DNA of 64,000 bases from assembly GCA_009664345.1 (NCBI GenBank), contig CP043547.1, forward strand, positions 868,001 to 932,000. Direction: 5' to 3'. The stretch's first letter is position 1. Each line of letters opens with the position of its first letter. Positions 1 to 64,000 of the stretch are shown here, piece after piece. The position numbers and the translations under genes were made by a program. The DNA is from Planctomycetales bacterium 10988. GTDB lineage: Bacteria; Planctomycetota; Planctomycetia; Pirellulales; Pb10988. Below the pieces are notes generated by a model, which was given only the letters and a program-made list of their open reading frames with translations, searched no databases and had not been told where the DNA came from.

Positions 1-395
1 CCATCGCTTCTCCAAAGCTCTTCCCCATTCCTGCCGTCATTCGCGATAAAGAATAGAGTGTCTGCGACATTGGTGAGAAATTTCGGAGAAGAACTTACAC
101 CAAAGGCCCGAATGTTCTTGATCAATTGAGTCCCGGCGCTACTTCCATCGCTCATCCACAATTCACGGCCATACGAACCATCATTGGCTACGAAAAATGC
201 AGTATCGTTGACCTCTGTAAACCCGGAAGGATCGGATGGATTTCCTGTTTGATTAATATCAATCAGAAAGGGTTCCGCAGCCAGGAGGTGACGATCTTCG
301 AGCGATTCGAGTTGAAGAGGAGTTTCTTTTTGCTGGCGAAGGCGGGTGCGATGGTTGCATTCAAAGTGCTGGGAGAGGGGATTGAACCAGGTCAT
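1..395 (-). CDS. ELWxSDG-repeat extracellular protein, N-terminal part (runs off the window)
   Basis: The reverse strand is open from an ATG at 395 to the window edge (131 codons visible). Residues 1-40 are polar and lead into LESLEDRHLLAAE, a motif typical of large secreted planctomycete proteins. Then come two hyperion/ELAP-type repeats with the hallmark (F/I)ANDG..GxELWxSDG (GRELWMSDG and GEELWRSDG), about 47 residues apart. The family consists of long cell-surface repeat proteins of unknown ligand, probably beta-propeller-like. The C-terminal part lies outside the window. No neighbour suggests a specific substrate. Confidence 0.8.
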   Translation of the reverse strand, partial: MTWFNPLSQHFECNHRTRLRQQKETPLQLESLEDRHLLAAEPFLIDINQTGNPSDPSGFTEVNDTAFFVANDGSYGRELWMSDGSSAGTQLIKNIRAFGVSSSPKFLTNVADTLFFIANDGRNGEELWRSD

Positions 396-874
396 TGAAG
401 AGGCTGCCTTGCAAAGAGGTGGGGGGAACCTTTAATAGCAATTTAATTCCTGTATGATACCTCTTTCGCCAGAGAGGGTAAACGGCAAAAGCCATCTTCT
501 CCTAAAACACACCAATTATTTTAGGCTGGCAAAAACTTGCAGATCTATATGATCTCTCTGTAGTCGACTGATTCCTCAACCATCTACACAGCTATCACCC
601 TAAAGGAAATCAAAGTCTGTCAGTGTTGAGAACATTGGCTATATCTGTAGAGAATGGTTGGTGCATAACGAGGGTTAAGACGAATCTGCTTTATGACCAA
701 AATGCTGAACAACGAACGATTGAGCCTCAATCAGATGGAAAAATTGTTTTACGCCCTGGCCTCAGATCACTCCCCTGGGAAGTCTAATCCGTCATAAGTT
801 CTTCTATGACAGGGATTAAGTCTATAGGAATTGTCTCGACACCACAGCTAAAAAGTTCAACTGGTGTCCAGTCA
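396..874. other. Intergenic, no gene seen
   Basis: About 480 bases lie between the divergently oriented ELWxSDG gene and the first integrase. All six frames are broken by stops and I recognise no RNA gene or tandem repeat. It presumably contains the promoter of the leftward gene. Confidence 0.4.
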
Positions 875-890
875 CCCCGACTTTTCCTAA
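875..890 (+). repeat. Attachment-site-like copy of the tRNA-Pro 3' end
   Basis: The string CCCCGACTTTTCCTA matches the last bases of tRNA-Pro and its immediate downstream sequence at 19375-19390. The match continues, diverged, through the whole leader of the integrase that follows. It is the expected element-side end of a tRNA-Pro-targeting integrative element, but here without a tRNA gene upstream, so it is probably a displaced or tandem element end. Confidence 0.5.
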
Positions 891-958
891 ATCTAGTATG
901 AACAACGACTTACGTACCTGCAGCTCTTCTGCAGTGCAGCCCGAAACCGAAGCATTTG

Positions 959-976
959 GAGGGTAGTACTACCCTC
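959..976. promoter_or_regulatory. Perfect 18-bp palindrome before integrase copy 1
   Basis: GAGGGTAGTACTACCCTC is its own reverse complement. It lies 24 bases before the ATG at 1001 and is conserved without change before the other two integrase copies (19459-19476 and 30980-30997). A second short inverted repeat, CTGCAG-CTCTT-CTGCAG, lies just upstream. The position and conservation suggest an operator or a recombination-directionality-factor site. Confidence 0.5.
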
Positions 977-1000
977 GGACTTTGGCACAAGGTTTGCACT

Positions 1001-2182
1001 ATGACGCAGAAATCTTTTTCCATCCCCACCATCGTTCATCACAAGCCTAGCAATCAAGCCCGCGTTCGTATCCATGACCGCGATTTTTATCTGGGGAAAT
1101 ATGGCTCGATTGAGTCGCAAGAACGCTACCGTCGGATCCTGGCCGAATGGCTCTCTACCGGGCAAATTCCGAGCACGCCTGCGGAATCTAAGCAAGCAGC
1201 CCCTTTCGCGATCGATGAACTGATTCTTTCCTACTGGAAGTTCGCCAAAGGCTATTATCGCAAGCAGGGCCAACCTACCAGTGAGCAGAACCTGATCCGT
1301 GACTCTCTCAAAGTTCTCAGAGAACATTATGGCTCGACAGCGGTTCGTGAGTTCGGCCCCCTTCGACTCAAGGCCGTTCGCGAGGCGATGGTTCAAATGG
1401 GTTGGTGTCGCAACGAGATCAACAAAAAGGTCGGGCGAATCCGAAGGTGCTTTCGCTGGGGTGTCGAAAATGAACTCGTCCCTCCCGAAGTCTATCAAGG
1501 CCTTCAAGCCATCACGGGGCTGAGGAAGGGACGTTGCGAGGCAAAGGAATCAAGCCCTGTCCTCCCTCTCGAAACCGAGGAAATCAACGCCACGCTTCCT
1601 CACACTTCTTCTCAAGTTCGTGATATGATCCGCCTTCAAGTGCTGGCGGGGTGTCGTCCTGGCGAGATTGTGAGCCTTCACCCCTGCGATGTGAATCGCG
1701 ATCAAGAGGTTTGGGAGTATCGACCGCAGTCGCACAAAACCGAGCATCATGGCCGCGAGCGGGTCATCTTCTTCGGACCTCGTGCCCAAGGCATCCTTAC
1801 TTCCTATCTCGACAACCGCCCCGCTGAAGCCCCCTGTTTTTCGCCAGCGGAAGCGGAATCCCAACGGATGATCGAACTACGCAAGCGACGGAAAACAAAA
1901 GTCCAGCCTTCGCAAATCGATCGCTCCAAGCAGGAACCTGAGCGAAAGCCAGGAGATGGTTACACAGTCGATAGCTATCGCCGGGCGATTCATCGAGCCT
2001 GCGATAAAGCAAAGATTGATCGCTGGTCCCCCAATCGCCTACGTCATACCCGAGCGACCGACCTCCGGCGACAATTCGGGATCGAGGCAGCCCAGACGAT
2101 TCTTGGACATGCCGAACTAAGTGTCACCCAAGTCTATGCGGAACGCGATTTAAATTCCGCCCGCAAGATTATGAGTGAAGTA
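1001..2182 (+). pseudogene. Tyrosine recombinase/integrase, copy 1, 3' end interrupted by an IS
   Basis: This is a site-specific tyrosine recombinase of an integrative element. It is about 95% like the intact copies at 19501 and 29768 and starts with MTQKSFSIPT at the ATG at 1001. The catalytic set is present: Arg in GCRPGE, the RLRHTRA box (the His of the usual HxxR is Asn), His in LGHAE and the nucleophile Tyr in QVYAERD. Only the last codon(s) are lost: after MSEV the frame reads into an IS5-type element, giving a long artificial C-terminus. The catalytic core is complete, so the protein could still be active. An upstream in-frame TTG at 956 lies inside the conserved palindrome and is an unlikely start. 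Confidence 0.75.
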
Positions 2183-3593
2183 GTCGTCCCTGAAAAAAGG
2201 TCTTTTTTTCTCGCTTTTATCAAGCGAGGAGGGGAGTGCGGGTTCGGGGGGGGAGCCATTGCTGGGCAGGTAAACGCTTCTTTGAGGAGCTTGAGGAGCA
2301 GGGCGAGCTGTTGCCACGGCCAACCAATCCGCGCAGGCCCGAAAGCCAAAAGTAGTTTTCGGATGTTCGCCGCCGCTCCAGCCAAGACCGCGTTGATCGC
2401 GTCACCGGCCAAGCCCTTGAGAAAGCAACGTCCCAGAAGGTGGTCCGACTTGAGGTGGCCGATCTTTGGCTCGATCGCGTTGCGGCGTCGGCGGCGTTTT
2501 TTCTGGGTCCGACTCAGGCCTCGCGTGCTGCTGCCGGCCAAGTGAACCCTCGCTGGACCACGGTAATCATGGCCGCGATATCCCTTGTCAACGAAGGCGT
2601 CGCTCACCGCTTGGCCGGTCGTCGACTCGACCGTTTGCAGCGTCGCGGCGAGGGTGTGGCCGTCGTACGGATTGCCCTCGCACAGCCGCACGCCGACGAC
2701 CCAATTGCCGCGATTGCTCGTCGCGAGGGCGATCTTTTGCCCGAATTCGTACCGCCGGTGGGCCTTGCCTTTGCTGATGCAAACCACCTCCGGCTCGTGG
2801 AGGCTGTAGAGTTTTTGCTTATCATGCGGCTGCTGCCGGTGGACGCGTTCGCACAAGAACAGCAGTTTTTCCAGGGAAAAATCGGGCTTCGGCTGCTTGC
2901 GGCGGACGTCGCGGATCACCCGACCGAGGCAAGTGCGGAGCTTTTTGAGGCGGCGTCGCATCCGCTTGAACTGCTTGGCGTGGGCATAACGACTCGCTTG
3001 CAGGGCGGCCTGCTTGGCGACGTTGACATACGATTGCCGCAGGCGAATGCCCCGCGTTTTGGCCGCCTTGCCGAGTTTGTGGATCGCCTTCAGCAGCAAC
3101 TTCGAGTCGGCGGCGTGATATTTTTCTCCTGCACGGTCGTGTCGACGGTGACCTGCCGCAGCTCTTGAGGCCGGACTTGCTTGCTACGAACGGCCAGAGC
3201 GAGGGTCTCTTCCAGCAGCTGTTGCAGCCGTTCGGCCCCGACGCGTTGCCGCCATTTGATGAGCGCGGTGGGATGAATTGGCGGCACATGTTGCATCGTC
3301 GTGAAGCCGCAAAAGCACTGCCAGTACGGGTTTTCCACCCAACGATCCAGCAGCGATTCGTCCGACTCGCCGAAGGCGTGCTTGAGATAATGCAGCCCGA
3401 CCATCAGCCGGGTGGCCTTCGCCGGAGCCCCGAAGTCGGCGGCATAACAGCCCTCGAACGCCGCCTCAAACCGCCGCCAATCGATCCGCTCGGCGAGTCG
3501 AACAAGCGGATGCTCGGGGTTGAGAATCTGCTCGAACGACGCCCGAAACAGGTCCTGCTGGTTCGACTCTGGGTTCAAAGGCGGCTTCATCAC
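2183..3593 (-). pseudogene. IS5-family transposase, frameshifted
   Basis: The N-terminal part starts at the ATG at 3593 (MMKPPLNPES) and carries the family blocks GLHYLKHAFGESDESLLDRW and VDTTVQEKNIT. At about 3110 the frame changes by one base. The second part continues with KLLLKAIHKL, AKQFKRMRRRLKKL, VSDAFVDKGYRGHD and a basic NAIEPKIGHLK box containing the catalytic Glu. The reading runs out through the left end of the IS without an internal stop. One lost base in the ACGCCGCCGAC stretch best explains the break. I saw no convincing slippery site, so the copy is probably inactive. Confidence 0.75.
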
Positions 3594-3722
3594 CGTTCTC
3601 CGTTTGCAAGGTTTGCAAGGTCAAGGCCGAAAATCCTGGCAAAGTTTACCCTACCCTTCGCCGGTGTTAAAGCTATCATACCCAGGAAAAATTGAATTTT
3701 TAAGACTTTTTCAGGGAGGACT
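2183..3722 (-). mobile_element. IS5-family insertion sequence inserted at the integrase 3' end
   Basis: The ends carry matching inverted termini: TCGTCCCTGAAAAA at 2183-2196 and the complement of TCCTCCCTGAAAAA at about 3707-3720. The transposase lies inside on the reverse strand. I could not find a clean target duplication. The bases after 3722 do not continue the normal integrase 3' flank, so a deletion accompanied or followed insertion. Confidence 0.6.
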
Positions 3723-3927
3723 ACTTGAAGTTAATCATCGCCTAACCTTTTCAGACAGTGCCTAGGTCTACGAAATTTCTTGTTACTACCTGTAGTCGGT
3801 TGGGTGTCATTGCGGTCTGTTGGGGTGTTTCGCCTTCACTTGGAACTTGATGGAAGGGGTTTCCGCGGAAAGGATGGCCTCTGGGATGGATTCACGATTC
3901 AGGAGGATGAATGCGGACAAGGTGTAA

Positions 3928-5265
3928 CTAACTATCCGTCGGCAGTCCATAAGTGTACGGCGGACGAGCTTCCGGTGTTTTTGGAGGTTCGGCGGCAATC
4001 ACAAACTGAAGTTGCGGGACTGGTGCGTTAACCAACCCTTCTTCAGTTTTCTCTTGAAACTGGCTTGGTGAACCAGTGAGGCGTTTCACCTCCCCAGGCG
4101 ATAGTGTCGCGACGAATGTTCGCTGAGGCTCGAATCCGGTAAAGAAGATTTGGTTTCGAGTGATATGCCGGCCTTCGGAATGATGGATACTGAACCCCCA
4201 GCCATCCATACTATGAGGTAGAGTCGACGAACAATCGATTTCCATATCCGAGACGTTTTGCACAAAAAGGTCTGCTGTTATCAGTTCACCATGTTCAAAG
4301 ATGGCCGGAATTGTTTCTTCCCTTGGAGACCAGGCAAGTCCAACTCTCAGCCCTGCAACTTGGTCGCCCCATTGAACTGTTGGGTGATTCTTCTCCGAAT
4401 CCGTACGAAGAATCTCCTTCTCCGACTTTTGGGCAGGATGGTCTTTGATTGTAAAAGAGAATTCGTGATGCAATGGGACGCCTCGTCGCCGACTCGGTTC
4501 ATCCGTTGGTACAAAGAAAAAAGAAGACGCCTGAAAATGATAGGTACCCGCTTCCAAACCGGTGAGATCGAACGCTTGTCGAAAACGCGGATCGGTTAAG
4601 GTACCCCCTGCAGCGACATTTAGCTCGACGAGGTAAGATCGACTTTCCTCGGCACCTGGCCACGGTTTGATGTTTCTTTGGGCATCGACCAGAAACCGAC
4701 TCATCCCACTGGTGAAAGACAACGCTGCGATTCGTGGACTGTCCGCCTCATTCCGCAGCAGGTACTCGATGACGAGCTGTGGATCATCGAGGTTAGGTCG
4801 TTTGATAATCCGAAGACCGGTTGTCCACTGCTCAGTGCTACGGTCGTGCCAGTAGACATGATCTTCCGTCACCTGCTGTTCCTTTGCCAGGCTGGTCGGG
4901 TTCCAGAGGGCGATCGCTTGCTTCGGATCGGACCGGCCCATCGCCAGCCATTCACCATCGGGAGAAACTGCGGCAGCAGTCCCATCAATCGGTAGCGAGG
5001 CAAGTTTTTCCCCAGTTTCTGTATCCCAAAGCGAGGCCTCACGCCCCTCTTTCGAATGGACGCCATACCGCAACAGCAGGCGATCCTCAGGAGAGAAGAC
5101 AAACGTCGGCGAGTCATAATAGCGGAACGGAGCTTTCATTGATCGCCTGACAGCCCCTGTTTTTGCGTCGAGGAGCTTGATGCCGACCGGATCGGTCAAC
5201 GCAAGGGTGCCGCCATCGTGGGAGAACTGGAGGCCGAGGACTTGGTCGAGGACCCCTGGAATGTT
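3928..5265 (-). pseudogene. WD40-repeat protein, 5' end missing
   Basis: The recognisable protein starts near 5265 with VLGLQFSHDGGTLAL, a WD40/beta-propeller blade. Further blades follow (FSPEDRLLLRYG, AAVSPDGEWLAMG), then a C-terminal region of about 280 residues with no family I recognise. No start codon belongs to it: the reverse-strand frame stays open to a GTG at 5343, but that stretch is the complement of a cas5c gene fragment. The apparent N-terminal hydrophobic segment is therefore an artefact. The original gene was probably a larger secreted or membrane WD40 protein. A rearrangement junction at about 5265 joined it head-to-head to Cas debris. Confidence 0.6.
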
Positions 5266-5266
5266 T

Positions 5267-5758
5267 TCCTTAAACGGACCTGTTCGCTGGGCAAACCTCC
5301 GACGGAACGAGGTGAAAAGTAAAATTCCCAAGAATACGGTCACCAGCGCGATGAAGGCTGGGAAGGGAAATCTGGGCTTCTATGTCGATGATGGCGACAA
5401 CCGGCAGCAACGCGCCTCGACCCTTTTGCGAGATGTGGAATATCTCATCGAAGCCCACTTCATTCCTCGCGGCAGTGACGAACCTTTGGAAAAACATTCC
5501 GAGATGTTCCGTCGCCGGGCGGAGAAGGGGCAAGCATTCGCCACTCCTTATCTCGGAACGAGAGAATTCCCGGCCGATTTCGAATTGATTTCGGATTCCA
5601 TCCCAGTATCTCCATTGGCGGAACGGCCGGAAGGAAATCGGACGCTGGGTTGGATGCTGCATGACATCGACTTTCAAAACGGGATGCAGCCTCGCTTTTT
5701 TCACGCCGAGCTGAAACGGGGGGTCGTTGAAGTTCCCCCTTGGGAGGACTTGTCATGA
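5267..5758 (+). pseudogene. cas5c: cas5c (type I-C CRISPR), N-terminus missing
   Basis: Cas5c/Cas5d is the crRNA-processing and backbone subunit of type I-C Cascade. The visible part begins with PVRWANLRRNEVKSKI, the family's signature box. It continues with VDDGDNRQQRA, LLRDVEYLIEAHF, FRRRAEKGQAFATPYLGTRE and the C-terminal LGWMLHDIDF...PRFFHAEL. About 70 N-terminal residues expected from the family are absent because the gene is cut at the WD40 junction near 5265. Its stop overlaps the cas8c start (ATGA), as in intact I-C operons. No CRISPR array or other cas gene is in the window. Confidence 0.85.
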
Positions 5759-6426
5759 TTTTGCAGAGTCTGAATGCCTTCTATCATCGTCTTGAAGCGG
5801 ACCCAAAAGCGGAGGTTGCCCCCTTCGGTTTCACCGAGCAAAAGGTCTCTTTTTGTGTGGTAATCGAGCCTGATGGGTCTTTGCATCAAATTCGGGAAGT
5901 CGGGACGCGTGAGAAGAATAAATTAATCCCCGATCTGGTGCTTGTGCCCGGCGATGCCAAACCATCTGGTGCCGGAATCAATCCCTGTTTTCTCTGGGAT
6001 AATCCCGCCTATCTATTGGGTTTCAAACAAGACGACAAAAAGCCCGAAAGGACGTTGCAATCTTTCGAGGCTTTTCGTGAACGGCATTTAAGGCTGGAAG
6101 AGGAAATCAAGAATGAAGAGTTTTCTTCTGTTTGCCGTTTTCTTGAAACTTGGAATCCGGGGTCAATCTCCACGGAGATCATCGACACATTGAATGCCCT
6201 CGAAACTGGCTTTGGAGTGTTTAAACTTCGGGGCAAAACGCATTATGTGCATGACCAAGAGACCATTCAAACTTGGTGGAAAGAGCAGCTCACGGGTGAG
6301 GAAGCATCGAGTCAAGAAGTGGTTGGCCAATGTTTAATCACAGGAGAAACAGACCGGATCGCCCAACTTCATAACCCTGCGATTAAAGGAATTTCCGGCG
6401 CTCAAAGCTCGGGCGCGAAGCTTGTC
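5755..6426 (+). pseudogene. cas8c: cas8c/csd1 (type I-C CRISPR), C-terminal two thirds missing
   Basis: Cas8c is the large PAM-recognising subunit of type I-C Cascade. The start is ATG 5755, inside the cas5c stop. Family blocks are MILQSLNAFYHRL, VAPFGFTEQKVSF, NPCFLWDNPAYLLG, FRERH and [20 protein letters not shown]. Reading fails at about residue 224 of a usual 550-600, exactly where a transposase C-terminus begins, so an IS replaced the rest. With cas5c this is a dead type I-C locus. Confidence 0.85.
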
Positions 6427-6593
6427 TCCTGCTGTTGCCTCGCCGTTGGGTGGTGGAACGGACGTTTGCTTGGCTGGGTCGTTCTCGTCGTCTCGCTCGT
6501 GACTACGAACGCCTAGCGAGCGCCTTGGCGAGCTGGCACTGGCTAGCCTTCGTGGCAATCCTGCTGGCAAGAATTCTCCCTGGAAGTACATAA
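6426..6593 (+). pseudogene. IS5-family transposase C-terminal stub
   Basis: The frame reads [20 protein letters not shown]...RDYERL and ends at TAA 6591-6593. This is the conserved YREK-like C-terminal box of IS5/IS427-type DDE transposases, including the catalytic Glu. Only the last 55 or so codons remain. It marks the insertion that truncated cas8c. Confidence 0.8.
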
Positions 6594-7056
6594 CAGCCTC
6601 TAGATGGATGAAGGCGAAGGTATTTCGTTGTAAGGCGCGAAGAGTCTTCCAGCAGTTTCAAAGATGTCTAATTCAACCGTCATTACGCGAGAATCTTCAA
6701 GTTTTCATGGACGAAACGAACAAGACGTGGAATCGATCCCCCAAAAGGAACGTTTGATAAGATTCATTGCGGTCAGAACGTTGAATTAACCGACCTAGCA
6801 CCTTCGATTTGGGCTGGATATCTTTACGAACGATTTTATAATGATGTATATTTGTATATAACCCACCTTCAGCCGATCTCCAAAGCGAGTAGGGCGGAAG
6901 GGCAAGTCGTTGATCCTGCGGGCCGGAGGTCTTATGAGCAAAACCATGTATGATTGGCCTAAACACCTCCCCATTGAAATCGGAGTGGAAGGGGTGAAAA
7001 GGTAGGGCCTGCCTCTACCGTTTGTTTATGAGAAACAAAAACCAAGAGGTCAGGCC
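6594..7056. other. Intergenic debris
   Basis: About 460 bases, AT-richer towards 6830-6870. No open frame here resembles a protein I know. The last part must contain the left end of the IS630-type element, which I could not fix to a base. Confidence 0.35.
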
Positions 7057-8054
7057 ATGAATCCGATTCTTCAATTTATTCAATTCTCCACCGAGCAACG
7101 CAAACACTTGCTGAACGTTTATCGCTCCGGGACGGATCCTCGAATGTCTCGGCGAGCCCATGTCTTGCTTCTCTTCGCAGACGGTTGGACATGGCAGCAG
7201 ATTCGAAAAGCGCTTTTTTTAATAACGATCTGATCGATCGGACTCGGCGACGGTTTCACCATGGCGGAATCTCCGCAGTGTTGCAACGCTCGGACACTTT
7301 GCCCGCTTCCTCGACGTCCCCTGGCTGGTGGCAGCGGGTGCTCAAGTGGCTAACGGAAACCACGCCGGGAGACTTTGGGTACTTCCGCTCCTGCTGGTCT
7401 TGTGGGCTGTTGGCCGAGCTGCTGGCCTGGGAAACGGGAGTCCGTCGGAGTGCCGAAACGATCCGCCGAGGTCTGCATCGCGAGGGTGATGTCTGGCGGC
7501 GTCCTCGGCCGGTGGTCGGGCCGACCGATCCCGATTATAGCCAAAAACTCCGGGAAATTCGCCACTTGCTCGATCAACTTCCTCCCAGCGAGGTCGCCGT
7601 GTTTCAGGATGAGGTCGATGTGAATCTGAATCCCAAGATCGGCCCGATGTGGACCCCACGAGGCCAGCAAGCCGCCGTGGCCACGCCGGGCAACAACGAG
7701 AAACGTTACCTCGCCGGGTCGCTCTCGTGGCAGACGGGGCGGCTTTTCGTCAGCCCTCCACAGCGACGTCGCAACGCCGATTTGTTCCTGTCGCACCTAG
7801 CGGAACTTCAGCAACGGCTGCGGAGGTATCGCGTCATTCATGTGCTCTGCGACAACGCGAAGTTTCACAACTGCCGCAAAGTCCGGCAGGCATTGCAGCA
7901 GCGGCTCGGCCGTATTCGCCTTCACTTTCTGCCGAAGTACGCCCCGGAAACCAACCCGATCGAACGAGTCTGGTGGCACCTGCACGAGACCATCACCCGT
8001 AACCACCGCTGCGAAACCCTCGAGGAGCTTCTCCGCCAAACATGCAGTGGCTAA
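7057..8054 (+). CDS. IS630-family transposase made from two frames by -1 frameshifting
   Basis: Frame 1 (ATG 7057 to TGA 7231-7233) gives a helix-turn-helix part (SRRAHVLLLFADGWTWQQI). Frame 2 (from about 7221) gives the DDE core: VAVFQDEVDVNLNPKIGPMW, VIHVLCDNAKFHN and YAPETNPIERVWWHLH. The frames join at T_TTT_TTA (7215-7221), phased correctly in frame 1 for -1 slippage, and the joined product reads RKALFFNNDLIDRTRRRF. The C-terminus stops soon after LEELLRQT, a little shorter than usual, so the right end may be deleted. Function: cut-and-paste transposition of its own element. Confidence 0.75.
7215..7221 (+). promoter_or_regulatory. Putative -1 ribosomal frameshift heptamer (TTTTTTA)
   Basis: The heptamer fits X_XXY_YYZ in the upstream frame (CTT TTT TTA). 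The second transposase frame is exactly -1 and overlaps it. The alternative is a one-base deletion in a T run. Confidence 0.55.
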
Positions 8055-8241
8055 ATATAAACAACAACTATTATCAAGACATGAAAAACACCTTCGCCAA
8101 AGTTGGATAAACTTCACTCCGCTACCGGGGAGGAGTTACCTAGTTCGTATGACCGTTAAAATAGACGATTTGTCAATCCAAGAACTTTTACATTCTGCTC
8201 ACTTTGAGAATTGTAAGACTGTCCTGGGTTCGATACAGTAG
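8055..8241 (+). other. Possible 3' fragment of an unknown gene
   Basis: An open frame reads from about 8043 (AVAKYKQQLLSRHEKHLRQ...) to a stop at 8239-8241. It begins where the transposase family similarity ends and has no start of its own. It could be the remainder of a gene cut by the IS630 element, or chance. I do not recognise it. Confidence 0.25.
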
Positions 8242-8247
8242 AAAGTG

Positions 8248-8440
8248 TTGCTGGTTTGGTCAGGCCCTAGGGCTTGATCATCGAAAGAGGGAACCCGGTG
8301 AAAATCCGGGACTGCCCCGCAGCGGTAAGCGGAAACGGCCGCCATCAAGAAGCACTGGTTCTGAGAAACTGGGAAGCGATGGCTAGTAGGTGCGATTCAT
8401 TCCGAATTGCTTGTCCGCGAGTCCGAAGACCTGCCAGCGG
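8248..8440 (+). promoter_or_regulatory. Cobalamin (B12) riboswitch
   Basis: The conserved core is unmistakable: GGGAACCCGGTGAAAATCC followed by GGGACTGCCCCGCAGCGGTAA (8290-8327), and the 3' box GCGAGTCCGAAGACCTGCC (8417-8435). These have the spacing of the AdoCbl riboswitch fold. It lies about 270 bases before nrdA. Such riboswitches repress downstream genes when cobalamin is plentiful. Here the downstream genes nrdA, metE and nrdB are B12-independent substitutes, so expression under B12 shortage is expected. The 8441-8707 leader contains no other gene and should hold the expression platform. Confidence 0.92.
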
Positions 8441-8707
8441 CCGAGTGATGGGATTTTTCGGTCAGTCCGATGCTGGCCAATCCGATCACAAGTCCACCGG
8501 ACCTTCGCGGGAAAGGACGGTCGAGGAAATGAGATCCTTACCACTGCTGCGCCCTCTGTATCTCTCTACATTCTCTCATTTAAGAGTAGGCACGTTACCG
8601 AAGCAGTACTGGACAAACCCCATTTCACTTCGACACCACTTTGCTCGCGATCCGTTCGGTGACTCCACTTTGCAAAAGTTGGAAGTCACGAATCAAAGGA
8701 TCGCACC

Positions 8708-11536
8708 ATGCACCACTCACCCCAAGATTGGCTTGTACGCAAGCGCGATGGGAGGACAGTTCCGTTTGATCTGTCCCGAATCCAAAAAGCACTTTTGAAT
8801 GCGTTTCGAGCCGAATTGAATCTCGCCGAGAGTCAGCCGCTAGAGGCCGACGTTTTGGCGGATATCAACCAACTCGCTCAAGCCGTGGCCCAGGAAGTCG
8901 CCCCGCAGGCGAGTTCTTCCACCGGCGTCGATGTCGAGCGCATTCAGGATTATGTTGAACTCGAATTGATGTCGCGCGGCCAGTATCGTGTTGCCCGCCG
9001 CTACATTGTCTACCGAGCCGAACATGAGAAGATGCGTGCCCTCCGCAGTTCGGTTCCCGAAGAGACGAAGGCGCCGCAACTTTACGTGAGGCTGGACGAC
9101 GGGACGCGTGTTCCGTTTGCTCCTCGTCGGATCGAGCGACGGCTGGCCGAAGCCGCCAAGGGACTTGAATCCGTCATCAACGTTGAAGAACTTACCGAAG
9201 ATGTCCTGCGGTCCGTATTCGATGGAATCTCCGTGGGCGAGATCGATCGCGCCCAGATTTTAGCTGCACGCTCTCGGATCGAGCGAGACTCTGCTTATGA
9301 CACGGTGGCAGCTCGATTGATGCTGAATGTCGTTTATCGGGAGGCCTTTGGCGAAGTCCCCGCTCCGAAACAGCTTGATCAAAAGTATCGATCGCAGTTC
9401 GAACATTACTTAATCGATGGGATCCAAGCCGGGCGGCTTAGTAGCGAGCTAAGATCTTTTGACTTAGTTCCGATCATTGCTGCATTGAAACCCGAGCGGG
9501 ATCATCAATTCCGTTATTTAGGTTTGCAGGCCATCTACGATCGCTATCTCTTGCATGTCGATGAGCGACGGATTGAAACGCCGCAATACTTCTGGATGCG
9601 AGTGGCGATGGGCTTGGCACTTTGCGAAAAGCAGAACCGTGAGGAGCGAGCGATTGAGTTTTACGAGGTGCTTTCGGCCTTCCGTTTTACTTCGGCCACT
9701 CCGACCTTGTTCAACTCCGGCACGAATCATCCGCAACTTAGCTCCTGTTATCTAACGACGATTAACGACGATCTGCCGCACATTTTCAAATGTATTTCCG
9801 ATAATGCTCAGCTTTCAAAATGGGCCGGCGGCTTGGGGAATGATTGGACCCGCATCCGTGCGACGAACGCCAAAATTCAAGGAACCAACGGACGTAGCCA
9901 AGGCGTGATTCCCTTTTTGAAAATCGTCAACGATACAGCCGTAGCGGTCAATCAAGGAGGGAAGCGGAAAGGCGCGGTCTGCGCATACCTCGAAACGTGG
10001 CACCTCGATATCGAGGAATTTCTCGACCTTCGTAAGAACACCGGGGATGATCGCCGCCGCACGCACGACATGCACACCGCCCACTGGATTCCCGATCTCT
10101 TTCTGCAACGCGTCCGCGATCAAAAGGAATGGACACTCTTCAGTCCCGACGAAGTACCCGACCTTCACGACCTGTATGGTCAGGCTTTCCAGGAACGATA
10201 CGAGGAGTACGAACGTCGGGCAGAAGCCGGCGAGATGCAACTCTTTCGGCAAGTGAATGCCGCGGAACTCTGGCGAAAGATGCTGACACGGTTGTTTGAG
10301 ACGGGTCATCCTTGGATTACTTTCAAGGACCCCTCGAACATTCGTTCCCCACAAGACCACGTTGGCGTCGTGCATAGTAGCAATCTTTGCACCGAGATTC
10401 TGTTAAATACCTCGGAGTCGGAGACCGCCGTTTGCAACTTGGGATCGATCAATTTAAAGGAGCATCTCAAGGAAGGTTCGCTCGACCACCAACGGTTGCA
10501 AGCGACGATTCGCACTGCCTTGCGAATGCTCGACAACGTGATCGAGATCAATTTCTATCCGACGCCCGAAGCGAAGACCGCCAGTCAAACCCATCGCCCG
10601 ATCGGGTTGGGAGTCATGGGCTTTCAAGATGCTTTGCATGCGTTGCGGATCAGTTACGCCAGTGAGGCCGGGGTTCAGTTTGCCGATGAAAGCCAAGAGG
10701 CGATCGCCTACTATGCAATTTTGGCTTCGACCGAATTAGCCCAAGAACGCGGCGCTTATGCCAGTTTTCCAGGTTCGAAGTGGGATCGTGGCTTACTACC
10801 ACTCGATACTTTAGAGATCTTGGAAAAAGAGCGTGGCTTGCCGGTAACTCTCGATCGAAGCTCCACGCTTGATTGGAGTCGAGTCCGGACGGCGATTGCC
10901 GATCATGGGATGCGGAACAGCAACGTCTTGGCGATTGCCCCGACCGCAACGATTTCGACCATCATCGGCGTTTCGCAATCGATCGAACCTTCCTATAAAC
11001 ATCTTTACGTCAAAAGCAATCTTTCCGGTGAGTTCACGCAGGTGAATACCGTCTTGGTCGAAGAACTAAAACTGCGTGGTCTCTGGAATAAAGACCTGCT
11101 TGAAGAACTTAAATACTACGATGGTTCTCTTCAAGCGATTGGATGCATTCCGCAGGAGATTCGCGAACGGTATCTAACCGCTTTTGAAATCGATCCGAAG
11201 TGGCTCATCGAATGTGCCGCCCGACGTCAAAAATGGATCGACCAAGGGCAGTCGCTCAACTTCTATCTTGCTGAACCCAGTGGTCGCAAGCTCGATTCCA
11301 TGTACCAACTTGCTTGGGAAAAAGGGTTGAAAACGACCTACTACCTGCGGACGCTTGCCGCCACGCAGGTGGAAAAGTCCACGATGGATGTCAATCGCTT
11401 CGGGATTCAACCTCGCTGGATGAAGAATCGAAGCGAGTCCAGCAAGCTGGCAGTCAATCGAGAGGAAACCTCCGACCAAGCAGTCGAAGCCACGGCCTGT
11501 TCGCTTGACGAGCCGGACTGCGAAGTCTGCCAATAA
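8708..11536 (+). CDS. nrdA: Ribonucleoside-diphosphate reductase large subunit, class I
   Basis: NrdA reduces ribonucleoside diphosphates to deoxy forms in the cytoplasm together with NrdB. The protein has 942 residues. Two ATP-cone domains fill roughly residues 1-115 and 124-215 (allosteric activity site), followed by the ten-stranded barrel. Catalytic residues are visible: the redox pair C347 (SSCYL) and C576 ([10 protein letters not shown]), and the thiyl-radical N559-x-C561-x-E563 (NLCTE). The C-terminal shuttle cysteines are C938 and C941. AAAGGA before ATG 8708 serves as ribosome binding site. It is the first gene after the cobalamin riboswitch. The double ATP cone suits the class Ic partner encoded at 14182. 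Confidence 0.93.
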
Positions 11537-11562
11537 TCCTTTCATCGAATACAACTTTCTTT

Positions 11563-11700
11563 TTCGAAAAGTACTTTTTGATTAGCGCATCTTTTGGAAC
11601 TTCAGGCCCAAGGTACGTTGATAGCATATTTTCAAAAAGCACCTTTCACATTCAATATAAAAAATACTTTTTAACTTAAAATCAAAAAGCACTTTTAATA
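11563..11700. repeat. AT-rich palindromic repeat cluster before metE (4 units)
   Basis: Four imperfect units fit TCAAAAAGYACTTTTTGA. They are centred near 11572 (CGAAAAGTACTTTTTGA), 11634 (TCAAAAAGCACCTTTCA), 11664 (TAAAAAATACTTTTTAA) and 11688 (TCAAAAAGCACTTTTAAT). They fill most of the nrdA-metE gap. The same unit type recurs before nrdB and as an array at 44953-45053. Confidence 0.55.
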
Positions 11701-11712
11701 AAGGTTCACACC

Positions 11713-14016
11713 ATGGCGATTGCAACCAACTTTGGATTCCCACGTATTGGAACCCAGCGCGAACTGAAAAAGGCCGTTGAAGCCTATTGGAAACAGAAAC
11801 TTTCAGCCGAGGAGCTTTCCCAAACCTGTCGTGAATTACGTCTTCGACATTGGAAGTTGCAACAAGCAAGCGGCATTGAGCAGATTCCATCAAATGACTT
11901 TTCGCTCTACGATCAGGTCCTCGATATGACCGCGATGCTCGGCGCGGTCCCTGCTCGTTATGATTGGTCAGGGGAAACGGTGGACCTCGATACCTATTTT
12001 GCCATGGCGCGAGGGCGAGCGGGCAAGAAAGGTGAGTCAGATGTCGCCGCGATGGAAATGACCAAGTGGTTCGATACGAACTATCATTACATCGTCCCGG
12101 AACTCACTGCCGATCAAAAATTTCGGCTCGCTTCTCGCAAGGCGATTGATGAGTTTACCGAAGCCAAAGAGGCGGGCATGGTCACTAGGCCGGTGTTGAT
12201 CGGCCCGATCACTTATCTGTTACTTAGCAAATGTGAGGGCGATGCATTCGATCGCTTCCGTTTGTTGGAGCGAATGCTTCCTGTTTATGAAGAGCTATTG
12301 CAAGACCTTGCTGCTGTCGGAGCGCAATGGGTTCAGATTGATGAACCGGCGTTGGTTCTCGATTTGGATGAGAAAACACTGGCGGCGTTCGCGCCGACCT
12401 ATCAACGACTGAAAGAAGCTTCGCCATCGCTTTCCTTGCTTGTGGCAACCTATTTCGGGGATTTGCGAGAGAATCTCGAAACGGCCTGCCAACTGCCCGT
12501 GGATGGGCTGCATGTGGATTTGGTCCACGGCTTGGGTCAGCTTGAGGCGGTCCTGAAAGCATTCCCTACGACGAAGCATCTCTCTTTGGGTGTCGTCGAT
12601 GGCCGCAACATCTGGAAGACAGACCTCGGAGGAGCCCTGGGATTAATCCGAGAAGCCGAACAAGCGCGAGGCAGCGAGCGGCTCATGATTGGCCCTTCGT
12701 GCTCGCTTTTACATTCGCCAATCGACCTTGATTTAGAAGTCGATCTCGATCCGGAAATCCAAACTTGGCTCGCCTTTGCCAAACAAAAATTGCAAGAGAT
12801 TTCTACACTAACTCAGGCAATCAATGGGAACGAAGAGTCTGTTCGTCTGGTGCTTGAGGAAAACCTTGAAGCCATTCGGGCAAGAAAAATCTCAGAGCGG
12901 GTACATCAACCGCATGTGAAATATCGTCTCGAAGCGATTACCTCCGAGATGTCGCATCGGCAATCACCATTCACCGAGCGGGCGCTCGTTCAACGTCAGG
13001 CAATCAAGTTGCCGGTCCTGCCGACCACAACGATCGGCTCTTTCCCGCAAACGAAGGACCTACGCAAGGTGCGAGCGGACTATAAAGCCGGTCGGATCGA
13101 CGAGGCAACTTATGACTCATTCATTAAGCAACAGATCGACGACACGATACGCTTTCAAGAAGAGGTCGGGCTCGATGTGCTGGTTCATGGCGAGGCCGAA
13201 CGGAACGACATGGTCGAATACTTCGGTGAACAGCTCGATGGCTTTACCTTCACGAAGAACGGTTGGGTACAAAGCTATGGTTCGCGCTGCGTTAAACCTC
13301 CGATTATCTTCGGGGATGTCTCTCGGCCAAAAGCGATGACGGTGGATTGGATCAACTACGCCCAATCGAAAACTTCTAAGCCTGTGAAAGGGATGCTCAC
13401 CGGTCCGGTAACGATCTTGCAATGGTCCTTCGTTCGCAACGATCAACCCCGCAGCGTGACCTGTCGCCAGATTGCTTTAGCCATTCGTGATGAAGTCGTG
13501 GACCTTGAAAAAGCAGGAGTGCAGATGATTCAGATTGACGAGGCCGCCTTGCGAGAAGGATTGCCGCTTCGCCGCCGTGATTGGGAGATTTATCTCACCT
13601 GGGCGGTCGATTGCTTCCGCCTAACTGCCAGCAGGGTCAAGGACCAAACGCAGATTCACACCCACATGTGTTATTCCGAATTCAACGACATTATCCCTTC
13701 GATCAGTGACATGGATGCCGATGTCATTTCGATCGAATCCTCTCGCTCGAAAATGGAATTGCTCAAGGCTTTCGAGGCGTTTCAATATCCCAACGAGATC
13801 GGCCCCGGCGTGTACGACATCCATTCACCCCGCATTCCGAGCGAAGAAGAGATGGCGGAACTCCTGCGAAGTGCATGCAAGGTCTTGCCGCCGGAACGAG
13901 TTTGGGTCAATCCTGATTGCGGGCTGAAAACCCGAGGTTGGCCGGAAGTGAAGGAGTCACTCAAGAATATGATCGGTGCTGCTCAAGCTTTACGAAAAGA
14001 GTTAACGACTGTTTAA
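11713..14016 (+). CDS. metE: Cobalamin-independent methionine synthase
   Basis: MetE transfers the methyl group of 5-methyltetrahydropteroyl-triglutamate to homocysteine without B12, the last step of methionine synthesis. The 767-residue protein has the usual full length (about 750-770). The N-terminal domain starts NFGFPRIGTQRELKKA. The C-terminal catalytic barrel starts at TTTIGSFPQTKDLRK. Zinc ligands are H651 and C653 (THMCYSEF) and C736 (NPDCGLKTRGW), with the Glu ligand in SIESSRSK. It sits between nrdA and nrdB on the same strand, 176 bases after nrdA, under the cobalamin riboswitch. That fits a B12-shortage regulon. Confidence 0.95.
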   Translation: MAIATNFGFPRIGTQRELKKAVEAYWKQKLSAEELSQTCRELRLRHWKLQQASGIEQIPSNDFSLYDQVLDMTAMLGAVPARYDWSGETVDLDTYFAMARGRAGKKGESDVAAMEMTKWFDTNYHYIVPELTADQKFRLASRKAIDEFTEAKEAGMVTRPVLIGPITYLLLSKCEGDAFDRFRLLERMLPVYEELLQDLAAVGAQWVQIDEPALVLDLDEKTLAAFAPTYQRLKEASPSLSLLVATYFGDLRENLETACQLPVDGLHVDLVHGLGQLEAVLKAFPTTKHLSLGVVDGRNIWKTDLGGALGLIREAEQARGSERLMIGPSCSLLHSPIDLDLEVDLDPEIQTWLAFAKQKLQEISTLTQAINGNEESVRLVLEENLEAIRARKISERVHQPHVKYRLEAITSEMSHRQSPFTERALVQRQAIKLPVLPTTTIGSFPQTKDLRKVRADYKAGRIDEATYDSFIKQQIDDTIRFQEEVGLDVLVHGEAERNDMVEYFGEQLDGFTFTKNGWVQSYGSRCVKPPIIFGDVSRPKAMTVDWINYAQSKTSKPVKGMLTGPVTILQWSFVRNDQPRSVTCRQIALAIRDEVVDLEKAGVQMIQIDEAALREGLPLRRRDWEIYLTWAVDCFRLTASRVKDQTQIHTHMCYSEFNDIIPSISDMDADVISIESSRSKMELLKAFEAFQYPNEIGPGVYDIHSPRIPSEEEMAELLRSACKVLPPERVWVNPDCGLKTRGWPEVKESLKNMIGAAQALRKELTTV

Positions 14017-14104
14017 AGACAGCATTTTAGGCTCTAAGAATCTTCACTTTCTCAGAGTCTCGAAATGATTGCTACTGTTGAAACTAGGAAAACTCTGGCA
14101 GTAC

Positions 14105-14122
14105 TCAAAAACTGATTTTTGA
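14105..14122. repeat. Single palindrome of the AT-rich family before nrdB
   Basis: TCAAAAACTGATTTTTGA has perfect 7-base arms TCAAAAA/TTTTTGA around a 4-base centre. It lies 60 bases before the nrdB start and has the same arms as the units before metE. Confidence 0.5.
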
Positions 14123-14181
14123 AAGTGCTTGGGTATTGTCAGAGTTTTTTGCGCTACGAATCCTACGAAACAAGGAAACCG

Positions 14182-15252
14182 ATGAATCCGCATATCATTC
14201 CTACACCTGATCAAGAGAACTCCGCCGAACGATCCAACTTACGAATCGATGTGCGTGAGAAGCGGTTGATCAATTGTCATCAAGTGGACGTGAATCAGTT
14301 GATGCCGTTGAAATACAAATGGGCATGGGAGCATTATCTGAATGGCTGTGCGAATCATTGGATGCCCACCGAAGTGCCGATGCACAAGGATATCGAAACG
14401 TGGCGGTCTTCCAAATTGAGTTCCGATGAGCGCCTGGTGATTATGCGAAATCTCGGCTTCTTCGCCACCGCCGAGAGCCTCGTCGGGAATAATCTCGTTC
14501 TCGCCATCTTCCGCCATGTGACGAATGCCGAATGCCGACAGTATCTGTTGCGGCAAGCTTTCGAAGAGGCGATCCATACTCATACGTTTTTATATGTGGT
14601 TGAAAGCCTTGGATTGGATGAGCGAGAAATCTTCAATATGTACCGCGAAATTCCCAGCATTGCCGAGAAAGATGCTTTTGAAATGCGGCTCACGAAGTCG
14701 ATCCTCGACCCTGACTTTTCGACGGAGACCACTGAAGGGGCTCAAACCTTTCTCCGAAATTTGATTGGCTACTATTTAATTATGGAAGGGGTTTTCTTCT
14801 ACACCGGTTTTGTCATGGTGCTTTCATTCCACCGTCGCAACTTGATGACCGGCATCGGAGAGCAGTTTCAATATATTTTGCGGGATGAAACGATACACCT
14901 CAACTTCGGCATCGACTTGATCAACGGCATTCGCCACGAAAATCCCGAGCTTTGGACCGAAGCGTTTCAACAATCAATCCTGGAGGATGTACGGCAGGCC
15001 GTCGAGTTGGAAATCGCCTATGCTGAAGATTGCCTGCCTCGGGGCCTGCTCGGTCTAAGTGGGGAGCTTTTCCGGGAATATGTGCAGTTCATTGCCGATC
15101 GTCGTCTGGAACGAATTGGACTTTCAGCACAATATCGTAGCTCCAATCCTTTCCCCTGGATGAGCGAAACGATGGACCTTACCAAGGAGAAAAACTTCTT
15201 CGAAACCCGTGTCACGGAATACCAAACCTCCGGCACCCTTAATTGGGATTAA
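14182..15252 (+). CDS. nrdB: Ribonucleotide reductase small subunit, class Ic type (Phe at the radical position)
   Basis: NrdB houses the metal cofactor that starts radical chemistry in NrdA. I start it at ATG 14182, preceded by AAGGA; an upstream in-frame start at 14119 adds a non-conserved extension. It has 356 residues. All six metal ligands are in order: E98, E129, H132, E202, E236, H239. The position four residues after H132, Tyr122 in E. coli, is F136 (IHTHTF), and the first ligand is Glu instead of Asp. Both traits define the Chlamydia-like class Ic, which uses Mn(IV)/Fe(III) instead of a tyrosyl radical. All spacings match the Chlamydia protein with an offset of nine. Confidence 0.92.
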
Positions 15253-15626
15253 ATCGTTGATCCTCAGAGAAGGTTCGTCTTCTCATTTCTTCACTGCTCA
15301 AATCAGAAGGAGATAGGAAAGTCAAAAGTTTATCGCCCGATACGAAAGAGCGGATTGAATTCTGAGGCCTTGGCTTCGTTCTGGAATGGAGACGCTCACT
15401 AGAGTTTGTGGATTATAAGGCTTGTAAGGGAAATGGGGATTGAATTGATTGATTGCATTTTACTTAGCTAGCATAGCGTTGCTTTTACTGCAATTCATTC
15501 ATTCCTATTGATCGGTAGTGACGATACAGTTGGCATAGATGGCGAGAAATCTGTTGCCAAACGATGGGCGGCAGTTCTTGAGGGTAATCCTTCAAAAATG
15601 AGTCCTTTTCCGAAGAGTCTAGTCCT
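15253..15626. other. Intergenic, no gene seen
   Basis: 374 bases between nrdB and the TolC-like gene. No frame resembles a protein. It must contain the promoter for the outer-membrane protein gene, but I see no clear box. Confidence 0.35.
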
Positions 15627-17129
15627 ATGCGAACTTCGATCATTAAGCGGTTAGGTCCTTCTTGTTCAGCCTGGTCCTCCGCGAACGTGGGTCTCTTGAA
15701 GGGGAGTTTGCTCAGCTACTTGCTGGTAAGTGGCTTGGGAGCGGCTTCCTTCGGGCAGACAGTCGCTTCGCATACGATCCCCAATTCTGGAGCGAGGCAA
15801 ACCCCGCAAGCCCCGGTGATTCAGACACTTCCGTCTCCCAGCCCTGCTGATCCCGCGACCTTCCCTTCGGCAAATACCCTGGAATTTTCAGCACAGCCGT
15901 GGCATCCTCAACTGCCGATGGTCCCAGCCAATGAGCCGAAGTGGTCCCTCCCAGCGTTGGAACAAATGGCGTTGCAACGGAATCCGGCTTTACAAGAGGC
16001 GGAGGCCAAAGTTCGCTCTTATCAAGGGGCTTGGGTGCAAGCCGGATTGAAGCCGAACCCGGTGGCTGGCTATTTCGGAGAGGAAATTGGAGATGATGGT
16101 ACCGCGGGTAAACAAGGTGCTTTTTTTAGTCGAGAGATTATTACAGCACAGAAATTGGCAAAATCTCAAGCGGTTATCTGTCGTGAGATTCAATTCGCCG
16201 AGCAACAAGCGATGATGATTCGTGAACGAATTCAAACCGATGTAAAATCGACCTACTTCCGACTCTTGGTGATTCAGCAGCGACTTAACCTTTTGGAACA
16301 ATTGAAGGAACTTAGCCAACAAGCGGTTCGTTCCTCGGAACAACTCTTAAATGCTCAGGAAGTAAGCCGTAGCGCTTTACTTCAAACGCGAATTGAAGCG
16401 AATCGAATTGTCCTAATGGAGAAGCAAGCCCATTATCAAGAAGAAGCCGCTTGGCGAGAACTAGCTGCGATCGTCTCTAGCCCGCATTTAGAGCGAGGTC
16501 ATTTACTCGGTGATCCGTATCATGACCTGCCGGAATTCGAATGGGAATCGGCCAAAGATCACATCCTGTCACGAAGTCCCGAAGTCGCCGCCGCTTATGC
16601 AAATCTCCAAAGATCGCAGGCTGCTTACCGACGGGCCAAAGCCCAAGCAACACCTAACTTCAATGTGGAAGGTTCCGTAGCCTATGATTATGCCGCGGAG
16701 AATACTATCGCAGGGGTTCGTATAGGAGTTCCGTTGACGATCAATGATCGAAACCAAGGAGGTATCCGGCAAGCTCAAGCGGAAATGACCCAAGCGAGCC
16801 AGCAGATCGATCGCATTAAACTCTCCTTAGAGCAACAATTAGCTGGTGTTTTTCAACGATATCTCGATGCTCAGCTTGAGGTCAGCACCTATCGGGATGA
16901 AATTGTTCCAATTGCCAAAGACAATCTCAATTTAATTACACAGGGTTATCAAGCGGGTGAAATCGGTTATCTGGAGTTACTCACCGCACAGCGGACTTAC
17001 ATTGAAACCACCTTGGAGTCTTTGAAAGCCTTGCAAAATCTTTGGGAACCAGCCATTGAAATCGAAGGGTTTTTGTTGAAAAACAGCCTAGCTGGCCCGG
17101 TGGAACTTTATAATACCAAACCTTGGTAG
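15627..17129 (+). CDS. TolC/CzcC-family outer-membrane efflux protein
   Basis: This is the outer-membrane channel component of an RND or type I secretion-like pump. It has 500 residues. A signal peptide with the hydrophobic stretch LLSYLLVSGLGAASFG (about 28-43) is followed by a Pro-rich linker. Two OEP repeats follow with long alpha-helical coiled segments, about 105-290 (LPALEQMALQRNPALQEAEA) and 310-490 (SRSPEVAAAYANLQRSQAAY, QGYQAGEIGYLELLTAQRTY). No membrane-fusion or inner-membrane pump gene is adjacent, so the substrate is unknown; heavy-metal (CzcC-like) export is a frequent role of this branch. Confidence 0.85.
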   Translation: MRTSIIKRLGPSCSAWSSANVGLLKGSLLSYLLVSGLGAASFGQTVASHTIPNSGARQTPQAPVIQTLPSPSPADPATFPSANTLEFSAQPWHPQLPMVPANEPKWSLPALEQMALQRNPALQEAEAKVRSYQGAWVQAGLKPNPVAGYFGEEIGDDGTAGKQGAFFSREIITAQKLAKSQAVICREIQFAEQQAMMIRERIQTDVKSTYFRLLVIQQRLNLLEQLKELSQQAVRSSEQLLNAQEVSRSALLQTRIEANRIVLMEKQAHYQEEAAWRELAAIVSSPHLERGHLLGDPYHDLPEFEWESAKDHILSRSPEVAAAYANLQRSQAAYRRAKAQATPNFNVEGSVAYDYAAENTIAGVRIGVPLTINDRNQGGIRQAQAEMTQASQQIDRIKLSLEQQLAGVFQRYLDAQLEVSTYRDEIVPIAKDNLNLITQGYQAGEIGYLELLTAQRTYIETTLESLKALQNLWEPAIEIEGFLLKNSLAGPVELYNTKPW

Positions 17130-17306
17130 TAGCATTTTCGTTCGAAGTAGTGCTCCGCATAAACTACCCATCTTTACCATTTCCTAATCAATGACATCTG
17201 AGAGGCAGAGAACTCCGCTTCTTTGCTCTTTGCGAACTTGCCGCTTCCTGATTAGAATGCCTCCTCGTTTGAGAAGGAATCTCTCAGGAAGTGGAAGGAT
17301 TCGCGC

Positions 17307-18053
17307 GTGAGTCGTATTCTTTGTGTCAGCAATCAAAAGCGTGGGGTTGGAAAAACCACCACGACGCTCCAGCTTGGCGATCAACTCGCCCGGTCGGGCG
17401 TTCGGGTACTGCTGGCCGATTTAGACCCTCAAGGTCAACTCACTTCACGCATGGGAATCTCTCCAGCCCCGTTTTCTCCTTTGCTTTCGACGGAGCCGCT
17501 GAACCAATTCATTCGGCCTTCGCGATCGCCAAATCTCGATCTGTTGCCAAGCTGTCCATCACGAACCGAAAATCAACCCTTTGAGTCGCTCGCCAACAAC
17601 GAGCGGGCCGAATTGGTGGACCGATTTCGGGAAGTTGCGGAGACCTACGATGCGGTTCTTTGCGATTGCCCGCCCTCTTTGGGAAGCATTACAGAACTCG
17701 CCTTGCAAGCCGCCGAAGAAATTCTGATTCCGGTGCAGGGTGATTTTTATGCCTTGGAAGGCCTGGATCAAATGGTCGCAGTTATTCGCGGGGCAATGCA
17801 AGGCACGAACCCCGACCTTCGCTTTGGCGGGGTAATCCTGACAAGATTCAACGCTCAACACCCTTTTTCAAATCATATCGAACAAGAAGTCCGTGAATTT
17901 TTTGGAGAAATTGTCTTCGATACGGTGATTCCCGAAGATCAAGCTCTTTTGGAATCTGCTAACGAATCGCAGGCAATCTTTGAATATTCGATTCGCTCGC
18001 CGGGAATGCGAGCCTATGCCGAACTCTGCATGGAGGTAATTGACCGTGGCTAA
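17307..18053 (+). CDS. parA: Chromosome partitioning ATPase ParA/Soj
   Basis: ParA is a nucleoid-bound ATPase that moves ParB-parS complexes to segregate the chromosome origin. It has 248 residues and starts at GTG 17307 (AAGGA upstream). It shows a deviant Walker A KRGVGKTTTT with the signature Lys at residue 12, a Walker A' DLDPQGQLT and a Walker B VLCDCPPSLG. There is no N-terminal helix-turn-helix, so it is the chromosomal Soj type and not the plasmid type Ia. It overlaps parB by 8 bases, so the pair is translationally coupled. Confidence 0.92.
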   Translation: MSRILCVSNQKRGVGKTTTTLQLGDQLARSGVRVLLADLDPQGQLTSRMGISPAPFSPLLSTEPLNQFIRPSRSPNLDLLPSCPSRTENQPFESLANNERAELVDRFREVAETYDAVLCDCPPSLGSITELALQAAEEILIPVQGDFYALEGLDQMVAVIRGAMQGTNPDLRFGGVILTRFNAQHPFSNHIEQEVREFFGEIVFDTVIPEDQALLESANESQAIFEYSIRSPGMRAYAELCMEVIDRG

Positions 18054-19101
18054 GGAAAGACGCTTAGGACGAGGATTAGAAGCCCTCTTGGGATCAGCTC
18101 CGGAAAGTGCCGAAACCTCACCAGCAGGGACCGGGACCGCGCTGGCGGAAACCCCGCGAAGCATGGGAAATGCCCTTCCGGCTCCACAATCCAATCCCCA
18201 AAATCAAGGCTCTGCCGGAGGCTCGAATTCCGCGACTCCGCTCATTTCCGTGGAAAAGGTTCGACCGAATCCCTTTCAACCACGCCGGGAATTTGATCGC
18301 AAAGCCCTGGAACAACTCGCCGAGAGTATCGATTCGAATGGCCTGCTGCAGCCCATCGTTGTGCGAAAGAAAACCGATGGCTACGAAATCATCGCTGGCG
18401 AACGTCGTTGGCGGGCCTGCAAACAACTCGGTTGGGAAGAAATTCCCGCCACGGTGAAGTCGATCGATGACCGTCAAATGGCCGAGCAAGCCATCATCGA
18501 AAACCTTCAGCGTCAAGACTTAAACGCCTTGGAAAAAGCGGCCGCCTTCAAGAATTACCTGAAGGAATACCGTTGTCCTCAATCGGAACTTGCCAAGCGT
18601 GTCGGCATTGATCGTTCGACGGTGGCAAACTTGATTCGCCTGCTAGAACTTCCCGAAGTAGTACAACAAGCGGTCGCCGAGGACTCCATCTCCGCCGGAC
18701 ACGCCCGAGCCCTGCTACCTCTGGGTGAAGAAAAGGCCCAAATCAAGTTCTGCAAACGAATTCAAAATGAAGGTTGGTCCGTCCGCGTCACCGAACAAGC
18801 CGTCAAGGAGCTGATTGAAGAAGCCGATCGCGAAGTCCTCGCCGAAAAGGCCGATGAAAAACAACCCAATCTTGAACAACGCACCCGCGCCGAACATCTT
18901 GCCTCGTTGGCTGAGAACTTCCGCGTTGCCTTGGGAACCAAAGTGGAAGTCCGTCAAGGAGCGAAAGAAACTGGCCGCATCGTCATTCACTTCACGACCG
19001 AGAAAGAATTCTCTCGCCTGCGTGAACTCCTCCTGCAACCAACGCATAAAATCCAAGAGGCCCTCGAAGCCGAGCAAGCCGAGACCGCTTCAACAGAATA
19101 A
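18046..19101 (+). CDS. parB: Chromosome partitioning protein ParB/Spo0J
   Basis: ParB binds parS sites, spreads along DNA as a CTP-dependent clamp and is moved by ParA. The start is GTG 18046 (AKERRLGRGLEALLG), overlapping the parA stop; an upstream TTG in frame is less likely. It has 351 residues. The ParB/Srx CTP-binding domain lies at about 67-160 with IAGERRWRA (GERRxRA box) and IIENLQRQDLNALE. A helix-turn-helix lies around VGIDRSTVANLIRLLELP. The C-terminal dimerisation region follows. The region before residue 65 is low-complexity (Ala, Pro, Asn). Confidence 0.92.
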   Translation: MAKERRLGRGLEALLGSAPESAETSPAGTGTALAETPRSMGNALPAPQSNPQNQGSAGGSNSATPLISVEKVRPNPFQPRREFDRKALEQLAESIDSNGLLQPIVVRKKTDGYEIIAGERRWRACKQLGWEEIPATVKSIDDRQMAEQAIIENLQRQDLNALEKAAAFKNYLKEYRCPQSELAKRVGIDRSTVANLIRLLELPEVVQQAVAEDSISAGHARALLPLGEEKAQIKFCKRIQNEGWSVRVTEQAVKELIEEADREVLAEKADEKQPNLEQRTRAEHLASLAENFRVALGTKVEVRQGAKETGRIVIHFTTEKEFSRLRELLLQPTHKIQEALEAEQAETASTE

Positions 19102-19305
19102 TCCAAAGCGAGAAACATTCAGCGAACCTTTCCTTCTCCTTGAGCGTCTATTCAATGGAACTCAGGGAGAAGGCATCGTTCACTTACCGACAATGCTTTC
19201 AAAACTGCATATTGAAGAAGGAATCGAAAATTCTTCACATTCCTCCAGGGAAATGAAGAAACCGCCTTGGAGAATATCCCTTCACTCGATATAATCAGAA
19301 ACTCA

Positions 19306-19380
19306 CGGGGTGTGGCGCAGCCTGGCTAGCGCGTCTGGTTTGGGACCAGAAGGTCGCAGGTTCGAATCCTGTCTCCCCGA
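19306..19380 (+). tRNA. tRNA-Pro (anticodon UGG)
   Basis: A cloverleaf can be drawn. The acceptor strands are CGGGGTG and CTCCCCG, with one U-U mismatch. The D-arm is GCGCAGCCTGGCTAGCGC, the anticodon stem TCTGG/CCAGA with loop TTTGGGA (anticodon TGG at 19341-19343), and the T-arm CAGGTTCGAATCCTG. Discriminator A19380; no encoded CCA. Its 3' half from GGGACC onward is the integration core shared with the inverted copy at 31076-31114. Confidence 0.93.
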
Positions 19381-19458
19381 CTTTTCCTAACTCTATTCTG
19401 AACAACAACTTACATACCTGCAGCTCTTCTGCAGTGCAGCCCGAAACCGAAGCATTTG

Positions 19459-19476
19459 GAGGGTAGTACTACCCTC
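19459..19476. promoter_or_regulatory. Perfect 18-bp palindrome before integrase copy 2
   Basis: Same GAGGGTAGTACTACCCTC as at 959, 24 bases before the ATG. Likely an operator or directionality-factor site. Confidence 0.5.
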
Positions 19477-19500
19477 GGACTTTGGCACAAGGTTTGCACT

Positions 19501-20688
19501 ATGTCGCAGAAATCTTTTTCCATCCCCACCCTCGTTCACCACAAGCCTAGCAACCAAGCCCGCGTTCGTATCCAAGATCGCGATTTTTATCTTGGGAAAT
19601 ATGGCTCGATTGAGTCGCAAGAACGCTACCGTCGGCTCCTGGCCGAATGGCTCTCTACCGGGCAAATTCCGACCACGCCTGCGGAATCTAAGCAAGCAGC
19701 CCCCTTCACGATCGATGAACCGATTCTTTCCTACTGGAAGTTCGCCAAGGGCTATTATCGCAAGCAGGGCCAACCTACCAGTGAGCAGAACCTGATCCGA
19801 GACTCTCTCAAAATTCTCAGAGAACATTATGGCTCGACGGCGGTTCGTGAGTTCGGCCCCCTTCGACTCAAGGCCGTACGCGAAGCGATGGTCCAAAAAG
19901 GTTGGTGCCGAAATGAGATCAACAAAAAGGTCGGACGAATCCGAAGGTGCTTTCGCTGGGGCGTCGAAAATGAACTCGTCCCTCCCGAAGTCTATCAAGG
20001 CCTACAAGCCATCACGGGGCTAAGGAAGGGACGTTGCGAGGCAAAGGAATCAAGCCCTGTCCTCCCTCTCGAAACCGAGGAAATCAACGCCACGCTTCCT
20101 CACACTTCTCCTCAAGTTCGTGATATGATCCGCCTTCAAGTTCTGGCGGGGTGTCGTCCTGGCGAGATTGTGAGCCTTCGCCCCTGCGATGTGAATCGCG
20201 ATCAAGAGGTTTGGGAGTATCGACCGCAATCGCACAAAACCGAGCATCATGGCCGCGAGCGGGTCATCTTCTTCGGACCTTGTGCCCAAGGCATCCTTAC
20301 TTCCTATCTTGACAACCGCCCCGCTGAAGCCCCCTGTTTTTCGCCAGCGGAAGCGGAATCCCAACGGATGATCGAACTACGCAAGCGACGGAAAACAAAA
20401 GTCCAGCCTTCGCAGATCGATCGCTCCAAGCAGAAGCCTGAGCGAAAGCCAGGAGATGGTTACACAGTCGATAGCTATCGCCGGGCGATTCATCGAGCCT
20501 GTGATAAAGCAAAGATCGATCGCTGGTCTCCCAATCGCCTTCGCCATACCCGAGCGACCGACCTCCGGCGACAATTCGGGATCGAGGCGGCCCAAACGAT
20601 TCTTGGACATGCCGAACTAAGTGTCACCCAAGTCTATGCGGAACGCGATTTAAATTCCGCCCGAAAGATAATGAGTGAAGTAGGGTAA
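19501..20688 (+). CDS. Tyrosine recombinase/integrase, tRNA-Pro-specific
   Basis: This intact 395-residue integrase begins 120 bases after tRNA-Pro, the classic arrangement of an integrative element using the tRNA 3' end as attB. The start chosen is ATG 19501 (MSQKSFSIPT). The N-terminal part is a SAM-like core-binding domain (about 65-165). The catalytic domain holds R219 (AGCRPGE), K246, the box NRLRHTRA with R348 and H349 (Asn345 in the usual His position), H370 (LGHAE) and nucleophile Y379 (QVYAERD). It is identical to the inverted copy at 29768 and a close homologue of copy 1 at 1001. Confidence 0.88.
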   Translation: MSQKSFSIPTLVHHKPSNQARVRIQDRDFYLGKYGSIESQERYRRLLAEWLSTGQIPTTPAESKQAAPFTIDEPILSYWKFAKGYYRKQGQPTSEQNLIRDSLKILREHYGSTAVREFGPLRLKAVREAMVQKGWCRNEINKKVGRIRRCFRWGVENELVPPEVYQGLQAITGLRKGRCEAKESSPVLPLETEEINATLPHTSPQVRDMIRLQVLAGCRPGEIVSLRPCDVNRDQEVWEYRPQSHKTEHHGRERVIFFGPCAQGILTSYLDNRPAEAPCFSPAEAESQRMIELRKRRKTKVQPSQIDRSKQKPERKPGDGYTVDSYRRAIHRACDKAKIDRWSPNRLRHTRATDLRRQFGIEAAQTILGHAELSVTQVYAERDLNSARKIMSEVG

Positions 20689-20786
20689 TTTGCACTAGAA
20701 ATATGGTGGGACGCTTTTTAAAGGGGAGTGGAGGTTTTCATCTCTCTCCCCTTCTTCATTTGAAAAAAGTTGACCATTTTGTTTTC

Positions 20787-21696
20787 AGAGCGTGTTTGCG
20801 AATTCCCAAAGTTTCCCTTTTTTAAGGACACAGACGTTTGAACAATAAGTGAATCATGCTGATTTGTATCATCGCTTCACTGGTGGAAGGTTCCCGTTCA
20901 TCATCCTTGCTCAACCGGCGGCTGCGACCCAGCCAACCGAAGGTTCGCTCGACGATCCACCGCTTCGGCAACACCTCAAAACCACACGGCCTGACAAACG
21001 TTTGACGATTTCCAGCGTCCAGTGGAAGGTATTTCTCACCCACGCCGGCAGCCCGCTGCGAGCGTACGCACCGTCCGCGAAAATCACCCGAAGCCGAGGA
21101 ACGTCTCGCTTCGCTTTTTGCAACACCAAGCGGGCTCCCTCCTGATCCTGAAGGCCCGCCGAATGCACCACGATCGCCAGCACCAAACCCAGCGTATCGA
21201 CGAGTAAATGTCGTTTTCTCCCGTTGATTTTCTTGTCGGCATCGTACCCACGAGGCCCGCCCGCCTCGGTGGTTTTGACCGATTGACTGTCGAGAATCGC
21301 CGCCGAGGGCTTCGCGGATCGCTCCTCTTTTTTTTCGTATTTTCGCTCGAAGTTTACGGTGAATTTTCTCCCAAATGCCGAGGTTCCGCCACGCCCAAAA
21401 CAGGTGGTAAACCGAATTCCAGTTGGGAAAATCATGCGGCAACAACCGCCACGGACAGCCCGACCGCAGGACGTAGAAAATCGCGTTGACCACTTCGAGG
21501 GAATCGAGCTGCCGCTTCGCTCCGACCTTCGCCGGTGGCGGCAGCAGGGGACGAATCAAACGCCATTGACGATCGCTGAGGTCGGTGTAATCGTGAGGTC
21601 GTGACATCGGTGCGGCTCCTTGGTTGGGGTTTTGTGTTCAATTCACAAGGGGTCGTACCGATTTTTTTGTCAAATGTCAATTCGCAAACACGCTCT
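20787..21696 (-). mobile_element. IS5-family element, copy A (910 bp)
   Basis: 18-bp perfect terminal inverted repeats AGAGCGTGTTTGCGAATT lie at 20787-20804 and 21679-21696. The element contains one transposase reading on the reverse strand. It forms the inner end of the inverted duplication. No clear target duplication is visible on either side, as expected if the flanks were exchanged by recombination. Confidence 0.8.
20822..21607 (-). pseudogene. IS5-family transposase with two compensating frameshifts
   Basis: The N-terminal third ([20 protein letters not shown], ending near RKKRG) and the last 60 residues ([19 protein letters not shown]) are in one frame. The DDE middle ([49 protein letters not shown]) is in another. 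The first shift is at a run of eight A residues and the second shortly before the LPKRW box. The outer frame happens to stay open throughout, giving a 261-residue chimera without the catalytic aspartates. Slippage at the A run could restore the first change but not the second. Confidence 0.7.
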
Positions 21697-21716
21697 AAGG
21701 AATGGGTAAAGTAAAG

Positions 21717-21750
21717 AAGTCACATCAAGAGTAACCTCTTGATGTGACTT
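21717..21750. terminator. Strong hairpin (15-bp stem, TAAC loop)
   Basis: AAGTCACATCAAGAG and CTCTTGATGTGACTT are perfectly complementary around TAAC. It is positioned after the reverse-strand fragment at 21872, but only weak T-tracts follow on either side, so it may act bidirectionally or be a processing element. Confidence 0.55.
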
Positions 21751-21871
21751 CAATTTGGCAAAGAAAAGCGTAGTAGGGCATTTAGTGGCTCGGACAAAAC
21801 CTCAAGATTTGAAGGAAAAGCACTCGCGTTTGAGTGGTGTAGTTTTTCTTGAATCCGTTTTGTTGGAGCAT

Positions 21872-22147
21872 TTAAAAATAATAATGATCACCAAAATTTA
21901 AAACTTTACCGGATTCCTGATCTATGAGCTGACCTTGATGGTTATAAATAAGAGATAAATTAGGTGTTAGTCGATCGGGTACATGTCCCCTGTAATGAAT
22001 ATCGGTTAAGATCTCGGAATCTTCAATAAATTCATTTGCAGAAAAAAAGAAGCAAGGACACAACTTGTTGGTGCAAGAGAAAAGTTCTTTCCCATTTAAA
22101 CGAATTAGTTGGTCTTTAGTAACGTCAGAGGGAACTTCAATAACTAA
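21872..22147 (-). pseudogene. 3' fragment of an unknown gene cut by an IS
   Basis: The frame enters from the IS boundary at 22148 with LLVIEVPSDVTKDQLIRLNG and runs 92 codons to a stop, ending KVLNFGDHYYF. It is AT-rich, with a Cys-rich patch FSCTNKLCPCFFF. The sequence on the other side of the IS (23039 on) does not continue it in any frame. I do not recognise the family. Confidence 0.4.
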
Positions 22148-23038
22148 GAGCCTGTGGTCAGAACTGATCTTTGCGAATTTCTCCGAATGTGGATAATGAC
22201 CTTTTTTTCCACGAAGGGGACTCGCATGGCTGGCAGACTTTTGACAGACGAACTCTGGACTCAGATCGGACCACTCTTTCCGACCTATCGACGTTCTCAC
22301 AAGGGCGGACGGCCTCCGGTGGACAACCGCACGGTCTTCACTTGCGTCCTCTTTCTGTGCAAGACCGGCATCGGCTGGCGGGAGCTTCCCACCGAACTGG
22401 GAGCCAGCGAGAAGACGGTCCGCCGCAGGCTGAACGAATGGAAGGCCCTCGGACTGTTCGAGGCGATCGCTCATCGACTGCTCACCCGACTCCGGGCTGC
22501 CGGAGGCCTCGATCTGGCCGAAGTGCTGATCGATGGAGGACTCGTCAAAGCCCCTTGCGGAGGCGAAAATGCGGCCCCAACCCTACCGACCGAGGCCGCA
22601 GCGGTAGCAAATTGAATGTCATGACTGACTCCCAAGGCGTCCCGTTGGCGGTGCAGGTCTCGGCGGCGAATGAACATGATCTTGGCTTTTTGCTGCCTCT
22701 TTCGCTTGGGCAGTTTCCTCGTCTCGGCGGCATGGCAGGTCGACCGCCCAGCAAGCCCAAACGGGTTCGGGCGGATGCCGGTTACACCTCTGGGGCGTTG
22801 TTGAATTTGCTGGAAGGCTGTGGCATCGAAGCGGAGATTCCACAACGCAGCCAAGCATCGGAGACCGGCCTGGGGCGACAACGCTGGCAGGTGGAACGGA
22901 CGATTTCGTGGCTGAAACAGTATCGCCGCGTCGGCATCCGCCGGGAACGCCGAGCCTCGATGTACGAAGTTTTTGTCACTTTGGCCTGTGCCATGATCAC
23001 CTAGAAACAACTCAAAAAGCAGTTTTGACCACAGGCTC
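22148..23038 (+). mobile_element. IS5/IS427-type element, copy D1
   Basis: The ends carry inverted repeats GAGCCTGTGGTCA(G/A)AACTG. The element is about 90% like the one at 41934-42821. Flanks TAA and GTA do not match, so the target duplication is lost or altered. Confidence 0.8.
22226..23004 (+). CDS. IS427-type transposase in two frames, slightly truncated
   Basis: Frame A (ATG 22226 to 22615) carries TDELWTQIGPLFPTYRRS, the WRELP box and the first catalytic Asp in VLIDGGLVKAP. A -1 change at about 22570 leads to frame B with GPNPTDRGRSGSKLNVMTDS, VRADAGYTS and the C-terminal VERTISWLKQYRR box. Two-frame transposases joined by -1 frameshifting are normal in this IS5 subgroup. Compared with the second copy, frame B ends eight residues early because CCTATA became CCTAGA (TAG). 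Confidence 0.75.
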
Positions 23039-23110
23039 GTAGACAACCTTCTACAAACCAAGCATCTTATCAAAGTTTTCCCACAATACAGACACCATCA
23101 ATCTACTCCT

Positions 23111-24505
23111 CTAAAACTCCGCCGAACCGGGCGTGCGGGGGAAAGGGATGACGTCGCGAATGTTTTCCATACCGGTGACGAATTGCACCATGCGTTCTAG
23201 CCCTAGTCCGAAGCCGGCATGTGGGACGGAGCCAAAGCGACGCAAATCGAGATACCACCAGTATTCTTCAAGATCGAGGTCTTGAGCTTTCATCCGTTCC
23301 TCTAATATTTCATAGCGTTCTTCACGTTGACTTCCGCCGATGATTTCCCCAACGCCGGGAACCAACACATCCATCGCCGCCACCGTGCGATCGTCATTAT
23401 TCAATCGCATATAAAAAGGTTTAATCGTCCGAGGATAATCATGTAAAATGACAGGTTGTTTAAATTCTTTCTCTGTCAAAAAACGTTCGTGTTCGCTTTG
23501 TAAATCTTTTCCCCAATCGACAGGATATTCAAAAGTTTGTTTCGACTTTGTCAGAATCTCAACTGCGTCTGTATAGGAAAGTCTTAAGAAATCACTTGAT
23601 GCGACTTTTTCCAGTCGTTCAAGCAATGACTTATCTACCCATTTCCCAAAGAAGTCCATATCTTCTTCGCATTTGCTTAAACAATCGCCGACAATTCGCT
23701 TGATAAAGGCCTCGGCCAGAGTCATATCGTCTTGGAGATCATAAAAGGCCATCTCCGGCTCGATCATCCAAAATTCCGCCAAGTGCCGCGAAGTGTTGGA
23801 GTTCTCCGCTCGAAAGGTTGGACCAAACGTGTAAACTTTGCTGAGGGCACAAGCATAGGTTTCTGCCTCAAGTTGCCCACTCACGGTGAGATGGGCTTCG
23901 CGTTCGAAGAAGTCTTGCGTGTAATCAACCTCTTTGGGGGCGGCTTTGAGCATCTTTTCTAGGTTGAGCGAAGTCACCTGAAACATCTCGCCGGCCCCTT
24001 CGCAATCGCTTGCGGTGATCACCGGGGTATGAATGTAGAAAAATTGCCGCTCTTGAAAGAATTGATGGACCGATTGACAAATCTGATTGCGAACGCGAGC
24101 CACGGCACCGAACGTATTCGAACGCGGGCGAAGGTGAGCAATTTCTCTGAGAAACTCGAAGGAATGCCGTTTCTTTTGCAAGGGATAAGACTCGGGATCG
24201 CACCACCCGATGACCTTGACCGAATCCGCTTGCATTTCCGTTTTTTGCCCTTTTGCAGGGGATTCCTTCACTTCTCCGGTGATGACCACGCTACAGCCGG
24301 TCGTAAGCTTTTTGATTTCCGATTCGTAGTTGGGAAGTTCTCCATCGGCGACGACTTGCAAATTCCCGAGGCAGGAACCATCATTCACTTCCAAAAAACT
24401 AAAGCCGCCTTTGGAATCTCTCCGCGTGCGAATCCATCCTCGAATTGTCACTTTCTGGCCGATGGCTGATACTTGCCGCGTGTCCGCGATCGTCTGGTCT
24501 TCCAT
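23111..24505 (-). CDS. asnS: Asparagine-tRNA ligase
   Basis: AsnRS charges tRNA-Asn with asparagine using ATP. It has 464 residues, the usual length for the bacterial enzyme. An N-terminal OB-fold anticodon-binding domain (about 1-110; [20 protein letters not shown]) is followed by the class II core. Motif 2 is [19 protein letters not shown] and motif 3 is [16 protein letters not shown]; the GEI(I)GGSQRE loop is also present. A strong ribosome site, GGAGGAACAAGG, precedes ATG 24505. A housekeeping gene between the inverted repeats suggests that this segment is rearranged chromosome and not element cargo. Confidence 0.95.
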
Positions 24506-24639
24506 CCTTGTTCCTCCTTGTTCCTTGCGATTGCTGATAAATTCTATTGGTCTCCCATTGTAAGCTTAGACCCTCCCCTCCGAAAATAGGTTCTCACCTT
24601 GAAGCTTCGAAGTCGCCGAACCTTTTTGCGAAAAGTTGA

Positions 24640-24981
24640 GTCACAGTCGTTAGTCGAATTCAGAATTTCATTGACTGCGAGGAAATGTTGGGCGAAGAAG
24701 ATGAGTTACTCGCTTACTTCCCCGAAGCGAAGGAGGTGATTTTTGAGCTGAAGTCGAAAATCTCCCAGGCCTACACAGACCTCCTCGAAGTCTGGGCGGA
24801 GCACAAAGACATACAGGATCAAAAAGAGTTTGCCCTCAAAGTCAAGGGAGTCCCGTTTTCTGGAATTCTCTTCTCTTTACGAAAGCAGCATGGGCAAAAT
24901 CAATCGATCGACGACTTCAAAAGAGCTTGGCGAGCCTCGGAGCCGGCCATTCTGAGCTATTTGAAAAGAAAAGGCTTTTGA
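24640..24981 (+). pseudogene. C-terminal remnant, possibly of an RNA-ligase-family protein
   Basis: The frame is open from 24640 (after TGA) through IQNFIDCEEMLGEEDELL to KRKGF at 24981. An internal ATG at 24685 could start a 98-residue product, but the sequence upstream of it reads as continuing protein. Blocks such as YPxxK..IFELKSKISQAY and HKDIQDQKEFALKVKG recall, from memory only, the C-terminal part of planctomycete RNA-ligase-like proteins (pfam09414 neighbourhood). It is convergent with the next gene, with 6 bases between them. A small independent hypothetical gene is the alternative. Confidence 0.4.
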
Positions 24982-24987
24982 AACCCT

Positions 24988-26601
24988 TTAGCCAACCCGA
25001 GCCGCTGGCAACTTCACTTCCGATGGGGAAGAAACTGCGGCGAGAGAAACATGGAGACCTTGATTCAAAAAACGCTTTTGGAGTTTAGCTCGATCGAATT
25101 GATCAAGGCGAACCCGATCCAAGGGATGTTCCTCACAGGCGGTCCAACCGACGATCGCCGCCGCTTGTCCTAAGAGCATCGCAGTCGATTCGTAACGCAG
25201 GGCGGTCATGCCGACGAAGCTGGCAGACGGAGTTCCAACGACCAGTAGGTTTGCGACTTCTCGCGGCAGGAGAATTCCTAGCGGAATCTCGAAAGGAGGC
25301 GGAACGACGAAAAATCCCCCAGTCGCCAATTCCTCCCCATTTGCTCGAAGTTTTCCAGCGGATCGAGCGGAAAAGGGAGCTTGTGAGATGGCGATCGTCG
25401 GGCCGCTTGCCTCATTCGACTTGTGAAAGACCGAGGCTTCAGTAAAGGTTTCTTTGCTGAGAAGGCGAACGGTTCCTCGCATATCCAACGTCGCCGGAAG
25501 GTGATTCGACTCCACAAATTCATCCAGCGGCAAGCCCCATTGTTTGGCCACCACCCGCATGGGGTGCGGGATTTTCAGATCGTTTTGAAGATAAAACATC
25601 AATTGCAAATAACGATTCTTCAAGCAATCAAGCGAGGTTTCCCACCGCTCGGTAGGATCGCAAGGGGCCTTTTCTTCCGACTCCGCTGAGCCGAAGTTCT
25701 TCGAAAGAATCTGAATGGCCACTTCCGGGGCCAAGCGAGCTGCCACTTTTTGGTTCGGAAGAGGCTCGGCTTCCAAAATGCTTTGACCGGGGCATCCGAT
25801 CAATTGTGTGAACCGCCCGGATTGGATTTTCTTCAAGAGGAACTCAAAAGGTTGCGACTTATAACCCTCGGGTGGAAGGATCGGGAACCGCATCTCCGGA
25901 TTTCGAGTCAGGAGAAAAGGAAAAGCGGGAAGTTCAGCAGGGTGGATTGCCTGTCCACTTCCTTCCCAAGTCCCGGAAGCGTATTCCGTGTCGCCATTGG
26001 CTAATTGGCCAGCCCAGCGTTCCCCGAAACAGGCCCTTGATTCGCGACCACGGCGAAAGCGAACTCCTCCGGCCTGAGCCAAAGCTCCGTCATAGGAAGC
26101 ATCCAAAAAGACCCCGGATTGAAAGGTCACTTCTTTATTGTCGGAGGAAAGAGTTGAAATGGCTTGAATTCGCACCAATTGATCCTGAGAGCAGAGGGAC
26201 AGTTCAACCGATTGCAGCTCGCTTTTGAAATAGGTCCGAACGCGCGAAGTTCCTTTGAGCCATCGCTCGAAAATGCGTTTGGCTACCTTCGGTTCACAAT
26301 AGCGACCGCCGACAGTTGCCTGCCTCTGAGGAGAATCCGGCCCATCGGTGAGGGAATAATGCTTTTGAACTTCCTGACAAAACTCTGCCCAAAGCCCGCC
26401 TAATTGAGCGGGGGAAAGTTGATTTTCATCGCGCAATGCAGCCTCGACCAACAAGCCACCTCCACGTGGAGAAGACTCGATCAAGGCAACTTTCGCCCCG
26501 CCACGCGAGGCACTGACCGCCGCCGAGATTCCCGCCGGAGTCGCACCATAGATGACAAGGTCGAAATAAAGCGAATTATTATCAGCCGTCGGCAGTGCCA
26601 T
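24988..26601 (-). CDS. FAD-dependent oxidoreductase (FAD_oxidored family)
   Basis: The 537-residue protein starts with a Rossmann FAD-binding motif, DLVIYGATPAGISAAVSASR (about residues 14-33), ending in the acidic residue of VALIE. The block VFLDASYDGALAQAGGVRFRRG is typical of the planctomycete FAD_oxidored (PF12831) group. The C-terminal LLVVGTPSASFVGMTALRYE is the second FAD-contacting segment and is followed by GQAAAIVGW. These enzymes are abundant in planctomycetes and mostly uncharacterised. No signal peptide is seen, so it is probably cytoplasmic. Substrate unknown. Confidence 0.8.
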   Translation of the reverse strand: MALPTADNNSLYFDLVIYGATPAGISAAVSASRGGAKVALIESSPRGGGLLVEAALRDENQLSPAQLGGLWAEFCQEVQKHYSLTDGPDSPQRQATVGGRYCEPKVAKRIFERWLKGTSRVRTYFKSELQSVELSLCSQDQLVRIQAISTLSSDNKEVTFQSGVFLDASYDGALAQAGGVRFRRGRESRACFGERWAGQLANGDTEYASGTWEGSGQAIHPAELPAFPFLLTRNPEMRFPILPPEGYKSQPFEFLLKKIQSGRFTQLIGCPGQSILEAEPLPNQKVAARLAPEVAIQILSKNFGSAESEEKAPCDPTERWETSLDCLKNRYLQLMFYLQNDLKIPHPMRVVAKQWGLPLDEFVESNHLPATLDMRGTVRLLSKETFTEASVFHKSNEASGPTIAISQAPFSARSAGKLRANGEELATGGFFVVPPPFEIPLGILLPREVANLLVVGTPSASFVGMTALRYESTAMLLGQAAAIVGWTACEEHPLDRVRLDQFDRAKLQKRFLNQGLHVSLAAVSSPSEVKLPAARVG

Positions 26602-27011
26602 AATGGAAGGCCTTTTGTCGCGAGGGTGATGGAGTTCTCTGCATTCCCCATTCCCAGACTCAAGTGGAAGGAAAATCTCGCGCGTAGCATACCGCTTTTC
26701 CCGCGAACTGCCTAGAGACTTCTCCTCAGAACGCCTCTGACCACGCGATTTTCTTCGGTAGAACTTTTTTACCTTTTTCGAATTCAGCTAAAGAGTGAAG
26801 GTCCATTCCGAGTTGGAATGAGCTCGATAATCGCACTACGAACGCGGATCTCTTGAATCGGTATCTCTCCAAACCAGCCAAGAACGGCTCTCTCTTTCTT
26901 TCTGCATTCCGCGATATTCGCTAAAAGCCGCCGGTCGATTTGGGATAATACCTGAAATAACTTGCTTTTTCTCTTGATATCCCTATCTCTTCGATAGAGA
27001 ATTATCTCAGT
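26602..27011. other. Intergenic, no gene seen
   Basis: 410 bases, AT-rich in the last 100. No convincing frame or RNA is visible. It contains the promoter side of the leftward FAD oxidoreductase. Confidence 0.35.
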
Positions 27012-27281
27012 TTATTTGTTAATGAGATTCGCCGATCTTATTAACCGAAATAAGTCGTCGTTGAGTAGGTTAAAAGCTTTCCTTTGATTCAGTCTACTTC
27101 TGTCTAAAGTAGAACATTTTGATTCCATTAGATCCGCACCCAATGAGAGAAGAGCTAGAGCGACAGCTTGATACCCATACTGCTCTTGCAAGTCAAGGAC
27201 GGCCAGTGGTAACGACTTTGGTTGGCCCTGCAACTTTATCCGAACGTGTATTAAAGAAGTGGTGTAATCAACGTCAACAAC
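27012..27281 (-). pseudogene. 3' fragment of an unknown gene
   Basis: The reverse strand reads without stops from about 27281 (IIEVVDVDYTTSLIHVRIKL) to a stop at 27012, ending RLIRSANLINK. An internal TTG at 27233 could serve as start, but the open frame begins exactly where the GC-rich repeat-protein remnant ends. That points to a gene truncated at a junction. No family recognised. Confidence 0.35.
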
Positions 27282-27283
27282 TT

Positions 27284-28238
27284 CTATGATGTGACGGCTA
27301 CGGTCCCGGTGACGTATCCGGCATCGTAGAAGAACGAGGTCTCATCGACGCTGTCCCATCCATAATACAGCCGGACGTTGTTGGATTGGAAGATGGCATC
27401 GACGAAGCCTCCGGCGAGTTTTCCACTTCCTGCCTGACGTCAATCGCTTCTCCGGCGGCGTCGTAGCTACGAATGGAGAGCAGGCCAAAATAATCCCCGC
27501 CCCCGACGCTCGCCTCATGGTAGGCAAAGGCCCCATCCGTTAAACCGACCGACGAGACGAACCGATCCAGCCCCGGCAGATTGACCTGGAGTTCATCGGA
27601 CTGATCGTACAGTTCATCGAAGACATACTGCCCAAAGAAAAGTTCCTCCGGCGAGTCCCCAGCGGCGAAGAGCGACTCAACAAAGGCCAGCTCTTCCTGC
27701 AGCGGGAGAACGTCCGACAGGTAGGCGTAGTCGGCGTTGGTCTCGGTGGTGGCCTTGGTAATCTCGGCGGCCAGCATGGCGTTGAACCAATCCTGATCCG
27801 CGGCGATCAGGTCGGTCTGGAAATTCTCCCACGCCTCGGAGACATCCGCATCGCGGTCCGCGGCGGCCTGCGCGAGGGCGGCATCGCGGTCCAACCAAGG
27901 CGGAAGCCGCTCCAGGTTATCATTCGGGTCGGCATCGGCGGCCTGATGTTCGTCGGTGACCGCGTCTGCCAAAGCAGTGGCATAGCTCTGGCTCAACAAG
28001 GCGGTGAGGGCCGCTTCCCCAGCGACGAGTGCCTGATCCAAGGCGACTTGGTGAGGCTTGAGGGTCTCCAAGTAAGTTTGATAGGCCTCCAGGGTCGCCA
28101 AGTCGATCGCTTGGTTGCTATCCAGCAGCGTCTGCAAGGCGGTGGGATCGGGGCTAGCCGGATCGGCGGCGGGGTTCTGCATCTCCTTCCAGGCCGCGAA
28201 GGTGTTTTGATAGAGCGCCGAGTAATCGGAAGGAGTTT
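27284..28238 (-). pseudogene. GC-rich Ala/Asp-rich fragment of a large protein (possibly RHS-type), frameshifted
   Basis: The frame is already open at 28238 (SDYSALYQNTFAAWKEM) with no start, so the 5' part is missing. Residues up to about 170 are Ala/Asp/Gln-rich and probably helical (WENFQTDLIAADQDWFNAML). After VRQEVEN, at about 27415, the frame shifts and the true C-terminus continues as LAGGFVDAIFQSNNVRLYY...DAGYVTGTVAVTS to TAG 27284. Base composition is clearly more GC-rich than its neighbours. Comparable helical segments occur in giant planctomycete RHS/YD-repeat proteins, but this assignment is from memory and uncertain. Confidence 0.45.
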
Positions 28239-28244
28239 AATATG

Positions 28245-28697
28245 TTAAGGTTCGAACGGAGTGCTCTTAAGACTATACGTAATTCTTGATACTTTAAGAT
28301 CTCCTTCATCACTTAGTAACTCATACCATACAAGTTCTGGAAAAATGTAATTAGGAAGATAATCAGGAACGCATAAGTTGGGAAGATATTGCCGAAAAAG
28401 TATACTATCCTTAACGATTCTTCCATGATTAGGATTTAGAAAGGACAAGGCAGCTGCTAATTTATATGGAGCTTCTTCTGCAAGCTTTTCAACATTGAGA
28501 TTCAATTTTTCCAATGCAGTGATAAACTCACTCTGATCGGTGATATATATTGCTTGATCTTCCCTTTCAATCTGGATGTAATATTCTAGTTCCTCGTCGG
28601 GTAGATTGTCATATACGGGAGAACCTTCGATAAATTTTGTTTTCAGATTAATCTTACAACCCTTGAGTTCAATCATTTCGAATAAATTGTCTTCCAT
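28245..28697 (-). CDS. Hypothetical 150-residue acidic protein (possible immunity-type protein)
   Basis: A clear gene: AAGGGG lies 8-13 bases before ATG 28697, and it starts one base after the stop of an interrupted upstream frame. It is acidic (MEDNLFEMIELKGCKINL, LPDEELEYYIQIERED) and AT-rich, with no signal peptide or membrane segment. The tight coupling to an upstream reading frame ending DEELRLAINQVRGF, the small size and the acidity fit a cognate immunity protein of a polymorphic toxin. That function is inferred from context only. Confidence 0.5.
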   Translation of the reverse strand: MEDNLFEMIELKGCKINLKTKFIEGSPVYDNLPDEELEYYIQIEREDQAIYITDQSEFITALEKLNLNVEKLAEEAPYKLAAALSFLNPNHGRIVKDSILFRQYLPNLCVPDYLPNYIFPELVWYELLSDEGDLKVSRITYSLKSTPFEP

Positions 28698-28698
28698 T

Positions 28699-28759
28699 TT
28701 AGAATCCCCTTACCTGATTAATGGCTAATCTCAATTCCTCATCCGTAAGTTCACGTCTA
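28699..28759 (-). pseudogene. Last ~20 codons of a gene cut by IS copy B
   Basis: From the IS edge the reverse strand reads RRELTDEELRLAINQVRGF and stops at TAA 28699-28701, one base before the ATG of the 150-residue gene. It is likely the C-terminal tip of the partner, perhaps toxin, gene. Confidence 0.4.
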
Positions 28760-29669
28760 AGAGCGTGTTTGCGAATTGACATTTGACAAAAAAATCGGTA
28801 CGACCCCTTGTGAATTCACCACAAAACCATAACCAAGGAGCCGCACCGATGTCACGACCTCACGATTACACCGACCTCAGCGATCGTCAATGGCGTTTGA
28901 TTCGTCCCCTTTTGCCGCCACCAGCGAAGGTCGGAGCGAAGCGGCAGCTCGATTCCCTCGAAGTGGTCAACGCGATTTTCTACGTCCTGCGGTCGGGCTG
29001 TCCGTGGCGGTTGTTGCCGCATGATTTTCCCAACTGGAATTCGGTTTACCACCTGTTTTGGGCGTGGCGGAACCTCGGCATTTGGGAGAAAATTCACCGT
29101 AAACTTCGAGCGAAAATACGAAAAAAAAGAGGAGCGATCCGCGAAGCCCTCGGCGGCGATTCTCGACAGTCAATCGGTCAAAACCACCGAGGCGGGCGGG
29201 CCTCGTGGGTACGATGCCGACAAGAAAATCAACGGGAGAAAACGACATTTACTCGTCGATACGCTGGGTTTGGTGCTGGCGATCGTGGTGCATTCGGCGG
29301 GCCTTCAGGATCAGGAGGGAGCCCGCTTGGTGTTGCAAAAAGCGAAGCGAGACGTTCCTCGGCTTCGGGTGATTTTCGCGGACGGTGCGTACGCTCGCAG
29401 CGGGCTGCCGGCGTGGGTGAGAAATACCTTCCACTGGACGCTGGAAATCGTCAAACGTTTGTCAGGCCGTGTGGTTTTGAGGTGTTGCCGAAGCGGTGGA
29501 TCGTCGAGCGAACCTTCGGTTGGCTGGGTCGCAGCCGCCGGTTGAGCAAGGATGATGAACGGGAACCTTCCACCAGTGAAGCGATGATACAAATCAGCAT
29601 GATTCACTTATTGTTCAAACGTCTGTGTCCTTAAAAAAGGGAAACTTTGGGAATTCGCAAACACGCTCT
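28760..29669 (+). mobile_element. IS5-family element, copy B (910 bp)
   Basis: Same 18-bp termini as copy A and inverted relative to it. It differs from copy A only near the transposase start (about seven substitutions in the first 150 bases). Confidence 0.8.
28849..29634 (+). pseudogene. IS5-family transposase, same double frameshift as copy A
   Basis: It starts at ATG 28849. The A run is at 29121-29128. The DDE middle part lies in the +1 frame (29130 to about 29480) and the last 60 residues return to the first frame. Sharing both defects with copy A means the copies arose by segmental duplication or conversion, not by separate transposition of an active element. Confidence 0.7.
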
Positions 29670-29767
29670 GAAAACAAAATGGTCAACTTTTTTCAAATGA
29701 AGAAGGGGAGAGAGATGAAAACCTCCACTCCCCTTTAAAAAGCGTCCCACCATATTTCTAGTGCAAA

Positions 29768-30955
29768 TTACCCTACTTCACTCATTATCTTTCGGGCGGA
29801 ATTTAAATCGCGTTCCGCATAGACTTGGGTGACACTTAGTTCGGCATGTCCAAGAATCGTTTGGGCCGCCTCGATCCCGAATTGTCGCCGGAGGTCGGTC
29901 GCTCGGGTATGGCGAAGGCGATTGGGAGACCAGCGATCGATCTTTGCTTTATCACAGGCTCGATGAATCGCCCGGCGATAGCTATCGACTGTGTAACCAT
30001 CTCCTGGCTTTCGCTCAGGCTTCTGCTTGGAGCGATCGATCTGCGAAGGCTGGACTTTTGTTTTCCGTCGCTTGCGTAGTTCGATCATCCGTTGGGATTC
30101 CGCTTCCGCTGGCGAAAAACAGGGGGCTTCAGCGGGGCGGTTGTCAAGATAGGAAGTAAGGATGCCTTGGGCACAAGGTCCGAAGAAGATGACCCGCTCG
30201 CGGCCATGATGCTCGGTTTTGTGCGATTGCGGTCGATACTCCCAAACCTCTTGATCGCGATTCACATCGCAGGGGCGAAGGCTCACAATCTCGCCAGGAC
30301 GACACCCCGCCAGAACTTGAAGGCGGATCATATCACGAACTTGAGGAGAAGTGTGAGGAAGCGTGGCGTTGATTTCCTCGGTTTCGAGAGGGAGGACAGG
30401 GCTTGATTCCTTTGCCTCGCAACGTCCCTTCCTTAGCCCCGTGATGGCTTGTAGGCCTTGATAGACTTCGGGAGGGACGAGTTCATTTTCGACGCCCCAG
30501 CGAAAGCACCTTCGGATTCGTCCGACCTTTTTGTTGATCTCATTTCGGCACCAACCTTTTTGGACCATCGCTTCGCGTACGGCCTTGAGTCGAAGGGGGC
30601 CGAACTCACGAACCGCCGTCGAGCCATAATGTTCTCTGAGAATTTTGAGAGAGTCTCGGATCAGGTTCTGCTCACTGGTAGGTTGGCCCTGCTTGCGATA
30701 ATAGCCCTTGGCGAACTTCCAGTAGGAAAGAATCGGTTCATCGATCGTGAAGGGGGCTGCTTGCTTAGATTCCGCAGGCGTGGTCGGAATTTGCCCGGTA
30801 GAGAGCCATTCGGCCAGGAGCCGACGGTAGCGTTCTTGCGACTCAATCGAGCCATATTTCCCAAGATAAAAATCGCGATCTTGGATACGAACGCGGGCTT
30901 GGTTGCTAGGCTTGTGGTGAACGAGGGTGGGGATGGAAAAAGATTTCTGCGACAT
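29768..30955 (-). CDS. Tyrosine recombinase/integrase, inverted copy
   Basis: Identical over 395 residues to the integrase at 19501, with R219, R348, H349, H370 and Y379 all present. It points away from the truncated tRNA-Pro at 31076-31114, so gene and attachment core keep the same geometry as in copy A. Two identical active recombinases facing inverted identical cores could act on each other. Confidence 0.88.
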   Translation of the reverse strand: MSQKSFSIPTLVHHKPSNQARVRIQDRDFYLGKYGSIESQERYRRLLAEWLSTGQIPTTPAESKQAAPFTIDEPILSYWKFAKGYYRKQGQPTSEQNLIRDSLKILREHYGSTAVREFGPLRLKAVREAMVQKGWCRNEINKKVGRIRRCFRWGVENELVPPEVYQGLQAITGLRKGRCEAKESSPVLPLETEEINATLPHTSPQVRDMIRLQVLAGCRPGEIVSLRPCDVNRDQEVWEYRPQSHKTEHHGRERVIFFGPCAQGILTSYLDNRPAEAPCFSPAEAESQRMIELRKRRKTKVQPSQIDRSKQKPERKPGDGYTVDSYRRAIHRACDKAKIDRWSPNRLRHTRATDLRRQFGIEAAQTILGHAELSVTQVYAERDLNSARKIMSEVG

Positions 30956-30979
30956 AGTGCAAACCTTGTGCCAAAGTCC

Positions 30980-30997
30980 GAGGGTAGTACTACCCTC
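30980..30997. promoter_or_regulatory. Perfect 18-bp palindrome before inverted integrase
   Basis: Third copy of GAGGGTAGTACTACCCTC, at the same distance from the start codon. Confidence 0.5.
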
Positions 30998-31075
30998 CAA
31001 ATGCTTCGGTTTCGGGCTGCACTGCAGAAGAGCTGCAGGTATGTAAGTTGTTGTTCAGAATAGAGTTAGGAAAAG

Positions 31076-31114
31076 TCGGGGAGACAGGATTCGAACCTGC
31101 GACCTTCTGGTCCC
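31076..31114 (-). repeat. tRNA-Pro 3' half (attachment core copy)
   Basis: 39 bases equal to tRNA-Pro from the second anticodon base (GGGACCAGAAGG...) through the discriminator. The 5' half of the tRNA is absent, so no functional tRNA is made. The break inside the anticodon loop is a common crossover position for tRNA-targeting integrases. Confidence 0.85.
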
Positions 31115-31165
31115 GAACGCAGAACCAAAAATTAAATGTGTTGTTTATCAACGACTTACGTCAAG

Positions 31166-31223
31166 CGGTGATACCATTTCTGCTCCCGGTCTGGTACAAA
31201 AGGTATCTCCAAAGGTATCACCG
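31166..31223. promoter_or_regulatory. 10-bp inverted repeat before the second integrase
   Basis: CGGTGATACC (31166-31175) and GGTATCACCG (31214-31223), with an extra GGTATC half-site between them. They lie directly before the integrase start and next to the tRNA fragment, so they are likely integrase arm sites or an operator. Confidence 0.45.
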
Positions 31224-31249
31224 AAACCACAAGGCAGGGGAGTCTAGAG

Positions 31250-32782
31250 ATGCCTAGAAAACGTGAATTGACATGGCAAACAGGCACTGGGAATCGGAAG
31301 GGCAGATGGCGAAAAAAGTATCTTGGGAAGACCTATTATTTCCCCTTCGGAACCTCGAAAAGTGACCGTGACGGGTATCAGAAGGCTCTGGCTGCCTGGA
31401 AGATAAAGAAGGCTGAGATTGATGACTTACAATCCCATCAACCGAAGCCACACCAAGCAGAATATGAGGAGGCGATTCGAGAATGGGAGAGTGCTTTACA
31501 GTGGAGCTTGCAAAATGGGGATGACAAACAAGCTGCAATTGCAAGGGACCATTTAGAGAATCTTCAAAAACGTCTACAAAGGTCGATCCCTCCTCCCCTC
31601 GATCATGATGACCGTATCTGGGGTCAATTTACTTCTCAGCCAGAAGTCTTCGAAAAGTTGTTCGATACCCTGGCTGAAGAGTACCCAATCTTCAGGACTC
31701 TCTCTGCTGAGGAGCTGGAATCAGGCTCGCCCCATATCGTTGATGGCTCAAAATACGCACTTCATATGGATGGTACGCCCCAGAGGATCCAGAAAGAACT
31801 CTGGCAAGACCGAATCGCTTCTCAACAGCGTCTCTCCGCCCCTACCGAGGATTCAATACACCATTGGGTAACGCAATATTTGAATGGGAAGCGGACCAAA
31901 GTCCAGGCCGGTGAGCTCTCCGCCGGACGGTATGATCCGATCCGATGTCATCTCCAGTCTTTTGAGAACTGGTTCGGAAAGGGTGCATCAATCAAGGGAA
32001 TCTCTGGGAAGGTGCTCAGTGATTTCCATCGGGAACTTCTCGAACAGATCAATAGCCAAAGGATCTCGCAAGACTATGCCAAGGATCGCATGAACACATT
32101 GAAAAGCTTTGTCCACTGGCTATGGAAGATGGAAGCCATCGAAAACTTGCCTCGAATTCTCGACAGTAACGAGTTACGCATCAGTAAAAAGCTGAGCACC
32201 CCAGCGATCTTTACCATCGAAGAGGTTAAACAGCTGCTTGAAAAGGCGGCGGATCGTACAAAGCTTTATCTTTTACTGATGCTCAATATTGGAGCAACCC
32301 AAGTCGATATCTCCGACTTGTTACAGGATCAAGTCGACTGGGAACATGGATACATCACTCGCAAGAGAAGCAAGACGCAGAAACACGAGCGAGTACCCGA
32401 AGTCAGGTATACCCTTTGGCAAGAGACGTTCTCCCTTTTATGTCAAGAGCGTGCCCAGAACGCAGAACGGGTCCTCCTGAATCAAAATGGTCAGCAGCTG
32501 AAGGTGGAGGAGCTAGATGCAACAGGACGCCTTCAGAAAATAGATAACATCGCCAGCGCGTATGCAAGGTTACGGAGGAAGACCACGATCAAGAAACCTT
32601 TAAAGCTTTTTCGAAAAACCTCTGCGACTTTGATCGCCAACCACAAATCTTTTCATGGCCTCGAAAGTTACTTTTTGGGCCATACCCCACAGACGATGTC
32701 TGACAGACACTATGCACAAGCCCCCCAAGCGTTACTCGAAGAAGCCACTACCTGGTTAGGTGAACAGTATGGGGTAAAGTAA
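31250..32782 (+). CDS. Tyrosine-recombinase-like integrase lacking the first catalytic Arg
   Basis: 510 residues; start ATG 31250. Residues 1-40 form a basic AP2-like or arm-binding region (KGRWRKKYLGKTYYFPFG), 200-300 the core-binding domain and 315-500 the catalytic domain. K376 region (RKRSKTQKHERVP), R455 (KLFRKTSATLI), H478 (YFLGHTP) and Y488 (SDRHYA) are present. In place of the usual Arg box (G-x-R-x-x-E) it has NIGATQVDISDL. Planctomycete genomes contain many integrases with this altered box, so it may be a functional subgroup. It belongs to a different element from the 395-residue integrases. A fragment of a close homologue lies at 36309. Confidence 0.75.
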   Translation: MPRKRELTWQTGTGNRKGRWRKKYLGKTYYFPFGTSKSDRDGYQKALAAWKIKKAEIDDLQSHQPKPHQAEYEEAIREWESALQWSLQNGDDKQAAIARDHLENLQKRLQRSIPPPLDHDDRIWGQFTSQPEVFEKLFDTLAEEYPIFRTLSAEELESGSPHIVDGSKYALHMDGTPQRIQKELWQDRIASQQRLSAPTEDSIHHWVTQYLNGKRTKVQAGELSAGRYDPIRCHLQSFENWFGKGASIKGISGKVLSDFHRELLEQINSQRISQDYAKDRMNTLKSFVHWLWKMEAIENLPRILDSNELRISKKLSTPAIFTIEEVKQLLEKAADRTKLYLLLMLNIGATQVDISDLLQDQVDWEHGYITRKRSKTQKHERVPEVRYTLWQETFSLLCQERAQNAERVLLNQNGQQLKVEELDATGRLQKIDNIASAYARLRRKTTIKKPLKLFRKTSATLIANHKSFHGLESYFLGHTPQTMSDRHYAQAPQALLEEATTWLGEQYGVK

Positions 32783-33133
32783 TGTCCGAAGAATTATTAA
32801 TATAGCTTGCAACGTCTCAAGTTAAGACAAAGTAAAAAAACATACGCATTGGTCAGCTGATTACAAACATCAAAAGATGGACAATGCATTTCTTTACAGG
32901 GAGGAGTTAGGATATTAGGAGTGGCAAAAAAATGGTAAACACCATAATACTCCATTCTAAACTAGCTATTGCTTGCGGCTCCAGTTGGGGTTAAGCCGCA
33001 ACGTCAAGCTTGTGAGAGATAGTTTAGAAACTATCAAGATTCAGACCTAAATTGATTGATTGAAAATTTCAAAAACTTTACCCATCTGTCGAGTGGTTAT
33101 TACGACTTGTACTTCCTCACTAAAAGAAGGTGA
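32783..33133. other. Intergenic, no gene seen
   Basis: 350 AT-rich bases after the second integrase. No frame, RNA or repeat recognised. Confidence 0.35.
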
Positions 33134-34129
33134 CTAAGTCGCAGTTTCGATCATGAGACTGTTTGCGTTGATGTCATCAAGCTGTGGGTGGGACAAACCT
33201 TCAATAGTAGGTAACGATGCCCCGATGATCCCTTGAAAGTCACCGTAAAGACCAGCCGTGTTTGCGAAGGCACGCTCAAGTTGTTTCTCTCGCTTTGACC
33301 AAAGTCGCTGGACCGTGCGTTTCTCTGCGGCTAGGTCCGCTTGCATGGTAATAAAGGCCTCGACGATCCCCCCAATGCGTTGTTGAAATTCTTTACTTGC
33401 CAAATAGTTATAAACGAGCCCCATCTTTTCACTCTGCCCTTGGGTAGCGAGCTTACATTTCTTAACATCGATCAGGCCTCTTCTGAGGGCGGAAGCTAAG
33501 CCAGGTACACAGGACCAGCTGCAAACCCACACTCCTTCGATGACCCCGAAGGCGCGGATACCTTCCGGCAGGGTTTCAGTAACGATGACAACACAATCCG
33601 CACGAGCGGCTCGCTGGTCATCACGTGCCTTGGCAAGCCACCCTTTACTAAAACGCTTGGTGCGTTTGGACTTCCAAAGGATACGACCGCTGCTGAGGCC
33701 CGTGGAATCGACCACTCGTTGCGTCGCATCGCCTCCGTGGGTCCCTTTGGCGACAGGTTCGATCGTGTCGGTCGAGAACAGGGAGTCCAGTAGATCCTCA
33801 AGAGCAAGTTCCTGGACTTCGCCTTGCATCTGCTGAGAGCCTTGTTCGGCCTTTCTTTTGAGGAGATCGATCTGCTTACGGAGATCGGTGATTTGTTTTT
33901 CTTTCTCCGCATCTTTCATCTGGTGTTGGTCTTCCAGCTGCTCGCGAGCTTGCTTGCGAATCTTCTCTCTTTCGACATCGATTTGGCGAACAACTTCAAG
34001 TTGCAATTGCTCCGTACGGGCCTCCAGATCCCTCTCCTTACGGCGTAACTCAAGTTCATTAGTCTGCCGACTACTTTGCCGATCGGCGTCCGCTGTTTCA
34101 TGCAACAGGCACTTCCTGAGATTGAGCAT
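33134..34129 (-). pseudogene. DUF2130 protein, N-terminal part replaced
   Basis: Residues from about 15 on match the DUF2130 family (pfam09903): a long coiled coil (about 20-105), then KRKAEQGSQQMQGEVQELALE, DTIEPVAKGTHGGDATQRV, ILWKSKRTKRFSKGWLAKARDDQRAA (a PD-(D/E)XK-like core) and the C-terminal AFITMQADLAAEKRTVQRLWSKRE. Full-length members have about 100 more residues at the N-terminus, including a zinc-ribbon-like segment. Here the first 12 residues (MLNLRKCLLHETA) are unrelated and come from a junction near 34095. The family is predicted nuclease-like and often found near defence genes; function unproven. Confidence 0.7.
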
Positions 34130-34212
34130 TACTGTCAGAAGCGACGCTGGCCAATGGCCGATCCAGATCGCAGTGCGGCCTTGTTTACGCCACTCCCCAT
34201 CTTTTTAATTCG

Positions 34213-34695
34213 TCACTCGCTGGTGTTAACTCTCCGAAGCTCAAGCACGACATCGGCAGCTGGTAGTTTGAACTCGGTCGGTCGGGGTTTTCCCGTCCAC
34301 TGCTTTTCCTTCCAGACGCCGACGACACAGCAAAGCTTCAGTTTGTCGCCATGAAGTTGGTAGATTCCTAGCGCATCGCCTCCTGACTTTTGCGATTCAT
34401 TCGAGCGGTGATCCCAGACTTTCGGCGTCCCCGTTGGGTCGAGGTCAAATGTTCCTGCCCAAAGTTCATTCTTCCTATCGTCCAATGCCGAATACGTCTG
34501 CTCCTTACGGAAGACCAGATATTTGGCTTCTTTGGTGCTTCCTGGTGGTTGCACAGCTCTGATCTCCCACGTTCCGACGAATGTATTAAGTGAATGCTCG
34601 ATGGCTCTCGACTTCGCAGCTTTCGGTTTGGGATCGTCCTTCACCGCTCCAAAGCACAGAGCGACCACGACGATTGTAAGGAAAGTTGGTTTCAT
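34213..34695 (-). CDS. TIGR03067-type secreted protein
   Basis: The start is ATG 34695 (GGGAG upstream), giving 160 residues. A signal peptide ([16 protein letters not shown]) precedes a single lipocalin-like domain with [33 protein letters not shown] and [13 protein letters not shown]. These are the signature strands of the TIGR03067 family, which is expanded in planctomycetes and acidobacteria. Probably periplasmic; ligand unknown. It is the last of three same-strand genes beginning with a sigma factor. Confidence 0.8.
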
Positions 34696-34863
34696 GGATT
34701 TCTCCCAAGGAGTTTTTGAACAAGTGAGGTGATGCAACTCGACAGAGCTACTAGGACTTCATCAGCCGATCAGCCAGTGTCGTCCGAGCGAAGAGATGCC
34801 GGGAGTAAGATGTATCGCAATTCTGACAATCGATTCCTCCCGGCATACGTTCAGCAAAACTGG

Positions 34864-35190
34864 CTAGGGCACAATTTCGAGGGAGGTAATTTGATTGCCT
34901 TCCTGCTCGAAGATGTATCGAAGTGCGACTGGACTACCCGGAAAATTTCCGGTCAGCTGGCAGGTGACGATCTCTTTGCCAGCCTGCTGATCGTATTCCA
35001 ACGGCTCGCAGGTGTAGGTGTATTTCGCGGAGGCCTCTTCTTTCCACCTTCTGATCGCTTCACGACCATTGTAAGTGCGACCTTCATCCTTCACACTGGC
35101 ATCTTCCGTGAAGCAATAGGCGAAGACCTCACTGTTCGATGCATCCGCCTTGAAATAGCTCTTGATCGACGTTGGTAATGTAAGAGTCAT
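34864..35190 (-). CDS. SnoaL/NTF2-like protein
   Basis: 108 residues with a good ribosome site (GAAGGAG) before ATG 35190. The pattern IKSYFKADASNSEVFAYCFTEDASVKDEGRTYNGREAIRRW is the alpha+beta cone start of SnoaL-like nuclear transport factor 2 folds, and ALRYIFEQEGNQITSLEI is the terminal strand. Such proteins bind or isomerise small ligands. It lies 96 bases after the sigma-factor gene, probably co-transcribed. Confidence 0.75.
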   Translation of the reverse strand: MTLTLPTSIKSYFKADASNSEVFAYCFTEDASVKDEGRTYNGREAIRRWKEEASAKYTYTCEPLEYDQQAGKEIVTCQLTGNFPGSPVALRYIFEQEGNQITSLEIVP

Positions 35191-35286
35191 GATCGCTCCT
35201 TCAAGTGAGTGAATTGAGGGTCACTTATGCCCTCATTCGCATAGACACTTGCAAGGAGCAACTGTGACAACTCTGCTCCAAATTTC

Positions 35287-36171
35287 TTAATTCAATCTCA
35301 ACGACCGTCGCACATCTTCTAGCTGGAGCAGACGTCGAAGCCAGTAAATCTCGTCCGCTGGCTGGAGGAAGGGGTGTTCTCGAAATAAAGAAACATGCTG
35401 TTGCTCGACGACCTCTTCGATCTCTCTGACCGCCTCACCAGCGACATCCCGCACTCGTTCGAAATGCTCCTGAGTAAATAGCAAACGATGGGGATCCACA
35501 TGTCCATCTTGGATAAAGCCACGGGTCTTCTTGGGGCAGCGGCAAGAGTTGCTCGTGTTCACAAGGCCGCACTGGTTGTTCAAGAAAGTGTGTAGATCAC
35601 GGCGGGCACGGGCCAGAGATTGGCGGAAGTTCGCGGCGGTCATCTCCAAGACCTCGCCGCCGACGGTGTCGGTTGCTCCTAGGATCTCGCCCAAGGTAAA
35701 AATCAATCTCTGTTTGCGATCAAGACAAAGTAGCATGCCCATCGTGCAGCTGTTTTTGGCTTCCTCCACCAGGATCGGAAGTGCCACGGGAACACTCGTA
35801 GGGTCGGGCAAATCCGCGTCAGGAATACTATCGATCGCTGAACCGTAATCAGTAAACGTCATTTCAGAAGTCTCAGCACTGCGTCGCTTCATGTTCAGGA
35901 CATGATTGGCGGCAATCCGGTACACCCAAGTACGGAACTTGCTCTGCCCTTTAAACGTGCTCAGCTTCGTAATGACTTTGACTAAAATCTCTTGGGTCAC
36001 CTCTTCGGCATCATGAGGGTGGAAGACCATACGGACCGCGATGTTATAGATCCATGCTTGGTGCGTGAGGACCAGCTTTTCCAACGCGTCACGATTGCCA
36101 TTCTTCGCCGCCTCGACCAGTTCGGTCTCCGAGGCATCGTCCTGCACGATCTCGCGAAACGGGTTCAACAT
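35287..36171 (-). CDS. ECF-type RNA polymerase sigma factor with C-terminal extension
   Basis: The start is ATG 36171 (GGAG nine bases upstream), 294 residues; a longer in-frame start at 36201 is less likely. Sigma region 2 spans about 20-90 (LVLTHQAWIYNIAVRMVFHPHDAEEVTQEI and FKGQSKFRTWVYRIAANH). Region 4 lies around 145-200 (MLLCLDRKQRLIFTLGEIL...TAANFRQSLARARRDL). A C-terminal part of about 85 residues contains CRCPKKTRGF, a Cys motif that could be redox- or metal-sensing. No anti-sigma gene is adjacent; the extension may regulate it. It probably directs the SnoaL and TIGR03067 genes behind it. Confidence 0.85.
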   Translation of the reverse strand: MLNPFREIVQDDASETELVEAAKNGNRDALEKLVLTHQAWIYNIAVRMVFHPHDAEEVTQEILVKVITKLSTFKGQSKFRTWVYRIAANHVLNMKRRSAETSEMTFTDYGSAIDSIPDADLPDPTSVPVALPILVEEAKNSCTMGMLLCLDRKQRLIFTLGEILGATDTVGGEVLEMTAANFRQSLARARRDLHTFLNNQCGLVNTSNSCRCPKKTRGFIQDGHVDPHRLLFTQEHFERVRDVAGEAVREIEEVVEQQHVSLFREHPFLQPADEIYWLRRLLQLEDVRRSLRLN

Positions 36172-36308
36172 TCTCAAGCTCCAGAAATCCGAAGAGAACA
36201 AGACGGACTAACATTCTCAAACTTAGACACACGAGAAGCGACGTTGTGACAACTTTTGTCAAACAAATCGAAAAAAATCTCCTCGATAGGTCGGAGGTCG
36301 CCCTGACA

Positions 36309-36587
36309 GTCACTCAGGATTCGATACACCATTGGGTAACGCAATATTTGAATGGGAAGCGGACCAAAGTACAGGCCGGTGAGCTCTCCGCTGGACGGTA
36401 TGATCCGATCCGATGTCATCTCCAGTCTTTTGAGAAGTGGTTCGGAAAGGGTGCATCAATCAAGGGGATCTCTGGGAAGGTGCTCAGTGATTTCCATCGG
36501 GGACTTCTCGACCAGATCAATAGCCAAAGGAGCTCGCAAGACTATGCCAAGGATCGCATGAACACGTTGAAAAACTTTGTCCACTGG
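36309..36587 (+). pseudogene. Fragment of the second-type integrase (core-binding domain)
   Basis: Residues DSIHHWVTQYLNGKRTKVQA through NTLKNFVHWL match residues 201-290 of the integrase at 31250 with about 7 changes. The match starts and stops abruptly, with no start codon of its own and no catalytic domain. Confidence 0.85.
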
Positions 36588-36926
36588 CTGGAGAACAATC
36601 TTGCCCTGAATGTCGCCAATGGAGATTTGTTTCGTTGGGATTGGATGTGGGAGCAAATCGCTGACTTCTTTGGACTCGAAGTCGCCGAGTATCCTGGCCA
36701 AGAAACACCACTTGTAGAGCAGATGCGTGATGCTGGTCCCATTTGGGACGAGATCGTGCAGAAGCATGATCTTCGAAAATTCACTTCAGACGAATTGGCT
36801 CCTTGGTGGCACACAGACGCAGACTTAACGCGGACCTTTGAATCCTTTGCCGATCTGTCAAGAAGTCGTGAACTTGGCTTTCATGCATTTATAAAAGAGC
36901 AAGTCCTCATTCTTCAACGTTTTTGA
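36588..36926 (+). pseudogene. C-terminal fragment of an SDR-type NAD(P) oxidoreductase, fused in frame
   Basis: Immediately after the integrase fragment the same frame continues LNVANGDLFRWDWMWEQIAD...FFGLEVAEYPGQETPL and ELGFHAFIKEQ. This is the C-terminal half of the PRISE-like (progesterone 5-beta-reductase-like) SDR family. The NAD-binding N-terminus is absent. The resulting 226-codon chimera has no plausible function. Confidence 0.75.
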
Positions 36927-37246
36927 ACGATTGCGTCGCGAGAACATAATCCCAGCCTAATGCGTCTTTTCTCGAAACTCGTAATTGATCGTCTCTGAGC
37001 CTGCGTAATCTCACTGTGATTTGAATCGTCTTTGAGCCGAAGGAACAGCGGTGATGCTGCTTCTGCGAGTGTCAGAGACTTGAACAGCAGCCACATAATC
37101 TTCGTTCATCACTCACAAAAGACGGACCTCGGCTTTCTCAGATCGCGATTGGAGGCAAAAGAATATGTGCAACAGTGCTGAAGTCATCTGCAGTAGGAAT
37201 CGCCCGTTTGTTTTGTTTGCGGATTCAAATCGCTGAGAGATCACCA
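36927..37246. other. Intergenic debris
   Basis: 320 bases between the SDR fragment and the HxlR gene. No convincing gene. Confidence 0.35.
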
Positions 37247-37624
37247 TTACCCATGCTGTTCGTCGTAGCGTCTGCGTGCAGCCTCGACGTTCACGATTTG
37301 AGCTCTTCCCCAATTGTCTACATCCGTCAAGATTGGAAGAAGCGTCTTGGCGAATTCGGTTGCGGAATACTCCACGCGTGGTGGCACTTCTTGGAAGTCC
37401 TTTCTTGCAACGAGACCATCTCTTTCAAGCTCGCGTAGCTGAAGGGTCATGATACGCTGTGAAACCTCGGGAAGAAGGCGTCTCAACTTGCCATGCCGCA
37501 ACGATTCAACCTGATACAGGTGGTACAGAATCGCAGGTTTCCACTTGCTTGCAAAAACGGCAAAAGTGGCCGCCAAAGCACAGGGGCCAGAATAAATTTT
37601 TTGCTTATTCACCGATTTCTCCAT
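37247..37624 (-). CDS. HxlR-family transcriptional regulator
   Basis: 125 residues from ATG 37624; in-frame upstream codons exist to 37696, but similarity starts with the conserved CALAATFAVFASKWKPAILY. The winged helix carries LRHGKLRRLLPEVSQRIMTLQLRELERDGLV and the wing VPPRVEYSATEFAKTLLPIL, all diagnostic of HxlR/MarR-like regulators. A Cys near the N-terminus (PCAL) is common in redox- or aldehyde-sensing members. It is transcribed divergently from the isochorismatase gene 150 bases away, which it probably controls. Confidence 0.88.
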   Translation of the reverse strand: MEKSVNKQKIYSGPCALAATFAVFASKWKPAILYHLYQVESLRHGKLRRLLPEVSQRIMTLQLRELERDGLVARKDFQEVPPRVEYSATEFAKTLLPILTDVDNWGRAQIVNVEAARRRYDEQHG

Positions 37625-37776
37625 AGGAACAATTTTGTGCCTACTTGTGGTTCTGTTTGTACTCGCAGTATAGTCCGGCAAGATTGGTTCCGGCAAGCAG
37701 GAGCGGTCAATGCCTTCGCTTACCGGGCAATCAATTGTTCTGATTATCTCGACAAACTCTCAAAGGACTGCCTCAG

Positions 37777-38448
37777 ATGAAAAACATTCTACCGAACACC
37801 GACGGAGGTCTGCTTACTGCAGACAACTGCGCACTCGTCTTTATCGATCATCAGCCGCAAATGGCATTCGGTGTCAGCAATAACATTGATCGCCAGCAAC
37901 TTGTTAACAATGTATTGCTCTTGGCTAAGGGAGCCAAAGAGTTTGGCGTTCCAACCATTCTGACAACCGTAGAGACAGAGTCGTTCAGCGGTCGAATGTG
38001 GCCACAGCTACTCGATATCTTCCCCGACCACACGCCTATCGAGCGAACGGGGATGAATTCTTGGGACACCAAAGAGTTCAGGGAAGCAATCGTAGCGAGT
38101 GGGAAGAAGAACATCATCATGTCGGGCCTCTGGACTGAAGTATGTATTGCTTGGCCAACGCTGAACATGATTGATGAAGGATATAACATTTACGTCGTTG
38201 AAGACGCGTGTGGAGGCACCTCCCAGGCTGCTCATGATGCGGCTTTATCTCGGATGGTTCAAGCCGGTGCTGTTCGAATGACAACGGTTGGTACCGTGCT
38301 GGAATTCCAACGCGACTGGAAGAACCGAGAGCATTACGATGCCCTCATGCAACTCTTCCGTGAGCATGGAGGAGCTTACGGTATTGGCATCGAATATTGC
38401 TACACGATGGTTCACAAAGCGCCTCCAGCTCGCAAGGTGACTTCCTAG
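37777..38448 (+). CDS. Isochorismatase-family cysteine hydrolase (YcaC-like)
   Basis: 223 residues with AAAGGA before ATG 37777. The catalytic triad can be placed: Asp in VFIDHQPQM, Lys in ASGKKNIIMSG, and Cys in GLWTEVCIAWPT. The cis-peptide segment precedes the Cys, and EDACGGTSQAAHDAALSRMVQAG is typical of YcaC-like amidohydrolases. The physiological substrate is unknown. It heads an operon-like row (monooxygenase, then amidohydrolase remnant) opposite an HxlR regulator, a common HxlR-controlled detoxification set. Confidence 0.85.
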   Translation: MKNILPNTDGGLLTADNCALVFIDHQPQMAFGVSNNIDRQQLVNNVLLLAKGAKEFGVPTILTTVETESFSGRMWPQLLDIFPDHTPIERTGMNSWDTKEFREAIVASGKKNIIMSGLWTEVCIAWPTLNMIDEGYNIYVVEDACGGTSQAAHDAALSRMVQAGAVRMTTVGTVLEFQRDWKNREHYDALMQLFREHGGAYGIGIEYCYTMVHKAPPARKVTS

Positions 38449-38459
38449 GAGCGATTTTT

Positions 38460-39011
38460 GTGGAGACCATCCATGTCGCGGTTACACGCATTGTAAAACA
38501 GGGTTCTGAAGAACTCTTTAAAGCCAAGCTCACCGAGTTTATTCAGGCGTCGATGGCGGTAGATGGAGTAACTGGTGTTCACATCATCCATCCGCCGCCA
38601 GGCTCTGTCAGCCGTGAATTTGGCATCCTTCGTTCGTTTGTTAATGAGTCGGCTGCCAAATCTTTCTATTCAGGAGAGCTGTTTGCATCCTGGCTTGAAG
38701 ACGTTCAGCCGTTTGTTATCGGCCAGCCAACAACGCGACGGCTGTCAGGGCTGGAGGCGTTTTTTCGCTCGAATGGCCACCCTTCGCCACCACGGTGGAA
38801 GATGGCAATCGTTACTTTTCTCGGTGTGCTTCCGGCCGTTCTTTTCTGGTCAGCTGCTATGTCGGGATTTGAAAACGCATGGCATTGGTTCGTTCGCTCC
38901 GTTGTGATGAACGCAGCGGTAGTCATTAGCCTGACTTGGCTCATCATGCCATTGCTGACCCGCATTTTCCGGCCTTGGTTACAGAAACCAAACAACGAGA
39001 TCAACCAGTGA
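38460..39011 (+). CDS. Antibiotic-biosynthesis-monooxygenase-domain membrane protein
   Basis: The start is GTG 38460 (TAGGAG upstream), 183 residues, 11 bases after the hydrolase. Residues 1-105 form a ferredoxin-like ABM domain (IHVAVTRIVKQGSEELFKAK, PGSVSREFGILRSF, FASWLEDVQPFV). Residues 118-180 carry two membrane segments (AIVTFLGVLPAVLFWSAAM and VVMNAAVVISLTWLIMPLL). This ABM-plus-two-helix layout is known for membrane-associated members. Function unproven; quinone- or heme-like small-molecule oxidation is possible. Its stop overlaps the next start. Confidence 0.8.
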   Translation: METIHVAVTRIVKQGSEELFKAKLTEFIQASMAVDGVTGVHIIHPPPGSVSREFGILRSFVNESAAKSFYSGELFASWLEDVQPFVIGQPTTRRLSGLEAFFRSNGHPSPPRWKMAIVTFLGVLPAVLFWSAAMSGFENAWHWFVRSVVMNAAVVISLTWLIMPLLTRIFRPWLQKPNNEINQ

Positions 39012-39590
39012 ATCATTTGACGCGTCGAGATTTCGTAAAAACTGCTTCAGTCGCAGCTGCATCCATGGCACTCGACGGGAGTGTCGTTGAAGTTTTCGCA
39101 GGAGAAGAATATGGCACCAGAAATAATATTGCATAGTGGACGGATCACGACACAGGATGCGAAACGTCCTGAAGTCTCGGCGTTGGCAGTAACTCATGGT
39201 CGGGTTCAAGCTATCGGCTCTGACGACGAAATACTTGCACTTGCCTCGGAGAAGACACGCAAGATTGATCTTGAAAATCGACGCGTGATCCCCGGGCTCA
39301 ATGATTCGCACCTGCACGTGATTCGTGCGGGATTGTTTTCAAATTTGGAGCTTCGTTGGGATGGAACGCCGACACTCTCCCAGGCATTGAAACAGCTCAA
39401 AGAGCAAGCCCGTTGGTGGAACGGTCATGCACGATCCAGAAGACTGCATGTTGCGTGGGGAAGCTTTGCGACTCTATACGCATGGCAGCCCCTCGTCTTC
39501 GGTGGAAGAAAGAAGGCGGGATTGACAAATGGCGTTCGATCGAACGTGCTCCCTTTTCCACTCATGCGAGGATCGCCGGGTTTCCGTAGT
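39008..39590 (+). pseudogene. YtcJ-like amidohydrolase with Tat signal, internally deleted and frameshifted
   Basis: GTG 39008 starts a twin-arginine leader (NHLTRRDFVKTASVAAASMAL). A frameshift at about 39110 moves to the amidohydrolase N-terminus (APEIILHSGRITTQDAKRPE...RVIPGLNDSHLHVIRAGLFS, with the metal-binding HxH as SHLHV). At about 39420 about 400 codons are missing, and the text resumes with the C-terminal box GEALRLYTHGSPSSSVEE. The metal-binding core is lost, so it is dead. Originally an exported metal-dependent hydrolase, third in the HxlR-linked operon. Confidence 0.7.
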
Positions 39591-40116
39591 TGAACACCAC
39601 CCCTCGGCAACCGATTTCCTTGAATACCAGAGTTTCGAAGAGGTTGTTCATCCCAGGTTTCGCCAGATCCCGATAGATGCTCGCATAGGGGCCCCAGCTG
39701 TCTGAGAAACAAAATTAAACGAACAGACGATCATTGGCCAGTGCGGACACCGCGAGACTCAGACCGATTAAAGTCAAACAAGTGGTTGATTTGTCATTGA
39801 TCTATCTTTGAGTTTGGAGACTTCCAGGTGAATCCTCGGATATCGGGATTGCTGATTTGATCGAAGACTTTGCCGCTCTTAGTGACCCTGCTCCCCGAAT
39901 CGAGTCCAGCCTGTGGTAGAGTAAATCTAGGTTTTGGACATATTTTAAAGAAGGCAGCCGATGCCCAGCAAGCAACATTCACCCGAGCAGATTATTACGA
40001 AGCTCCGCGAAGCGGAGGTCCATCTGGCCCTGGGCGGTTCGTCCTGGGCGCAACTTGGCCGTCGCCCCTGAGCGCGGGTCCCTCCAACAGACTTCCGCCA
40101 GCCGCTCGCAATGAAT
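39591..40116. other. Mosaic of gene fragments
   Basis: A reverse-strand frame from about 39710 to 39585 reads GPYASIYRDLAKPGMNNLFE...NYGNPAILA, a C-terminal fragment I cannot assign. The stretch 39720-39950 has no frame of note. An IS3 left end follows. Confidence 0.4.
39961..40028 (+). pseudogene. IS3-family orfA N-terminal stub
   Basis: MPSKQHSPEQIITKLREAEV is the start of the IS3 helix-turn-helix protein. Reading is lost after about 23 residues. Confidence 0.8.
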
Positions 40117-40224
40117 TCACCACTTGTGACTTTTTGGTCGGCTGCTTGACTCGTAGGCCTCCGGGGAGTCAGAGCACACCGTCAGTAGCGAGACGAGGAG
40201 GAAGAATGCGAGGAAAGTTTTCAT
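40117..40224 (-). CDS. Small secreted or lipoprotein-like peptide (35 aa)
   Basis: ATG 40224 is preceded by a strong ribosome site (GGAGGAGATAGAA). The peptide is MKTFLAFFLLVSLL followed by TVCSDSPEAYESSSRPKSHKW. The hydrophobic segment plus LTVC resembles a lipoprotein signal with its Cys at residue 17. It could be a true small protein or a gene truncated by nearby rearrangements. Confidence 0.45.
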   Translation of the reverse strand: MKTFLAFFLLVSLLTVCSDSPEAYESSSRPKSHKW

Positions 40225-40304
40225 TTCTATCTCCTCCCGATGATGCCGACGCAGCGAATCGGGCACAGAGAGCGACGGGGTGAGCAGCAGGTTTTTGACA
40301 GAGC

Positions 40305-41321
40305 TTAATCCGCGATTCTGATCACTACTTTTCCAAAATGACTACCGGATTTGAGATAACGGTAAGCATCCAAAGCATCGACGAAATCAAAAACGCGATC
40401 GACAATCGGCTCGAATTTGTTGGCGGAAATCGCACGATTCATGTCCTCAAACATCGCTCGGCTGCCGACGTAGATCCCTTGTACGGTAATCCGGTTATAC
40501 AAGGCGGGCATCGGATCGACCGCTCCTTCGGCACCGGTGAGCACACCAATCAGCGAAATCCGGCCGCTGACTTTCGCACAGGCCAGTGACTTCGCCAACG
40601 TCCCAGGGCCACCAAGTTCAACGACGTTGTCCACGCCGCGGCCATTGGTGAGTTGGCGAACGGCTGTATCCCAATCGGGTGTCGTCTTGTAGTTGATCGT
40701 TTCATCCGCTCCCAGCTGCCGCATACGAGACAGCTTTTCATCGCTACTGGAGGTGATGATGACGTTCGCCCCGTGCAACTTGGCGAACTGTAGGGCGAAC
40801 AGCGATACCCCGCCGGTCCCCAGCGTCAGAATCGTGTCTCCGGATTGAATGTGTCCAAGCGTGACCAGTGCTTGCCAGGCGGTGACGGCGGCACAGGGTA
40901 GCGTCGCTGCCTGTTCGAAGCTCAGATGCGAAGGAAATGGGAGCAAGGCCCGCTCGCTGAAGACGACTTGCTCCGCCAGGACCCCGTCGATCCCTCCGCC
41001 ACGGCCGGTCTTCAATTGTGTTTCGTTGGCCTCGCCGGCTTCCCAATCTTCGAAAAAGCAGTTGACCACCCGATCACCGGTCTGGAACCGGGTCACGCCT
41101 TCGCCGACCGCCAGTACTTCGCCGGCACCGTCCGATAGGGGAATCACTGGGCAACGGTCGTTGCGTGCGTAACCGCCGCGTGTGATCATTAAGTCGCGAA
41201 AGTTCAGGCTGGCCGCACGCATTCCTACCAGGACCTCGCCAACTCCCGGCTCCGGTTGCGGAACATCGATCTGTCGAATTGCATCGATTCCGCTGTCGGT
41301 TTGAATCTGATAAGCTAACAT
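40305..41321 (-). CDS. Zinc-independent NAD(P)-dependent alcohol dehydrogenase / quinone oxidoreductase
   Basis: The start is ATG 41321 (AGGAG upstream), 338 residues; a further upstream start to 41411 is not supported. It is an MDR-superfamily enzyme: GroES-like N-domain (EVLVGMRAASLNFRDLMITRGGY, VIPLSDGAGEVLAVGEGV), the Rossmann motif LTLGTGGVSLFALQFAKLHGA (about 165-185), SSSDEKLSRMRQLGADETINY and the C-terminal GSHFGKVVIRI. The structural zinc cysteine cluster is missing, as in the quinone-oxidoreductase-like branch. Cytoplasmic; the substrate is not predictable. Confidence 0.85.
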   Translation of the reverse strand: MLAYQIQTDSGIDAIRQIDVPQPEPGVGEVLVGMRAASLNFRDLMITRGGYARNDRCPVIPLSDGAGEVLAVGEGVTRFQTGDRVVNCFFEDWEAGEANETQLKTGRGGGIDGVLAEQVVFSERALLPFPSHLSFEQAATLPCAAVTAWQALVTLGHIQSGDTILTLGTGGVSLFALQFAKLHGANVIITSSSDEKLSRMRQLGADETINYKTTPDWDTAVRQLTNGRGVDNVVELGGPGTLAKSLACAKVSGRISLIGVLTGAEGAVDPMPALYNRITVQGIYVGSRAMFEDMNRAISANKFEPIVDRVFDFVDALDAYRYLKSGSHFGKVVIRIAD

Positions 41322-41712
41322 TATGTCTCCTGCCGTGTGTGGGTGGATGCCGTCTGAATGAATCATCCCCGTTTCGGCAATCGTTGCCGGAATCTGGCCT
41401 CCAGATGCCATCTAATGATCTTGATTTAATGCGGTGTCAAGGTGGTGTGGTGCATAAGATACCCCCCTCTAGCATCTCACTACATTGTCGCAAAAGTCTC
41501 CTGATATGGAAATACCCTCGCAGGATCGACTTTGGGATGCCTTACCGTTATACACCTGGGTCGATTTGATATTCTCCTCCTTGGCATTGTGTGCTTGTGG
41601 GAAGGCAGGGCCGACCGAGTGATGTTCGTCCAAACGTCGGGTTTCGGCCTGTCGCTCTTTCCAATCCTGTAGACTGGCGACTCGACGATCACTTTGAAAG
41701 AACTTGAAGGGA
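41322..41712. other. Intergenic, no firm gene
   Basis: 390 bases with the promoter side of the oxidoreductase gene. Reverse-strand frames (for example RRVASLQDWKERQAETRRL near 41640) look partly protein-like but have no start or family. No gene is called. Confidence 0.3.
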
Positions 41713-41883
41713 TCACAAGGGTTTGTCGAAGGGAGTTTCGTAAACGGTCTCAAGTTCCATCCCCTTGAGAACTTCATCCAGTGATGTGTCGGCGGCCTGA
41801 GGCGCGGGCTTTTGTTGTTTGGTTCGGCGATTCGCTTCCTTCGTTTTTCGATTCGCTTCCTTCGCCTGGTCTTTAGTAGTCAT
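41713..41883 (-). CDS. Small basic/charged protein (56 aa), unknown
   Basis: ATG 41883 overlaps the stop of an upstream frame ending GQLLDNFLLATRG (ATGA), suggesting translational coupling. The product has an internal repeat (KEANRKTKEANRRTK), then SLDEVLKGMELETVYETPFD. The upstream frame is cut by the IS at 41934. No family recognised. Confidence 0.4.
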   Translation of the reverse strand: MTTKDQAKEANRKTKEANRRTKQQKPAPQAADTSLDEVLKGMELETVYETPFDKPL

Positions 41884-41933
41884 CCGCGAGTCGCCAGCAG
41901 AAAGTTATCCAACAACTGACCGACGCTTACTTA

Positions 41934-42821
41934 GAGCCTGTGGTCAAAACTGATCTTTGCGAAGTTCTCCGATTGTAAAGAATACCCCTTTTTTCCACGA
42001 AGGGAATCATGGCTGGTCGCTTACTGACAGACGAACTATGGACGGAGATCGAACCACTTTTTCCGATTTATCGACGTTCCTACAAAGGAGGACGACCGCC
42101 GGTGCAGAACCGCACGGTCTTCACTTGCGTGCTCTTTTTGTGCAAAACCGGCATCGGCTGGCGAGAGCTTCCTACCGAGCTGGGGGCCAGCGAGAAGACG
42201 GTCCGTCGGCGGCTGAATGAATGGAAGGCCCTCGGACTGTTCGAGGCGATTGCTCATCGCCTGCTCACCCGACTACGGGCTGCCGGAGGCCTGGACCTGG
42301 CCGAAGTGCTGATCGACGGCGGGCTCGTCAAAGCCCCTTGCGGAGGCGAAAATGCGGCCCCAACCCGACCGACCGAGGCCGCAGTGGCAGCAAACTGAAT
42401 GTCATGACGGACTCCCAAGGCGTCCCGCTGGCGGTGCAAGTCTCAGCGGCGAACGAACATGATCTCGGCTTCTTGTTGCCTCTTTCGCTTGGGCAGTTTC
42501 CTCGTCTCGGCGGCGTGGCAGGTCGACCGCCCACCAAGCCCAAACGGGTTCGGGCGGATGCCGGTTACACCTCCAGGCCGTTGTTGAATTTGCTGGCAGG
42601 CTGTGGCATCGAAGCAGAAATACCGCAACGCGGCCAAGCATCGGAGACCGGCCTGGGGCGACAATGCTGGCCGGTGGAACGGACGATTTCGTGGCTCAAG
42701 CAGTATCGCCGCGTCGGCATTCGCCGGGAACGCCGAGCCTCAATGTACGAAGTTTTTGTTACCCTCGCCTGTGCCATGATCGCCTATATACAACTCAAAA
42801 AGCAGTTTTGACCACAGGCTC
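41934..42821 (+). mobile_element. IS5/IS427-type element, copy D2, with target duplication TTA
   Basis: Terminal repeats GAGCCTGTGGTCAAAACTG at both ends. TTA flanks it at 41931-41933 and 42822-42824. The element is complete and has a full-length second frame, so this copy looks competent. Confidence 0.85.
42009..42811 (+). CDS. IS427-type transposase (two frames)
   Basis: Frame A, ATG 42009 to 42398, holds TDELWTEIEPLF and VLIDGGLVKAP. After a -1 shift at about 42355, frame B continues SGSKLNVMTDSQ, VRADAGYTS, VERTISWLKQYRR and ends AYIQLKKQF at a TGA inside the right terminal repeat. It differs from copy D1 by about 10% and lacks its premature stop. Confidence 0.8.
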
Positions 42822-43057
42822 TTACAATATAAGGCGTGATGCTGGTTAAAAAATACAAAATTGTAACGGTAACGTACGATACAACCGATAGCAGACGCCA
42901 AGGATTCAAGTTTCACGTTGTGGAGACGTATCGTAAAGCCACCGCTGAGCGCTGAAAGTCGACGCTCAGAGAGTTTATTATGCCAGTGGGGTGATTTACG
43001 GTTTGGACGTTGGGTAGGTACATTTTGTGGTTATTTACAAAGAAGAGGAGTGCGATC

Positions 43058-43809
43058 ATGTTTAAAGGGGTAATCGAGTCTTTTTGTCTTCTTGGCGCCG
43101 TGATAAGCGTGCAAGCGAGGTATTCGACCCCATTCCGCCTAAGTTGCTCAAAGGGTTGGATCGCCCATTTGTTTGCGATGATGGTACCTTTGCAACGCGA
43201 CAAGAAGAAGCAAAACTGAAGGCGTTCTATCTCGAGTTCCCTGTTTTGGGTTATTCATTTATTTGTCGCAAGCATGTCTGTGATCAACCTAAAAGTGTGT
43301 ATGATTTTATTTATGTCACCAGGTTGCGGCTGCTTTACGATGCACGGATGGTGTCCCCTGAGGTGCTCGTCGCGGAAGGTACCGTGATGGCCAAGGAAGG
43401 CGCACTGGATCGTTTGGCAGAGTTCTGTACACAACCACGCGGTAGATTAAATGAGGACACAGGCCAGCTAGGTACCTTGTTTGTTAATTGCATGACGATA
43501 CGCAGCGCTTACAAAGGTTCGATTGGCAGTTCGCATGGTATTGTACAGCGCGTGGACGAAATACACTTTGACGAATTGAAGCTGGCGGGAAGCCGTAAGC
43601 GCATTCTTGTTGAGGATACGCATGTGCCGACCGATAAAAACAGAGTTGTGCAGACTGTATGGAGCCGAGACTTCAAGTTGACCCAGAATATTGAGAGTTG
43701 TAACAACAGCATCACCTACGAGCGAGAGATAGTTCCGCAGATTTCACGTGCAAGTTTGGGGCGTAATGCTGAGTTTCGTCTCCCCTTTGAAGGAGCAGAA
43801 CATGCATAA
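43058..43809 (+). CDS. Unknown protein A of a two-gene operon (start region frameshifted)
   Basis: GAAGAGGAG lies seven bases before ATG 43058, which begins MFKGVIESF. The body of the protein is in the next frame from about 43084 (SSWRRDKRASEVFDPIPPKL to FEGAEHA). One more T in the T run at 43080-43084 would join them, so this is a frameshift, slippage or sequencing error. The alternative is a TTG start at 43084 (241 residues). There are no membrane segments or motifs I recognise; LEFPVLGYSFICRKHVCDQP contains two conserved-looking Cys. Composition differs from its IS neighbours. It overlaps the next gene by 8 bases. Confidence 0.55.
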
Positions 43810-44128
43810 CCTTTTGCCGGAGTTTGGCCACGCTGAAATGTACGAGGTATTTAAACTTACAGGTGAAGACTGGGGGTCCTTCACAAGGATGCCGGAAGAG
43901 GAAGTCGATAAGTATCAGTTGCTGTGTGTCGTTTTTCGGAGGGGAAAGGACTCTGGTTGGTGGATTACGATCGAGTTGCCGCAAGGCGCGGCTGGTACCA
44001 GTGTTGTTTTGCAACGATTTTGGCGTCCCCTTGAGAAGTATCAAGCGTGGTGCGCGTTCTTATCGTTGCTGAAGTGTCTGTTGCTACGAAGAAAACGCTT
44101 ACAAGATGACCTTCCCCAGAAAGAGTAG
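43802..44128 (+). CDS. Unknown protein B of a two-gene operon (108 aa)
   Basis: ATG 43802 lies inside the end of protein A, with AAGGAG eight bases upstream, so the pair is coupled. The product is acidic then basic (NLLPEFGHAEMYEVFKLTGE, YQLLCVVFRRGKDSGWWITI, ending RRKRLQDDLPQKE). No family recognised. A toxin/antitoxin or effector/immunity relation is possible from layout alone. Confidence 0.5.
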   Translation: MHNLLPEFGHAEMYEVFKLTGEDWGSFTRMPEEEVDKYQLLCVVFRRGKDSGWWITIELPQGAAGTSVVLQRFWRPLEKYQAWCAFLSLLKCLLLRRKRLQDDLPQKE

Positions 44129-44172
44129 ACAGAGGGTTTTTAACGGTCATACTTTTGAAGGAGGATTGGATT

Positions 44173-45484
44173 ATGAAAGCGCGTCGAAAGTTTAGCCGTG
44201 AATTTAAGTTGGCGGCGGTAAAGAAAATCATCGAGCAAGGACTGGCTGTGACGGAGGTCGCTCGGGACCTTGGTGTCGCGGAGAGTTTACTACATTCCTG
44301 GAAGCGAACGTTTCTGAAGGAAGGCGTGGTGCGGCAGCCGGCTTCGTCCTTGGAGGAAGAGGTCAAGCGGCTGAGGGCGGAGAACCGGCAGCTTCAACTG
44401 GAGCGGGACCTTTTAAAAAAGCAACGGCCTTCTTCGCCAGCGAAAAGAATTGACCTTTCGGTTTCTTCAAGAGCAGGTGCCGCACGTCTCGCTGTCGGTG
44501 CTCTGTCGGCTGTTCGGCGTCAGCCGGGCGGGGTTTTATCGCTGGCTTCGGCGGAAACCTTCGCAACGAAAACTGCATCGTGAGCGGATCGCCCGGCAGA
44601 TTCAAAGCGTCCATCAGGAGGTGAGCCCCGATGACGGCAGCCCTCGGATGCAGCGGGAATTGGTCGAGCGGGGGCGTCCGCTGTTGCGTCAACACGGTGG
44701 CCAAGGTGATGCAGGAGGCTGGCTTGCGGGCTCGGACCAAGCGGGTCCGTCGTCGAACGACAACGGGATCGGAGCCGGGTGGGGTGGTTGTCCCGAACCT
44801 TCTCAAGCAGCGTTTTACCGAGGAAAAGCCGAATCAGGTGTGGCTGACGGACCTGGCCTACGTGCCGACGCAGGCGGGTTTCAGCTATCTCTGCACGGTG
44901 GAGGATTTGTACTCACGCCGCATCGTCGGTTGGGCGAGCGGCCGCGAAGCCAACTATTCAAATAGTACTTTTTGAGAATGAAATAAAAAGTGGTTTTAGG
45001 GTTGAATCTAAAAAGCAGTTTTTTAATTATTTCAGAAAAAACACTTTTTGCATTGCAGCAGGCGATCGACTTGCGGAGTCCTTCGCCCGGACTGATTGTG
45101 CATAGCGACCGCGGCAGTCCGTTCGCGGGCCTGTCGTTTCAGAATCGATTGGCTCGGCACGGGCTGGTGCAGAGCATGAGCCGCCGGGGAAACTGCTATG
45201 ACAATGCTCCGATGGAGAGCTTCTTTCGCAGCTACAAGGCGGAAGAGGTCACCTGGCAGCAGCACGCCGCCCACGAGGAAGCAACCCAGGCGATGGGCGA
45301 CTACATCGATCGATTTTACAATCACAAGCAACGTCATCCGCCGTTTGGGTATCTGAGTCCGTTGGAATTTGAACGGACTCGGCGGGAGGAGGGTGACAAC
45401 AGAAATCGTTTGCCTTCGTCGGGGACCGGGCACCGAAGCTTCGCTTTGGTCGCAGTCGCTCACATTACAAGGCGACTGCGATGA
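44173..45484 (+). pseudogene. IS3-family transposase orfAB, frameshifted and split by an AT-rich insert
   Basis: orfA (ATG 44173, GAAGGAGGA upstream) has the helix-turn-helix KFSREFKLAAVKKIIEQGLA and a leucine zipper. It ends at LLKK on an A_AAA_AAG slippery site, the normal IS3 frameshift motif. orfB starts near TTG 44450 (FRFLQEQVPHVSLSVLCRLF), changes frame at a G run near 44665, and carries VWLTDLAYVPTQ (first Asp). It is broken at 44953-45053 by an AT-rich array, then resumes LQQAIDLRSPSPGLIVHSDRG (second Asp) and DNAPMESFFRSYKAEE (Glu). The catalytic triad survives in pieces; the element is inactive. Confidence 0.85.
44953..45053. repeat. Four-unit AT-rich palindrome array inside an IS3 transposase
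   Basis: Units of about 26 bases centred near 44965 (TCAAATAGTACTTTTTGA), 44990 (TAAAAAGTGGTTTTAG), 45016 (CTAAAAAGCAGTTTTTTA) and 45044 (AGAAAAAACACTTTTTGC). They fit TCAAAAAGYACTTTTTGA. The array replaces roughly ten codons of the transposase. The same family stands before metE and nrdB. Confidence 0.6.
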
Positions 45485-45804
45485 CGGCATAGAAGGCTTC
45501 TTTGGGGTTGCCTTCGTTGATGAATTCAAAAAAAGTTCCCTAGAGCCTTGTAGCCTCCCGACTACAACTTTCCTAACTCCTACACTGCCTACTTTTTTAG
45601 TGGAAAATCAACTCCGCATCTTTTGAGACTGAGGCGGAGGAAGTGATTTGGGGCAGCAAGGAGTTTTCGAATGTTCTTGATAGGCCAATTGAACCCGCAT
45701 CGCCATTGTCTATACTGACTCGACAATCGTATGCTATCATACGGTTTTCTCGCTCTTTTGCTGCCGATCGAAATTCGGCGGTGTTTGTAGTGGATGGATA
45801 CTGA
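45485..45804. other. Intergenic, upstream region of the Argonaute operon
   Basis: 320 bases from the IS3 remnant to the defence operon. TTGATAGG and CTATCATACGG segments look promoter-like, but none is convincing. No gene. Confidence 0.35.
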
Positions 45805-47631
45805 ATGTCGGCAGATTCAATCGTTTACTGTCTAGAGAACCTCACTGATTACGATCAGTTCGAGCGTCTTTGCTCCGATGTCATGAATCAGTCGGGCTAC
45901 CGAGACATCCAGCCACTGGGCGGGTCAAATGACCGAGGCCGCGACGCACTTCACGTTTCGCGGGCTGATCCTGATGAAATCACGATCTTTGCGTACTCCG
46001 TGCGTGGGGATTGGCGACAGAAACTTCTGAACGAAGACTGTAAACGGATTTACGATGAAAAACACGAGCTGAGTCGGCTTGTCTTTGTGTCCACGGCGAG
46101 CATTCCGTCGACTCAGAAGGATAAGGTAAAGCAAGAAATCGCCAAGGAGTTTGGCTGGGCTCTCGAACTCTACGATCTGGAACGTCTGCGAATCCGGCTA
46201 GCGGGAGACCTTAGGCATCTCATCGCTCAGCACCCTTCGATCTTCTGCCCACCGTTTTTTCCAACACGTGGCGGTCTGTCCGTTGCCGAGTCCCGTGATA
46301 CGTTGGTGATCGATCATCACCCGGATGATCACGCCCTCGCAACATGGTTAGCAAGACGGCTGCAACTCGCGGGGCACCGCGTGTGGTGCTACGGGACGGC
46401 TCCATTGGCTGGTGAAAACCCCGACGATTCGATACGTGCTTTGATTCGGCATCGCGCTTGTCGGTTTCTTCCAATTCTGTCAGCCAGTTCGATTGCCGAT
46501 TCGGACTTCCTGGCTCGATGTAGCATCGCCAGCGAGACCGACGAGTTGTTGTTGCCATGCTACGCGACCGAGACCGACGTGAAGCAGCTGCCGACCAAAT
46601 TCACCAAACTTGCATTTGCAAGATTTTCGGAGAGTTGGGCTGACGGACTTTCGGCCCTTCTTGAATGCTTACGGGCGACGTCGGCGGTTACTTCATTCAG
46701 TGAGGAACAGGGACGGGCGATTGCTCTTCGCTCGTATGTACCGGAACCCGTCGTCAAGCAAGTGCCGGAAACGGTCTATGCCAACACGTTTGCTGTGACT
46801 GTTCCGAGCAGTATTCAGGTCTGCGAGCTTGAAATGGCACTCGATGAAGAGCAGCAGGAGGAACTGCGAAAAAAATGGGCCTTTGTTGTCGCTAACGCGA
46901 CCAAATATCTTGCATTCGAGCCACCACCGGCGTCCGTGCGGCTTGTGAAGAGCAAACGCCTTGCCGGTTATTCGTGGCAGCACTATTCATTTAAGCATGA
47001 TCAGCTTTCGACTAATGTTGTAAAAGAACTGGTCCGCCGCAGTCTGGATGTTGCCTGCGTCAATGCTGGACTGCTTTGGTGCGAAGACCGTCGAAAATTC
47101 TATTTTCCGCAAGGCACAAATCCGCTCAACAACCTGTCCTACGTCCATGTGGACGGTCGCAAGACACGTGTCTCCGCGACAGGTCAGAAGAGCTACGGAA
47201 GTGGCGAGAACGCGAAGCCTTTTCGTTATCAACTCTGCCCGACGTTCCGAGTAGGACAAGACGAGGCTGGAGAGTGGTGGGTAACGTTGCGGATCTACGT
47301 CCGTATTACCGATCTGGACGGCAAGCCACATGAGAAGAAGGGAATAACACGACGCAGAAAGAAAGTTGCGAGTAACTGGTGGAACAAGGAATGGTTTGCT
47401 CGAACACTCGCGATCATGCAAGCACTTTCCAATGGCCAATCGGAGATTGTCATCGGCTCTGGGACGGAAGAGCTTTCCGTCAGCGTGGATCCGCTTCAAT
47501 GGGATTGTCCTGTTGCCATCGATTATGCTGCGGTCGACAGGATTGGTGACTTCCAAGAAGAGATCGCGGCACTTCGTTTCAGCGACGAGGGAGATGACGC
47601 TGGCGATGAAGGAGAGGAGAACAATGACTGA
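45805..47631 (+). CDS. Mrr-like nuclease + TIR + APAZ protein (partner of short Argonaute)
   Basis: 608 residues. Residues 10-140 form an Mrr-type PD-(D/E)XK fold: YDQFERLCSDVMNQSGY, GGSNDRGRDA (D43 or D47) and FAYSVRGDWRQK (to K73). Residues 165-290 form a TIR domain (TLVIDHHPDDHALATWLARR, GENPDDSIRALIRHRACRFL, LSASSIADSDF). Residues about 320-600 match the APAZ position and end in an acidic tail. APAZ proteins pair with short Argonautes and become active on guide-directed recognition of invading DNA, by NAD depletion or nucleic-acid degradation. It overlaps the Argonaute gene by 8 bases. The usual TIR catalytic Glu is not evident (R238/C239 where it is expected), so the Mrr domain may be the main effector. 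Confidence 0.82.
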   Translation: MSADSIVYCLENLTDYDQFERLCSDVMNQSGYRDIQPLGGSNDRGRDALHVSRADPDEITIFAYSVRGDWRQKLLNEDCKRIYDEKHELSRLVFVSTASIPSTQKDKVKQEIAKEFGWALELYDLERLRIRLAGDLRHLIAQHPSIFCPPFFPTRGGLSVAESRDTLVIDHHPDDHALATWLARRLQLAGHRVWCYGTAPLAGENPDDSIRALIRHRACRFLPILSASSIADSDFLARCSIASETDELLLPCYATETDVKQLPTKFTKLAFARFSESWADGLSALLECLRATSAVTSFSEEQGRAIALRSYVPEPVVKQVPETVYANTFAVTVPSSIQVCELEMALDEEQQEELRKKWAFVVANATKYLAFEPPPASVRLVKSKRLAGYSWQHYSFKHDQLSTNVVKELVRRSLDVACVNAGLLWCEDRRKFYFPQGTNPLNNLSYVHVDGRKTRVSATGQKSYGSGENAKPFRYQLCPTFRVGQDEAGEWWVTLRIYVRITDLDGKPHEKKGITRRRKKVASNWWNKEWFARTLAIMQALSNGQSEIVIGSGTEELSVSVDPLQWDCPVAIDYAAVDRIGDFQEEIAALRFSDEGDDAGDEGEENND

Positions 47632-49171
47632 CACATTCCATCTACTTTCGGAGCCGAATCTGCAATTCGGTTCTGAGCAACAAGCATCGGACCCGCATGA
47701 CGGACTTGCATTGTTCGGTCCTTCGGAGGCTCGTGCGAATATCCCGGACCACGTTGTGATCGGTACACCGACCGGACTGAAACTCTGGGATGAGTGGGTA
47801 CGCTCGCTGAATGCGCCTTCGGCTTGCGAAGATCCAACTCGACAGCGGCCATGGCCACCCTACCCCGGATTCGATGTGGCTTTCGGCAGCAGGTGGCCTG
47901 CGCCGCTCAAACGGTACACCGTGGATCCTGAAACTCTGGATGAGTTCGCACGAAAGGCGGATCGATACGAACGAGCCTATTCAGTTGCCAACTTGTATCT
48001 CGACCCGATCCAGACACAAGTCCCGAGACTTGATGCGAAACCGGCCATCGCCGTGTGCGTTGTACCGGACAACGTACATAAGAACTGTCGCACAAAGTCG
48101 TATGTTGCGGACACGAGCGATGAACTCAAGACTTCGTCAGAAAGGAGCCACCTAAAATCCGCTTTGAAAGACCGGCAGTCAGGCCAAAGCCGATTCGATT
48201 TCGGAGAGGAACCCCAGGATTTGGAGCAGTACGGGCTATCACCGGACTTTCGTAGACAACTCAAGGCGAGGGTCATGCAATATGACATTCCCGTTCAGAT
48301 CGTCCGGGAATCGACTCTTGACGTGACGGATCAAGTACGTCGCGGCCTCAAAGGTGTAAACCCTTTGTCAGACAGACTTTGGAACATCGGCACAGCCCTG
48401 TTCTACAAATGCGGGCGGAAACCATGGAAAACCCCTTGGGCACGGGATGGAGTCTGCTACGTGGGTCTGGCGTATCGCCTGAGCGAACGAAGCAAGCGAA
48501 CGGCGTGTTGCGCCGCGCAGATGTTTCTGGATAGCGGTGATGGTGTGGTCTTCGTCGGAGAATTCGGCCCATGGTACTCTGAAGAGCGGAAGGAATTTCA
48601 CCTGACGCGTGATGCGGCCAGAGATCTGCTCACTGGAACGATCGAAACATACATGGCCCAAGAGGGGCGCGAATTAAAAGAGATCTTTCTTCACGCAAGG
48701 TCTGGTCTGAACGGTGAGGAATTTGAAGGATTCTCAGACGCTTGTCCCGATGGTGTCAAACTTGTCGGCACACGCGTCCGCAAAGATCGCTTTGGTCCAC
48801 GTCTATTCCGTCACGATGACCACGCCGATGTCACGCGCCGGGGAATGCACCCAATTCTGCGGGGTACCTTTTGGCAGCGTACGCAACGTCACGGATTGCT
48901 ATTTACGAGCGGATTCAAGCCTCGGATCGCGACCTACGACGGATGGGAGATACCAGTCCCGCTGTCCATCACCATTCAACACGGTGAAGCCGACCTGCTT
49001 CAAGTCGCGGAGGATATACTCGGTCTAACCAAGTTAAACTACAACGCCTGCCAATTGGGCGAAAGTCAACCAATTACAGTGAAGTATTCTGACCGGATTG
49101 GTGAGGTATTGTTGGCAAATCCCGAATTGCCGCGTGAGCAATGGCGAACGAACTTCAAATTCTACATCTGA
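47624..49171 (+). CDS. Short prokaryotic Argonaute (MID-PIWI, catalytically dead)
   Basis: The start is ATG 47624 inside the partner's stop, with GGAGAGGAG upstream; 515 residues. The N-terminal DPHDGLALFGPSEA (23-36) and the ending TVKYSDRIGEVLLAN...RTNFKFYI are typical of short pAgos. The MID domain lies at about 140-260, followed by RLWNIGTALFYKCGRKPW (251-268). The PIWI domain begins VCYVGLAYRLSE: the first catalytic Asp of DEDX is replaced, so it cannot slice. Short pAgos bind a guide RNA and recognise target DNA, then switch on the APAZ partner. No PAZ domain. With the Mrr-TIR-APAZ gene it forms a complete two-gene defence system of the SPARTA-like group. Confidence 0.88.
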   Translation: MTDTFHLLSEPNLQFGSEQQASDPHDGLALFGPSEARANIPDHVVIGTPTGLKLWDEWVRSLNAPSACEDPTRQRPWPPYPGFDVAFGSRWPAPLKRYTVDPETLDEFARKADRYERAYSVANLYLDPIQTQVPRLDAKPAIAVCVVPDNVHKNCRTKSYVADTSDELKTSSERSHLKSALKDRQSGQSRFDFGEEPQDLEQYGLSPDFRRQLKARVMQYDIPVQIVRESTLDVTDQVRRGLKGVNPLSDRLWNIGTALFYKCGRKPWKTPWARDGVCYVGLAYRLSERSKRTACCAAQMFLDSGDGVVFVGEFGPWYSEERKEFHLTRDAARDLLTGTIETYMAQEGRELKEIFLHARSGLNGEEFEGFSDACPDGVKLVGTRVRKDRFGPRLFRHDDHADVTRRGMHPILRGTFWQRTQRHGLLFTSGFKPRIATYDGWEIPVPLSITIQHGEADLLQVAEDILGLTKLNYNACQLGESQPITVKYSDRIGEVLLANPELPREQWRTNFKFYI

Positions 49172-49560
49172 ATAGTGCATGACAAAGGACGTCATTGTGC
49201 GCTATTGTTGCAGGGGTAAATAATCACATATGGGCAATTACCGCAGCGCCGGGCGCTTGAATCAACTGTTGTGAGAATCGCCGATTACATCGAAGGACAT
49301 TGAAAGATTCATACGATGAAGTAGATGCTTGGGTTATCGGACAGGTAGTGGATAATGAGAGAATTCTTCGCACGGACACTGCTGATGTTGCTAGAGCGGT
49401 ATTTGATCTGGAATAGCCCCTTCCTTCCGATCATCATCTGTTTCGTGCTTGTGACGGTCGGTGTTCGCCAAAAAGTAAGTTGGCAGTAGGCTGTCGAACG
49501 TGTTGTTCTGCCACAAATTAGAAACAGCAAGCCGGTGGAATCGCCAAAAAGGAACTTGAT
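49172..49560. other. Intergenic, no gene seen
   Basis: 390 bases between the Argonaute gene and the secreted esterase gene. No frame or RNA recognised. Confidence 0.35.
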
Positions 49561-51483
49561 ATGTTGCGGTTGAATCGGTCTGTCATCATCGTTTGCTTGG
49601 TGGTATTGCAATCGTCCCTGGCCTTGGGACAGCAGCTGAACAAACCGCGTCCGACGCGGGCCAACGTTCCTTACGGCGATCACGAGCGGCAAGTGCTCGA
49701 TTTCTGGCAGGCCGAATCAGCCGAACCAACCCCGTTTGTCTTATTCATTCATGGCGGAGGGTTCGCTGCGGGAAGCAAGGAAAGTCTCAAGGCATCGACT
49801 TTGAAGGACCTGCTGGACGCCGGAATCTCAGTCGCCGCTGTCAACTACCGTTATTACCAACAATCGCCGCTTCCAGCTGCTTTGCAAGATTGCCGCCGGG
49901 CACTGCAGTTCGTGCGGTCAAAGGCCGACGGTTGGAACCTTGACAAGACGCATGCCGGTGCCACGGGTGGATCGGCGGGGGCGGTTGCAAGCATGTATTT
50001 GGCGTTTCACGACGAGATGGCCGACCCAACCAGCAGTGACCCCATCGCCCGGGAGTCGACACGGCTTACTTGTGTGGCCACCACCGCCGGGCAGACGACG
50101 CTGGATACGCATTGGTGGGCAACCAACGTACCGGGTTGGCCCAAGGACGAGGGCATCAAGCAAGACACTCATGCTTACCGCCGATGGGGCATCAGCGAAG
50201 CGGACTTCACGGCAGTTGTCAACGATTCGTCGGCGCTGTCACTGATCTCGAAGGACGATCCGCCAATCTGGATGAGCTATTGGATGCGACCGGGTGACAG
50301 TATGCCAAAGGATCTAAAGCGGGCGACGAGTTGGCGTATTCACCACGTTTCGTTCGGTGTGGCGTTGAAGGAAAAGATGGATTCACTTGGCATCGAGTCG
50401 CATCTCGTCCATCCCCGCGCCAGCCGCGCCTATGACGGCCTGATCGACTTTCTTATCGCAAAGTTAAAACCCACTGGCTTTGCCGTCCACGCACCTTATC
50501 CGCCAAGCCCCGTGATCGCATCGGTCGATTTTCGCTTTGCAACGGAGTGTGAGTTTGGCCGGGGAAGTGATCAATGGCCGATGACGTGGGGAGCAGACGG
50601 CCATCTCTACGCGGCCTGGGGAGACGGTTGGGGCTGGAGGGGCGACAAGTCGGGACGAAAATACAGCATTGGCGTAACTCGTATCGCGGCCACGCCACCG
50701 GAGCTCCAAGGTACCGATGTCTGGGGCGATGGACCTGGACACGGTTTTGCCAAACCCGAAGCACTCGTTGCCCTTGATGACACATTGCATATGTTTTGGA
50801 CGCGGGGCGACAGCATCAACGACCTTGATGACACAGCCACCGCCGAATCACGCGACGGAGGCCACAGCTGGACCTACGGAAACGACAAGGCTTTCCCGCA
50901 AGCCCCAGCGGGTTTTCGAGTGCGGGGCATCTGCCAATTCGGACCTGGCTATCAAGATTCGCTTGACCGCTTCGTCTATGTCTATTTTGGATTCAACCGT
51001 CAGAGCGATTTATTTCTCGGACGTGTGCCCAGCGAACACCTATTCTCTTCAGAACAATACGAGTGGTTTACGGGATTGGCCGAGGATAACGTTCGGGCAA
51101 CATGGTCGAAGTCCATCAAGGATCGACAGCCCGTATTTCATGATCCCAACGGCTACATTTGGCACATTGGCGTGTCTTATAATTCTGGCCTGAAGCGATT
51201 CCTGTTGACGAAGCCTCATTACTGCCCCGGTGACGACCGCAAGACGCCGTTGGTGCGCGATTCGGGTGTTGCCAGTTTCGGCTTGTTCGATGCTCCAACT
51301 CCCTGGGGACCTTGGACGACGGTCCACTACCAAGACAACTTCAAAGACGGCCTCGTCAAGTTCAGCTATTTCATTCCCACAAAATTGATCAGCCAAGATG
51401 GTCGAGAGTTCTGGCTAGCATGGTCCGGCTGGCCGGAATACGACAGTGTCCGTTTCGTGCAGGGAAGACTCTCGCTTCGATAA
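49561..51483 (+). CDS. Secreted alpha/beta-hydrolase esterase fused to a DUF4185-like sialidase-type domain
   Basis: 640 residues with a signal peptide (SVIIVCLVVLQSSLALG). Residues 35-305 are a BD-FAE-like esterase: oxyanion HGGGFAAGSKE, nucleophile Ser in GATGGSAGAVASM, and a His candidate in IESHLVHP. Residues 315-640 form a five-bladed-propeller-like DUF4185 domain (MTWGADGHLYAAWGDGWGW, FVYVYFGFNRQSDLFLGRVP, VSYNSGLKRFLLTKPH, SYFIPTKLISQDGREFWLAW). This pairing suggests deacylation and binding or cleavage of acylated polysaccharide. Preceded by a weak ribosome site; monocistronic. Confidence 0.8.
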   Translation: MLRLNRSVIIVCLVVLQSSLALGQQLNKPRPTRANVPYGDHERQVLDFWQAESAEPTPFVLFIHGGGFAAGSKESLKASTLKDLLDAGISVAAVNYRYYQQSPLPAALQDCRRALQFVRSKADGWNLDKTHAGATGGSAGAVASMYLAFHDEMADPTSSDPIARESTRLTCVATTAGQTTLDTHWWATNVPGWPKDEGIKQDTHAYRRWGISEADFTAVVNDSSALSLISKDDPPIWMSYWMRPGDSMPKDLKRATSWRIHHVSFGVALKEKMDSLGIESHLVHPRASRAYDGLIDFLIAKLKPTGFAVHAPYPPSPVIASVDFRFATECEFGRGSDQWPMTWGADGHLYAAWGDGWGWRGDKSGRKYSIGVTRIAATPPELQGTDVWGDGPGHGFAKPEALVALDDTLHMFWTRGDSINDLDDTATAESRDGGHSWTYGNDKAFPQAPAGFRVRGICQFGPGYQDSLDRFVYVYFGFNRQSDLFLGRVPSEHLFSSEQYEWFTGLAEDNVRATWSKSIKDRQPVFHDPNGYIWHIGVSYNSGLKRFLLTKPHYCPGDDRKTPLVRDSGVASFGLFDAPTPWGPWTTVHYQDNFKDGLVKFSYFIPTKLISQDGREFWLAWSGWPEYDSVRFVQGRLSLR

Positions 51484-52416
51484 GTCCGCTTCAGTCCGCC
51501 AGTCACTTGCTTCCGTTGATTGGACAATAACTGTAGACAGCACAGAATCTCCGAGTTGCCACGGTGATGGTTCCTCAAATGACGATTTTCGCTTCTTTGT
51601 GAAAAGAGAGTATGAGCGCTTCGAACATGGGATGGCCCACGTTTTTATAAACTGCATCAAGCCCCTCGGGCAACGCACGCTTGTGCTGCCGCTCAAAATG
51701 GTTGGCCTTGTAGTTGGCAGCCGCGTCGGGACCAAGTTCGTCCGTCAAATACGCGATCTTTTCCGATCCTCTGGCGATCCGACAGCGCGAAGCTTCGCCG
51801 CTTACGAGCCGCCCCAGCTTCGGCAGTGACGACCAGTGTGCCGCCAAGCTTTGGCTTCATGAACTTGGACTCCCCACCCAAGCGAACAGGGCAGTGTGTA
51901 CCAATACTCCTAAAGCGGTCGGTAGTGGTGCCTCATCCGGAGAGATTCTGTGCAGGTTGGCCCCGTCGGAAATAGTCATTCCTGCCAATATGACTAGTTC
52001 TGGAGATGATCCCCTAGCACGAAATCTGCATTCCTGCTTCCCACGATCGTGACAACGGCAGTCCCTGCATGAGCGTACCAACGTCCATCGGGAACGGTCC
52101 GGTCTATCTTTTACACGGTTGTCACCGACTCGATATTCCCAGAATGTTCGGGGACATGATTCATACCCAAAGCCTCATCAAAGTCATACTCTGCTCGACA
52201 TCATTTGCCTATTTCTGGAGGTATCCTCTCGCACCCCACAGCAAGCTAGCCAAACGAAGCTCCGCTAAATTTAACTCGCTATAGATTAAATTTTGTTCGA
52301 TCACCCCTTCGTCTCGCTACGTTGGCATAAAAAGATTATGAAAAAATCTTTGTTCTATGCCCCCCGATAATCAATTGAGAGAAAAGAAAAAACACATGGA
52401 AACTTTCGAATGGGAG
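51484..52416. other. Region of unassigned fragments
   Basis: The reverse strand is open from about 51847 to 51575 and reads LGPDAAANYKANHFERQHKR...NVGHPMFEALILSFHKEAK, which looks like protein but has no start or family I know. 51850-52290 has short open frames only. Probably remnants left by insertion of the replication element. Confidence 0.35.
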
Positions 52417-52459
52417 TGTACAGAATTTATAAAAAATGATACACTTTAATAAAAAATGA
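52417..52459 (+). promoter_or_regulatory. Promoter with operator-like direct repeats before the repressor
   Basis: TGTACA (52417-52422) and TACACT (52440-52445) are spaced 17 bases like -35/-10 boxes. ATAAAAAATGA occurs at 52429-52439 and again at 52449-52459, exactly 20 bases apart, two helical turns, straddling the -10 box. This is how an autoregulated phage-type repressor site would look. Confidence 0.5.
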
Positions 52460-52499
52460 ATTTATGTGATCGATTTTAATATATTGGAGAGCAGATGGT

Positions 52500-53312
52500 A
52501 TGGCTACAGAAGCCGTTGAAAGAATCAAGTATCTACTAAACACACGTTGGAATGGCAATCAATCTGCCATGGCCAAAGACACTGGGTGCGGTCAATCTAC
52601 CCTATCTTTGGTCGTTCGAGAGAAAGCAAAGCCAGGGAAAAATTTTCTACAAAAGATAGCGAAACATCCTGATATCAACTCCAATTGGCTTTTTCATGAT
52701 GAAGGTGAGCCATTCAAAACCGATACTCAGAATCCTCAAGAAGACCCCTCTCTGCCTATTTCTACAACGCTCTTATCTGACTGGAAAGGGAGAAATAAAC
52801 AACAGAAGTTCCTCGATCAACGGCAGGTTGTTCCGAGATGCTATGACAAGGAGCAGGCTTATTTCTACTTAGTTTCTATGGGTGACCCGATCACATGGGA
52901 GAAGACGTCTGCTGTCCAACCTGGAGACTTACTGCTCATCGACATGGATAAAGAATCTATGCCACCAGTAAGAAGATTTAGCTCTGATCTTGTTGTTGCA
53001 CAGCTCCCTGAACAGGGCGGATATCCGATTCTCGGCTTGCTGAGTTTTGAGAACTGCCCAGAGGAGGGAGAAGGTTTAGTCTTTAAGCCCTTTATTCTTA
53101 AGGAGATACCCGATTTGTCCAATTCTAAAAAAAAATCAAAGGGTCGAGATCGGCTAGAAGCCAGAAGGTGTCTGGTTTATGAGCAAGGAGAAGTTAAAGA
53201 GAGAACACTCAGCACAAATCAGATCACTGCCCTTTCAGACGAATACATTGCGTATGAGTATGTAATAGGGATTTGCAAACTGCTGATTCGAAGGCATTTC
53301 CATCCCATCTGA
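52500..53312 (+). CDS. Phage-type repressor (XRE helix-turn-helix + S24-like C-terminal domain)
   Basis: 270 residues with GGAG upstream of ATG 52500. N-terminal HTH: ERIKYLLNTRWNGNQSAMAK, TGCGQSTLSLVVREKAKPGK, then INSNWLFHDEGEPF, the spacing seen in CI-like repressors of integrated elements. The C-terminal half (about 100-235) resembles the beta-rich S24/LexA dimerisation fold (VQPGDLLLIDMDKESMPPVR), but the Ser-Lys dyad cannot be placed with confidence. It leads the primase-helicase module and probably keeps it silent. Confidence 0.7.
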   Translation: MATEAVERIKYLLNTRWNGNQSAMAKDTGCGQSTLSLVVREKAKPGKNFLQKIAKHPDINSNWLFHDEGEPFKTDTQNPQEDPSLPISTTLLSDWKGRNKQQKFLDQRQVVPRCYDKEQAYFYLVSMGDPITWEKTSAVQPGDLLLIDMDKESMPPVRRFSSDLVVAQLPEQGGYPILGLLSFENCPEEGEGLVFKPFILKEIPDLSNSKKKSKGRDRLEARRCLVYEQGEVKERTLSTNQITALSDEYIAYEYVIGICKLLIRRHFHPI

Positions 53313-53397
53313 GTGGAAACTAGGGTAAACCCCCTATTATATCACATAAGAGAATCATGAAGGGAGGTGAAAAGATTCAACAAAAACCAGGTTAGAA

Positions 53398-53425
53398 AAC
53401 CGCCGTGGTTGGTGCCACGACGGTT
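53398..53425. terminator. Hairpin between repressor and primase genes
   Basis: AACCGCCGTGG and CCACGACGGTT form an 11-bp stem with one mismatch around TTGGTG. It could attenuate read-through. Two very short frames overlap it (for example VKRFNKNQVRKPPWLVPRRF, GTG start after GGAG) but are too short to call. Confidence 0.4.
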
Positions 53426-53468
53426 CGGTATCTGATTCTTATCCCCCCATCTGGCCGGCAAGCATTTG

Positions 53469-54617
53469 ATGGGGAAAACCTCTAATGAAAGAGAGAATCT
53501 AATATGTAGTATACACATTTTGCGCTCGGGGTCCATACCGAATTTCAGCCCAGAGTCCGCTTGGAAAACTCGGTCGCCTAATTTGGCACAATGGACAAAA
53601 GATTTCCTCGTCAATCGCAGAAATGCGTGGGGTCAATACCTACCTAAGGCTGCTCATGGGAAGCCGAAAGTAGTTACGATCCGAGAAAAAGATCTTACGG
53701 ATGAAGTCCTCATGAGACATTTTATCGGGGATTGTCGAGGCGATCTGATTGGTCTTCATGTTGCGTCTGAGGAAACGACCTGTCGGTGGATTGTCGTCGA
53801 TATTGACCTCCATGGGGAGCCCGATGAGCAGCTGAAGAATACGAACTTTCAAGCCGCGTTGGGTTTCTATGATCGTCTTAGGAAAAGAGGGTTCAACGCT
53901 CTTCTTCTCGATAGCAACGGCCGTGGGGGCTATCACATCTGGACATTCTTTGACGCTCCGATCCCGCTTACGAAGGCGTATCAATTCTCGCAATGGGTGG
54001 TATCTGATTGGGAGAAATTGGGGCTGTCTGAAAAGCCCGAGACATTTCCTAAAAAGCCCTACCTTCCCAAAAAAAATGGTCTCGGGGGACTGGTTCGCCT
54101 ACCGGGGCGGCACCATACCCATGAGTTCTATTCCCGAATTTGGGATGGCAGCTGCTGGCAGGAAGGGGACAGGGCAATCGATCTGCTTCTTGCGAGCACT
54201 GGCGACAAACCCTCCCTGATCCCAGATGAAGTCTCAGCGATTCCCCTAGATCCGACAACTAACGTTTTTCAAAAAGCGGACATCCTCGACCTTCTCTCCA
54301 AAGAGCAACGTGAAGGACCGATCGGCTTAGTTTTGTCTCGTCTGGACTCTGTCAAGCCAGGCGGGGGTCAATGGACCGCATGTTGCCCCGCCCATCATGA
54401 CAGGGATCCAAGCCTATCGATTGGTGAGGGTGAGGATGGAAAAGCGCTTCTCTGGTGCCATGCCTTGTGCGATATCGAGGATATCGTGGCGGAAATGGAC
54501 TTGAAAATGTCGGATCTTTTTCCAAAGCAAAAGGGGCCTCAGGTACGGTCTGTTCCTCGACGCCCCTATCCCACCCACCGCTACTACCCCCGCCGGAGAA
54601 AAGAAAATGAAGAATAA
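53469..54617 (+). CDS. Archaeo-eukaryotic primase with C-terminal zinc finger
   Basis: 382 residues from ATG 53469. The AEP catalytic core reads CRWIVVDIDLHG (DxD metal site, about residue 113), then LLLDSNGRGGYHIWTFFDAP (the sxH box) and GGLVRLPGRHHTHEFYSRIW. The C-terminal part is a CHC2-like zinc ribbon (ACCPAHHDRDPSLSIGEGED, ALLWCHALCDIEDIV). This primase type starts DNA synthesis in plasmids, phage satellites and TOTE-like systems. It overlaps the next gene by 11 bases and is the first enzyme of a primase-TOPRIM-helicase set. Confidence 0.8.
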   Translation: MGKTSNERENLICSIHILRSGSIPNFSPESAWKTRSPNLAQWTKDFLVNRRNAWGQYLPKAAHGKPKVVTIREKDLTDEVLMRHFIGDCRGDLIGLHVASEETTCRWIVVDIDLHGEPDEQLKNTNFQAALGFYDRLRKRGFNALLLDSNGRGGYHIWTFFDAPIPLTKAYQFSQWVVSDWEKLGLSEKPETFPKKPYLPKKNGLGGLVRLPGRHHTHEFYSRIWDGSCWQEGDRAIDLLLASTGDKPSLIPDEVSAIPLDPTTNVFQKADILDLLSKEQREGPIGLVLSRLDSVKPGGGQWTACCPAHHDRDPSLSIGEGEDGKALLWCHALCDIEDIVAEMDLKMSDLFPKQKGPQVRSVPRRPYPTHRYYPRRRKENEE

Positions 54618-55193
54618 GTGGAAAGAGCGACAACAACGCTACTCTGAGGACATAACTGCGTCACAGCAGAGCGATTTAGAGAAACGGTTAGGCGTTCCCG
54701 GATGCGCATTGCAAAAACTATCGGTGGGATGGTCTAAAGAAGATCAGGCTTACACCTTCCCAGAATACAACGCTGAGGAAGAGATCATCGGAATCCTCCG
54801 TCGTTCAGTGAACAATAAGAAATGGGCCATGAAAGGGAGTAAGCGCGGCCTTTATATTCCAAAGGATTGGGCATCACGACCGGGCTCTTTGTACCTCCCT
54901 GAAGGTGTATCCGACACCGCTGCAGTCTGGCCATGGGGTTGAATGCAGTCGGACGACCTAACGCCGAGGGGGGAAGAATGCATTTGGCAGCCCTGCTCAA
55001 AAACTTTTCTGAGCGGATCATCGTCGTTGGCGAAAACGATCATAAGCCTCCTAACTCGTGGCCCGGTAAAGAGGGGGCGATCGAACTCGCCCAGCAGCTG
55101 GCGAACGATCTAGGCAGAAAAATCGGCTGGGTTCTTCCACCAGAGGGTTGTAAGGACGTCCGAGCATATTTCATCGAAAGGAGTGCCGTATGA
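54607..55193 (+). pseudogene. TOPRIM-like replication protein, frameshifted
   Basis: Frame 1 (ATG 54607 to TGA 54940) reads LEKRLGVPGCALQKLSVGWS and LYLPEGVSDTAAVW. Frame 2 (to TGA 55191) continues GLNAVGRPNAEGG, ERIIVVGENDHKPPNSWPGK and WVLPPEGCKDVRAYFIE. Together they form one TOPRIM domain (Glu in PEGVSD, the ENDH acidic pair). One base is missing at TGGCC (about 54929), which would be TGGGCC. It is either a recent mutation or a sequencing error, because everything else is intact and overlaps with its neighbours are preserved. Confidence 0.75.
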
Positions 55194-56746
55194 CTACTTT
55201 TCAAGAGATTGGTGAAGAGTGGAATGCTCACTGTGAGCATTCTCTCGTCCTAGTGAAGCAAGAAGCGGAAAAAGAACAAAAAGAGGAGGAACGAGAACCC
55301 GTCTTCACGAATTTTGACGAGATCGGTGAGAATCGACACAAAGTACCGCTACTGTTCGATGTCATTCTAACGTTTCTGCTTACGCTTACCTTGAATTGGC
55401 CCAAGGGATATCAAGGTAAACTCTTTGTCCGAGGGTCTGCGGGAAAGCCAAGGTATCTCGATTCTCCCATCAAACTCTTTGCTTGGTTCGATGAACAATT
55501 TCATGTTGACTGGGCAAAAGGGCAAGGTTTTATCCCGGAATCACGTTTCTACGAAAGCCTCTTAAACCATGTAGAAGAATACGAAGCAATAGAACGCTTT
55601 CCTCATTTTCCTCCCTTGGCGGGGGTCTACTACATGACGGACGAACTTCCTCAAAGTGATGGAAGTGCCCTGGAAAAACTCATCGACTTCTTCTCTCCAA
55701 ACACCCCGGAAGATCGTCAGCTCATCAAGGCATTGATCCTTACCCTCCTTTGGGGTGGGCCCTCGGGAAGTCGTCCAGCCTTTCTGATTACCGGTCCGGA
55801 CCGAGACCCTACGCCAGAGAGACAGGGACGGGGACTTGGAAAGACAACCCTGGCTACACTGCTCAGCGAATTGGTCGGAGGACCGATGAGTTTCTCTTCC
55901 CATGAAGAAGTAGGACGTATCAAGAAGCGTCTTCTCTCCCCGGAAGCCGCGAAATATCGGGTGGCGCTACTCGATAATCTCAAAACTCGACGCCTTAGCT
56001 GGGCAGAATTGGAAGACTTGATTACTGCGGCAAAGATCAGTGGACATCGATTGTATCAAGGGGAAGGGCAACGGCCCAATACTCTGGTTTGGGTGTTGAC
56101 GTTGAATGGTGCCTCCTTATCGAAAGATATGGCAGAGCGGTGTATCGTGATCAAATTGGCACGACCTCAGCATGATCCTGACTGGGAGAGGAAAGTGAGG
56201 AATTATCTTCACGATCACCGAGGGGATATTATCTCCGACATTCGGCAGTTGTTGGAACAACCATCCGTCGAGAAGAAAGGGGAGAAAGGATTCTCGCGAT
56301 GGGCGGAGTGGGAAGCTCAGGTTCTTTGTAAGGTCGAGGACTTCGAGGCTTGTCAAACCATCATTCGGGATCGTCAGCAAGACGTAGACGACGATTCTCA
56401 GGAAGCGAACTTGATTCGAGACCAACTTCAACAAAAGCTACGACAGGGCGACTATGATCCACTTACCTGTTGTGTCTCGCTCGATTGCAGAACCTTGAGC
56501 CGTTGGCTATCGGATTGGCTAAATAAACCTTTGGCCCCCACGAAGGTCACTCCCTATCTGACGAACCTTCACATCCAGGAGATCGATCGTAAAAGGTGTA
56601 GCGCCGGTGCTCAATGGATATGGCGGGGCGTAGCATCACCACTGAACCAGAAGCCAGTGCCATATTATAGACAGGAGGAACCCGACGGTATAGTGACGGC
56701 ACTATGTTTCCATAAATCATTACTAGATTACAATTTATGGAAGTAG
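55190..56746 (+). CDS. D5-like/SF3-type replicative helicase
   Basis: 518 residues; ATGA overlap with the previous gene. Residues 1-45 are charged (EAEKEQKEEEREP). Residues about 160-340 form a P-loop ATPase: PAFLITGPDRDP...GRGLGKTTLATLL (Walker A), YRVALLDNLKTRRLSWAELE (Walker B), VWVLTLNGASLSKDMAERCI (sensor 1 Asn and Arg finger). The C-terminal 150 residues may be DNA-binding winged helix. Such helicases work with AEP primases in integrative plasmids and phage satellites. Confidence 0.75.
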   Translation: MTTFQEIGEEWNAHCEHSLVLVKQEAEKEQKEEEREPVFTNFDEIGENRHKVPLLFDVILTFLLTLTLNWPKGYQGKLFVRGSAGKPRYLDSPIKLFAWFDEQFHVDWAKGQGFIPESRFYESLLNHVEEYEAIERFPHFPPLAGVYYMTDELPQSDGSALEKLIDFFSPNTPEDRQLIKALILTLLWGGPSGSRPAFLITGPDRDPTPERQGRGLGKTTLATLLSELVGGPMSFSSHEEVGRIKKRLLSPEAAKYRVALLDNLKTRRLSWAELEDLITAAKISGHRLYQGEGQRPNTLVWVLTLNGASLSKDMAERCIVIKLARPQHDPDWERKVRNYLHDHRGDIISDIRQLLEQPSVEKKGEKGFSRWAEWEAQVLCKVEDFEACQTIIRDRQQDVDDDSQEANLIRDQLQQKLRQGDYDPLTCCVSLDCRTLSRWLSDWLNKPLAPTKVTPYLTNLHIQEIDRKRCSAGAQWIWRGVASPLNQKPVPYYRQEEPDGIVTALCFHKSLLDYNLWK

Positions 56747-56747
56747 T

Positions 56748-56864
56748 GTAGGTAGTGTAAGTAAATTCAGAAAGTTTTTTGGTGAGAATAAAACGATCAA
56801 AGGTCTTGTTTTCCATCTTCTAGAACTGAATCTTCAACAATAGAAAACAGCTTACACTACCTAC
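56748..56864. repeat. 14-bp perfect inverted repeat after the helicase gene
   Basis: GTAGGTAGTGTAAG (56748-56761) and CTTACACTACCTAC (56851-56864) with 89 bases between. GTAGTGTAG is itself a near-repeat. The spacing is too long for a terminator; it could be an origin or attachment site of the element. Confidence 0.45.
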
Positions 56865-57089
56865 ATCCTGCCATCTTCAATGATGAGATAAGTGACAGGA
56901 TGTGCCAGAGAGTTTTGAATAAGAGTTGTCGGCAAACGCGAGGATACCTTCATAAAAAGCTATAAAGCTGCCGCCAAGTCCATTCTTGCATCGATTCAAG
57001 AGCCGCGAATGGGGTAGTCAACGAAGATTGACCACTTCACCTTCTTCAATCTTCGATTGCGTCACCGCTTAATAACCATCGGCCTTCCT

Positions 57090-57120
57090 TTTGAATGTTC
57101 GGTTCTGGGGAACATTCAAA
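57090..57120. terminator. 11-bp stem hairpin
   Basis: TTTGAATGTTC and GAACATTCAAA around GGTTCTGGG. It lies just after the end of the reverse-strand kinase gene. There is no long T tract, so termination is only likely, not certain. The rest of 56865-57168 shows no gene. Confidence 0.5.
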
Positions 57121-57168
57121 TCGCCCCCCAATCGCAACCTTATCACCTGTCTCTTTGAAGATTGAAAG

Positions 57169-60100
57169 TCAGGACAAGTTTTTCAGTTGAGTGGCGGCAG
57201 CTAAAAGGTCTGGTGTTTCAAAACCTTCGGAAAATTGGTTAATAATCCCTGATAATGTTGCGATACCGTCAGAGTGACGACCCTGCTGATACCAAAGTCG
57301 CGACAGACTCATTGTGGCTCTCAATTCCAGGGACCTTGCCTCTTGACATCGTGAGCTCGTTAGTGCCCGATGGAAACAAGCTTCGGCTTCCGCCGAGTTC
57401 GTTGGTGTGAGCCGTAGAAGAAATTCTCCCTTGAGTCGGTGCATCTCTGGCTCGTAGAGGCCTATTCCCGTTTTCTTAACGACCGAGAGAGCCTCTTCCA
57501 AGGATGTGAAGCCGGTCATGACTTCTTCTTCTTTTTTGCTATAGGCTTCTGCTAGAAGCGTCAGGGAATACGCATGCCAGTGGGCAAGGGTGGCACCTCC
57601 TATCTCAAACCCTTGACGTATCAAATCAATCCCTTCCACGAATTGCCCCATCTCTACCAGAGCCCAGCCTTTCAGGACCGACCCGCCTGCAAGGTAGAAC
57701 TTTAGTCCTTGATCAGCGGCGAGAACTTGGAGTTCCTCGGTCATCTTGAAGGTTGCAGATACGTCCCGGAGGAATTGGTAGAGGATCGCTGCTGACAGCT
57801 GAGTATGTGCGAGACTGGTCGGATGGCCCAATTCTTGGGCAAGAGCGAGTGCCTCTTGGCTCCTCTTTAACGCCTGATCAGGATAACCTAACATCCATAA
57901 TGACTTGGCCCCATAGCTGAGACAGCAAACGCAGGGGTCGTGGCCACCAAAACGAAAGGCATGCGTCGAGTGCTCGCGGCGGTCGTAACAGGCGATCGCA
58001 TGCTCCAGATGCCGCTTCGCAGCGGACCAATTTCCAGTCAGACTGTAAGTCGGTCCCAATGCATGATGTGCCTGAAGAAGGAGGGCCGAGTCTTGTGCTT
58101 GTTGGGCCAGATCGAGCAACTGCGTTCCTTGCTTTAATCCGGCTGAGATCTCCCCGCGGGCGATATGAAAGAGAAATAGTCCCCACAGTGCCGGAAAGAG
58201 TTCGGGTGATTCTCCGAGTCCATGGCACAGTTCCTGCGCGCGGATGTATGCTCTTTCAACGTCGAATGCGGTCCAATCTTTTGTCGCGAACAAGGCAGGG
58301 CCTAGTACGATCTGGAGTGCAAGTTCCTTGCGGGCACGCTTGGGTGTGTCCGGTAATGAGGCAAGCATTGCAATACCTCGCTGAGCGAGCACAACTGCTT
58401 CCTGATTGGCGAACATCTGAGCAGCGTTCCGTGCCGCGATGAGGAAATGATCCGCAGCACGTTCAAAATCTCGTGCTGTCTCAAAAAGGGATGCCAAATC
58501 GGAAGCCACCTCCTCGCTTTTCTCTGCGTAGAAACTTAGTAATGCCTCGGCAACTGCGGTACTTAGCCTCGCTCTTCGAGTCGGCCCCAGCGATTCGTAC
58601 AGGACATTTTGATAAAGAACATGAACGAAGTGATAACGAACAGAGAGGGAGCGGTCTGGTAACTCCCGCTCTCGCATCATTCGGACGAAGTCGTGGATGT
58701 GGTCCAGTTCCTCTAATCTGTCTTCCACGACAGCCGCATCATACTCTAAAATGCGAGCCACAACTGCTGAATCAAACTCATAGCCCTGAACGCTGGCAGC
58801 CACCAACAGCCAGCGATCTTGCTCACTGAGCTGATCGATTTTCCGCTTCACCATGCCCTGAACCGATTCAGGCAGATCACGGCGAAGGTTCGGAACCGCT
58901 TCCCGCAACCTCCATCGGCCGTTTTCTTCAGCGATCACCTTCCGGTCGCGAAGATAACGGAGAAGGTCTGTCATAAAAAGCGGGCTTCCTTCGGTCTGTC
59001 TATGAAGGAAAGCTGCAAACTCTTCAGGAAAATCATGCTCGGGGAATTTGAGGGCGAGATAGCGTTCAAGTTCCGAGCGAGGCAAGAATTCTAGCGATAA
59101 CTCCCGGCATACGCCTCGTGATTGCAAGTCGAGTTTGATAGAGACGAATGGGTGCTTGCTTGCCGCCAAGTCAGTGGGACGATAGGTGAATACGAATAAA
59201 ACACGCGTTCCGGTACACCTTCCACCAAGATAAGCAAGAAGGTCAACGGTCGAAGCGTCTGCCCAGTGTAGGTCATCTATAAAGAACAGTAGCGGCCATG
59301 AACTTGATAGGTTCTGAAGAAATTTGCCCAGCTCTCGTTTCAAACGTTCCTGGGAGACCACCTTCGCTTCAGAGAGGTAAGATTCCAAGGGGGAATCCTG
59401 CGAGGTCGAGGGAGTTAGCTGTGCGTACCAACATGGAGCGGCCGCTCTCATCACATGGGTCACTGTCTCCCGTTGTTCTCCGTGAAGTAGATTCTCCAAG
59501 GCTTCGAGAAAAGGAAGATAGGCCTCGGTCCCGGCGAGACGTTCCGAACAGCGTCCCCGCGCCAAAAGGAAGGGACGACCATTGATTGTAAGATCGCCAA
59601 TAAAATCTTCTACGAGGGTGGTTTTGCCGATGCCAGGTTCACCGGTTACACAGACAAACAGACCGTTCCCAGCGGTAGCAGATTCATACGCACGAGATAA
59701 ATCCTCACGCTCCTTTTGACGACCTACAGTATGGCGTTGGATGGTAAAGGATGGTTGTCTGGCGAACTCCTTTTGTTGAGGTTCGCTCCAGCTCACCTGG
59801 ATTGTCGTTGGTAGAACGCGGCGTAAGTCCGCCGCAAAATCCAGTGCTGTTGTGTAACGGTCCTGTTGTGTCTTAGCTAATGCCTTAAGGCATACCCTTT
59901 CTAGCTCGGGAGGTAGATTGCTGGCAAGCTGTCGCGGTGGTTGGGGCTCATCCTCTCGCACTTGACGCAGCAGTTCATGTATACCGCCAGCCCGAAAGGG
60001 TGGGTGTCCAGTAAGCATCTGGTAAAGGACCGCCCCTAGGCTATAAATATCAGTACGCCCATCAATACGATGAGCTTCACCCGCAGCTTGTTCCGGCGAC

Positions 60101-60864
60101 ATATACCAAGGAGTGCCGGCTATAATCCCTTTCTCATTCCATCCCGCCTGCGTATCATCCAGGGCTAACCCAAAGTCCACCAGGACTGGCGCAATCTCAT
60201 TTGTTAGGAGTATATTGGCTGGTTTGACATCTCTATGAATGATGCGGCGGGCATGTGCGTGGCTAAGCGCATCCGCCACCGTGGATGCGATCGAAACTGC
60301 TTCTTGCCAGGTCGGACGGTGGCACTGTAGCCATCGGCTCAGGTCAATACCTTCGATAAAATCAGAGACAAGGTAAATTTGCTCTTGGTGAACACCGACA
60401 TCATGGACCGCCACGATACCTGGGTGGCGGAGCTGTGCTAACCGCTTTGCTTCTTGCAAAGTATGGTTCCGCTCGGGTTGAACGGCTTGGACTTGGTTGT
60501 GAAGCACTTTGATTGCCACGAGACGGCCTAGCCGAGCATCATAACCAAGATACACGTGTCCGAAACCGCCCGACCCCAATCGAGAACGTACCTGATAACG
60601 GCCGAAATTACTGGGCAAGGAAAGCCGTGCCTGAGATTCGGTCGTTTTCGTAGTGGGGAGCGTCCCAATTTCAGGAAGGATGGTAAGGAGCTGTTTGTCG
60701 ACGAACTGAAATTCCTGCCAACGCCGCAAGACTTCCGGCAGCAGCTCGGGACAATCGCGGCAGACGTCCTCCGGCGTTTTCTCCGAGTTGAGCAACGCTT
60801 CAAGCAATTCAAACACACGAGGGTTGCTAGTCATGAGTGTGTCCTCAAGCAGAGGATCATTCAC
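57169..60864 (-). CDS. Ser/Thr protein kinase fused to AAA ATPase and TPR-like repeats (PknK-like)
   Basis: 1231 residues; ATG 60864 overlaps the sigma-factor stop. Kinase domain about 90-350: GSGGFG (97-102), catalytic Lys K119 (VAIKVL), HRDVKPAN (210-217), DFG (230-232), SPEQAAGE. A STAND/AAA_16 ATPase follows: Walker A GEPGIGKTT (408-416), Walker B LLFFIDDLHWAD. The last 450 or so residues are helical TPR-like repeats (AKRHLEHAIACYDRREHSTH, LAQELGHPTSLAHTQLSAAI). No membrane segment. It likely senses a signal through the repeat region and phosphorylates targets such as the co-encoded ECF sigma factor; that link is inferred from coupling. Confidence 0.88.
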   Translation of the reverse strand: MNDPLLEDTLMTSNPRVFELLEALLNSEKTPEDVCRDCPELLPEVLRRWQEFQFVDKQLLTILPEIGTLPTTKTTESQARLSLPSNFGRYQVRSRLGSGGFGHVYLGYDARLGRLVAIKVLHNQVQAVQPERNHTLQEAKRLAQLRHPGIVAVHDVGVHQEQIYLVSDFIEGIDLSRWLQCHRPTWQEAVSIASTVADALSHAHARRIIHRDVKPANILLTNEIAPVLVDFGLALDDTQAGWNEKGIIAGTPWYMSPEQAAGEAHRIDGRTDIYSLGAVLYQMLTGHPPFRAGGIHELLRQVREDEPQPPRQLASNLPPELERVCLKALAKTQQDRYTTALDFAADLRRVLPTTIQVSWSEPQQKEFARQPSFTIQRHTVGRQKEREDLSRAYESATAGNGLFVCVTGEPGIGKTTLVEDFIGDLTINGRPFLLARGRCSERLAGTEAYLPFLEALENLLHGEQRETVTHVMRAAAPCWYAQLTPSTSQDSPLESYLSEAKVVSQERLKRELGKFLQNLSSSWPLLFFIDDLHWADASTVDLLAYLGGRCTGTRVLFVFTYRPTDLAASKHPFVSIKLDLQSRGVCRELSLEFLPRSELERYLALKFPEHDFPEEFAAFLHRQTEGSPLFMTDLLRYLRDRKVIAEENGRWRLREAVPNLRRDLPESVQGMVKRKIDQLSEQDRWLLVAASVQGYEFDSAVVARILEYDAAVVEDRLEELDHIHDFVRMMRERELPDRSLSVRYHFVHVLYQNVLYESLGPTRRARLSTAVAEALLSFYAEKSEEVASDLASLFETARDFERAADHFLIAARNAAQMFANQEAVVLAQRGIAMLASLPDTPKRARKELALQIVLGPALFATKDWTAFDVERAYIRAQELCHGLGESPELFPALWGLFLFHIARGEISAGLKQGTQLLDLAQQAQDSALLLQAHHALGPTYSLTGNWSAAKRHLEHAIACYDRREHSTHAFRFGGHDPCVCCLSYGAKSLWMLGYPDQALKRSQEALALAQELGHPTSLAHTQLSAAILYQFLRDVSATFKMTEELQVLAADQGLKFYLAGGSVLKGWALVEMGQFVEGIDLIRQGFEIGGATLAHWHAYSLTLLAEAYSKKEEEVMTGFTSLEEALSVVKKTGIGLYEPEMHRLKGEFLLRLTPTNSAEAEACFHRALTSSRCQEARSLELRATMSLSRLWYQQGRHSDGIATLSGIINQFSEGFETPDLLAAATQLKNLS

Positions 60865-61504
60865 CTGCTGGTGAAGAAGGTTCTGTTGGGGTGGTCGGAC
60901 ACAGATCGATCAGCCGCTCGGCCAAGCGAAGCCGGGCTCGATTTAATCGACGTTGCACCGTCTTGCTAGATACCCCGACCACCATCGCCGTCTCGATATG
61001 CGTTAATCCCTGGATGCCGACAAGCTCAAAGATTTCCCTTTCCTCTTCTGGAAGTCCCTCGATTGCCTCCAAGATCCGTTGGCCATGGGGGCTGAGATCG
61101 GCGACTGTACTGGAAGTAACGACCATTCCATCAACATCGGTTAATGGAACGGTAACCGGTCTTTCATCCACCCGACGAGCCAAATCATTCAGCTGCCAGC
61201 GAATATGCTGATTTGCAAGGGCGAAGAATCGTCGTACGGTCGGGGGGTGCGTCTTTTTCAACGCTGCGAGTAAGCCAGCGACCACTCCTCCGAGTAGTTC
61301 ATCGCTATCCAAGTTTACAGGAGGGCGTGTGAGCCGAGGATATCCCTTGTGTAAAAACCTGGCACAAAGCAAGTGTAGACGGCCAACGGCTCGCTCCAGT
61401 AACTCTCGGATGATAGGTTCCGTGGGATTGCCCCCAGCATGATCATCTTCAGGCAGGGCGTCCAGATATTGTTGGATTATGACTGTGGTTGAAGATTCGT
61501 CCAT
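60857..61504 (-). CDS. ECF sigma factor, planctomycete kinase-linked type
   Basis: 215 residues from ATG 61504. Region 2 is divergent (RPPVNLDSDELLGGVVAGLL, FFALANQHIRWQLNDLARR). Region 4 is clear (AIEGLPEEEREIFELVGIQG, THIETAMVVGVSSKTVQRRL, NRARLRLAERL). The translationally coupled kinase gene behind it is the standard planctomycete arrangement in which a kinase replaces an anti-sigma factor. Confidence 0.88.
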   Translation of the reverse strand: MDESSTTVIIQQYLDALPEDDHAGGNPTEPIIRELLERAVGRLHLLCARFLHKGYPRLTRPPVNLDSDELLGGVVAGLLAALKKTHPPTVRRFFALANQHIRWQLNDLARRVDERPVTVPLTDVDGMVVTSSTVADLSPHGQRILEAIEGLPEEEREIFELVGIQGLTHIETAMVVGVSSKTVQRRLNRARLRLAERLIDLCPTTPTEPSSPAGE

Positions 61505-61685
61505 CTCTGAAACACCCTAAAAAGTTGTACTTGAAAAATTTTATCGACTCTGATGTCCACCCGCTACTCCTAGTAAGAGTGAGAAGAAAATTCTGGGTTC
61601 CCTGCTCGCACCGACAAGGTAAATCGGTCTTGTCGCCAACCTACATTGGTGGCAAACGAACATTCAAGTTATGGGAGAAAAGACG

Positions 61686-62099
61686 ATGATTCGCGGACTA
61701 CTCTTGTTTATAGCCATCCTTGGGATTGCTGCTGGTGGAAGCTACGCATCTCATCATTCAGAGGATGGGGAAAAGGTCAAGATCCTCTCGGCAACTGAGA
61801 TTCGAGAGAGGGTAGAAGGAGCGGATGCCACGGCAACGGTTGTGCAAGTGACAATCGAGCCTGGTCAATCCGGCCTTCCCCATCGTCACCCTGGGCCGGG
61901 AATCGGCTACGTGCTGGAAGGCGAATACGAAATAGCAATCGATGACCAACCGCCCATGGTGCTCAAACCAGGCGAGACATTCTATGAACCCTCTGGCTGC
62001 CTACACCGGGTCTCTAGGAATCCGGGCAAAGTGAGAACCCGTCTCATTGCTGTTGTCCTGCATCCTCGCGATGCCAAGGAGATTGCCGTTGCGGAATGA
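61686..62099 (+). CDS. Secreted cupin-domain protein
   Basis: The start is ATG 61686 (GGGAG upstream), 137 residues. A signal peptide (IRGLLLFIAILGIAAGGSYA) precedes one cupin barrel. Motif 1 is GLPHRHPGPGIGYVLEGEYE (metal ligands His-x-His...Glu) and motif 2 is PGETFYEPSGCLHRVSRN. Single-domain periplasmic cupins bind metals or small molecules; the activity is not predictable. Divergent from the sigma-factor operon. Confidence 0.85.
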   Translation: MIRGLLLFIAILGIAAGGSYASHHSEDGEKVKILSATEIRERVEGADATATVVQVTIEPGQSGLPHRHPGPGIGYVLEGEYEIAIDDQPPMVLKPGETFYEPSGCLHRVSRNPGKVRTRLIAVVLHPRDAKEIAVAE

Positions 62100-62282
62100 C
62101 TGGTCGGTCATTCCAAACCCTTGGTCTCAGCAAGGCCAGTTCTTTCAGAGTTTATGGTCAAAAGTAATTGGACAGTCAATTTTTCCAAGTACCCCACTGT
62201 TTCTATTGAGATTTGACCACTGTCTTTTTGTTCCATCTATCTAACGCCTCGCGACGAGGCAAGTAAAACAAGGAAATTTATC

Positions 62283-63035
62283 ATGAAGATCGTAGTAATT
62301 GGCGGCAGCGGACTCATTGGCAAAAAGCTAATCCCCCTTTTGATTGAGTGGGGACACGATGCCATCTCGGCGTCCCCCTCCTCGGGCGTAAACACGCTCA
62401 CAAAAGAGGGCTTGGCCGAAGTACTAACCGGAGTAGACACTGTCGTAGACGTGACCAACTCACCCTCGTTTGAGGATAACGCGGTCCTTAAATTCTTTGA
62501 AACCTCTACTCGCAACATCCTCGCAGCGGAAGCAGTTGCTGGGGTCCAGCACCACGTAGCCCTATCGGTCGTTGGCGCAGATTGCATTCCAGACAGCGGC
62601 TATATGCGAGCCAAGGTTTCCCAGGAGCACCTAATCGAGACCAGTGGAGTGCCGTATACGATTCTCCGTGCCACCCAATTTTTTGAGTTCCTCCCCACCA
62701 TCGCAGGGCCAGGAACTGACACAGTCCGTCTCCCCGTTGCCCCCATTCAACCCATTGCGGGAGACGATGTTGCCAAGGCTCTGGCAGTCGTCGCTTTAGA
62801 GGCACCGAAAAACGACGCCATAGAAATAGCAGGGCCTGAATCCCTATCGATTGCTGAATTTGTTCGCAAAGCGCTGACTGCGATGGGGTATCAACGAAAC
62901 ATTGTCGATGACCCACTAGCACGTTATTTCGGGGCAGCATTGGATGAGTTTGGACTTAAGCCGAGGAAAGATAATCCGCTTATCAGTTCAACATATTTTG
63001 ATCATTGGTTTGACCTCGTTCCAGTTCGAAAGTAG
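62283..63035 (+). CDS. NmrA-like NAD(P)-binding oxidoreductase/regulator
   Basis: 250 residues with AAGGAA before ATG 62283. N-terminal Rossmann motif MKIVVIGGSGLIGKKLIPLL (GGxGxxG); VDTVVDVTNSPSFED and GVQHHVALSVVGADCI follow; substrate-side blocks are PYTILRATQFFEF and AGPESLSIAEFVRKAL. The Tyr-x-x-x-Lys dyad of classical SDRs is replaced by YMRAKVSQEHL, as in atypical NmrA-like members, which may act as redox sensors. Function unknown. Confidence 0.85.
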   Translation: MKIVVIGGSGLIGKKLIPLLIEWGHDAISASPSSGVNTLTKEGLAEVLTGVDTVVDVTNSPSFEDNAVLKFFETSTRNILAAEAVAGVQHHVALSVVGADCIPDSGYMRAKVSQEHLIETSGVPYTILRATQFFEFLPTIAGPGTDTVRLPVAPIQPIAGDDVAKALAVVALEAPKNDAIEIAGPESLSIAEFVRKALTAMGYQRNIVDDPLARYFGAALDEFGLKPRKDNPLISSTYFDHWFDLVPVRK

Positions 63036-64000
63036 ATGGGACAGGCTGCGGGGGGCGAAGCGAACCTTGATCGCCTAGTCAATTTCGCCCCCTCTTGGCC
63101 TCTAAGGTCACCATCTCGGGAAGTTCTTGGCATAGGCTCGGCCCCAAGTTTGAGCCAGCTCCAACATGAGACACGTTGGTGCAGTGATCCTTGCCGGGCT
63201 CTTTTTACAACAGGACTCGACAAATGTTAGTGGCCATCACCAAGAGACATCGAAGTGCTGCTCGGACGTAAAATTCAGGTTATTGGTCTCGATAAATGCC
63301 CTTGGCGACTCTTGTGACTTCGAGGCGTCTTAACACTCGATGGTACAACTTCCACAAAGACAAGTCGCACTTTGGAGCGAATTAAGCGACGAGAACAGAA
63401 TCCAAAAATTATGCGCTTCAGCTATATCTCGATGCCATCACGCCTCCCGTCTAACAGTTTTGAGAAAAAATATCCAGTATGCATCATTTCAAAGTTTCGC
63501 ATCCCCGTCTTTAGTTGAAAAGGAACTAAGGCAGGCGTTCGATGTCGAGCCTGAAAGGCGATTAAAGGCCATCTTGCGAGCCGTGAAATTGGGAACTCGC
63601 GTCAGGATTCCTGATTCTGCAATTGCTAGGCTTCGCACTTCCGAATAAAGCTATATCATTCCCTCTTCTAGATAAAACATGTTCATGAAGAACAGAAAAT
63701 TTTGTGATCAGCTGCTCTATATTCTCCGGTGATGAAACTTCACTCTAGGTCAACTTGTCAAAAGAGCTTTCCTAGCGCTGACACTTCTGGTGATCACTTC
63801 GAAAGACTTTTGGGCTTCCCTTTCTCTGACACTACGCATTTCACGCGTCCTCTCCGACATCCAGAAGAAACAACAGCGAGGCAGCTGATTTCCCTGTAGT
63901 TTTTCTATTTGCTAATGATGTTGAATTCTCGATATCGGAATGCTATTTCACCAGCTGTGGTGAAAGCTTTCGAAATTGATCTCGCGCGTACTCCTTTCTT
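63036..64000. other. No firm gene to the window end
   Basis: A frame at 63340-63648 ends VEKELRQAFDVEPERRLKAI...RIPDSAIARLRTSE and may be the 3' end of a small gene; the first half does not look like protein. Elsewhere (63050-63230 and 63660-64000) stops occur in all frames. No RNA recognised. Confidence 0.3.

Follow-up and report, generated by a model that had tools for sequence, protein, structure and literature searches.

The 64-kb stretch of planctomycete DNA analysed here (the window, G000:C1:868001-932000) contains a compact set of replication genes, and the question it raises is to what kind of replicon this set belongs. The source genome is a single contig of 6.65 Mb and the sole member of its family among the genomes compared. 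All module genes lie on the + strand in the order repressor, AEP-CHC2 primase, TOPRIM (in two frames) and helicase (Table 1), and the four genes claimed in a preliminary description, made from the letters of the DNA, were all recovered at their coordinates. The tight overlap that it ascribed to all four holds for the last three genes, which overlap by 11 nt (AEP/TOPRIM) and 4 nt (TOPRIM/helicase), and fails for the repressor, which stands apart, 153 nt upstream; its remark that the set includes no polymerase agrees with our finding of no dedicated one nearby. The GC content of the module is 0.44-0.50 compared with 0.516 for the window, and the flanks are chromosomal in look: an esterase-like gene (49561-51483) precedes the module, and genes for a Ser/Thr kinase and a sigma factor follow it. 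PADLOC marks a short-Argonaute system 3 kb upstream of the module. Elsewhere in this genome other mobile genes are broken, the integrase at G000:5525624 for one.

Table 1. Coordinates of the module and of the repeat that follows it (positions in the window).
Feature	Position	Strand	Basis
CI/XRE-type repressor, 270 aa	52500..53312	+	phrog_4 6e-11, phrog_8 3e-9; HTH_3 0.0018 (below Pfam's cut-off)
TOTE/CAPP-like AEP primase with fused CHC2 zinc domain (383 aa; start codon tentative)	53466..54617	+	
TOPRIM N-terminal part, up to frame break	54607..54942	+	35% identity to unbroken L061 CHC2-TOPRIM
TOPRIM C-terminal part, other frame (ATG-started ORF 54933-55193)	54930..55193	+	38% identity to L061, 46% to L071
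D5/SF3-type AAA+ initiator helicase, 518 aa, C-terminal winged-helix-like part	55190..56746	+	Walker A GRGLGKTT
Left iterons, two tandem 9-bp units GTAGTGTAG-GTAGTGTAA, overlapping the helicase stop codon	56743..56760	+	sequence
Left arm, perfect 15-bp inverted repeat	56747..56761	.	repeat search
Spacer, 89 bp, 70% AT (window 48%), putative melting region	56762..56850	.	
Right arm of the 15-bp inverted repeat (right iterons)	56851..56865	.	repeat search

The match of the repressor to the PHROG profile phrog_4 ('transcriptional repressor') covers residues 7-168. Repressor matches occur in 20 of 397 class genomes, its own genome counted, and one of the four other loci of the family that were inspected (L182) is accompanied by an integrase and an HTH_17-like ORF.

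The second protein is an AEP primase by both domain and motifs. The Pfam domain AEP-TOTE spans residues 45-217 (E = 2.2e-16), and the motifs DID, GGYHIW, RLPGRHH and CPAH...CHALC are present, among which we take the AEP motif set (DxD, SxH-type and third motif) to be represented. Residues 289-361, the zinc part, match phrog_6088 'DNA primase' at 5e-12, and the Pfam CHC2 zinc finger is reached at a sub-threshold 0.0058. The protein also matches the PDB entries 7nqf/7nqd (9e-6) and the PADLOC PrimPol profile (2e-12); its predicted structure, at a pLDDT of 46.8, was too poor for use. Matches were found in 53 of 392 phylum genomes and 103 of 397 class genomes, mostly to one of the two domains. The 26 matching phage records do so, among the matches listed, through the Zn part only, with Phipami28 as the best phage match of the CHC2 domain (52% over 72 aa); no record in the phage collection searched covers 80% of the protein, and an IMG/VR scan with the AEP gave no match. 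Given that the Pfam domain is named after the TOTE conflict systems, that the PADLOC PrimPol profiles match and that a short-Argonaute system lies close upstream, the AEP might be thought to serve defence or conflict (TOTE-like, or a CRISPR-associated Prim-Pol) instead of replication. We regard this as very improbable, since in one relative (L150, genome G438) AEP, CHC2 and TOPRIM form a single 586-aa ORF directly before the helicase, and in another (L071) AEP-CHC2, TOPRIM and helicase follow in succession beside an integrase.

The frame break noted in the TOPRIM gene by the preliminary description is present in the sequence. The two halves align in order, one on each side of the break, to the single unbroken CHC2-TOPRIM protein of L061. 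Neither half taken alone reached a Pfam family, no window protein has a CHC2 or TOPRIM Pfam match above cut-off, and the L061 protein itself reaches Toprim_3 at E = 0.0015 only. Of the DnaG-type core (CHC2 and TOPRIM), the C/H pattern and the first acidic motif are present (EGVSD, for EGxSD); the second motif is END, not DxD. IMG/VR scans returned nothing with query A1 and two contigs with query A2. TOPRIM lies in one unbroken frame in all seven readable relatives (L061, L071, L150, L154, L155, L156 and L157); at L076 both halves share one frame, yet the helicase is split over three frames. A programmed frameshift was rejected on inspection by eye alone, which revealed no slippery heptamer at 54920-54940. 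It is possible that the break is recent or a base error, either of which fits halves that are still 35-46% identical to their relatives. A reading in which the break comes from misassembly and the replicon is fully intact has somewhat less than an even chance in our estimate: both halves are conserved and the remaining module genes and the repeat are intact, whereas long core genes elsewhere in the window, ribonucleotide reductase and Asn-tRNA synthetase for example, have unbroken frames and further mobile genes of the genome, such as the integrase mentioned above, are broken. Because of these last two observations, decay is as plausible as error.

The fourth protein combines a Walker A motif of the form GxxxxGK[ST] with a D5/PriRep1-like fold and a C-terminal domain, as in D5/SF3 initiator helicases. 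Its Pfam match is to DUF5906 at 0.042 only. In the predicted model (mean pLDDT 73), a helix-helix-strand-strand unit is predicted at 433-479, and Foldseek matched the model to the C-terminal region (CTR) of NrS-1, poxvirus D5/E5 and the SaPI5 primase-helicase. The best VIA-align row is SaPI5 PriRep1 with dsDNA (7pds_B; Z 13.5, rmsd 10.4, 373 residues), with a lead of 1.9 over the following rows, among them a second SaPI5 entry. The structural match of this multi-domain protein is nevertheless remote, because TM-scores are 0.30-0.38 (rmsd 7-12). The AEP and D5-like assignments of the preliminary description thus stand, by the Pfam and Foldseek matches respectively. At E 1e-3 the helicase has matches in 24 of the 392 genomes of the phylum and, as a profile at 1e-10, in 51 of the 397 of the class; no plasmid match was found, and the phage collection gave one weak match. 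A search of the genome itself returned a single other helicase of the broad type (G000:394860, E 1e-8), in an element that also encodes an integrase and, in a broken frame, a family A DNA polymerase; no direct link between that element and the window module was found.

Directly after the helicase stop codon, where the preliminary description had ended, comes a perfect 15-bp inverted repeat based on tandem 9-bp units. This dyad is the most informative feature of the locus and points to a replicon of the PICI/SaPI type. With a spacer of 30-140 nt it is the only dyad to score at least 15 in the 64 kb (score 15; runner-up 14), and none of 1500 dinucleotide shuffles reached its score. The same plan recurs after the helicase genes of relatives in unrelated letters (GGGACACTTGGGACACTT in L062, CGCTACTAACGCTACTAACGC in L077, CGATGACGGCGATGACG in L155). 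A score of at least 12 was found in 18 of 38 regions after helicase genes of this family in Planctomycetota, against 24 of 489 control genes (Fisher 4e-12), and of at least 15 in 14 of 38 against 10 of 489, with thresholds and spacer limits that were fixed only after the arms of most loci had been viewed. The region counted ran from -25 to +240 of the stop codon with a spacer of 30-140, the controls were genes of the same loci, and L111 was excluded as too short. The control rate is too high if anything, because several top controls follow more distantly related primase/helicase genes (L040, L044, L045, L069). Seven of 16 loci outside the set from which the idea was formed score at least 12 (p 1.3e-5), yet these too are among the loci whose arms were viewed before the thresholds were set. 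In the 18 dyad loci the best tandem lag, a measure taken without a control, is 9 in 15, 8 in two and 12 in one, and the AT content of the spacer exceeds that of its own locus in 17 (median +0.14, compared with +0.01 in equivalent stretches downstream of control genes). At score 12 the dyad is absent from 20 of the 38 helicase regions, and several near relatives of the window score lower (L072, 6; L063, 7; L061, 8; L071 and G438, 9); in these the origin may lie elsewhere, have decayed or take another form.

The more alike two helicases are in their C-terminal domain, the more alike are their iterons (Mantel rho 0.59, p 0.0005). This held with the AAA core kept constant (partial correlation 0.48, p 0.0005), whereas the core given the C-terminus showed -0.02. 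The correlation set comprised 19 loci scoring at least 11, with L037 excluded as a partial ORF; the left arm starts within the helicase gene in five of these 19, so that the correlation may be slightly overstated. With the set reduced to 13 loci of at most 45% identity, rho was 0.68 and the partial correlation 0.57. Iterons that vary in step with the C-terminal domain offer ready-made pairs for decoding recognition. Judged from its sequence and position, the dyad downstream of the window helicase is probably a replication origin. It might instead be a transcription terminator, a repressor operator or a recombination site, given that hairpin terminators do follow such genes, as with the stem with an 8-nt loop in G438. 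We consider such a role improbable: a spacer of 89 nt is too long for a terminator of the usual kind, a search for terminator-like sites after the window helicase came back empty, the arms change from one element to the next together with the C-terminal domain of the helicase, as would be the case for a helicase target, and published PICI origins also sit 3' of rep.

The relatives place this gene set in mobile elements. A scan of GTDB contigs yielded six loci, of which L073 is the same contig as L061. L071, from the MAG KLAP214, presents in succession an integrase C-terminus, an ORF, an excisionase-like match, AEP-CHC2, TOPRIM in one frame and the helicase; its AEP-CHC2 is 37% identical to that of the window, and its helicase, with one in-frame stop, 49%. 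L061 (G227) consists of a tRNA-Arg gene, an integrase, an ORF overlapping the integrase by 4 nt, an HTH_17 gene, a CHC2-TOPRIM protein without AEP, and the helicase; L155 and L156 carry integrase, CHC2-TOPRIM and helicase. L162 (G604) has AEP and CHC2 in one ORF, in a stretch without a helicase of the window type. Genes of the HTH_17 (excisionase-like) kind are found in L061 and L155, and tRNA genes adjoin the integrases of L061, L064, L155, L156 and L159. An att repeat was found for one of six relatives tried, L064, an 11.3-kb element flanked by 44-bp repeats of a tRNA-Lys end and without a dyad. Nine of its 12 ORFs of at least 80 aa were compared with PHROGs, which gave integrase, primase and DNA invertase; none of the nine had a clear structural match, only weak local ones, including packaging profiles.

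The proposal of the preliminary description that the genes make up an initiation set complete in itself, belonging to a mobile element, is borne out by relatives that adjoin tyrosine integrases and HTH_17 genes, and the gene order that it suggested seeking in planctomycetes occurs beside an integrase in L061, L071, L154, L155 and L156. The likeness to satellites or integrative plasmids is supported at the level of gene order; a whole element is not evident in the window. The nearest integrase (29768-31000) is more than 21 kb away, no helper or transfer gene was identified, the excisionase queries (xis/AlpA) matched nothing in the window, and a search for attachment sites found no copy of the tRNA-Pro end near the module, though other att sites may exist. 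The module of L150 likewise has no integrase nearby. The window's integrases at 1-2, 19-21 and 30-31 kb were considered as the module's own and dropped, having no att copy and no other part nearby.

Helicases of the window type also lie near phage genes: L062 and L065 have tail tape-measure genes close by, L078 a large and L160 a small terminase gene. L062 and L078 carry the dyad, and the window repressor is like phage CI. Because this replicon type adjoins tail and terminase genes in these four loci, the module could be a relic of the replication region of a tailed prophage and not of a satellite or integrative plasmid. We hold such an origin to be unlikely, though well worth weighing: no structural or packaging gene was recognised by eye among the ORFs at 38-64 kb of the window, the listed ORFs of the integrase-bearing L071 (with AEP) and L061 show none, and the att-bounded L064 lacks a clear structural match in the nine ORFs mentioned above.

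We consider it likely that the window module served a mobile element as its pri-rep-ori replicon, one of the PICI/SaPI satellite kind, and was left without an integrase. We read the copy as orphaned and possibly disabled, having either lost int/xis or never had them. Because the components of the module and their order match those of the PICI replicon, we propose that the module would work in a similar manner. The repressor would hold the module silent until relieved. The D5/SF3 helicase would then attach by its C-terminal domain to the paired 9-bp iterons directly downstream of the helicase gene, melt the AT-rich spacer between them and load there. Primers would be laid by the AEP-CHC2 and/or TOPRIM protein and extended by a host or helper polymerase. 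The analysis establishes what the genes encode, the presence of the dyad, its repeated occurrence behind related helicase genes and the link of iterons to the C-terminal domain; origin function, binding, the order of events and the use of a foreign polymerase are what we infer from this likeness. Since the window TOPRIM is out of frame, normal priming may be impaired. More tentatively, and with the odds somewhat against it, Planctomycetota may own a satellite-like integrative lineage with a PICI-type replicon and fast-changing iterons, some members uniting AEP and CHC2-TOPRIM, two unrelated primase superfamilies, in a one-protein primase; of this lineage the window copy would be a stranded member. 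The joining of AEP to CHC2-TOPRIM, in one ORF in G438 and in two ORFs in the window and L071, bears on how replicons combine primase superfamilies.

Several known systems share parts of this design. The phage primases of the phiC31/Phipami28 type resemble the window AEP-CHC2 in the Zn domain only. In SCCmec elements of pattern 2, as far as the available text of PMC7581432 describes them, the D5-type helicase Cch2 likewise binds repeats downstream of its own gene through its C-terminal domain, but an A-family polymerase pair serves as primase, and the three direct iterons are bound without need of a paired dyad. In bacteria, AEPs reside in integrated elements that frequently occupy tRNA genes, and some of these elements are cryptic, with neither phage nor conjugation genes (Kazlauskas 2018, PMC5862659); the portions of that paper available to us treat PrimPol-PV1 families and mention neither planctomycetes nor an AEP-CHC2-TOPRIM fusion. 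We found no literature on phage satellites or PICI in planctomycetes, a weak absence as subscription journals were thinly covered. The PICMI of Vibrionaceae are described, in the accessible part of PMC10803314, as carrying int, iolg overlapping int by 4 nt, alpA and prim. L061 resembles this arrangement in the 4-nt overlap between its integrase and the next gene, and in the HTH_17 gene and primase that follow. The PICMI primase (DUF3987/DUF5906), however, is unlike the window type, PICMI integrate at fis (PMC10803314) whereas the window's relatives inspected do so at tRNA genes, and the window module lacks the colocalised int and alpA that accompany prim in PICMI.

The closest comparison is with PICI, in which, according to the sections of PMC6092414 at hand, pri and rep are followed by an ori 3' of rep, where two iteron sets flank an AT-rich region, and deletion of the ori region lowered plasmid maintenance in E. 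coli. The same source lists an integrase, specific attachment sites, a repressor (rpr/Stl), xis/AlpA, and induction and packaging by a helper phage. In the window we find the pri-rep order, a candidate ori immediately 3' of rep with iterons around an AT-rich region, and an upstream CI-like gene as a putative master repressor; no integrase of its own, no attachment site and no xis/AlpA match was found for it, xis/AlpA being present in L061 and L155. We do not class the module as a PICI or PICMI, because an integrase is lacking within 21 kb of it, the excisionase queries matched nothing and no att repeat was found. We withhold PICI membership also because the replicon is shared by tailed phages and a repeat could not be detected in several of the nearest sequence relatives. 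As described in the available text of PMC6092414 and PMC7581432, PICI/SaPI (SaPI5 PriRep1, SaPIbov1 Rep) share with the window the succession of repressor, primase, helicase-initiator and then two iteron sets with an AT-rich spacer. PriRep1 is the best structural row for the window helicase, and the C-terminal domain, through which SaPI Rep recognises its origin (PMC7581432), is implicated in iteron choice in both. Compared with these systems, the window differs in its AEP, CHC2 and TOPRIM primase, in iterons arranged two per side in 9-bp steps, in the absence of an adjacent integrase, in its planctomycete host, and in that related replicons also serve tailed phages. The 2018 PICI paper, in the part available to us, called the origin layout peculiar to PICI satellites (PMC6092414). 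Its occurrence across Planctomycetota, also beside tailed-phage genes, makes the ancestry of PICI testable in a new phylum and, if the more tentative reading above is true, the PICI origin layout would be an ancient replicon common to satellites and tailed phages and not a peculiarity of PICI.

Upstream of the replication module, at a distance of 3 kb, lies a short prokaryotic Argonaute system. Its first gene encodes a REase-TIR-PNTD protein (PADLOC 2e-118), and the class I pAgo gene that follows (PADLOC 5e-167) probably has its true start downstream of the ORF start at 47366.

The genome carries a second element (L070), containing an integrase, an HTH-type small ORF, a remote helicase and a family A DNA polymerase that is split over two frames. 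At L064, an element bounded by tRNA-Lys repeats, the N-terminus of another integrase starts right behind the second repeat, which suggests a tandem insertion. Several elements (L074, L075, L106 and L108) have an inner inverted motif (TATTGT/ACAATA) within the iteron arms. Similar paired repeats follow more distant primase/helicase genes or adjoining ORFs at L040, L044, L045, L069 and L153, and these came up as the best-scoring "controls" in the repeat count.

Coordinates of the features (window positions unless a locus is named)
Feature	Position
Cobalamin riboswitch (105 bits)	8235-8452
Ribonucleotide reductase gene	8708-11536
Region with tRNA-Pro, integrase and inverted copies	19306-31123
2.4-kb inverted copies	19334-21699; 31123-28757
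Third integrase copy	867-2183
Tyrosine-recombinase-like gene	31250-32782
Fragment with 274 bp in common with that gene	36246-36926
Amidohydrolase gene	39081-39593
Argonaute system	45805-49171
Integrase N-terminus	L064 14853-15293
Second element	L070 4544-12546 (G000:C1 about 390.5-398.5 kb)

Elsewhere in the window, the riboswitch is located upstream of the ribonucleotide reductase gene, whose product we take to be class II-like. The amidohydrolase gene, with a match limited to residues 3-66 of a 472-position profile, is seemingly truncated or frame-broken. A further tyrosine-recombinase-like gene (Phage_integrase E 0.0005, below the cut-off) has 274 bp in common with the fragment at 96%. A 7-kb segment including the Asn-tRNA synthetase is flanked by the two inverted copies (99.6%), and the integrase accompanying tRNA-Pro, present in a third copy (96%), belongs to the same family as the integrases of the mobile elements.
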